Virus record (IMG/VR): IMGVR_UViG_3300030118_005675
Location: 1-29,185 of that record
Length of the DNA: 29,185 nt
Strand: one strand, 5' to 3'
Origin: a virus
Shown here: piece after piece, positions 1 to 29,185 of the stretch
Position numbering within the stretch: the stretch's first letter is position 1
Layout of the letters: each line of letters begins with the position of its first letter
Position numbers and translations under genes: made by a program
Notes under the pieces: generated by a model
Seen by the model: the letters and a program-made list of their open reading frames with translations, nothing else
The model's database searches: none
Told to the model about the DNA's origin: nothing

Positions 1-15
1 GCTTGGTTTTGCCAT
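1..15 (-). CDS. Start of a further late gene, cut by the window edge (5 codons)
   Basis: An ATG at 15..13 opens a frame reading MAKPS before the window ends. The ATG shares one base with the TAA stop of the 259-aa gene upstream (TAATG), the same junction seen three more times in this window, which supports it as a real translationally coupled start. In the T4 gene order, neck proteins (gp13, gp14) follow the baseplate and whisker genes, so a neck protein is a reasonable expectation. Five residues cannot establish this. Confidence 0.55.
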
Positions 16-794
16 TAGAACGCACCTCCATCAATTAATCCTGCTGTTAAAGTATTTGCAACAAATAAATTACTTTCAAATGTTCCTATTCCAACAAATG
101 TTGATACTCCTGTAATATTTAGTGATTCTGATTGACTATTTTTTGGTATAATTAAATTTCTTCCCACAAAAAGATCAGTGCCTGTTGTTACAATTCCAGT
201 TAGTGTGGATACTCCTGCAACACTTATAAAACCACTGTAAATTGCGTTTCTTGCAAGTAATTCATCAAAAACTAAATCATCTTGTACAAATAAATCTCCA
301 CCAACAAATAAATCAGTTCCAGTGGTGACTATGCCTGTTAATGTTGATACCCCTGTTATATTCAAAGATGTGGCAGTAAGAACTCCAGATATTGATAATG
401 AAGGTGTAAATATACCCTCTGCACTACCGATTGTTACACCAGTTCCTACATTGATAATGTCATTATCACCATCAAGTGTTAAAGTTCCTACACCAAAAGT
501 ACCTATCCCTGCAACATTTAAATTACCACCTACAAATAAATCACCAAAGGTTGTCGTTAAACCAGTAAATGTAGATACACCAGCATTTACGACAAGTCCT
601 TTTTGAAAATTAGATACACCAAAGAATGTGGAGACACCAGACATTCCAGCGACTTCACCAACAGAGAGTTGTGATACTGAAGCAATACCTCCAACTACAT
701 TTGTTGCTGTTTCAGCGTTTAATGAACCACCAGAAGCAGCAGCAATGACCTTAACAGCATTTTGTTGTCCTACACGAACTTTGATGTTTGCCAT
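15..794 (-). CDS. Repetitive fibre-like structural protein, 259 aa
   Basis: After a short N-terminal segment (about residues 1-45), the protein is built from repeated Gly/Val/Thr/Ser-rich strands of the type GVSTxTGIVTTGTDLFVGG. Close copies occur near 160-215 and 300-355, roughly 46 codons apart, with degenerate copies elsewhere (GVSTFTGLTTTFGDLFVGG, GVSTFVGIGTFESNLFV). Low-complexity beta-repeat composition of this kind is common in shafts of phage tail fibres and whiskers. The position after the baseplate genes and before the presumed neck gene matches that of T4 gp11, gp12 and wac, so a fibre or whisker-like virion protein is likely. No signal peptide, enzyme motif or receptor-binding tip is visible. 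The ATG overlaps the stop of the 112-aa gene as TAATG. Confidence is high for a structural gene and low for the exact role. Confidence 0.8.
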   Translation of the reverse strand: MANIKVRVGQQNAVKVIAAASGGSLNAETATNVVGGIASVSQLSVGEVAGMSGVSTFFGVSNFQKGLVVNAGVSTFTGLTTTFGDLFVGGNLNVAGIGTFGVGTLTLDGDNDIINVGTGVTIGSAEGIFTPSLSISGVLTATSLNITGVSTLTGIVTTGTDLFVGGDLFVQDDLVFDELLARNAIYSGFISVAGVSTLTGIVTTGTDLFVGRNLIIPKNSQSESLNITGVSTFVGIGTFESNLFVANTLTAGLIDGGAF

Positions 795-1132
795 TAACGT
801 GTGACTCCCTCTCTAACTAACACATTTCCCTCAACAACTGTTTGTTTATTCGACCCTTGAGTTATAACAACGTCGTAAACATAACGACCTGGTTTGATTG
901 TCGCAGTTGTTGTAGCAGTCATACTCAAAATAATTTGTCCTGCTGTCGTTGGTTCTGGAAATTCGACTGTAAAATCGTGTCCAGTTGATGCACCTGGATG
1001 TTTTCGCATTTGAGAAGCACCAGTAAAACCTGTAAGATCAAACGTTGAATTCGTACTAGCAGATTCTAATGAAAATGTTTCCGCAAAAGATGTTCCTGAA
1101 TTAATTACAATATTTGATACGAATACAGCCAT
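794..1132 (-). CDS. Small beta-sandwich-like virion protein, 112 aa (hypothetical)
   Basis: The N-terminus carries a beta-rich segment with a Ser/Thr-rich insert. The C-terminal half has a GRYVYDVVIT strand followed by VVEGNVLVREGVTR. This pattern (an aspartate- or glutamate-containing strand, 'PGRYVYDV', then 'VxEGxVxV') is seen in small immunoglobulin-like baseplate or tail-associated proteins of many phages. I infer a virion-decorating or fibre-attachment protein, not an enzyme. It has its own late promoter (CATAAATA at 1156..1163) inside the end of the upstream 72-aa gene, and it is coupled by TAATG to the fibre-like gene downstream. The two probably act together. Confidence 0.75.
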   Translation of the reverse strand: MAVFVSNIVINSGTSFAETFSLESASTNSTFDLTGFTGASQMRKHPGASTGHDFTVEFPEPTTAGQIILSMTATTTATIKPGRYVYDVVITQGSNKQTVVEGNVLVREGVTR

Positions 1133-1147
1133 CTATACAATACTCTA

Positions 1148-1366
1148 TTATTTACTATTTATGACTAAGTTAATCCCCTCCTTTAATTCTTTAAGAGCAT
1201 CCTTGATATCTTGAATGTCACTTTTCATCTGTTCAATTTCATTTGTTTTTTTCTCATTAACCTTTAATCCACGAACGTAGTTATCATATGCAGTATAATC
1301 ACAATTAATAATTGCACCTGAATTTTCATCACGATATAAGTTTTTGTGTCCTTCTACTCTTATCAT
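1148..1366 (-). CDS. Small coiled-coil protein, 72 aa (hypothetical)
   Basis: The N-terminal half (about residues 1-35) reads VEGHKNLYRDENSGAIINCD, a compact polar segment. The C-terminal half (about 38-66) is a heptad-like Glu/Lys/Ile/Leu pattern typical of a short coiled coil (IEQMKSDIQDIKDALKELKE). The start overlaps the stop of the 2489-aa gene by four bases (ATGA), so it is translationally coupled to a structural protein. Similar small proteins occur in marine T4-like phages as far as I recall, without an assigned function. A role in tail or fibre assembly is suggested only by position. Its last codons (ATA AAT AGT AAA TAA) are also the late promoter of the next gene. Confidence 0.75.
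   Translation of the reverse strand: MIRVEGHKNLYRDENSGAIINCDYTAYDNYVRGLKVNEKKTNEIEQMKSDIQDIKDALKELKEGINLVINSK
1156..1163 (-). promoter_or_regulatory. Late promoter CATAAATA inside the end of the 72-aa gene
   Basis: The minus strand reads CATAAATA here, matching seven of eight bases of the T4 late consensus TATAAATA. If the octamer occupies -13 to -6 as in T4, transcription starts near 1150, leaving about 18 bases before the ATG of the 112-aa gene. The motif lies within the final codons of the upstream reading frame. Confidence 0.6.
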
Positions 1367-4300
1367 CTGACTGCGATTGCCCTCAAATCTTTGAATCTTG
1401 GAGGTCTTGCCTGATTAGTACCAGACATTACAATTTTAATCACAAAACCTGTAAATAGATCTAAATTCTCTGCAGTAAATTGATACTCTAAGAATTCATC
1501 TTCTAAACTTGCAGGAACAAATGAATCAGGTCTACCATCATTTTTTGATGGATCAATTACTAAATCTCCAAAACCATCTTCAGTTGTATCAACTAAATTT
1601 TTGAAACCAGGAAATAGTTCAAACTCCTGCTCAACACCATCAGAATCTGCTCTAATGAGAGAGTATAAAACTCTAAAGTCTGCACTTTGATCTCTGTAAG
1701 CAGATAATAGAACCTTTAATGACGTAGCAGGTCTCGCTAATGTAATAATGTTTGTTACATATGTTGCTGCATGGGGGTCATCTAAAATTGAATTTACAGA
1801 TTTACTTGTAGCATAATTATCTAATCCAACAGGATTATTAAGACGATGGTTTATTAATTCAACAAAGGATGTATCAGTTCGTATTACAGGTGATAATGCT
1901 GATGTCCCACCATTATTTAATGTGACATTCATTGTCAAAGATTTATTTCTAGGTAAATTTGAAAGATAAGCATCTTCATTTAACTTAGATGCCACTAATC
2001 TTGGTGTTGATAATGAATTATATTCATTGTTTATTACATTTTCAAATCCCGCATCTATAAATGGAACCTCTAGTCCACCAACACTTCTTGCTGTCACTGT
2101 TCTCATTGATAAATTTGCAGATGTTGTCGAACCAGGATTGAATAATGCAAACGATGGAACAACTGCTCCAAACATAATATTTCGCGAAGCATGAGCATTA
2201 TTACCACCAACTATTCTGTTGGTATTAAAACTTAAAGCAGGTAAACTACCAATACCTGATATTTCACTTAAATCAGTTGTCCTAATAGTTCCATTTGTTG
2301 AGGACATATCAATTGACAAGAAGTATGAGTCCAAATCGATAATACCACTATTGCTTACGTTGTTAGTAATACCATTGATCCTTCTAAGTGATACTCCGTT
2401 CAATTCATATTTTTGTAAATTAACAACTCCCACCTGACCATGAGACTGAGCAATTGTATTATCAACTCCTCTTGTAAGAGTTCCTAATGTTTCTGCTCCG
2501 ACAGTTTCATAACCAATTATTTCACTTCCTAATTTAAAGTATCCTGTGTTTGCAGCACCAACTGGTGAACCTTCAAAAAATGCAAATATTGATGTATTTG
2601 CAGCACCAACCTCTAATGAAGTTGCTGTTGCAGTAATACTACTTGGCAATTCAACTAATTTTGTAGTTGGTTCAATAGAAGTGAGTTTTGCTTTATTTGT
2701 TGTAGTATATAATGCATGATCAAACTGATTTACCTTAATATGCTTACCATCATTTACTCCACCATCTGCAGTATAACTTGTGACTAGGATAGATGAATTA
2801 AGTGACATAGATGTTGGATTGAATACTTGAAGTGGATCATTAATTGAAGCAGTAAATGAAGCGTCAGATCCTTGTATATCTGTTAGATATAATCTATCTA
2901 CATCACCAACAGAATTAATTACAAGTTGTGCTCCCTGTCCCTTTGATCCAAATGCTTGATCTGTTGCAATTCCAACAATATCACCAATATTATATCCTTC
3001 ACCGTTGCTATTGATTTCAGTGCCAGTAACACTACCGTTTGCATCAATACTACTAATTTTCAATTTTAATCCTGTGCCTTTCGTTGAAATTGGATAAGTA
3101 TCAAATTCAGCTCCAAGACCTGTAGAAGCAGCATATCTAACACCACCGGTCATGATTCCGACACCGAGGACTTTCGCACCAACTCCAGTAATCACTGCTG
3201 TGTTGTCTACAAACCCTCTTGCGTGTATCTTTCTACCTGTGGTAACAATTCCTACTAAATCTGCATTTGAGATCGATGTAACCCCTACAAACCCTGTCTT
3301 AGGTAATGTTTCGATTGGGTTATCTAGAAGTTTTGGTGATTCGAGTGTATTTTCATCAGGAGTAGGATTATCTTCAGTTATAATACTTGGATTATAGAAT
3401 ATTGCTGTGCCTGATTCAGAAGTGAAGTTTGCTTTGTATAATTTAAACTTCATATCTTGATATTGATTTTCAGACCATATTGAACCATTTTGTGATTTAA
3501 ATAATGATCCCATGGCAAACTGAGTTGAGTATGTTGTTTGCTCTGCGTTAGGTAAATTTTGTGTATTTACAGTTGGTTCGTTCATTATGGCAGTCCAAAC
3601 TTCATAATCTTTACTTTTATCTGCAACTAAAACTACAGCATACTCTCTACCGGGTGCTAAAAATATGGGTTCTGGGAATGTGACTTTAGTTCCTTTCTCA
3701 CCATCTGTTGATGTATTATTTTTGAGTAAGATATCATTACCATCTTCATCGGTACCTACAACTGAGTCTGGATTTAAGGTAACAGTGCTTCCTATAACTC
3801 TCCTTGTTGGAATTCCAAGTTGAGTTGTTCTTATTTGAATATTAACTGGAGAATTATTAGGATCAACTTTTGCAAAATATATTTCAACAGCAGTCAAATA
3901 TGCTCCATCAATATCATCATTCGTGTCTATAACAGATGGTGCTTCTATATTACCACCAACAGCGAATGTTTGAGCAAGTGGGTCATCTAAATCTGCTGAT
4001 TCTGTAACATTTTCAACATTGTTTACATTAAATCCTACATTTGTTGTAAGATCGATGTCAGTCACAAAATCTGTAGATGTAACTTCATTTTGCCACCTGT
4101 CTATAGATCCATTTGAGATATAGTTTATTTCCGCAGAAGATACATCATTTGAACCTGGTATTCCTGGATCATTAACTTCACTTGAAGTTAATTTAAATGT
4201 TTTAGTTCCATTTTCAATTCTAACAGCAGGAGTAGGTAAAGCGTTCGGATCTCTTAAAAAGAATGTGCCTATAACATCTCCCTGCACATCTGATATTAAA

Positions 4301-7300
4301 CGAACATCTTTAACAAACGCTGTCGCTCCACTTGTCTGACCAACAAGTTTCATATCTTTTAATACATATCCAAAGAAAGATCCAACTGCTTCTTCACTCA
4401 ATGCTTTGGTGTCTACATTTAATACAGTTGATGTTTGACTGTAAGTTGTTGGTAAACTAATTTGAGCACCACCAGCGGGGACAGTTGTATAAGGATTAGA
4501 AGTATATGTAACTGATGGGTTATTAAAAACACCTTTTTTATGGTTTGGAGTTGCTAATCTAAATCTTACTAAATCTTCATTACCAACAGATCCTATTACA
4601 GTTTCACCAATTTGAAATACACCATCGGATCCATCTTGACCATCTGCCTTTTTAATTTCTATTAGTTTAGGAACTATATCAACATTACTTCTACTATCAA
4701 GGAAATGATAATATCTTGTTTTTGGTTTTAGACTTGATGCAAAAAATTCAGTGTTTCTTGATCTCATAAATGTTTCATTTCCAGAAGAAATTAAAACATT
4801 TCTTATGGCAACATCAGTTGTTGTAAATGAATTTCTTGCATTTGATGAAACATCTGTTCTTGTGCTTTGAGTAAAAGTACCAGTCCCCCTTCTATGAAGT
4901 CTACGATCATTACTGTTTCTTAAATCTATATTGGTTGTTTGTGTAGATACAACTCCTAAATCTATATTTTGATTCAATTCAACTTCACGATTCACAGTTC
5001 TACTAATATTATCGTCTTCTAATTGAATAGTACGAGTAAATATATCGTTTGATGGATCTAACTCAATATCACCTGTGTAAATCACGACGTGAAATGGGTT
5101 GACGTTCTCCGCAGTGGTTGCAAATGGTTGCTCAATCCAACCCACCTCTTCATATTTTAAAGTAATAACTCTTCCAGTTTTTTGAACATTTGAATCAATT
5201 AAAGCAAAATTTTCAGTATTATCATTTACATCTGATGGAGCAAGATCAACTTTTATTGTATTTCTTGATCTAATTGGAATCAATTCATTATCTTCAGGAT
5301 TTATTTCAGATTTTGATAAACCTAAATTCATAAAATTTGTATTCTGGAAATCATCAACAAAGAATCCAGTTTTAAATCTACTATTACCTTGAGAATCTTG
5401 TATTTGTAATGTTTTAGTATCTAATTCCAATAATGAAAGTGATGTTACTTGCTCTAAATTTTTAACTCTTCTATCAATACCACCAATATCTCTCATGGTA
5501 TATCTGCGATTATCAATCAACTTAAAGATTGCATCTTGAGGATTGTAAAGGTACGCAGGAAGACTTATCTGGGCAATCTGTAATAAATCATTATTTTTTT
5601 TAGGTGGTTTTGGATATCTTGCAGGAACTCCCTGTTCAACTACAAATTCCTCTTTTGTGTTGAGGTATAATTTATCGATTCTTGGTAGATAATATTCATA
5701 ATCTACGATAGATCCTTCACCAACTTTTAAAAACTTATTTGAAGATCCTGTAAATGTTCTTGAATCAAAATCAAAAGGTGATTTTGTTGTTGAACTAAAA
5801 ACATCAACTCTTGGTCTAAAATCAAGTGTGTCTGTTGCTCTAAAACCATCAACGTTTGGTATGTCCGTAGCAAAACGCTCATCATCGTAACTTAAAACTG
5901 TGAATAAGTCACCAGAATCAGTGCTTGGTACTGAATAATAATCAAAAATAACAAGTAATGGATTAGTTGGTGCTGCAACTCCTTTATTTCTTACAATACT
6001 TGAATAATCATAATATTCTGGGTTTTGACCTTTATCCAATTTATAGGAGTTAGTTAAATCTTTCTTGTTTCCAATAGAAATTGTTTCAATGGTTGTTTCA
6101 ATATTTGATTCATCAAATAATACTTTTTCACCAGATACAAATTTTGTAGAATTTAAATATACAACTTCTAATTTATTTGGATCACCATCAGCATTTGTTG
6201 AAATAACTCTTGCTATACAATTTGAACTTTCAGCGGATATATTTTCTCCCACTATAGCATTTTCAGATACTCCAGCAGAGGCACTGAATTTTATTACATC
6301 TAAAGTTGGTGTTGTTCCATCAACTGATTCATAAATTGCGATTACTTTAACAACATCTGGATAATTTAATGATATTCTTTTGTCTTGAACTCTTAATCCA
6401 AAAAATTTATTAAATGTTAAACCATCTGCCACGTTTGCTGTGCCATCACCTAATGCAGTGCTTATACCTGAAGTCTTATTAGTTGAACCTGTTACATTTA
6501 ATTTTTGACTTCTATTGTATATTTTCTTTTTACTTTGAATAAAGTTTTTTTGGATAGTTGTATTTAAAACTATAGCACCATTTGTTAAATTAGTAATTGT
6601 AAAGTTATTTGCTCCAAGAGAAAACGTATCATTTGTGACCGTTGATCCCAAACCATTACTTCTATGAACAGAATATCTCTCCTCATCAAAAGTTGAGAAT
6701 GAAACACTTGTAATACCTGTAATATCTGATGTATTAACTGTTATTGCGTTACCGGATGCAGTTTTACTAGTGACCTGTTGATTTAGAATTAAATTTGATC
6801 TATCTAAATCTAATGATGATACATTTGCATCTGGTAGTGGAGCAAATAAACCAACACCTGATCTTAAATTAGGAACTGATAAAAATGCATCTACTTGAAG
6901 ATTAACATCACTTGCAGCTGGTAAACTTCCAAATATATTTGCAGTGGTAACACCTGCGTTTATCTCCGCTAAAGTAATCTCTGTTTTAGTATCTGATATT
7001 GCTGAAACTCTATTGAAAACCTCTTGTGAGTATTGTGGATTGAAATATCTAATTATATCATTCACTCTAAGACCCCCAAAACCACCATTGATTAAAGGGG
7101 CAGTGGCAATTCCTGAATTACTAACATCTAACTTAACAACACCACTGGGTAATCTAAACTTTTCTAAAATTGAGTCTGCAGAAAAGTCTGGAAAACCAGT
7201 TACTCCTGTTTGTTTCACAGATTTAATACTTCTTGTATCAAAAACAGTCACAGTGCCTATACCAATTGATAAATCAGCACCATTCACTACAAGAGATTCC

Positions 7301-8832
7301 CCTGCTATGAAAGTTCCAGATGTTTGACGAAGTTGTATTGTGTCAGTGTTGTTAATTCCATCGACTGCGAAACCTGTTGCACCACTACTTTTTCCTTCGA
7401 TAAATGATGACCTTGGTATATCTTCATTTCCATATTTTGATGTATTAACAATTAATTTCGTATATGTTTGTATATCATATAAGTGTAAATCCCAATTTGT
7501 TTTATCACCTTCATACGCTGCATCTGTTAGATTAAATCCGTAAACTCTTGCACTACCTATTCCAGATCCTGCATTTTTAACTTGATCGTATAATTCAACT
7601 ATTTCTCCATTTTTAGGAACACCATGTGCTCGATTAACTTTTAAAATATTAGGAGAGTTGAATGGTACGCTTACGTTCCTAATTGTATCAGTGTCTCTTG
7701 GTTTATCAATATCAACTATTGAAACATGAGGTTTATCAACATCATATCCTCTAATATATGCCTTACCTGGTGATAACTGAATACAAGCTAAATCATCTGA
7801 AGGTGTATTACCTTGATCTGTTTTTTGATTGCTAAAATAAATTCCATTTGTTCCAATTTTATCATTTAAAGAATTATGTAATGATGGAATAAAAGGTCTT
7901 ACAGTATAATTACCCGACTCATCAAATGTTCTTTCAGCGAGATAATCTCGAATTAAATTATATCTTGTTTTTTTTGCTACTTTTTTAATTTTTCCCTCAT
8001 CTAATCTGATAAGTTCAACAAAATCAGTATCTTCTAAATCAGTTAATAATTTTTTAGTAAGAGATAAAGTTATTTTTAATCTATCAGCACCAGGCGCAGC
8101 AAAATTTGTGAAACCTTTTGCATTATCAAATAATGAATCATCATCCTTAGATCCAACAAATGATTCTGTAACTTGAAGACCAACACGATATGATGGATTA
8201 TTAGTATAATAATCTAATATTATAGTTTGTTGTGATACTTTTACAAAATAACCTCTTATAAAGAATACACCATCACCTATTGATACTGCTGAACCTTTTG
8301 CTGTTGCATCTTCCGACACCACACTTGCAAAATCAGTATTTGCTGATATTGTTGTGTTTCCATAAGCAATATTTTCATTACAAATTAACGCTTCTCCATT
8401 TTCAAATATAGAATTAGTAAAATTATTATCACTATCAATATATTTTACATATATTGTTATATCATCAATTGGATCTGTACTTGGTAATGCAATTTTTTCA
8501 ATGGTAGCACTAACATTAGATATTTTACCTGTTATTGTTTTCCCTATAAATTTATCCAAATATACTGAAATATCAATACCAAAATTAGTAGCATTTAATT
8601 TGACTGAATTATAACTATTATCAAAAACTATATTTCCTGGTATTACTACTGACCCCTGTTTAAAAATATGACTACCAAAATCTTCAATTTGATTTTGCAA
8701 AATTGATTGTGAAGTTGTTAATTCTCTTGCTTGAACTGGAAATCCTGGATTGAACAATACTTTGTAGAAATTGTTGTCAGGATTAAAGTCATCGAAATAT
8801 GGACTTACATTTAAATTTGTTTTTTGTGCCAT
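1363..8832 (-). CDS. Very large baseplate/tail structural protein with DUF4815-type N-terminus, 2489 aa
   Basis: The N-terminus contains NPGFPVQARELTTSQSILQN (about residues 28-47) followed by QIEDFGSHIFKQGSVVIPG, which I recognise as the signature of the DUF4815 family of marine T4-like phage structural proteins. A middle module starting near residue 1614 (DPLAQTFAV, then strands including VNIQIRTTQLGIPTRRV and a 'PGREYAVVLVAD' strand) looks like a jelly-roll or beta-sandwich unit. A GxGY module (NSNGEGYNIGDI) lies near residue 1941, an IIGYE...LTRGVDNT...HG module near 2104-2132, and a C-terminal beta module (HAATYVTNIITL, about 2350 onward) precedes a RPPRFKDLRAIAVR ending. It follows gp8, where T4 has gp9 and gp10, so it probably forms the outer wedge and fibre attachment. 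That role is inferred. No frameshift is visible over 7.5 kb. Confidence 0.88.
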   Translation of the reverse strand: MAQKTNLNVSPYFDDFNPDNNFYKVLFNPGFPVQARELTTSQSILQNQIEDFGSHIFKQGSVVIPGNIVFDNSYNSVKLNATNFGIDISVYLDKFIGKTITGKISNVSATIEKIALPSTDPIDDITIYVKYIDSDNNFTNSIFENGEALICNENIAYGNTTISANTDFASVVSEDATAKGSAVSIGDGVFFIRGYFVKVSQQTIILDYYTNNPSYRVGLQVTESFVGSKDDDSLFDNAKGFTNFAAPGADRLKITLSLTKKLLTDLEDTDFVELIRLDEGKIKKVAKKTRYNLIRDYLAERTFDESGNYTVRPFIPSLHNSLNDKIGTNGIYFSNQKTDQGNTPSDDLACIQLSPGKAYIRGYDVDKPHVSIVDIDKPRDTDTIRNVSVPFNSPNILKVNRAHGVPKNGEIVELYDQVKNAGSGIGSARVYGFNLTDAAYEGDKTNWDLHLYDIQTYTKLIVNTSKYGNEDIPRSSFIEGKSSGATGFAVDGINNTDTIQLRQTSGTFIAGESLVVNGADLSIGIGTVTVFDTRSIKSVKQTGVTGFPDFSADSILEKFRLPSGVVKLDVSNSGIATAPLINGGFGGLRVNDIIRYFNPQYSQEVFNRVSAISDTKTEITLAEINAGVTTANIFGSLPAASDVNLQVDAFLSVPNLRSGVGLFAPLPDANVSSLDLDRSNLILNQQVTSKTASGNAITVNTSDITGITSVSFSTFDEERYSVHRSNGLGSTVTNDTFSLGANNFTITNLTNGAIVLNTTIQKNFIQSKKKIYNRSQKLNVTGSTNKTSGISTALGDGTANVADGLTFNKFFGLRVQDKRISLNYPDVVKVIAIYESVDGTTPTLDVIKFSASAGVSENAIVGENISAESSNCIARVISTNADGDPNKLEVVYLNSTKFVSGEKVLFDESNIETTIETISIGNKKDLTNSYKLDKGQNPEYYDYSSIVRNKGVAAPTNPLLVIFDYYSVPSTDSGDLFTVLSYDDERFATDIPNVDGFRATDTLDFRPRVDVFSSTTKSPFDFDSRTFTGSSNKFLKVGEGSIVDYEYYLPRIDKLYLNTKEEFVVEQGVPARYPKPPKKNNDLLQIAQISLPAYLYNPQDAIFKLIDNRRYTMRDIGGIDRRVKNLEQVTSLSLLELDTKTLQIQDSQGNSRFKTGFFVDDFQNTNFMNLGLSKSEINPEDNELIPIRSRNTIKVDLAPSDVNDNTENFALIDSNVQKTGRVITLKYEEVGWIEQPFATTAENVNPFHVVIYTGDIELDPSNDIFTRTIQLEDDNISRTVNREVELNQNIDLGVVSTQTTNIDLRNSNDRRLHRRGTGTFTQSTRTDVSSNARNSFTTTDVAIRNVLISSGNETFMRSRNTEFFASSLKPKTRYYHFLDSRSNVDIVPKLIEIKKADGQDGSDGVFQIGETVIGSVGNEDLVRFRLATPNHKKGVFNNPSVTYTSNPYTTVPAGGAQISLPTTYSQTSTVLNVDTKALSEEAVGSFFGYVLKDMKLVGQTSGATAFVKDVRLISDVQGDVIGTFFLRDPNALPTPAVRIENGTKTFKLTSSEVNDPGIPGSNDVSSAEINYISNGSIDRWQNEVTSTDFVTDIDLTTNVGFNVNNVENVTESADLDDPLAQTFAVGGNIEAPSVIDTNDDIDGAYLTAVEIYFAKVDPNNSPVNIQIRTTQLGIPTRRVIGSTVTLNPDSVVGTDEDGNDILLKNNTSTDGEKGTKVTFPEPIFLAPGREYAVVLVADKSKDYEVWTAIMNEPTVNTQNLPNAEQTTYSTQFAMGSLFKSQNGSIWSENQYQDMKFKLYKANFTSESGTAIFYNPSIITEDNPTPDENTLESPKLLDNPIETLPKTGFVGVTSISNADLVGIVTTGRKIHARGFVDNTAVITGVGAKVLGVGIMTGGVRYAASTGLGAEFDTYPISTKGTGLKLKISSIDANGSVTGTEINSNGEGYNIGDIVGIATDQAFGSKGQGAQLVINSVGDVDRLYLTDIQGSDASFTASINDPLQVFNPTSMSLNSSILVTSYTADGGVNDGKHIKVNQFDHALYTTTNKAKLTSIEPTTKLVELPSSITATATSLEVGAANTSIFAFFEGSPVGAANTGYFKLGSEIIGYETVGAETLGTLTRGVDNTIAQSHGQVGVVNLQKYELNGVSLRRINGITNNVSNSGIIDLDSYFLSIDMSSTNGTIRTTDLSEISGIGSLPALSFNTNRIVGGNNAHASRNIMFGAVVPSFALFNPGSTTSANLSMRTVTARSVGGLEVPFIDAGFENVINNEYNSLSTPRLVASKLNEDAYLSNLPRNKSLTMNVTLNNGGTSALSPVIRTDTSFVELINHRLNNPVGLDNYATSKSVNSILDDPHAATYVTNIITLARPATSLKVLLSAYRDQSADFRVLYSLIRADSDGVEQEFELFPGFKNLVDTTEDGFGDLVIDPSKNDGRPDSFVPASLEDEFLEYQFTAENLDLFTGFVIKIVMSGTNQARPPRFKDLRAIAVR

Positions 8833-8835
8833 TTT

Positions 8836-10401
8836 TTAAAATTCCAGAATAATTTTGATATCTTCCTTTTGGCGAGGATCTCTTGAAACTAATGAACGAT
8901 TATCAATATAAATTAATTCACCTGTCTTCTTATTTATCTCAGGATCTGCGACTCCATTTGTAAAATTAACTCCAAGATCTATAATTTTTGAATTAACAGT
9001 GGTTGTAATTCCACTAAAATCTTGAACACCTACATTTAAAGGACTTACAGTTGAACCTGCTTCAAAATCAACAATTTTTGAAATAGTGTTAACATCAATG
9101 TTGTCAGTTTGATCTTTTCCATTACTAAAGTATAATGAACGATCTCTTGAAAATTTGGCAACATTGGTTGTTGAATCATAAGAAATTAAATAACCCCTTG
9201 CGGTTCCCTCTGCTGTATTTTGTGTAATCTCAACACCGATTGTTGGTGTTGATGATGGTTCCGAATCTAATTTGATTGCGTGAGTTGCTGAAAATGTGTT
9301 TCCAGAAAATAAACTATCATTACTAAATTGTTCTGGATTTTTAACAATTCCAACTTGTGCGAATTTAGTATCAGTTGGAAAATCCGGTGTAGAATCATCA
9401 AATCTTGCATAGACCAAAACTTTATCAGCACCCAATTCAGAATACAGATCAAATCCATGACCTCTTGATGGTGGTATTATTGGGATCAATTTTGCTCTAT
9501 CTATTTGATTTATTGTTGATGTTGCTTGGATTGGTTTTAAATCAACTATACCATAAGTATATCCAAATCCACCCTCAGAAACTGTTGCGTCTGTTATTTT
9601 TCCATTTGCATTTACCGTTACACTAACCTTTCCTCCTGTGCCATCACCAAGAATATTTAAAGTATTTGTTCCCTCTTGATACACTTGTGATGAACTGCTA
9701 CCAGAATTTTCAATATATACCTTTTTTATTTGGTTTTTATTAATTCTTGAGTCTGCTGCCTCCCTTACATCCTGTATTGATGAATCACTTGATGTTGGCC
9801 AGTCATTTGGAAGGACAATAAATTCAGTGGAATCAAATTTTATTATATCACTCGGTGAAATCGTGAATAGATATTTCCATAGGTAACCATCACCACTTGT
9901 TCCTCCTTGTGGTTCTAAATCAGTATGTATGGGTTCATCAAGTGAATTTTCTCCTTTTGCAGTCTCTGTCCCTTGTCCACCAGAAGATCCATTATCTATG
10001 CATATATAAACTCTAAAATCACTGTTAATAACATAATAGTTAGAGTCATATAAATTAGAAACTTGTGTATTAGGTGAGAGATTCAATGAACTGTAATCAT
10101 GTCGATACATGTCATATTTTGTATTTCTAACCCACGAAACTTTTCTAATAACTCTTCTGACATTAGCTGCTGTAATTTTCTTACCAAAAAGTGAAGTATC
10201 TCTAAAATGTGATCTAAATTGAAGATTATCAATAGGATTAGACGGTACTTTGGCAACATCAGTTCTACCAAAACCTATACTTGCAGGAGATGGATTTACT
10301 AATCCTAAAAATACATAATAATTATTAGAGGTATCTAATAATGAATCTATGAAATTATTAGCATTGAATATTCTAAATTGATCTGTGACTACGGCTGGCA
10401 T
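8836..10401 (-). CDS. 8: Baseplate wedge subunit gp8, enlarged (521 aa)
   Basis: Homology to T4 gp8 (334 aa) is recognisable at several sites. GDGYLWKYLFTI near residue 168, followed by a TEFIVLPNDWP strand, matches T4 GDGYVWEYLF and EYIVVPW. FAQVGIVKNP near 345 matches FRQISIITNP. The C-terminal KTGELIYIDNR to IILEF matches SGEMIYMENR to NILFTF. gp8 is a dimeric wedge component that contacts gp7 and gp10 in T4. The extra roughly 190 residues lie mainly between these blocks. One insert (about 225-320) carries a GxGY repeat (EGGFGYTYG, near 270) of the type found many times in the adjacent gp7-like protein. The gene has its own late promoter 18-25 bases upstream of the ATG and no clear Shine-Dalgarno sequence. 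It is followed three bases later by the DUF4815 gene. Confidence 0.92.
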   Translation of the reverse strand: MPAVVTDQFRIFNANNFIDSLLDTSNNYYVFLGLVNPSPASIGFGRTDVAKVPSNPIDNLQFRSHFRDTSLFGKKITAANVRRVIRKVSWVRNTKYDMYRHDYSSLNLSPNTQVSNLYDSNYYVINSDFRVYICIDNGSSGGQGTETAKGENSLDEPIHTDLEPQGGTSGDGYLWKYLFTISPSDIIKFDSTEFIVLPNDWPTSSDSSIQDVREAADSRINKNQIKKVYIENSGSSSSQVYQEGTNTLNILGDGTGGKVSVTVNANGKITDATVSEGGFGYTYGIVDLKPIQATSTINQIDRAKLIPIIPPSRGHGFDLYSELGADKVLVYARFDDSTPDFPTDTKFAQVGIVKNPEQFSNDSLFSGNTFSATHAIKLDSEPSSTPTIGVEITQNTAEGTARGYLISYDSTTNVAKFSRDRSLYFSNGKDQTDNIDVNTISKIVDFEAGSTVSPLNVGVQDFSGITTTVNSKIIDLGVNFTNGVADPEINKKTGELIYIDNRSLVSRDPRQKEDIKIILEF

Positions 10402-10418
10402 ATTTATAGTTTTTTAGA

Positions 10419-10426
10419 TATTTATA
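10419..10426 (-). promoter_or_regulatory. Perfect T4-type late promoter TATAAATA upstream of gp8
   Basis: The minus strand reads GTATAAATATC, an exact match to the T4 late promoter octamer, inside the 29-base gap between the gp7-like and gp8 genes. The predicted start near 10413 gives a leader of about 12 bases. A second TATAAATA (10401..10408) abuts and overlaps the gp8 ATG, so the upstream copy is the one able to serve gp8. Confidence 0.75.
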
Positions 10427-10430
10427 CAGT

Positions 10431-13400
10431 TTAGATGACCTTAGGCAAAGCACCTGTTTGTCTAAGAGTATAAGATCCACCTGATCTCTGAATTGTTGGG
10501 AAGGTTGACAACCCTGAATCTACAGTTAATCCTGTTACACCAATTGAAATAGGTGTGGAACTTCTATTTAGTGATGATATTTTACCAAATGAGAAGGTGC
10601 CAAGTTTATCCCCACTCACGTCTAATGAATTATCAATAGCACTCATAACCGCATGGCACATAATTGAACCTGCAATCCCAACATTACTAATTTCTTGAAC
10701 TTGATATATGTTATCTACAAAAGTAGATCCGATTGCAACATCTGACAAACCAGTTTCATTTCTTGATGTGATACCATGACCAACAGTTGTATCATCAATG
10801 AATATGTAATCACCTACATTTAAACCAGTGTAATTTGCAATTGCATCAGTTCTTTCTAATTGGAATCTTAAAGCGTTGGTGCCAGATATCTGTTTTTGAG
10901 CAATGCCAGTAATAATTCCTGAGAAACCAGTGACAGATGTTACAGATGTAATTCCCTCTGTTATAGCAACAGGTGGACGAACAAGAACTTGTGGAGCGAT
11001 TGTATATCCTAAACCAGGATTTGTAATTGCAAATCCATCTATTACACCATTTGTAATAGTAACAGTTGCTGTTGCAGTTGTAGCAACACCGATAGATCCA
11101 TCTGATTGAACAAATGTTAAACCTGCCCCAATACCATTACCTGTTGGTCTTCCAATTGATATTGTAGGTGCAGATGTGTATCCACTTCCTCCACCAACGA
11201 TTGTCAAACCTGAAACTGTTCCTGCTGCAGATACAGTTGCATCAATAGTTGTGATACCCACCAATGGTAAAGGTGCACCAGAAACTATCTTTGCATCAAA
11301 TCCATCACTGGATGCTGATCCTTCAATATCAAAGAATTTTGCATTATCAACATATATTTGAGAAGTTGTAGTTGTCAAGTCTGATATAATTTTTCCAGTT
11401 GGATAAATCTGAGGTTCAATTGAATCTCTTACTTTTGAAATATTTCTACCTTCAATTCTTGTATCACGCTTTTGTTTAATGAGATGTATACCTCTAAAAT
11501 TGTTTGAATCTATACCTTGCTCAGAATATAGATTTGTCTCAAACTTATCCTTAAGAGATAAATCAAAAACAGTTCTCCTATCTTGTTGCTTTGAAGTGCT
11601 AATTCCATCTGATTTTGTTAACTGAACAAGATCTCCAACTTCAATAAGTGGTTTTATATTCGTGTTTACTATGGTATCAACACCATCTTGACCTTTATAT
11701 AAGTATATTGATACATTATCCTCTATTGATGGTGCTGTGGTAAATGAAATTGATGTTCCCCCTTCAAACTGATAATTTATATCAGGTTGTTGTAGCACAC
11801 CATTTACAAAAATAACTAATAAATTTTTAAGAATAATGTCTGAACCCTCTTTTGCTTCAATACTTATTAAATCACCATTATAGAATAGTGGGAAGTTTAC
11901 ACGAGAACCATCTTGTAAATCTTTAATATCATCAATATAATCTAATTCACCAAATTGCCAGAATGAGAAATTATCTGTATATGTTTCAATAACTTCTATA
12001 ACAAAATCTGATATAGGTTTATCTAAACTTACATCAGTAACTAAACCAACTGGTGTAAATTTATCACCCTTCTTAAAACCATAACCGGTTCTACTCAACT
12101 CAAAATTCTTAACAGAGAATAATGTTGATCCAATGCCAGTAACACCAGAATTATTCACGTCAACGGTAATAAGAGCACCTGTTCCAGTGTCAGTGGTTGC
12201 ACCAGTTCCAACTCTTGATACACCCACGATAGGCATATCATCATATGATGGACTTGGTGTGAATAGTTTTGGTTCTTTATATCCAGTTCCAGCATGAGGT
12301 ATATTAAATGATAAAGCACCACCAACACCAATCTCAGCAGTGATTGTCGCACCAGAACCTACGTTCTTACCAACAAATGCTGTGATTGAATCTGTATCGA
12401 ATGATATAATTGAAGTTAGTATACCTGATACTGGATCAGTTTTTCTTGGATATGGATGATTTGTTGAGTAATTATCTTTTGAACAAGAGAATACAATTGA
12501 ATTTGTATTAATACCAATTAAATTACCCGTTGTCAATCCGTGACCTACGATAGTTAATACAAGATTTCCAGTCACCGGATTATAAGTTGCATCTGTAGGT
12601 GTCTTTGCGTTTTGTCCCCAAAGATCAACATAAACTGAATTCTCTTCTGCACTCACGAAGATGTGGTTATAACCAGGATCAAATACTGTAGCAGCAACTG
12701 AAACACGATTATATCCTGATCCAAATGTTAAGTCACCATACCATACTTTGACTGTTCCTCCACCGATATATGTGTGAGGTATTGTGCTTGTTCCAACTTG
12801 TGTCTTAAATGTATTTGTAGATGATACTGAAACGACAGGGAATTGATTTCCAATCGTCCCATCGGGAAACAGACCAGAACCGATTCCAACACCACCAGAT
12901 GTACAGGTAAATGCCAATCCTGCCAAAATGACCTGATCATCAGATCCATTAACAATTAAATTATGTTTATCTACAGTTGTTATTTGTAAAATACCTGTGT
13001 TATTATTATAAGATGCAGTGGAAATACTGTTTGTAGGTCCAGAATATGCCACACCCACGACTGAGGTAACCATACCAACACTTGCACCTGTTCCAACTAA
13101 TAGTTTGACTTTAGCAGGAACTAAGGGAGCATATCCAAGTCCACCAGTTGATCCAAGAGATACAATTACTCCTCCTCTTGGTAATTCATTTTGATTGATA
13201 TCAGTATCACTCTTAATAAGTGCACCATCAGTAATTGTTGTTATACCTGAAAACTCAAGTGTAGTTGTGCTACCATTATCAATAATCTTATAATTTTTAT
13301 TTGGATTATTATCAGTGGATGGTGTTTGGAAAACATTGTTTATAAACAATAAACCATTTCTTGCTAACTGCCCTGCACCTGTTGTATTAATACCTCCAGA

Positions 13401-16400
13401 TTTTAAAGTAAATACTGAAGCAATACCTGTAAATTGATTTGATATATCATCATATACTTTATTTGTACTGTAATCGTTTCTTAAATATACTCTACCATTA
13501 AAATCAGACTTGGCTGGAGGTAATCCAGATACATTCAATTCCTTTCTTATGTCACCTCTTGGTGGATCCGTAAAGAATATTTGATTATCTTTAATATTAT
13601 ATGATCCCTTGAATAAAATCGCAGATGTTGTATCAGTATGAGTTGCTTTTTGAGTTCCAACAGAAGCTCTATCAACTTGTACAAGAGGAATTAAACCAGT
13701 ACCAGTAATAGGTCCGATATTAGTGGTTCCAAAACCAACGTTATTAACTGTAACAATCTCATCATCTAGTTTAATTAGATCAGTAATATTCAAATCTGCA
13801 ATAGAGTTTAATCTGAATATAGTTTGTCCCACTCCTATGGATCCACCATTTCCTGATAGTGAGAATGTTAAGTTTGATCTTGCAATGGGATTTTGAACAA
13901 TTCCGTCTAAACTTATTACTGCTTTTGTAAGACTCTTACTCATCTCAAATTGATGAGCATTACCTTCACCTGCTTCTGTGAAAGTAACTGCTGATCCAGT
14001 TCTACTGGTTGATATTTGGAAAGTATTTTTATCATTTGCATTAACAACAGCAAAGACTGTTGAAGGTAGTACGCCAGTAGTTCCAGCACCAGGTTGATAT
14101 ATCATCGCTTCGGATCCAACACCAATAAATGTTGATTTTGGTGTGTATATCAACTCCTCTTGATTTCTAAAGTTATGATTCGGAATACTAAATGTTCCTG
14201 TTGTAAAACTTACAATTCCATTATCTGATGGATCGAATGATTGTGCAAAAATTGGGAAACCATTATTTTTAAGTTTGAAAGATAATTTATTAATTCTAGC
14301 ACCATTTATTGCATTATATTGTTTATATTTAAATGATTGTGTAATTTTACCAAAATTTATATCGTTTGGTTCATTTTTCTCACCTTTTAATGTTAGTGGG
14401 TCAAACTGACGATAGAATGCTTCATTTAAACTCTTTATTGTAGTTGTGTCAGTAGTATTATCGGGGTGAAATTCTAAAACAATATTATCACCCACAAATC
14501 TTGATACAAATGTGCCAAGACCTATGGCATTATCATAAGCGGAGGATCCTGTGTTGTTACCTACCGATAAGAATTGTGATTGTACTATATTTGATGTATT
14601 CTCGTTTTGTATTAACAATACTTGATGTAATGCTTCAGAAGTTCCTGTTCCAACATGAACTGTTGATTTAAACGCTGTGAACGATTCTTTATCAAATGTT
14701 GCTACAGTATTAACACCCACTCCAGTATCAAAATTTGAAGAAACAATGGCACTTCTTTCAGATCCACCTGCTTGACCAGATGCTAGAAATCTATAAGATG
14801 AGGTTCCGAGCGATGTATTTCCAAAACCAATAATTTTTGATTTAACTTTTAAGTTATTATTTGATACGTTATTAACATTAATTGATAGAACACCGCCTGA
14901 TATATCTGGACTTATAGTAGCAGTTGACAAACCAAAACTTAAATTTCCAAAACTTGTATCAAATATTTGTTGGGATTTGAAGGTGTCACTCCCATTATGG
15001 GTAACCAATGTCTCAACATATTCAACTTGGTTTGTGATCTGATCAATTATTTGAGACTGAACAAATAAACTATCAACATTAACAGTCGATATACCAGATA
15101 TGATACTCTCAGTTGTTCCCGCGATATCTGATGTTGTACCCACTCCAACCACAGAACTACTGATATCAATTAAACCAAATGAACTTGTTCCGATACCTGT
15201 CAAAGATGTATTAAATTTATTTTCTATAATTTTAAGATCATAATCATTTTTAAATATATTTTCTTCAGTGGGTCTAAATTTTAAAAATGTTTTTTGAGTT
15301 CCGTCCGGTAGTTGATTAGTTGACAATTCAAAATTAACAAAGTTTTCATCCACTAAATGAATTGAAGTTTCTTCATTACCAGATACTGGTCTTATAGCAT
15401 AATCTTTTAGTAAATTTAATTTATTTAACAATGATGCATTTTGATTGCTATTCAAAATAATTAACTCAGATAATGAAATTTGATTTCCATCTAAATTATT
15501 TGCCATCACTAATATACTATTAAAACTATCAACTGGATTAACTTGTGTAACATCTATCTCAGTTATAGGTTCTCCATCAATATTTGAAAAATTAGAACTT
15601 ATATCATCAATCAATATGACATCATTTGTGCTAGATTCTGTAAAATCAGTTAATCTTGTATTTTTTAATTGTATGAATTTTGATTTAGTGGTATCTACAT
15701 CACTTGCATCTTCACTTAAATTAGTTTGCAAACCAACAAATGAATCTCTTGCCTGATCAAAATTAAATAATGTATCCACTCTTAGATTCTCTATGATATC
15801 ACGACTGATCAGAGTCTGATCAGAAACTGCAATTGATACATTAGTTGTTGATGTAATTCCAGTGTCTGCAAAATTCTTAGTTCCAACTGTATGAACTAAA
15901 TTGTTGACTGGACTCTCCAATTTATTCCATTCTATAGGACTTTGTATTGAATAAGATAAATTTTGATAATAATCATTATTTGGAATTACTTGATTATCCT
16001 CATTTAATTTACCAGTATTAGTTTCCCATCCAAAATCTCTCACTAAAGAGTAACTAACAATAAAATCACCTTGATTATTTGTTATTTTTTCAATTCTACC
16101 ACTATTTTTAGATTTTTTACCAACAATAATGTCATTATTTTGCAATTCAAATAAACCTATAACTTTGATAAAACTATCTTGGAAATTTTCAACTACTGTC
16201 AAATCTCTTTCAATATTGTTCACTAATAATTTTTCACCTACTATAAATATTGATCTTTCAAAATTTAATTTAAATTTTGGATATACGTTTGAGTTTGTTA
16301 TTATAGCAAAAGATGATTGTATAGTTTGAGCAAGTCCTACATTTGTAGTAAATTCTGATGCATCTACAGTTATTTTATCAAAAATACCTGAAGTATCATA

Positions 16401-19400
16401 ATTGGTTATAGGTAAAAAATTAAATCCATAATCTGATGAGTTAAATCCTGATCCAGCAGTTCCAACTCTTTTAATACCTTCAATAAATGCAGCATCACCA
16501 ATTTTAAATGGGTTTACAGGATATCCACCCGCAGGTTTAGTAATAGACAACACAAAAGTTGATACACCTGCATTTGCATCTATTTTTTGTATGCTAATAC
16601 CATTGCTATTATTTGTTGTAACTAATTTTACCTCTCCCCTAGACAATCCAGTGGGTGATGAAACTACATCCACCTTGTTAATTGAAGTTCCATTCAAGTT
16701 AGCAGTTAAAAGTCCATCAACCGACTGTCCAAGGTTAGTGTCAATTACAAGTAAATTTGGACTTTTTATAAATCCACTACCACCATCTTGAATCTCTACA
16801 CTTGAGATAGCACTTGAACCTGTTAATTCAATAAATTTAGGTATCAATGCTTCCGGTTGAAGAGTTTTATCGGATGAGTATTCAAATCCTTCGTTAATTA
16901 TTCTTGTTTTTTTAATATTACCAATGGTTGTTGATCTTGGAATTATAATTGCATCCTGTTCAGTTGTGGTTCCTACCCCCACAAATGAAGGTAATTTTTT
17001 ATAGTTAAAACCACCAGCGATCAAATTGACATTACTTATTGTTCCAGTAGCTAATCCAGAATTTGTATTGTATTCTAATAAATCACATTCATTAGATAGA
17101 TAAAATGTTTTTTCAGGAATTTTATCTACATCCACTGTGAAAGAACTAACCCCAACATTTGAAATAGAGTATTTTCCATTGAAAACACTATCCACATATT
17201 GTATTTCAGAATAATCTTGAACTTCGGTATCTGCTGTTAATCTTACTCCGTCTTTTTCAAGATTATAATATAATTTTTCTGGTAAACTAACACCATAACC
17301 AATAGTAAATCTAGAATTAGTCATACCTACAGTGACTATTCCAACCGGAGTATTAAATCCAGTGGTTGATGATGTTGAAACAAATTCATTTTCAAATTTA
17401 TTATCATGATAAATTTTAAATTTATGATTTAATAGTGAAATGTCTGATAAATTAAATACTAAATCATTATTTTTAATTGGTTTTAGGGGTGGATTTACTT
17501 TTGATAATCTATGAACTGTGGTTATTCCTGCGGCCGCAGTTATATCAATTTCTATTGGTGGATTACTTATTGCATTTTGATATGTTTGGCATAATTTAAA
17601 GGTATTATTATCAATTACACTTACGTAGTAGGAACTATTTCCTAATCCTACAGCATAATGAGAAGAGTAATAAATTATCTTATCACCAGTTACTAAATTA
17701 TGATTTTTAATTGTAATTTCATTAGATCCAGTTGCATCATTAAACAACTTAATACCTGTTGTAAGACCCTCTATTGGGTCTATTAATATTTTATTAGTGG
17801 TTGTATCTCTTTTTACGTTTACCTCTGTTAGAGTTCCAATACCTGCATTTATATTTGGTTTTACACTGAGAGTGATATTATCATCATCTTTTAAATTATG
17901 AAAACTTGATGCCAGAGAAACAGTTGTTTTTACATTTGATACGTTTACTTTTTCTTGTACAAAATTGCTTTCAAAGAAGTATAGATCACTATTAATATTT
18001 CCATCACCACCAACAGTTCCTCTGAAGAATACTTCTTCAAATTGATTTCCATTTTGATCTGTACCTATGCCGGTTTTTATACCAATAACATTAGTATTTT
18101 TTCTAACTGCAAATACTTCTGAGGGTAAAGCAAAAGTGGCACCTGTTGGTGAAGTAGATATTGAAATATTTGTTGAAGATGCAGTAGGTGTGCTGTAACT
18201 AATTTTTTGATTTGTTCTAAATGGATGATTTTCTAAATAAATTCCTTGTTGAGGTATTGCATTTGTTCTTGATTGATCTCCAAATCCATATGTAACAGAT
18301 GTTGTAACACCTGCAACTGTCCCAAAACCCACTGTTTTTGTTGGATTGAAGAAAAATTTATCATTTACCCTTGAATTGAAATCACTAGTTGATTTTTGTA
18401 TAGTGAAAGAATCTGGTATAATATAAAGTGGAGTTGATGCTGTATGAGCAATAGCAGGAAGAGATCTCTGAACTGTTAAAATTCTATCACCAGCATAGAT
18501 ATTGAGTATTTTTAATGTTTCACTTCCAATACCGATGCTATTACCCACAGACACATTTTCTGGTAATTTTGAAACATAAATTTCAGTTGTTGCTGTTCCA
18601 GCACTAATAGTAGATATTGCAACTGCTGTTAATGATGAAACACCGATTGTATGGGTACCATTAACTTCTGTTAATGATGATGTTAATCCAGATATTATTA
18701 CTCTATCTTTATTTACAAGATTATGATTATTTGATGGTGTAATTTTTAATGTTTTATTATCTAATTTCGTTATGACTGAATCATTATATCTAAGAACATC
18801 AGAAGTAATTGAATTAACACCGACACCTTTTATTTCAGATACTTTTGCTATTAAACCACCACCATCTGTATTTGTATTATCAAATTTTATTTCCTCACCA
18901 ACTCTGTGATTTGATCCACCATTAATTATTTGTAAACTTTGCACACTACCACTTTCAACAGTTTGTATTTCAGATAGTTGAGTTGTTATTTCATTTGTTT
19001 CAGTTAATGAATCTGTACCTGCGTTAAGTTCAGAAACTTTGTATGGAAATGTATTTCTTCTTAAATCAGAATTTATAAAATCAAATGATTGATTTAAAAT
19101 AAAATTATCTGACTCTACTTTAGATCTATACTTATTACCTATAAAATATGGGAATGATGAAATGCCTGTTACATCTACAGTGGCATGATACGCATAAACA
19201 CCATTAGGATAATCATCATTTATTTCAAATCTTCCATTATACTCATCTAAGTCTCCACCACCTGTATATTGATAATCCTCCACAAAGAATCCATCGGGGA
19301 AAGATGGTCGGTCGATAACATTACTTACATTTAATGTATAACTTGATCCTAATAATTTTGTTTCATTAGTTTTCTTTTCAGGATCACTAAAACCATATGG

Positions 19401-22400
19401 TCCATATATTGGATTACCATCATACGCCCAACCAATTATAGGAGACACATTAGATCCATCATCTTTAAATGACAAGATATCATATCCACCAACAACATTT
19501 TGTAAAATTTGTAAATTTTCCTCAAGTAAGTTAACTCTATTACCATATTTTTCATTATTATTAACACTCAATGATCTAACATTTGCTGTTAACACTGCGT
19601 TTTGACCAGCAGGAATTACTCTAACAGATGTAGAATCTGCAGAATAACCAATACCTGATCTGATTATAACAACATTATCAATTTTACCATTTAACTCTCC
19701 TGTGCTTGTTTTACCAAGAACTGCCTTTAATCTTGCACCATTACCTAAACCTGATGTATCAATAACTTCTAAAGTTGGAGTAGAAAAATATTCAGTTCCT
19801 GCTGCAGCAACTGATACTGTTCCTATACCTGTAGTTGATGGATCAACGAAAATTTTAACCTCTGCGTTCTTACCATTTTTAATTTTAATGTTTGGTTTTT
19901 TCTCAAAATTTAATATTTCAGATCCATATCCTGTTCCTTTGTTTATTAATAAAAGATCGTCAATTTCTCCCCTAACAACCGGAGTTATTTCAAGTTCTCC
20001 TCTAGTTGTAGCAGTGGTTTTTGCTCCACCAACCTGAATGTATTCAATACTTGCTTTGATGTCAGGATATTTAAATGTTTGTGTTCCTATGCCTGACGTT
20101 GTAAAACTTACAAATTTGTTTTGATTAAAATTATTTGATGATGTGCCTCCCACACCAGCGTTTGCTAATCCAAATTCATTATCACTTATTTTTAAAATTT
20201 TATATTGTAAATTAGTATCCAAACCTACAATATTAGATCCCTGATTAGAGTAAACTATATTATCACCATGTTCAAATCCATGATTTTCAAATGTAATTGA
20301 ATTTAAGAGTGTAGATATACCTACAGTTGAGATACTTAAAGTTCTATTAGAGTAATTACTTCCACTATTTAATATTTTTAAATCTAAAATTGTATCCTGA
20401 GGATTACCTACAATCAGTTTTTGTGTTCCACTTCTTTCACTGAGTCCGATTGGATTAATTCTTGATAAAGCATCATTCTCAGTAAAATGTAATTTAATGG
20501 TGGTAGAATTCTCTGATGAAATAAAATATGATTCATTTGATACTAATGTTAACGAATTTGTACCAATTCCTGTGCCATTCTGTGAATTGTAGATAACCCT
20601 TTCTGCTGGAGCTAAATTATGAGGACTTGCAAAGGTTATTGTATTATTCACGGCACTGATACCAATACCAGTTACAGTATTAATTCCAGATGCAACAAAT
20701 TGCAATTCTCTTGATCTTTTTCCAATTACAGGAGCAATCACGGCACCAGATCCATTTCCCCCAGTAATTCCTATTGATACAACTTTTGCAATACCAAGTT
20801 CTTGTGGATCTACGAAAGCATCGACTAAACTTCCTTTTATAACAGGTTGGATGACTGCATCAGAACCACTACCAGTTGAAACACCTATCTGTGGTGGATT
20901 AATTACATCATAACCAGTTCCTGATGATATTATATTAACTTGACTTAGAGGACCGAAAAATACCTTATCATTTGTTTTATAATTAAATATTTCAACACCA
21001 TTGATTAAAATTCCAGTTGTACCAGGTATAGTTTCACTAACTCCACCATTTTTTAAATTAGGAGTTAAAGGAAACTTCTTTAATAATTTGCGTGGTTTAA
21101 TTAAATTTGATCTCTGAGAGAACAAAGTAAATGAATGAGTATCTCCTTCTACTGGTTCTCCAAATGTTAATGAAGTTTCACTATCAATAAATGATCTTGA
21201 AGAATATAATTTAATTAATTGAGCACTATCATCAAATATTTCAATGTAATATAAACCTGTTTTTAACCCATCTAACTCAGTTCCTGAGGATTCGTAAAAT
21301 ATTGCATCTCCGGTTCTTAATATTTTTACAAGATCAGTTTCATTTACTTTAATTTGTGAATATAATTTAGTTGTCGCATCTTGATTTTCTACACTACTTA
21401 AAGTTAATTTATTTAATTTTGTATTAATATTTTCGCGAAATTTAATATTTGGTAAATTTGAATTGACAGAGGATGGTAATGAGTTAGAAGCAGCATATCC
21501 ATTTTCTTTATCAAAGTAGATATTACTTATGTCTGATGTAATATCACTATCAATTGGAACAAAATTACTCGCAGCTTTATTTAATTTTTTTCTTAACTTA
21601 TATTCCAATGCAGTGTTTATCCCTACTAAATTTCCTAAAGTAACACTTTTTGAACCTTTTGCAATATCTTCCAATACATATGGACTGCTACTCGTGGGTG
21701 TAGGATAGATTACTATACTTGGATCATCTATATTAACTAACTCTACAAAATCTCCTTTCTTAAGACTTGAGCGATCAACCTCAGTTTTTAAATTTACTGT
21801 TGATCCACTTATTTCATCTACAACATATGAAGCAGAGGTATTGTAAATCCAAGAATTTGCAAAAACTTCTTTTTTCGTTTTATTAGAAGGATTTTTTACA
21901 TTTTGACCTAAATTTTTAATCTTAATTATATCTCCTTCCGATACAACTACATTTTCTGATAATTGTCTAAAATCTGATAAAATACCTGTTATTCTAAATT
22001 CTACTTTTTTGTTTATATCACCATCTTCAAATCCAAAATAAATTTCATCAGAATAAAAATTAGAGGTGGGTAATATCTCGGAAGTAACACCTGTACAACC
22101 GAAAAATTGGTTTATTGATTTATCGGAGTAAGATATTGTATTAATACCTGATATAATTTTACCACTAGTACTAAATCCAATTGTTGAATCTACACTAATC
22201 GTAGAAGATCCCACTGATACCTTTTCAATATTTTTAGTATTTGGTGTAATCTTAAAATTTCCTTCAACTAACGAAGTTCCATCATATCCAATGAATAGTG
22301 AAAATTTAAAGTATCTTTTACCATCTCTAAAAAATGGTTCAACCTCAGATACAGATGCCTGAGTTTTTGGATCATTAAGTTTTTCAATTTTTTTAATTGT

Positions 22401-23183
22401 TTGACCAATTAATCCGAGTGGATTACCACTTAAAACTTCAACGATAACTACTTCTCTTCGTAAATATTCTGCAGATGATGGTTTTATTAATAATTCTTCT
22501 AAATTTATTATCTTTGGATCAACACCGTACAGTACTCTAAATAAAATTTCAATCGCATCATCAGTTCCTTTAGTTTCATAAAAGGACTTTATTTCTTTCA
22601 AAAAATTTCCAACATTTAATTTTTTATCAAAATTTAACTGTTCGAAACCAGGTGCAAATGTTGATTTAAATTTTTTAAAAAACTCCTTTAAAAATAGTGT
22701 GCTTAGATTTTGTATATTTGAACCTGCAGTATGGACACCGGTGTTTGAAGTAGTAAAGACCAACTCTTCTTGATTTAAATCTGCATGATAACTTGTTATA
22801 CCACTAAATCCGCGTGTTAATCCTGTAAAAGTATTTGTAGTTAATCCTGTATAAGTTATAATTTCGTCATCAATTTTTAATAAACCATATTTACTTGGAA
22901 ATCCTTTCGTGCTTGAAACTGTAACTACACCTACTTCTTGAGTTCCTATACCAACTGATAATGAAGTTGTATCAACCACAACCTCCGGAGTTAAATTATC
23001 AAGTTCTAAATATTGATCTAAATTTTCTGCGATATCAACAGCACCACCCTGATACTCCTGTGAAGTATAATATGTTTTTAAAAAATCGACAACCTTTGGT
23101 GACTCATCTAAAACAAAATTAGGAAGTTGGGATGAGACAATATCTTGAATTTTTACTCTTGCATCAATACCTGTTTGTATCAT
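10431..23183 (-). CDS. 7: Giant gp7-like baseplate wedge protein, 4250 aa
   Basis: Residues about 195-265 contain SFYETKGTDDAIEILFRVLYG, and 25-30 residues later LSGNPLGLIGQTI. These parallel DFYSTKGIEASYKFLFKVLY and LTEDLVGQTI of T4 gp7 (1032 aa), a central wedge protein that binds gp8, gp10 and gp53. Together with position between gp6 and gp8 this supports gp7. Beyond that core the protein is modular: an IITYTG...LTRG module (98-145); about 13 GxGY modules (near residues 753, 1079, 1126, 1174, 1419, 2053, 2094, 2129, 3343, 3483, 3628, 3993, 4051); about nine HNL modules (near 851, 965, 1483, 1648, 1757, 1824, 2998, 3403, 3543); a YHYH-type domain (about 1235-1350, GWAYDGNPIYGPYGF); and a segment near 3753-3835 with FVNGVLQQPDINYQF, a pattern common in tail fibre and gp10-like proteins. 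The frame is open throughout. The start is coupled to the end of gp6 with one intervening base. Most of the length has no T4 counterpart. Confidence 0.88.
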   Translation of the reverse strand: MIQTGIDARVKIQDIVSSQLPNFVLDESPKVVDFLKTYYTSQEYQGGAVDIAENLDQYLELDNLTPEVVVDTTSLSVGIGTQEVGVVTVSSTKGFPSKYGLLKIDDEIITYTGLTTNTFTGLTRGFSGITSYHADLNQEELVFTTSNTGVHTAGSNIQNLSTLFLKEFFKKFKSTFAPGFEQLNFDKKLNVGNFLKEIKSFYETKGTDDAIEILFRVLYGVDPKIINLEELLIKPSSAEYLRREVVIVEVLSGNPLGLIGQTIKKIEKLNDPKTQASVSEVEPFFRDGKRYFKFSLFIGYDGTSLVEGNFKITPNTKNIEKVSVGSSTISVDSTIGFSTSGKIISGINTISYSDKSINQFFGCTGVTSEILPTSNFYSDEIYFGFEDGDINKKVEFRITGILSDFRQLSENVVVSEGDIIKIKNLGQNVKNPSNKTKKEVFANSWIYNTSASYVVDEISGSTVNLKTEVDRSSLKKGDFVELVNIDDPSIVIYPTPTSSSPYVLEDIAKGSKSVTLGNLVGINTALEYKLRKKLNKAASNFVPIDSDITSDISNIYFDKENGYAASNSLPSSVNSNLPNIKFRENINTKLNKLTLSSVENQDATTKLYSQIKVNETDLVKILRTGDAIFYESSGTELDGLKTGLYYIEIFDDSAQLIKLYSSRSFIDSETSLTFGEPVEGDTHSFTLFSQRSNLIKPRKLLKKFPLTPNLKNGGVSETIPGTTGILINGVEIFNYKTNDKVFFGPLSQVNIISSGTGYDVINPPQIGVSTGSGSDAVIQPVIKGSLVDAFVDPQELGIAKVVSIGITGGNGSGAVIAPVIGKRSRELQFVASGINTVTGIGISAVNNTITFASPHNLAPAERVIYNSQNGTGIGTNSLTLVSNESYFISSENSTTIKLHFTENDALSRINPIGLSERSGTQKLIVGNPQDTILDLKILNSGSNYSNRTLSISTVGISTLLNSITFENHGFEHGDNIVYSNQGSNIVGLDTNLQYKILKISDNEFGLANAGVGGTSSNNFNQNKFVSFTTSGIGTQTFKYPDIKASIEYIQVGGAKTTATTRGELEITPVVRGEIDDLLLINKGTGYGSEILNFEKKPNIKIKNGKNAEVKIFVDPSTTGIGTVSVAAAGTEYFSTPTLEVIDTSGLGNGARLKAVLGKTSTGELNGKIDNVVIIRSGIGYSADSTSVRVIPAGQNAVLTANVRSLSVNNNEKYGNRVNLLEENLQILQNVVGGYDILSFKDDGSNVSPIIGWAYDGNPIYGPYGFSDPEKKTNETKLLGSSYTLNVSNVIDRPSFPDGFFVEDYQYTGGGDLDEYNGRFEINDDYPNGVYAYHATVDVTGISSFPYFIGNKYRSKVESDNFILNQSFDFINSDLRRNTFPYKVSELNAGTDSLTETNEITTQLSEIQTVESGSVQSLQIINGGSNHRVGEEIKFDNTNTDGGGLIAKVSEIKGVGVNSITSDVLRYNDSVITKLDNKTLKITPSNNHNLVNKDRVIISGLTSSLTEVNGTHTIGVSSLTAVAISTISAGTATTEIYVSKLPENVSVGNSIGIGSETLKILNIYAGDRILTVQRSLPAIAHTASTPLYIIPDSFTIQKSTSDFNSRVNDKFFFNPTKTVGFGTVAGVTTSVTYGFGDQSRTNAIPQQGIYLENHPFRTNQKISYSTPTASSTNISISTSPTGATFALPSEVFAVRKNTNVIGIKTGIGTDQNGNQFEEVFFRGTVGGDGNINSDLYFFESNFVQEKVNVSNVKTTVSLASSFHNLKDDDNITLSVKPNINAGIGTLTEVNVKRDTTTNKILIDPIEGLTTGIKLFNDATGSNEITIKNHNLVTGDKIIYYSSHYAVGLGNSSYYVSVIDNNTFKLCQTYQNAISNPPIEIDITAAAGITTVHRLSKVNPPLKPIKNNDLVFNLSDISLLNHKFKIYHDNKFENEFVSTSSTTGFNTPVGIVTVGMTNSRFTIGYGVSLPEKLYYNLEKDGVRLTADTEVQDYSEIQYVDSVFNGKYSISNVGVSSFTVDVDKIPEKTFYLSNECDLLEYNTNSGLATGTISNVNLIAGGFNYKKLPSFVGVGTTTEQDAIIIPRSTTIGNIKKTRIINEGFEYSSDKTLQPEALIPKFIELTGSSAISSVEIQDGGSGFIKSPNLLVIDTNLGQSVDGLLTANLNGTSINKVDVVSSPTGLSRGEVKLVTTNNSNGISIQKIDANAGVSTFVLSITKPAGGYPVNPFKIGDAAFIEGIKRVGTAGSGFNSSDYGFNFLPITNYDTSGIFDKITVDASEFTTNVGLAQTIQSSFAIITNSNVYPKFKLNFERSIFIVGEKLLVNNIERDLTVVENFQDSFIKVIGLFELQNNDIIVGKKSKNSGRIEKITNNQGDFIVSYSLVRDFGWETNTGKLNEDNQVIPNNDYYQNLSYSIQSPIEWNKLESPVNNLVHTVGTKNFADTGITSTTNVSIAVSDQTLISRDIIENLRVDTLFNFDQARDSFVGLQTNLSEDASDVDTTKSKFIQLKNTRLTDFTESSTNDVILIDDISSNFSNIDGEPITEIDVTQVNPVDSFNSILVMANNLDGNQISLSELIILNSNQNASLLNKLNLLKDYAIRPVSGNEETSIHLVDENFVNFELSTNQLPDGTQKTFLKFRPTEENIFKNDYDLKIIENKFNTSLTGIGTSSFGLIDISSSVVGVGTTSDIAGTTESIISGISTVNVDSLFVQSQIIDQITNQVEYVETLVTHNGSDTFKSQQIFDTSFGNLSFGLSTATISPDISGGVLSINVNNVSNNNLKVKSKIIGFGNTSLGTSSYRFLASGQAGGSERSAIVSSNFDTGVGVNTVATFDKESFTAFKSTVHVGTGTSEALHQVLLIQNENTSNIVQSQFLSVGNNTGSSAYDNAIGLGTFVSRFVGDNIVLEFHPDNTTDTTTIKSLNEAFYRQFDPLTLKGEKNEPNDINFGKITQSFKYKQYNAINGARINKLSFKLKNNGFPIFAQSFDPSDNGIVSFTTGTFSIPNHNFRNQEELIYTPKSTFIGVGSEAMIYQPGAGTTGVLPSTVFAVVNANDKNTFQISTSRTGSAVTFTEAGEGNAHQFEMSKSLTKAVISLDGIVQNPIARSNLTFSLSGNGGSIGVGQTIFRLNSIADLNITDLIKLDDEIVTVNNVGFGTTNIGPITGTGLIPLVQVDRASVGTQKATHTDTTSAILFKGSYNIKDNQIFFTDPPRGDIRKELNVSGLPPAKSDFNGRVYLRNDYSTNKVYDDISNQFTGIASVFTLKSGGINTTGAGQLARNGLLFINNVFQTPSTDNNPNKNYKIIDNGSTTTLEFSGITTITDGALIKSDTDINQNELPRGGVIVSLGSTGGLGYAPLVPAKVKLLVGTGASVGMVTSVVGVAYSGPTNSISTASYNNNTGILQITTVDKHNLIVNGSDDQVILAGLAFTCTSGGVGIGSGLFPDGTIGNQFPVVSVSSTNTFKTQVGTSTIPHTYIGGGTVKVWYGDLTFGSGYNRVSVAATVFDPGYNHIFVSAEENSVYVDLWGQNAKTPTDATYNPVTGNLVLTIVGHGLTTGNLIGINTNSIVFSCSKDNYSTNHPYPRKTDPVSGILTSIISFDTDSITAFVGKNVGSGATITAEIGVGGALSFNIPHAGTGYKEPKLFTPSPSYDDMPIVGVSRVGTGATTDTGTGALITVDVNNSGVTGIGSTLFSVKNFELSRTGYGFKKGDKFTPVGLVTDVSLDKPISDFVIEVIETYTDNFSFWQFGELDYIDDIKDLQDGSRVNFPLFYNGDLISIEAKEGSDIILKNLLVIFVNGVLQQPDINYQFEGGTSISFTTAPSIEDNVSIYLYKGQDGVDTIVNTNIKPLIEVGDLVQLTKSDGISTSKQQDRRTVFDLSLKDKFETNLYSEQGIDSNNFRGIHLIKQKRDTRIEGRNISKVRDSIEPQIYPTGKIISDLTTTTSQIYVDNAKFFDIEGSASSDGFDAKIVSGAPLPLVGITTIDATVSAAGTVSGLTIVGGGSGYTSAPTISIGRPTGNGIGAGLTFVQSDGSIGVATTATATVTITNGVIDGFAITNPGLGYTIAPQVLVRPPVAITEGITSVTSVTGFSGIITGIAQKQISGTNALRFQLERTDAIANYTGLNVGDYIFIDDTTVGHGITSRNETGLSDVAIGSTFVDNIYQVQEISNVGIAGSIMCHAVMSAIDNSLDVSGDKLGTFSFGKISSLNRSSTPISIGVTGLTVDSGLSTFPTIQRSGGSYTLRQTGALPKVI
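19120..19480 (-). other. YHYH-type domain within the gp7-like protein
   Basis: This part of the 4250-aa frame encodes IIGWAYDGNPIYGPYGF, then LDEYNGRFEINDDYPNG and YAYHATVDVTG, and ends with a FPYFIGNKYR strand. The order GWAYDG.PIYGPYG, LDE.NGR, Y.YH, FPYF.G is that of the YHYH domain found in secreted and cell-surface proteins of aquatic bacteria. It occupies about residues 1235-1350. The function of that domain is not established. Its presence here suggests a surface-exposed accessory module. Confidence 0.72.
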
Positions 23184-23184
23184 A

Positions 23185-25128
23185 TTATTCTCTTATTAAA
23201 TTACCGTTTGAATAACTTGATGTGTAAGCATCTCTGACAAATTGTGTTCCTGATACTTCGTCACCTGATGTAATTGAATCTCTCAACATATTTATCGTGC
23301 TTTTTGAAACACTTAAACTTAAATATAAATCTCTTAAACCAACTACATCATTTGATTCTGGAAACGCTTGTATCTCAATAATATCATCATTTCTTTGCGT
23401 TCCAGTTATATTAATAGTAGATAATTTTACCTCACCATGAATATAATCAACAACACCTGCAGATTTACTGACAACACGTATTTGTTTATTATCAATTTCC
23501 TTTACAATCGCAAGTGTGCCTGTTACACCATCAGCGTTTGGTGAATCAGTAAGATATACCATTGATGATTCTCCGGTGATAAAGAATCCAGTAGATTTAA
23601 TATTTCTACCACTTGCTTCCACATGAAATTGATTACCAAAACATAATTCATACTGTGCTGATTGATTAACTGCTACTTTTAAATCTCTTCGTATTTTCAC
23701 TTTTGTAATATTACTTGTTATTGCAGTGTCAGTATTATCAATTACTTGAAGAGATTTACTATATTTAAATCTACCACCAAATTGATTGAAATTAACTGAG
23801 TTTGCATAATGAGTTAAAGATTGTATAACTTTTGTTTTTAACGTATCTTCAGTTGATATTTGAGAAAAATTGTAATAAACTGAGATGTCAAGTTCAATAA
23901 AAAGAATCTTAAGATCAACGATCTTTTGGTTTATGCCGGATACAGTAAATTTTTTCAATTGAGACAATATTCTTGATTTTGTAAAATCAGAGATATAGAT
24001 AGAATTCTTAGGTTTTATACTAATTTGAACAGTCCCAAACTCAGGAGGATCTAACTCTTCACCTCCAACAACAGAAACGGTATCAGTTTCAGGAAAAATA
24101 TTTTTGATTATTGCTTCATAATCTCTTGCTGTCACAGCACGATTCTGAGATGAATATCTTTTTGGAGAATAATATTTAATAGAATCTACATCTTCAATAT
24201 CACCACCACCCTGTGCTTTTTGAATTGTAACCACATTTGGTGTTTCAACAATTGACACTAATCCACCTGTTGAAGTATTAGTTAAGTTACCTGCAAATGA
24301 AAATGTAGATGCACCATTACCATTCTGTCCATCAGTAACAATATAGTTTGCAGTAATTACAACACCGTCGCTAATACCATCTGAACCTAATTTTCTTCCT
24401 ATTAATCCGTCACCAAATCTAAGTTCATATTTTTCATCTTTAATCTCTTGTAAAAAGAAAACCCTTGATGTTGAATCAATATCATTTAAACCATCAGCTA
24501 CAAAATATTCAACACCTAAACCTGAGGTTTCCTCATCTCTTTTTACATATACATGGAGAGTTGATGTGTCTATGGATGGATTATCTAAAATAAATTTCTG
24601 ATCTAGTGAATTATCAAATATAAATTGTTTTGTTATAAATGTTCCTTGTTTTATTGGTAGATTATCAAAATTTGCAACAAAATCAGGAGTTGTGATATCA
24701 CCTTCATTCACAACTGCTTTCGTTATATCTTCTGATATCGCAAATGTAAAAGATGTATCATTTACAGATCCAACACAAACCAAACCTCTTTTCAATTCTA
24801 CTGTATCTGGTGGATTACTAGATGGTAATCTAAGTTTAAACGCTACCTCTGCCCTTGCAGCAGTCTTAGAACGTGGTGTATATCCAATGTTACGTGCAAG
24901 AGATACAACGTTCTCACGGAGCGTAGCAGAGTCTAAGAAAGACTCATTTACAATCATATTTGAGTTAAATGCCGTGATGTAGGTATTATAAGCAAGCGTA
25001 TCGATTAACACTGAGAAGTTTGATCCCTCAAAATCAAAATCAGTAAAATCGCTATTTGAACGAAGATAATCTTTGATTTGTGTTTTGATTTGATCAAAAT
25101 CTAAATTAGTGAACTTTGTTATTGGCAT
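23185..25128 (-). CDS. 6: Baseplate wedge subunit gp6
   Basis: Length (647 aa) is close to T4 gp6 (660 aa). The N-terminal block, with DYLRSNSDFTDFDFEGSNFS (about residues 18-37) followed by VLIDTLAYNTYITAFNSNM, SFLDSATLRENVVSLARNIGY and a TPRS turn, is the hallmark of gp6 and the wider baseplate J family. A second conserved block near residues 310-335 (YSPKRYSSQNRAVTARDYEA) followed by the FPETDTVSVVGGEE strand confirms it. In T4, gp6 dimers form the inner ring of the baseplate that holds the wedges together around the hub, binding gp7 and gp25. The gene starts two bases after the gp25 stop, with a weak purine-rich ribosome site, and is followed by the gp7-like gene with one base between, as expected for subunits made together. 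Confidence 0.95.
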   Translation of the reverse strand: MPITKFTNLDFDQIKTQIKDYLRSNSDFTDFDFEGSNFSVLIDTLAYNTYITAFNSNMIVNESFLDSATLRENVVSLARNIGYTPRSKTAARAEVAFKLRLPSSNPPDTVELKRGLVCVGSVNDTSFTFAISEDITKAVVNEGDITTPDFVANFDNLPIKQGTFITKQFIFDNSLDQKFILDNPSIDTSTLHVYVKRDEETSGLGVEYFVADGLNDIDSTSRVFFLQEIKDEKYELRFGDGLIGRKLGSDGISDGVVITANYIVTDGQNGNGASTFSFAGNLTNTSTGGLVSIVETPNVVTIQKAQGGGDIEDVDSIKYYSPKRYSSQNRAVTARDYEAIIKNIFPETDTVSVVGGEELDPPEFGTVQISIKPKNSIYISDFTKSRILSQLKKFTVSGINQKIVDLKILFIELDISVYYNFSQISTEDTLKTKVIQSLTHYANSVNFNQFGGRFKYSKSLQVIDNTDTAITSNITKVKIRRDLKVAVNQSAQYELCFGNQFHVEASGRNIKSTGFFITGESSMVYLTDSPNADGVTGTLAIVKEIDNKQIRVVSKSAGVVDYIHGEVKLSTINITGTQRNDDIIEIQAFPESNDVVGLRDLYLSLSVSKSTINMLRDSITSGDEVSGTQFVRDAYTSSYSNGNLIRE

Positions 25129-25130
25129 TT

Positions 25131-25532
25131 TTATCTCGTTGCTTTAAGTACGAAGGAAAATTCTTGAGTTGGAAACTCTTGACCTATAATATCAAAAATG
25201 ACAGTTGCTTCAAATTCATTATCATCTGGATTCGGTTCGACTTCAACTCGTACATTTTCAATTCTGTTCTCAAAATTATCAAGTGAAGTCTTGATTTGAT
25301 CTTGAATGATCGCAGCTGTACCAAAATCCACAAAGTCAAAAAGACTACGATGAACATCAGATCCAAATATTGAGTTAAAAAACTTTTCAGTTGGTGCTGT
25401 TTCAACGATATTTCTCACAGATCTTGTAATAGAACGTTCATTTTTTAAAATTGGCAAATCTTTTGTGACAGGATGAGGTTCAAAAGACAAACTAATGTCC
25501 TTAAAAGACCTTGATATCCGTTTAATTGCCAT
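25131..25532 (-). CDS. 25: Baseplate wedge subunit gp25
   Basis: This 133-aa protein matches T4 gp25 (132 aa) in size and in its neighbour gp6. It has the GPW/gp25 pattern: an N-terminal KDISLSFEPHPVTKDLPILK strand region, an 'RSVRNIVETAPTEKFFNSIFG' helix with an acidic and hydrophobic face, then an IQDQIKTSLDNFENRIENV helix and a C-terminal beta pair ending IGQEFPTQEFSFVLKATR. In T4, gp25 sits where the sheath initiates on the baseplate, bound by gp6. The gene has a late promoter overlapping the stop of the preceding 40-aa ORF, with a predicted leader of about 13 bases, and no obvious Shine-Dalgarno sequence. It opens the 25-6-7-8 run. Confidence 0.95.
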   Translation of the reverse strand: MAIKRISRSFKDISLSFEPHPVTKDLPILKNERSITRSVRNIVETAPTEKFFNSIFGSDVHRSLFDFVDFGTAAIIQDQIKTSLDNFENRIENVRVEVEPNPDDNEFEATVIFDIIGQEFPTQEFSFVLKATR

Positions 25533-25550
25533 TTTTTACAGTTTTTTATT

Positions 25551-25558
25551 TATTTATG
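25551..25558 (-). promoter_or_regulatory. Late promoter CATAAATA upstream of gp25
   Basis: The minus strand reads TCATAAATAAATAAAA, containing CATAAATA with an overlapping AATAAATA (25547..25554). It includes the TAA stop of the 40-aa ORF. The predicted start near 25545 leaves about 13 bases before the gp25 ATG. Confidence 0.65.
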
Positions 25559-25676
25559 ACTCTTTTAACAATTCTTTTTGATCTTTTTCCTCATCATATA
25601 GAGATTGACCTTCATCATACATTAATTCTTTCAATATTTTTTGATCAGATTCGTTTTTAGAAGTATTTTTAGTCAT
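25554..25676 (-). CDS. Small charged protein, 40 aa (hypothetical)
   Basis: The frame reads ATG ACT AAA AAT and encodes a hydrophilic, Lys/Glu/Asp-rich peptide (MTKNTSKNESDQKILKELMY, then a second acidic and basic half ending KELLKES). The C-terminal part could form one amphipathic helix. It lies alone between the sulfotransferase and gp25, and fills an otherwise empty 156-base interval. A late promoter lies so close upstream that a transcript from it would have a leader of only about four bases, so it would be translated nearly leaderless or from a longer read-through transcript. No family was recognised. It may not be a real gene. Confidence 0.5.
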   Translation of the reverse strand: MTKNTSKNESDQKILKELMYDEGQSLYDEEKDQKELLKES

Positions 25677-25685
25677 TTTATTGTG

Positions 25686-25693
25686 TATTTATG
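25686..25693 (-). promoter_or_regulatory. Late promoter CATAAATA overlapping the sulfotransferase stop codon
   Basis: The minus strand reads CCATAAATACAC. The TAA inside the octamer is the stop codon of the sulfotransferase gene. The predicted start near 25680 lies just ahead of the 40-aa ORF, and transcripts would continue into gp25. Confidence 0.6.
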
Positions 25694-26450
25694 GTAAAAG
25701 TGTTGTGTAAAAATCTATTGACTCTTTTAATTTAGTATTTGCCAGTTCAATATAATAATTATGTAGTTCGAAATTAAAATTTGCCACGTTTTGTGGTTTA
25801 GAAAGTGCTTTTATTTCTGATACTTCAAGAAATTTTTTCAATTCATCTTGTTTTTGTTGATTTATGAAAAAATGTTCGGTGGTCAAACATATAACGTTCT
25901 CAAAAACTCTTTCAAATTTGTCTTTAACATCTTTATATAGAGTTTGCATCTTAGGATTATTCACATAATCCAAGAATAAATCCGTTTTCTCTTTCAGTTT
26001 TATACCAAAATAACCAGCATCATGATGAAGCATGCCGATGTAAGAGATTAATCTTTGAATTGGTTCTCTATACATCAAAATTATTTTAATATCAAAATGA
26101 TTTCGTAAATCTTCATTTATTTTGCGTAGATAGTCTTCTGGTAAAGGGAAGTAAGATTGACTAAAATCAGATGGTTTTGCATATGAATCAAGATATGACA
26201 CGTAATTATCCAAATTATACGGTTGTAATAATCCTATTTTCTGATTTTTATGCATAACATACATTTTATGTGGTTCAATTAACTCCACTGGGACTATTGC
26301 ATCATAATTATCAAAATTATTATGATGCATAATAGAAAGATAATGAAATTCTTTATATAATCCTTCAACTATTTTGCTATCATACAACATTTTCCACAGT
26401 GAAGTAGTACCTGACCTTGGAATACCAGGACATATGATCAATTTTTTCAA
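25689..26450 (-). CDS. Sulfotransferase-family protein, 253 aa, TTG start
   Basis: Residues 9-22 (GIPRSGTTSLWKML) form the 5'-phosphosulfate-binding P-loop of PAPS-dependent sulfotransferases. R128 and S136 in ILMYREPIQRLISYIG (124-139) fit the 3'-phosphate-binding motif. Length fits a single soluble catalytic domain, with no signal peptide or membrane segment. The expected reaction is transfer of sulfate from PAPS to a hydroxyl or amine. The acceptor is unknown, and a glycan is plausible given the glycosyltransferase nearby. The start must be TTG at 26450: no in-frame ATG lies before residue 21, within the P-loop segment, and an in-frame stop lies six codons upstream. No Shine-Dalgarno sequence is visible. 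A 14-base palindrome (26451-26464) sits directly upstream. The gene lies between a terminator and gp25, like a moron with its own late-type promoter. Confidence 0.82.
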   Translation of the reverse strand: MKKLIICPGIPRSGTTSLWKMLYDSKIVEGLYKEFHYLSIMHHNNFDNYDAIVPVELIEPHKMYVMHKNQKIGLLQPYNLDNYVSYLDSYAKPSDFSQSYFPLPEDYLRKINEDLRNHFDIKIILMYREPIQRLISYIGMLHHDAGYFGIKLKEKTDLFLDYVNNPKMQTLYKDVKDKFERVFENVICLTTEHFFINQQKQDELKKFLEVSEIKALSKPQNVANFNFELHNYYIELANTKLKESIDFYTTLLP

Positions 26451-26472
26451 TATTTTTAAAAATAGTTATTGA

Positions 26473-26480
26473 TATTTAGA
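26473..26480 (-). promoter_or_regulatory. Late-type promoter TCTAAATA upstream of the sulfotransferase gene
   Basis: The minus strand reads TATCTAAATATC just after the terminator. TCTAAATA differs from TATAAATA at one position. The predicted start near 26467 gives a leader of about 17 bases before the TTG start. It would restart transcription after the terminator at 26490-26527. Confidence 0.5.
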
Positions 26481-26489
26481 TAAAAACAC

Positions 26490-26527
26490 AAAAAAAATCG
26501 CCAACTAGTGAAAAATTGACGATTTTT
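26490..26527 (-). terminator. Intrinsic terminator after the 240-aa gene
   Basis: Minus strand: AAAAATCGTCAA, an 11-base loop, TTGGCGATTTTT, then more T residues. Twelve pairs form, one of them G-T, and the run of T follows the stem directly, as in a Rho-independent terminator. It starts seven bases after the stop codon of the 240-aa gene and closes the glycosyltransferase operon. Confidence 0.85.
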
Positions 26528-26533
26528 ATAATT

Positions 26534-27256
26534 TTAACCTAATTCTGGTTCAATATTTAGATCAATCGTACCTGTAATTGCAGTATTTCCGACTCCAACA
26601 TCAATATTTGCTCTTTCTTTTGCTGTTTTCCAGAAATAATTCTCTTCTGAACCCAATCCATCGCGATCATGACCATTTTCAACCTGATAATACACTGTTG
26701 ATACCTTAAAGTCAGGTGTCTTAGGTGTCTCAGGAGTGATACTGTTGTCATATATCCTCATTCTGTTGTTTGGATAGAGGCAAAACTGTCCATTATCAAG
26801 TTCAAGTAGGTTATGAGACTTGTGTTCAGCAGGTTGTTCACTTGTGGAGTAGTCAATTGCGTCTACACTCTCATGATAATTGTCTAAAGTGCATATGTAA
26901 GTGCCTGTTTGATTACCAAAGTCACGAGTATAGACCTCATAATGCATACTTCCGATGAATTGTTTCTGCACTGCAACTACCCCATAGTCCATACAATTCC
27001 AAAACTGAAGATTATGTAGTGTCATATCCGGATCTGGTATTTCTGGTGACGAGAGAAATGCCGAAATTGGCAGTTTATCAAACATTGCCGCATATTCCGG
27101 TAAATATGTTTCAAAATAAAAGGCACGACCAGGTATACTTTTTGCAGAAACCCAGACTCCTTTAACAAATTCACCGTGACCACTTTGATGGTCGGTTAAA
27201 TATTCTTTTCTTACCCACACTTCATAAGAAGGTAAATTTGTAATTAAAGTCGACAT
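26534..27256 (-). CDS. Conserved hypothetical protein of marine T4-like phages, 240 aa
   Basis: No catalytic motif was recognised. The N-terminal part (YEVWVRKEYLTDHQSGHGEF, about residues 11-30, then a GVWVSAKSIPGRAFYFETYL strand) is aromatic-rich. The middle contains LHNLQFWNCMDYGVVAVQK. A later segment reads LDNGQFCLYPNNRMRIYD, followed by a Pro-rich linker. The C-terminus has a small acidic tail. From memory, proteins of this type recur in marine T4-like phages without a known role. There is no signal peptide or membrane helix. It is the last gene of a five-gene coupled operon, starts as TAATG on the stop of the zinc-ribbon gene, and is followed by a strong terminator. The expression pattern is therefore probably shared with the glycosyltransferase. 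Confidence 0.8.
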   Translation of the reverse strand: MSTLITNLPSYEVWVRKEYLTDHQSGHGEFVKGVWVSAKSIPGRAFYFETYLPEYAAMFDKLPISAFLSSPEIPDPDMTLHNLQFWNCMDYGVVAVQKQFIGSMHYEVYTRDFGNQTGTYICTLDNYHESVDAIDYSTSEQPAEHKSHNLLELDNGQFCLYPNNRMRIYDNSITPETPKTPDFKVSTVYYQVENGHDRDGLGSEENYFWKTAKERANIDVGVGNTAITGTIDLNIEPELG

Positions 27257-27408
27257 TAGTTTTGATTTGGATAATAGACTTGTACAAAAGATTCACATTT
27301 AGGGCATGAGAGATTTGTGACAATCGCGTACTCTTCCTCAACACCATAATCTTCACCGTTAAAATCGGCACCCCAAATTAACTCTGTATTGCAGTGCCAA
27401 CAATTCAT
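27256..27408 (-). CDS. Zinc-ribbon protein, 50 aa
   Basis: The peptide begins MNCWHCNTELIWGADF and has a second knuckle SCPKCESFVQVYY. The two CxxC pairs, C3/C6 and C35/C38, are about 28 residues apart and should bind one zinc ion in a zinc-ribbon fold. Such tiny proteins often bind nucleic acid or a host protein, but here the partner is unknown. The start overlaps the stop of the upstream 47-aa gene (ATGA) and the stop overlaps the next start (TAATG). An AGGACAGGG purine run just upstream can serve as the ribosome site. Confidence 0.8.
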   Translation of the reverse strand: MNCWHCNTELIWGADFNGEDYGVEEEYAIVTNLSCPKCESFVQVYYPNQN

Positions 27409-27548
27409 TTTCCCTGTCCTCGGTATCTTTTACGAGCCGAGTTACGCGACGTTGCTGAATATCTTGTATGTTTTCCCTTTCCCTGTGATGTTTTTTTCGG
27501 TCTGGTGTTCACTCCACCTGCTGTAAAACCGAGCGATTTGGTCGCCAT
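27405..27548 (-). CDS. Very basic small protein, 47 aa (hypothetical)
   Basis: The peptide starts MATKSLGFTAGGVNTRPKKT and ends in a Lys/Arg-rich half (GKGKHTRYSATSRNSARKRY, then RGQGK). About a third of the residues are Lys, Arg or His, with almost no acid, so it should bind nucleic acid or another polyanion. A strong ribosome site (AAAGGAG) lies seven bases before the ATG. I recall near-identical short basic proteins in marine T4-like phages, unassigned. Coupling to the zinc-ribbon gene by a four-base overlap suggests the two act together. It could be a virion-packaged DNA-binding peptide or an RNA-binding regulator; neither is shown. Confidence 0.72.
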   Translation of the reverse strand: MATKSLGFTAGGVNTRPKKTSQGKGKHTRYSATSRNSARKRYRGQGK

Positions 27549-27550
27549 AA

Positions 27551-27709
27551 TTAATCTCCTTTAATTTCAGTACGTATATCAGCAGGATTTGGTTTACCTG
27601 TCTGATAAAATTCAATTGCTAAATCTTCCATCATATCAAAGAACTCAAATTCAGATAGATCTGAAAACTTTAACTGCTCTTTGATATAAATGTCATAACG
27701 ATCTGCCAT
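27551..27709 (-). CDS. Small acidic protein, 52 aa (hypothetical)
   Basis: The peptide reads MADRYDIYIKEQLKFSDLSE, then FEFFDMMEDLAIEFYQTGKP and a NPADIRTEIKGD tail. It is acidic and probably all-helical. Its start codon shares one base with the glycosyltransferase stop (TAATG), and its stop lies two bases before the ATG of the basic 47-aa protein. Opposite charge to that neighbour is notable but does not prove an interaction. No family was recognised. Confidence 0.7.
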   Translation of the reverse strand: MADRYDIYIKEQLKFSDLSEFEFFDMMEDLAIEFYQTGKPNPADIRTEIKGD

Positions 27710-28464
27710 TAGATAACTCTCATCTTCTCATGTCCAACACGAACTCTTGGATCACACCAGATCTCAAATCCTGCATCCTTTGCATCTAAACAGAATGATA
27801 CATCTTCTCCGCACATATCCTGCACTTCACCAGACTCAAAGACTTGCATTTTTGGTGCAAACCAAGGATATGGTAGTCCTTCATTTTCAAAAACACCGTG
27901 CTTAATTAATAACCAACCGAAACCTGTATAGTCAACTGTGAAAGGTTTTGTACGCTTGGATATACTTTCGAGTGTTTCGTGATTCATTACACCACCATTG
28001 CTACGAAAATCATCCTCTTCTAACCAATGTGCTACAGATGTGGTTCTACCATCTTCGGTGCAATACCAACCTGCTGCAATTTCTTTATCCATTAATAATA
28101 ATTGCCAGAACTTCTCACTGTTAAAAACAATATCACTATCAATCCATAACTGATAATCATATTTTAATTTTCCATCCCATGGAATCTGATTTGGTCCTCG
28201 AAGAACATTTGCTCCGAGACACTTACATCTTGCAAAATTAACCATTGATGAATAATCTTGAGATATCTGAATCGACCCGCCGCATTGTACTATATCAAAA
28301 CAAAGTTGAACAAATGCTTTTAAAAATGTGAAAGATACTCCCCGACCTGGCAAACAAAAGACAACGCTCTTGCCTTTTACTAATTCTCTTGCCTTATCAT
28401 AGTCCCATTCTGGTTTTTTCTGTGTGGAAGGAGTCTTTGCTTTTACTGTAAATCCTTTTGCCAT
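27709..28464 (-). CDS. GT-A type glycosyltransferase, 251 aa
   Basis: After a short Lys-rich N-terminus, residues 32-50 (KSVVFCLPGRGVSFTFLKAF) match the start of a GT-A nucleotide-sugar fold. YQLWIDSDIVF, with the D109-S110-D111 metal-binding DxD, is the diagnostic motif. The C-terminal CGEDVSFCLDAKDAGFEIWC block, followed by a VGH, matches the acceptor and catalytic 'ED' region and final histidine of the GT2-like proteins common in cyanophages. The enzyme would transfer a sugar from a nucleotide-sugar donor. The acceptor (phage DNA, virion protein or host surface glycan) is unknown. No membrane segment is present. It is the first gene of a coupled operon, preceded by a palindrome carrying a TATAAT, and no Shine-Dalgarno sequence is visible. 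Confidence 0.85.
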   Translation of the reverse strand: MAKGFTVKAKTPSTQKKPEWDYDKARELVKGKSVVFCLPGRGVSFTFLKAFVQLCFDIVQCGGSIQISQDYSSMVNFARCKCLGANVLRGPNQIPWDGKLKYDYQLWIDSDIVFNSEKFWQLLLMDKEIAAGWYCTEDGRTTSVAHWLEEDDFRSNGGVMNHETLESISKRTKPFTVDYTGFGWLLIKHGVFENEGLPYPWFAPKMQVFESGEVQDMCGEDVSFCLDAKDAGFEIWCDPRVRVGHEKMRVI

Positions 28465-28492
28465 AATGTGTTGTAATTACATTCATATCATA

Positions 28493-28507
28493 CACTATTA
28501 TATAGTG
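28493..28507 (-). promoter_or_regulatory. Palindrome with embedded -10 box before the glycosyltransferase operon
   Basis: CACTAT and ATAGTG form 6-base arms around TAT. On the minus strand the site reads CACTATATAATAGTG, containing a perfect TATAAT hexamer 29 bases ahead of the ATG. No TTGACA lies at the proper 16-18 base spacing; a TTGACA overlaps the upstream stop codon only seven bases away. This could be a promoter overlapped by an operator. Evidence is moderate to weak. Confidence 0.4.
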
Positions 28508-28511
28508 CTTG

Positions 28512-28688
28512 TCAATTATCCTCTATTTCTGCAAGATAGACTCCATCAACATCTATATTCCATTTTAATTGTAAGTCTTCATACCAATCAAATTCATTTA
28601 TAATTTGCTCCGGAACAGTAATATGGTACCGATCAGTTACTGGATCGATCTCTATGGTCGAAAAAATATTGTCGAGATTTTTTTTCAT
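28512..28688 (-). CDS. AbrB/MazE-like small protein, 58 aa
   Basis: The central part (YHITVPEQIINEFDWYEDLQ, residues 21-40), followed by LKWNIDVDGVYLAEIED, follows the AbrB/SpoVT swapped-hairpin pattern: a 'xITVPxxI' strand and turn, a short helix ending in a Trp, a 'D-L-x' turn and a final strand pair around a DGV turn. Proteins of this fold are dimeric DNA-binding transition regulators or antitoxins. No toxin gene is visible beside it, so a stand-alone regulator is more likely than an antitoxin. It precedes the glycosyltransferase operon by a short gap that contains a palindrome. A weak AAGG lies about 12 bases upstream of the ATG. The fold call is by pattern only. Confidence 0.6.
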   Translation of the reverse strand: MKKNLDNIFSTIEIDPVTDRYHITVPEQIINEFDWYEDLQLKWNIDVDGVYLAEIEDN

Positions 28689-28707
28689 TATGACAAAACC
28701 TTGTGGT

Positions 28708-28719
28708 CGTTTTTATATA
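28708..28719. repeat. 12-base repeat CGTTTTTATATA, copy 1
   Basis: Identical to 28790..28801, 82 bases away in the same orientation. On the minus strand it reads TATATAAAAACG. A shorter relative, TCGTTTATA (minus TATAAACGA), lies between them at about 28765-28773. The spacing and promoter-like AT run suggest a control element, without proof. Confidence 0.55.
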
Positions 28720-28789
28720 TGAAAAAAATTTTTTGTATTCGTGATATTGTGTTAGCGTTTTGGGTCGTTTATAGCTTAGGGTAGTTATG

Positions 28790-28801
28790 CGTTTTTATAT
28801 A
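28790..28801. repeat. 12-base repeat CGTTTTTATATA, copy 2
   Basis: Second copy of the 12-mer, adjoining the GC-rich patch. On the minus strand it lies between the 105-aa gene and the 58-aa gene, where a promoter for the 58-aa gene would be expected. Confidence 0.55.
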
Positions 28802-28855
28802 CGGGGGGGTTACGCGCACCGCGCCGGCATCAACCGACGGCGGGGAACTGCTGTA

Positions 28856-29173
28856 TCACGAACGACTGATATTAAAGTTATAATGACTGAATACCCATCG
28901 GTTGACTAATTTATATGTGCCATGCTCACCTGTCATGACATATCCCTCACCATCTACATATTCATTACCTAAGAAGCAATCAACCTTGAAATTATCTCTC
29001 ATGAGTTTCATGTACTCTGTTTTAATGTTCTCAACCAAGCACCACAACCGAACCAACTGATAGTTAGCAAACTCCTCCGCAACCACTTCATCACCATCGC
29101 GGATATATGCATTAAGGTCGATCTTAAGTTGCTTTGCTTCTTTCTCTGTGGCAAAGTCAACCAGTGTTGCCAT
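28856..29173 (-). CDS. Hypothetical protein, 105 aa
   Basis: The protein begins MATLVDFATEKEAKQLKIDL, continues with a hydrophobic and aromatic middle (YQLVRLWCLVENIKTEYMKL) and a Gly/Tyr-rich segment (GNEYVDGEGYVMTGEHGTYK). It is soluble and has no signal peptide or recognised motif. Two Cys residues are too far apart for a simple metal site. Upstream sequence is cut by the window edge, so its promoter and neighbour are not seen. It is separated from the next gene by the unusual GC-rich non-coding stretch. No function can be assigned. Confidence 0.72.
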   Translation of the reverse strand: MATLVDFATEKEAKQLKIDLNAYIRDGDEVVAEEFANYQLVRLWCLVENIKTEYMKLMRDNFKVDCFLGNEYVDGEGYVMTGEHGTYKLVNRWVFSHYNFNISRS

Positions 29174-29185
29174 CTGACGGGCAAA

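Follow-up and report, generated by a model that had tools for sequence, protein, structure and literature searches.

PAPS-dependent sulfotransferases are defined by a P-loop with Lys or Arg and a 3'-phosphate helix with Ser, and among them NST, 3-OST and TPST are grouped by catalytic base and PAPS-binding fold (PMC11625862). Arg replaces the P-loop Lys in Stf0, and an RXG motif is known from NodH (PMC11625862). In the mechanism of the superfamily, the acceptor loses a proton to a Glu or His base and attacks the PAPS sulfur in line, and PAP leaves (PMC11625862, PMC8341778). Residues K162, E184, H186 and K215 are essential for the activity of 3-OST-3 (PMC8341778). Among cyanophages, S-SRM01 is reported to carry a sulfotransferase, and what phage sulfotransferases do is described as unclear (PMC10580990). 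The T4-like Synechococcus phage S-SCSM1 has an annotated sulfotransferase, PQC12_gp053, located in the slot between gp46 and a peptidase gene.

The DNA studied here (the window) is a stretch of 29,185 nt that covers the greater part of the 31.8-kb IMG/VR record of a marine virus. The genes in it match T4-like cyanophages, with gp25 and gp6 among the baseplate genes, and its phrog_3704 protein is up to 89% identical to the counterpart in P-SSM2-type phages. We consider it highly probable that a minus-strand gene in this stretch is a PAPS-dependent sulfotransferase, as predicted, most likely functional, and an accessory gene that a T4-like cyanophage carries inserted before gp25. Given the sulfotransferases annotated in S-SCSM1 and reported in S-SRM01, the kind of enzyme is known; the subfamily to which the gene belongs appears to be undescribed. 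Its family was widened stepwise to 15 phage members, with each contig counted once and repeat fetches merged (L011, L012 and L014 into L002; L015, L019 and L038 into L013; L020, L032 and L039 into L016; L021 and L043 into L017; L022 and L025 into L018; L034 into L029; L040 into L030; L027 into L045). The relative that shares the gene order of the window, L002, has a sulfotransferase 82% identical at the protein level. The features of the locus are as follows.

27709-28464, minus strand: phrog_1574 gene, its product weakly matching glycosyltransferases (E 6e-4) and 96% identical in L002
26534-27256, minus strand: phrog_3704 gene (E 9.6e-112), upstream neighbour of the sulfotransferase gene
26493-26527, minus strand: predicted intrinsic terminator of the upstream gene, with a compensatory change relative to L002
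26473-26480, minus strand: late-promoter-like site TCTAAATA
25689-26450, minus strand: predicted sulfotransferase gene, 253 aa (open reading frame, fold match, 15-member phage family, dN/dS 0.32 relative to L002)
26448-26450, minus strand: probable TTG start codon, TTG also in L002 and ATG at the same residue in 13 relatives
26400-26432, minus strand: P-loop for the PAPS 5'-phosphosulfate, CPGIPRSGTTS, residues 7-17, conserved family-wide and aligned with the 3-OST-1 P-loop
26334-26354, minus strand: putative catalytic-base motif KEFHYLS, residues 33-39, with E34 as presumed base
26157-26168, minus strand: family signature DFSQ, residues 95-98, invariant in the 14 members that cover it and located at the place of EKTP in 3-OST-1
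26043-26069, minus strand: 3'-phosphate-binding motif, residues 128-136, invariant in the 14 members that cover it and aligned with 3-OST
25554-25676, minus strand: conserved 40-aa open reading frame between the sulfotransferase gene and gp25, 93% identical in L002 (dN/dS 0.13)
25131-25532, minus strand: gp25 baseplate wedge gene (GPW_gp25, E 2.9e-13; phrog_261, E 8.4e-48), downstream neighbour

The original prediction of a 253-aa sulfotransferase frame at this position, which only a TTG could open without loss of the P-loop, was borne out by comparison with relatives. The next in-frame ATG is codon 21, beyond the P-loop, and internal ATG starts were rejected on that ground. In-frame codons ahead of the TTG read TAA CTA TTT TTA AAA ATA in the window and TAA ATA in L002, where the stop lies two codons upstream, so that only the TTG, or the rare ATA, is able to open the L002 frame. 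Codon 4 of the window frame is likewise TTG but is TTC in L002, leaving codon 1 as the likely start. At the homologous residue, ATG is the codon in the remaining 13 of the 15 family members. These codons in relatives make the case much stronger, and translation very probably begins at the TTG at 26450. A clear Shine-Dalgarno sequence is absent ahead of it, which says little since several neighbouring starts also lack one.

Signals upstream of the gene were assessed in the same way. A terminator pattern alone proves little, as two terminator-like sites occur in the stretch and shuffled sequences give 1.8. The terminator predicted ahead of the gene gains support from L002, relative to which the segment 26527-26493 shows one two-sided compensatory change and zero broken pairs. 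A late-type promoter of its own, also predicted, agrees with the position of TCTAAATA 30 nt from the TTG. This site is one mismatch away from NATAAATA, the late promoter motif of cyanophages (PMC2984593), and its CTAAATA is kept in L002. Exact copies of NATAAATA in the window precede gp25, the 40-aa frame and two other genes. Seven of 12 [AC]TAAATA sites lie within 60 nt before minus-strand starts (binomial P about 7e-9, for a gene list picked by us and with some sites overlapping), and the window as a whole has fewer copies of the late motif than expected (16 vs 28). Judged from these elements, late expression of the sulfotransferase gene is likely.

The gene had been placed between a terminator and gp25. 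The terminator side of this placement stood, but direct adjacency to gp25 did not, because the 40-aa frame, which has no family match, intervenes. Its CATAAATA site lies 17 nt upstream and overlaps the sulfotransferase stop. In Bellamy, S-SM2 and S-SCSM1, all of them cultured cyanophages, gp25 comes next after phrog_3704 or is separated from it by a single small open reading frame, and the sulfotransferase gene in the window is therefore best read as an insertion. Other accessory genes occur in equivalent neighbourhoods, namely a Trp halogenase gene shortly before phrog_3704 in S-SCSM1 and a SAM decarboxylase gene near gp25 in S-SRM01. The phrog_3704 gene itself is labelled “PurM” or “ferredoxin” in many cyanophage records. 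Since the window protein has no Pfam match and P-SSM2 has a separate purM gene after its phrog_3704-type gene, these labels look like propagated misannotation.

Profile searches, from which a sulfotransferase match had been anticipated, gave a divided result. The window protein stays under every Pfam cut-off (Sulfotransfer_1, PF00685, 15.3 against 22 bits; Sulfotransfer_3, PF13469, 19.2 against 27 bits, E 0.0016), whereas its orthologue in L013, 61% identical, passes PF00685 with 22.8 against 22 bits. Sulfotransfer_3 is matched at E <=0.1 by 13 of the 15 members. No PHROG model covers the family, and searches with the single window protein returned no match in PHROGs and NCBIfam and only a chance scaffold-protein match with phmmer against PDB. 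With the family profile, the sole PDB chain found was 3rnl from Alicyclobacillus acidocaldarius, a weak match (E 0.022) in which the P-loop, KE-x-H and 3'-phosphate motifs are in register.

Structure prediction was also applied to the question of identity. A model from two sequences (pLDDT 32) was discarded, and an AlphaFold2 model with the 15 phage homologues reached pLDDT 87.8. The highest fold matches of this model are sulfotransferases without exception, and it has the strand-loop-helix P-loop and strand-turn-helix 3'-phosphate site of the superfamily. Z equals 16.5 both to 3-OST-5 and to the bacterial 3rnl (19% identity), matches that span 214-216 residues. Heparan sulfate 3-OST-1, -3 and -5 and the NDST domain resemble the protein over the whole fold (Z 15-16.5, NDST 15.1) at 13-17% identity. 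TPST-1 and -2 head the Foldseek matches (E 1.3e-5) together with 3-OST; compared with 3-OST, TPST has lower Z (13.4) and lower TM-scores, a likeness in fold only. Lower values were obtained for 4gox, a cyanobacterial olefin-synthase sulfotransferase domain (Z 13.1), and for cytosolic SULTs (11-12). The ranking agrees with the grouping of NST, 3-OST and TPST (PMC11625862). By its modelled fold and conserved motifs, the window protein is a sulfotransferase, in line with the original prediction.

The motifs place this identity at the level of residues. An intact P-loop and 3'-phosphate motif had been claimed, and both were confirmed: the P-loop varies only conservatively in the family, and R128 and S136, eight residues apart in YREPIQRLIS, are invariant in members covering them and align with the Arg and Ser of the 3-OST 3'-phosphate motif. 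R12 and S136 thus correspond to the P-loop Lys/Arg and 3'-phosphate Ser of the superfamily. K33 and E34 are present in all 15 members and H36 in 14. When the protein is aligned with 3-OST-1 and -5, E34 takes the position of the catalytic Glu90 and H36 that of the essential His, providing a candidate for the His or Glu base of the superfamily. As in 3-OST, a Glu base is followed by His two residues on, and an Arg and a Ser form the 3'-phosphate pair. Unlike in 3-OST, the P-loop Lys is Arg (R12; Lys in family member L041) and the active-site Lys is Phe. This F96 lies at K123 of 3-OST-1 in our numbering, presumably the equivalent of the essential K215 of 3-OST-3. Of the residues essential in 3-OST, then, Glu and His are kept and both Lys are changed relative to 3-OST-1 and -5. 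We rejected filing the protein as a heparan sulfate 3-O-sulfotransferase, which it resembles in fold, since both essential Lys are replaced. These two replacements suggest that catalysis may differ in detail.

Residues needed for the superfamily mechanism are present in the window protein according to the alignment and model. PAPS would be supplied by sulfate assimilation of the host. E34 would take a proton from an acceptor hydroxyl, which would then attack the PAPS sulfur in line, and the product PAP would be held by the P-loop (R12) and by R128 and S136. With low certainty, the acceptor may be an adhesin of the tail fibre or baseplate, or a glycan of the virion or host surface, and its sulfation might tune adsorption or block re-adsorption. 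Acceptors of this kind are favoured by the tail-fibre setting of most relatives and by the late-type promoter.

One possibility, which we regard as somewhat doubtful, is a surface glycan of the host, either LPS or exopolysaccharide, sulfated late in infection so that the receptor is masked and adsorption of other phages, and of progeny to debris, is limited. In fold the protein is closest to 3-OST and NDST, which sulfate polysaccharides, the Glu base aligns, and the phrog_1574 gene lies two genes upstream. PAPS is present in the host cytoplasm, which we count in favour of a host glycan. Fold does not reveal the substrate, however, and a cytoplasmic enzyme would need to act on precursors. L002 has the phrog_1574 gene too, and the match to glycosyltransferases is a weak one.

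Genomic settings of the family bear on the acceptor as well. Only the window and L002, two of the 15 members, precede gp25. Ten are placed within or close to tail-fibre modules (L017, L029, L030, L035, L036, L037, L041, L042, L044 and L045). Nine of these placements are firm, as the same stretch also encodes a tail-fibre protein or a Gly-rich protein of tail type; L045 was left out of the firm count because its placement relies on its close relation to L029. Most tail-fibre modules with a family member include 2OG-Fe(II) oxygenases, and further modifying enzymes are an Asp/Asn hydroxylase in L029 and a Trp halogenase in L036. From this, we tentatively propose that the enzyme sulfates virion adhesins, that is, tail-fibre or baseplate proteins, as one step of a set of tail modifications, either at Tyr or at hydroxyls that oxygenases encoded next to the gene in related phages have introduced. 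The firm placements, the enzymes beside them, the late-type promoter of the window gene and TPST among the fold matches are all consistent with it. Against this proposal, no oxygenase is seen beside the sulfotransferase gene in the window, tail-fibre modules gather many unrelated accessory genes, and three members follow gp46 and not structural genes.

Those three, L013, L016 and L018, are located directly behind gp46 and ahead of a peptidase gene where the contig reaches so far. The family is thus not always in the late structural block, and such positions argue against a strictly virion-assembly role and for a wider one. They also favour the reading that the acceptor is a small molecule or lipid, in auxiliary metabolism and not on a surface polymer, as they lie in the replication region; the 4gox match points the same way. 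That match is weaker than those to polymer-acting enzymes, and SULTs, which have small-molecule acceptors, rank lower still, so we consider this reading unlikely. In the tree, the window groups with L002, and this pair groups with L013, L016 and L017, indicating that location changed within one clade.

Some observations were made on the surroundings of these genes and on more distant sulfotransferases. Dense sets of modifying-enzyme genes lie beside tail-fibre genes of uncultured cyanophages at L029 4482-10640, L036 586-5720 and L041 581-5670, where 2OG-Fe(II) oxygenases, TauD-like, Asp/Asn hydroxylase and methyltransferase-like proteins, Trp halogenase and sulfotransferase are found. A protein family of about 155 aa recurs near the sulfotransferase in tail-fibre modules (L030 12928-13386, L041 3271-3744, L029 3985-4488 and L017 1-426); its L030 copy has no Pfam or PHROG match. 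The S-SCSM1 protein PQC12_gp053 occupies the same gp46-peptidase slot as three members of the family. It is a strong Sulfotransfer_3 member (79 bits), unlike the window protein, and orthology was rejected because BLASTP aligns 20 residues, the P-loop only. The only relatives that turned up in the phage collection are sulfotransferase-like proteins of Marine virus AG-345-D19, similar in the 3'-phosphate region (about 27-44% identity) and different from the window protein in length (323-401 aa) and in an unusual P-loop, GTGWSATTP. At least two such long, divergent proteins are present in this virus (L009 4521-5726 and L010 2968-3939). Neither two scans of genome contigs for cellular relatives nor a scan of plasmids, all with short patterns, returned any, which is weak evidence given such patterns. 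Pattern matches in L026, L028, L031 and L033 were dismissed as chance in GC-rich contigs.

Divergence from L002 indicates how the gene is maintained. Its dN/dS is 0.32, compared with 0.04-0.13 in neighbours; by these ratios the gene is under purifying selection, looser than that on its neighbours. We consider it highly improbable that the gene is a relic, inactive or in decay, in which TTG marks the loss of ATG. The looser ratio, TTG in the window and L002 with ATG in all other members, and one replaced active-site Lys would fit decay. Yet the frame is open in both genomes with dN/dS well under 1, every motif residue and the promoter site are kept, and the Lys replacement is family-wide and thus no sign of decay. 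Values of dS relative to L002 are 0.28 for the sulfotransferase gene and 0.31 for the 40-aa frame, against 0.59-0.99 for genes on both sides. The block 25554-26450 was perhaps exchanged as a unit more recently, for which this one sequence pair gives only a hint.

A functional accessory sulfotransferase inserted before gp25 remains our preferred interpretation of the window gene. Members of its small undescribed family mostly neighbour tail-fibre genes, a hint that sulfation by this virus may be directed at the proteins with which it attaches or at the surface of its host. The interest of the family lies in this tail-fibre association, as a testable idea and not a result, and its compactness, identified PAPS site, presumed catalytic Glu, and neighbourhood of tail-fibre and modifying-enzyme genes in most members make a direct test feasible. 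More speculatively, and with considerable doubt, T4-like cyanophages may carry a tail-modification set that combines this sulfotransferase family with 2OG-Fe(II) oxygenases, an Asp/Asn hydroxylase and a halogenase, and the window gene would be a member that moved next to the baseplate operon. If so, such a set would chemically decorate the phages' own tail adhesins and diversify host binding beyond protein sequence.

Follow-up and report, generated by a model that had tools for sequence, protein, structure and literature searches.

A probable early transcription unit ahead of gp25 in T4-like marine cyanophages

Five genes on a 31.8-kb fragment from a marine cyanophage of the T4-like group make up a cassette that probably forms an early transcription unit (probability about 0.6). 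Its products would be non-virion proteins, comprising a GT-A enzyme, a 47-aa protein that binds a target during host takeover, and an exchangeable zinc ribbon and 240-aa protein. The window, i.e. the whole stretch of DNA that was analysed, is 29,185 nt long, and the features of the cassette are given in Table 1. Computation showed the order of the genes, the selection on them, the anatomy of promoter and terminator, the fold and motifs of the glycosyltransferase (GT), and the absence of PurM and Fe-S features. New here are the conserved sigma-70-type promoter before the GT gene, the late-type motif before gp25 and the view that the cassette is best read as a single early unit.

Table 1. Features of the cassette and its surroundings in the window.
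Feature	Position	Strand	Remarks
GT-A-fold glycosyltransferase (GT), 251 aa, phrog_1574, T4-GC 102 in named phages	27709..28464	-	predicted from fold and motifs
Acidic 52-aa protein, phrog_3252, net charge -7	27551..27709	-	follows GT in close relatives
Strongly basic 47-aa protein, phrog_516, net charge +13, C-terminal RGQG motif	27405..27548	-	
Zinc-ribbon-like 50-aa protein, phrog_2816, two CxxC, net charge -7	27256..27408	-	optional cargo
Acidic 240-aa protein, phrog_3704, T4-GC 171, predicted two SH3/Tudor-like barrels	26534..27256	-	optional cargo
Sigma-70-type promoter of the cassette: TTGACA, 17-nt spacer, TATGAT	28487..28515	-	11/12, best-scoring site
Intrinsic terminator at the cassette end	26493..26527	-	predicted hairpin
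Two overlapping ATAAATA late-type motifs upstream of gp25	25547..25557	-	head of separate late unit

All five open reading frames of an earlier note on this DNA were present with the sizes and junctions described there. The GT and 52-aa genes overlap by 1 base (TAATG), the 52-aa and 47-aa genes are separated by 2 bases, the 47-aa and zinc-ribbon genes overlap by 4 bases (ATGA), and the zinc-ribbon and 240-aa genes by 1 base (TAATG). The strict coupling that had been stressed is less special than it had appeared, as similarly tight spacing (-4 to +3 nt) was found in 5 of the 11 other adjacent gene pairs of the window (counted by hand) and in 5/16 pairs of a P-SSM2 stretch. In a genome packed this tightly, finding small charged proteins coupled to an enzyme is not very informative on its own.

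In close relatives a core of GT, 52-aa and 47-aa genes, in this order, was located upstream of the baseplate genes gp25-gp6, with the zinc-ribbon and 240-aa genes optional. Contigs fetched with the GT reached gp25 in 72 of 80 cases, and these carried the 52-aa gene in 72/72, the 47-aa gene in 71/72, the 240-aa gene in 23/72 and the zinc ribbon in 3/72. At 187 of 187 loci (not deduplicated) that have the 47-aa gene and gp25, no scored family other than the two optional genes was located between them. The GT and 47-aa genes also precede gp25 in the isolates P-SSM2, P-TIM68, S-SM2, S-SKS1, S-SCSM1, Sf-CH8 and S-B05. The proposed functional unit is supported by its conserved order, its one front promoter and its terminator, but not as a fixed set of five genes. 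Among more distant isolates even the 52-aa gene is free of the GT, as only 3 of the 10 records with a GT have phrog_3252 next to it.

This last observation would also fit loose cargo of an insertion hot spot, that is, neighbouring early genes which have no joint function and are kept where insertions are tolerated. A hot spot between gp46 and gp25 has been published (PMC3037559), the locus holds variable inserts (speD, 2OG-Fe(II) oxygenases, SET, halogenase and sulfotransferase-like genes), and the 240-aa and zinc-ribbon genes were found at other places in other phages. However, the 52-aa and 47-aa genes are nearly constant companions of the GT in the contigs reaching gp25, which come from close relatives, and the front promoter alone is conserved. 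We regard this explanation as unlikely, if worth bearing in mind.

A general pairing of the two optional genes was rejected, as they occurred together only occasionally. In loci not deduplicated, the zinc ribbon accompanied the 240-aa gene in 21/145 of the close group, 29/80 of the P-RSM4 type (5 directly coupled) and 0/80 of the pelagiphage type, and in the reverse direction the 240-aa gene was found in 1/80 loci fetched with the zinc ribbon. An upstream gene in a Flavobacterium phage, annotated 'TiaS', was rejected as a zinc ribbon, its protein being free of cysteine.

The small frames, on whose conservation the earlier note had staked its proposal, were conserved in relatives. Judged by substitution patterns, all five genes are under purifying selection (median dN/dS 0.06-0.22). 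Among relatives with at least 70% identity, which were chosen by similarity and are not independent of one another, the medians were 0.061 for GT, 0.215 for the 52-aa, 0.163 for the 47-aa, 0.079 for the 50-aa and 0.092 for the 240-aa gene.

The cassette promoter is located 22 nt ahead of the GT start codon, and its -35 box overlaps the stop codon of a preceding 58-aa gene. Counted as consensus matches only, a sigma-70-type promoter (at least 10/12) was present upstream of GT in 97% of 150 distinct stretches, including the window's own and those of three isolates, versus 3% of shuffled ones; ahead of each of the four genes that follow GT the frequency was 1-5%, about the shuffled level. Of 140 distinct stretches ahead of gp25, 96% contained ATAAATA no more than 100 nt upstream of the gene, versus 8% after shuffling. 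The fact that such a promoter is enriched only before the GT gene and that a late motif precedes gp25 points to one early unit abutting a late baseplate operon.

Among isolates, an 11-12/12 promoter was situated 22-29 nt before GT (distances taken by hand) in 6 of the 7 with GT, 47-aa gene and gp25; in S-SKS1 the 3 kb ahead of the 47-aa gene contained no 11/12 promoter. Seven gp25-bearing isolates have the 47-aa gene and no GT at this place, and three of them (S-PM2, S-SM1 and P-RSM4) gave no 11/12 site within 3 kb. In Syn9 the 47-aa gene starts 2 nt after another gene. Transcription might also start internally in S-SCSM1, where, besides the site before GT, a second 11/12 site is situated 67 nt ahead of the 47-aa gene. 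Exact ATAAATA was absent from the 150 nt before gp25 in 5/15 isolates (P-RSM4, Syn9, S-SSM7, Sf-CH8 and S-SCSM1).

The single closing terminator claimed earlier was recovered as a hairpin of -13.4 kcal/mol against a shuffle mean of -3.8 (z -4.8), and 0/200 shuffles were as good. Of 45 intervals between the 47-aa gene and gp25, 26 contained a terminator-like hairpin, compared with only 7 of the 82 that begin at the 240-aa gene, so transcriptional readthrough into gp25 may be common. Among the open-licence papers listed on early promoters and transcriptomes, no entry indicated the timing of this operon, and passages of PMC10976474 do not mention it.

Under the early-unit reading, host RNA polymerase would start at the conserved promoter before GT, the coupled genes would be read as one mRNA, and transcription would end at the terminator, short of the late baseplate operon (gp25-gp6-gp7) with its own late-type promoter. 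We infer the early timing, the non-virion role and all targets of the products, which would work inside the infected cell and not as parts of the virion.

The cassette might instead belong to the baseplate, its genes helping to modify or assemble the tail and its products being virion or assembly proteins; the GT might, for example, glycosylate the giant proteins of baseplate and fibres. The position beside gp25-gp6 agrees with such a role, as does a sulfotransferase-like gene between the cassette and gp25 both in the window and in locus L006, but the promoter class differs from that of gp25 and a terminator lies between. The 240-aa homologue of S-SCSM1 (gp012) bears the RefSeq name 'virion structural protein'; a virion role based on this name found no support in the original record, which marks gp25 and gp6 as virion proteins and leaves the GT, 52-aa, 47-aa and 240-aa genes unmarked. 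That record also leaves one baseplate wedge gene (SSCSM1_17) unmarked. The 240-aa gene is, moreover, far from gp25 in P-SSM2, P-TIM68, P-SSM4, P-RSM4 and P-HM1. We consider membership in the baseplate decidedly unlikely.

With an E threshold of 0.01, the 47-aa protein matched 443 phage records, and it is a promising candidate for a factor commonly used in host takeover. A [RK]GQG motif was held by all 161 distinct relatives collected, and Pfam gave the family no identity, two unrelated models matching 1/25 members each. In the proposed early unit this widespread basic protein would act during takeover by binding something acidic, such as nucleic acid, the ribosome or a polymerase. Being rich in Lys and Arg, it is easily missed by trypsin-based mass spectrometry. 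Two CxxC knuckles were retained by the zinc-ribbon protein in 74/74 distinct relatives, and its score against Pfam PF22747 (20.3 bits) was below the cut-off of 27.6. The zinc-ribbon gene would be an exchangeable extra, as would the gene of the 240-aa barrel protein, which is neither PurM nor ferredoxin.

Names in the databases suggest otherwise for the 240-aa family: among 60 listed of 114 records, 22 are called PurM/AIR synthetase and 17 ferredoxin (counted by hand), which would make the cassette an auxiliary metabolic gene cluster. The PurM identity was rejected. Neither AIRS (PF00586) nor AIRS_C (PF02769) was found in the window protein or 7 homologues (0/8), whereas a true PurM used as control, PSSM2_176, matched both; PSSM2_175, compared with PSSM2_176, gave E 0.66. 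When 16 records with the family were tested for AIRS_C, 2 gave a match and the other 14 gave none. The ferredoxin identity was likewise rejected, with CX4CX2C and CxxCxxC in 0/267 distinct homologues. We give next to no credence to a purine enzyme or ferredoxin here. The window protein had no Pfam match, and a beta-trefoil hit of the P-HM1 homologue (15.2 bits, cut-off 26) was taken as chance. The model of the 240-aa protein consists of two small beta barrels (about residues 4-72 and 98-171) that matched Tudor/SH3-like barrels weakly (Foldseek best E 4.4e-3; VIA Z at most 6.8, in a range reached by models with no clear match); PurM folds were absent among the 50 structural matches listed, which excludes nothing by itself.

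The predicted GT model (AF2, pLDDT 77, residues 71-98 mostly below 50) has a Rossmann-like GT-A fold, with a best Foldseek E of 3.1e-8 and a VIA Z of 16.3 (rmsd 3.3, 187 aligned). A DxD metal motif followed by an acidic catalytic motif was found, DSD being kept in 148/155 and GED in 155/155 distinct relatives, and D109 and D111 were invariant in 74 aligned sequences. The model and motifs suggest a metal-dependent GT-A enzyme, which may modify a molecule of the host or of the phage; its partner in close relatives could be the 52-aa protein. No Pfam or NCBIfam match to GT was obtained at E up to 1, an NCBIfam search gave no match above the cut-off, and searches of PDB sequences with GT and with the 240-aa and 47-aa profiles returned nothing below E 0.35.

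LH3, COLGALT1 and mimivirus R699, which are among the best structural matches of the GT, are hydroxylysine glycosyltransferases. One might imagine a phage system for protein-lysine modification in which the Lys/Arg-rich 47-aa protein serves as common substrate in the manner of a histone tail, the acidic 240-aa protein with its two Tudor-like barrels acts as reader, and the lysine-modifying enzymes in or beside the slot are GT, the 2OG-Fe(II) oxygenases and the SET-domain methyltransferase, which directly precedes the 240-aa gene in 4 loci. We consider this very improbable.

With the early-unit reading, anonymous small genes of many marine cyanophages become a single-promoter early operon that can be tested. 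A gene family named purM in phage records is something else, and the label, which has reached papers, has brought a purine-making enzyme of doubtful presence into phage surveys. In PMC9599517, purM was reported in 45% of 82 pelagiphage genomes; in HTVC023P, an isolate of that lineage, the 240-aa family is named PurM and no AIRS_C match was found. The gene is also mentioned in passages of PMC9983427 and PMC7678222, where it may be either the true gene or the 240-aa family. Any tally of viral purine metabolism based on the purM label needs checking; no published correction was found in the open-licence literature.

Several known systems resemble parts of the cassette. The hot spot of small genes described in 2010 (PMC3037559) occupies the same place just before gp25 and likewise contains small hypothetical genes, but the passages on it do not describe the present transcription unit, its promoter or its optional cargo. 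PurM of cyanophages and pelagiphages shares only a database name with the 240-aa family, which differs by its lack of AIRS domains, shorter length (195-267 aa) and beta-barrel model. Tandem Tudor and SH3-like proteins resemble the 240-aa protein in the two small barrels of its model, although the low Z and the lack of a Pfam match set it apart. The GT resembles GT-A glycosyltransferases: LH3 (residues 293-521), COLGALT1, mimivirus R699, STIV A197 and yeast Mnn9 have the same predicted fold over GT residues 13-251 (Z 13.9-16.3), and, although identity to the named enzymes is only 12-21%, GT-A glycosyltransferases share the DxD and GED motifs with the cassette enzyme.

The cassette lies at 28464-26534 of the window and comprises a GT-A-fold glycosyltransferase (GT, 251 aa), an acidic 52-aa protein, a basic 47-aa protein, a zinc-ribbon-like 50-aa protein and a 240-aa protein. 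The sizes of the five ORFs, all four junctions and the minus strand agree with the earlier note. The virus record holding the window is 31,777 bases long. The small frames, which that note had treated as genes, are indeed genes, as every one has a PHROG family and a low dN/dS among relatives. The families are phrog_1574 (GT), phrog_3252 (52 aa), phrog_516 (47 aa), phrog_3704 (240 aa) and phrog_2816 (50 aa; E 2e-5, 17 residues matched). Median dN/dS, from pairs of at least 70% protein identity among the window and up to 60 relatives per family, was 0.061 for the GT, 0.215 (49 pairs), 0.163 and 0.079 for the 52-, 47- and 50-aa proteins, and 0.092 for the 240-aa protein.

The earlier note had also argued from the tight coupling of these genes for a functional unit. 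The unit proved partly real, with optional cargo, but the coupling argument is weak because tight junctions (−4 to +3 nt) are common here. Counted by hand, they join 5 of the window's 11 other adjacent gene pairs and, in a stretch of P-SSM2, 5 of 16; four in a row are a mild excess and no signature. Behind the 240-aa gene, a hairpin makes a good predicted terminator (z −4.8). Downstream, PHROG matches identified genes of the baseplate wedge and one for tail-fibre assembly, and the names gp25, gp6 and gp7 were assigned from the identical gene order in S-SM2. An ORF occupying the place of gp7, the baseplate wedge initiator, encodes 4250 aa, far more than gp7 of T4.

Viral contigs were scanned twice, using the 240-aa protein and the GT as queries, and the best 80 of about 600 were kept each time. 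After deduplication, 123 loci spanned GT to gp25. They contained the 47-aa gene (116), the 52-aa gene (104), an upstream 58-aa gene (85), the 240-aa gene (74, a share inflated because half were fetched by the 240-aa protein itself) and the zinc ribbon (17). Among the best 80 GT-fetched contigs, gp25 was reached in 72, with the 52-aa gene in 72, the 47-aa gene in 71, the 58-aa gene in 65, the 240-aa gene in 23 and the zinc ribbon in 3. The most frequent order was 58aa>GT>52aa>47aa>gp25>gp6 (45 loci), followed by the same order with the 240-aa gene ahead of gp25 (27 loci). In counts that were not deduplicated, the GT/52aa junction varied (−23 in 55/135, −1 in 34/135), the 47aa/zinc ribbon junction was −4 in all 10 measurable of 20, and the zinc ribbon and 240-aa genes were the only scored families between the 47-aa gene and gp25 (187/187 loci); unscored inserts were also found there. 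The 58-aa gene (phrog_661), often 5′ of the GT, stands outside the unit because the GT promoter overlaps its stop codon. Further upstream, a 105-aa ORF matches the C-terminal part of DUF6267 only (columns 308-376 of 376) and appears to be a short form of that larger family.

In the window, TTGACA-17-TATGAT is located 22 nt 5′ of the GT. We scanned 150 distinct 100-nt stretches 5′ of GT genes, including the window and three isolates, with base-shuffled copies as control. Sites matching at least 10/12 positions occurred in 97% (3% shuffled) and at least 11/12 in 83% (0%). No sigma-70 enrichment was detected 5′ of the 52-aa, 47-aa, zinc-ribbon and 240-aa genes (1-5% vs 0-4% shuffled); the share for the 58-aa gene was 13% (2% shuffled). 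ATAAATA was present in 96% of 140 stretches 5′ of gp25 (8% shuffled) and in 1% of those 5′ of the GT. The methods of PMC3037559 class sigma-70 sites with the early promoters and TATAAAT with the late T4-type ones. Six of seven isolates with GT, 47-aa gene and gp25 carried the promoter 22-29 nt 5′ of the GT (P-SSM2, P-TIM68, S-B05, S-SM2, Sf-CH8 and S-SCSM1), S-SKS1 being the sole one without it, and the exact late motif preceded gp25 in 10/15 isolates. Terminator-like hairpins followed the 47-aa gene in 26/45 intervals (6% shuffled) and the 240-aa gene in only 7/82 (2% shuffled). We give a probability of about 60% to reading the cassette, whose gene order is conserved, as an early operon of a known type that carries optional cargo; functions of its small proteins are ones we infer.

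Twenty-two named phage records, picked partly for the presence of cassette genes so that counts are not prevalences, contained the 47-aa family (16), GT (10), 52-aa family (4), 240-aa family (16) and zinc ribbon (2), including weak matches of the 47-aa family in a Flavobacterium phage (E 1.4e-4) and of the 52-aa family in P-RSM4 (E 4e-4, partial). The 52-aa family adjoined the GT in 3 of 10 GT-carrying records (P-SSM2, S-SKS1, Sf-CH8) and, by a profile built here, in S-SCSM1 outside this set; S-SSM7 and S-TIM61 had different small genes in its place. S-SCSM1 also has an additional 11-of-12 site 67 nt 5′ of the 47-aa gene, possibly an internal promoter. These two observations, the untied 52-aa gene and the possible internal promoter, make the early-operon reading slightly weaker and both its rivals slightly stronger. 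One rival, that neighbouring early genes without joint function gathered as loose cargo at a hot spot, we consider unlikely; the other, a baseplate-associated module, seems to us quite improbable. The 240-aa gene lies shortly ahead of gp25 in S-SM2, S-SKS1, Sf-CH8, S-B05 and S-SCSM1, and distant from it in P-SSM2, P-TIM68, P-SSM4, P-RSM4 and P-HM1. Seven isolates had the 47-aa gene before gp25 with no GT there: an 11-of-12 site occurred within 600 nt in two, only further upstream in two, and nowhere within 3 kb upstream of the 47-aa gene in three.

For S-SCSM1, 45 virion proteins are reported in PMC9602691. The original record tags virion proteins by name or note, probably from mass spectrometry. 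gp25 and gp6 are tagged; the GT, 52-aa, 47-aa and 240-aa genes are not, nor is the baseplate wedge gene SSCSM1_17. RefSeq names the 240-aa homologue a virion structural protein, whereas the original record has it as hypothetical and untagged.

The GT model (pLDDT 77.1; residues 71-98 mostly <50) matched yeast Mnn9 best in Foldseek (E 3.1e-8), followed by LH3, COLGALT1 and GalNAc transferases. With VIA, LH3 (Z 16.3, rmsd 3.3, 187 aligned) tied with mimivirus R699 and STIV A197. DSD and GED motifs were near-invariant among relatives. On fold and motifs, the protein is likely a GT-A enzyme. The 47-aa protein has a net charge of +13, and its distinct relatives share [RK]GQG (161/161) and a PKK-like motif (156/161); structure and function searches gave no match. 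By tblastn (E up to 0.01) it was found in 443 phage records, 173 covering 80% of the query, whose organism names start with Synechococcus, Prochlorococcus, Cyanophage or Marine. Among the 22 named phage records, T4, KVP40, HTVC008M, HTVC023P, PA-SR01 and S-SSM7 gave no match to the 47-aa family at E 0.001. Flavobacterium phage immuto encodes a 45-aa basic protein with a KLYRGQGK end about 1.4 kb 5′ of a 240-aa homologue, a pair that would, on sequence, be a distant echo of the cassette.

Additional ORFs (75 codons or longer) numbered 78 between GT and gp25, spread over 53/122 loci; 65 lay downstream of the 47-aa or 240-aa gene. Pfam was used to scan ten proteins, nine being inserts or representatives of their clusters and one a neighbour in S-B05. 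Five had no match; hits for the others were to S-adenosylmethionine decarboxylase (from a cluster of 20 loci), 2OG-Fe(II) oxygenases (two clusters, of 6 and 2), DUF6445 (2) and SET (2). S-SCSM1 carries a halogenase there. The sulfotransferase-like gene of the window, also seen in locus L006, scored 19.2 bits, below the cut-off of 27. SET domains were detected in S-B05 and L215 (E 3.2e-13, 5.3e-11), and a two-sequence profile matched L138, L052 (cut by the contig end) and no further locus among those scanned. The SET gene follows the 47-aa gene in S-B05, L215 and L138, in the slot of the window's zinc ribbon, and occurs in one of 23 isolates (S-B05). The 240-aa model (pLDDT 76.8) has two small beta barrels; its best PDB matches, tandem Tudor proteins (Foldseek E 4.4e-3, Z 6.8), are too weak to support membership. 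The SET slot underlies a protein-lysine modification reading, with the 47-aa protein as substrate, GT, oxygenases and SET as modifiers and the 240-aa protein as reader. We regard this as highly improbable, because SET was found in four loci only and the Tudor match is weak.

Coordinates of features in the window and in compared viral loci
Feature	Locus	Position	Strand	Context
4250-aa ORF	window	10431-23183	−	gp7 position
Sulfotransferase-like gene, TTG start	window	25689-26450	−	between cassette and gp25
240-aa gene (phrog_3704)	window	26534-27256	−	cassette
58-aa gene (phrog_661)	window	28512-28688	−	5′ of GT
105-aa ORF	window	28856-29173	−	
S-adenosylmethionine decarboxylase gene	L029 and relatives	6687-7034 (L029)		between cassette and gp25
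SET-domain (lysine methyltransferase-like) gene	L163	3121-3492		directly 5′ of 240-aa gene
SET-domain gene	L215	2557-2922		directly 5′ of 240-aa gene
SET-domain gene	L138	3754-4122		directly 5′ of 240-aa gene
SET-domain gene	L052	2-205		directly 5′ of 240-aa gene
45-aa basic protein gene	L164 (immuto)	1986-2123		
240-aa homologue	L164 (immuto)	3498-4142		
240-aa homologue	L483 (S-SCSM1)	3995-4708		

Many GenBank records call homologues of phrog_3704 PurM, and RefSeq and PHROGs call them ferredoxin; neither label is backed by the defining domains or motifs. By hand count of the 60 listed of 114 matching records, 22 were labelled PurM or AIR synthetase, 17 ferredoxin, 4 transcriptional regulator and 1 virion structural protein; 13 were hypothetical only and 3 had no label. 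A ferredoxin identity was rejected, as the cluster cysteine motif was found in 0/267 homologues. PurM was rejected likewise. In P-SSM2 both PSSM2_175 (240-aa family) and the adjacent PSSM2_176 are labelled purM; AIRS domains were found in PSSM2_176 and not in PSSM2_175, and the two do not match each other. AIRS_C was detected in 2 of 22 records (P-SSM2, S-SKS1) and gave no match in 14 of the 16 with the 240-aa family, the search control being positive in 14/14 cellular genomes. The PurM name was likely copied from the neighbouring gene.

Correction of the PurM label is the main correction from this analysis, and the mislabel is present in published AMG counts. purM is reported for HTVC023P-type pelagiphages (PMC9599517), and a 240-aa homologue was located in isolate HTVC023P. 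For CL131 ORF051, PMC6293099 states a match to purM genes of cyanophages; the 240-aa matches listed (60 of 114) include one Aphanizomenon record. purM is said to be present in P-HM1 and absent from P-HM2 (PMC3037559). AIRS_C was found in neither; the purM of P-HM1 is a member of the 240-aa family, which P-HM2 lacks.
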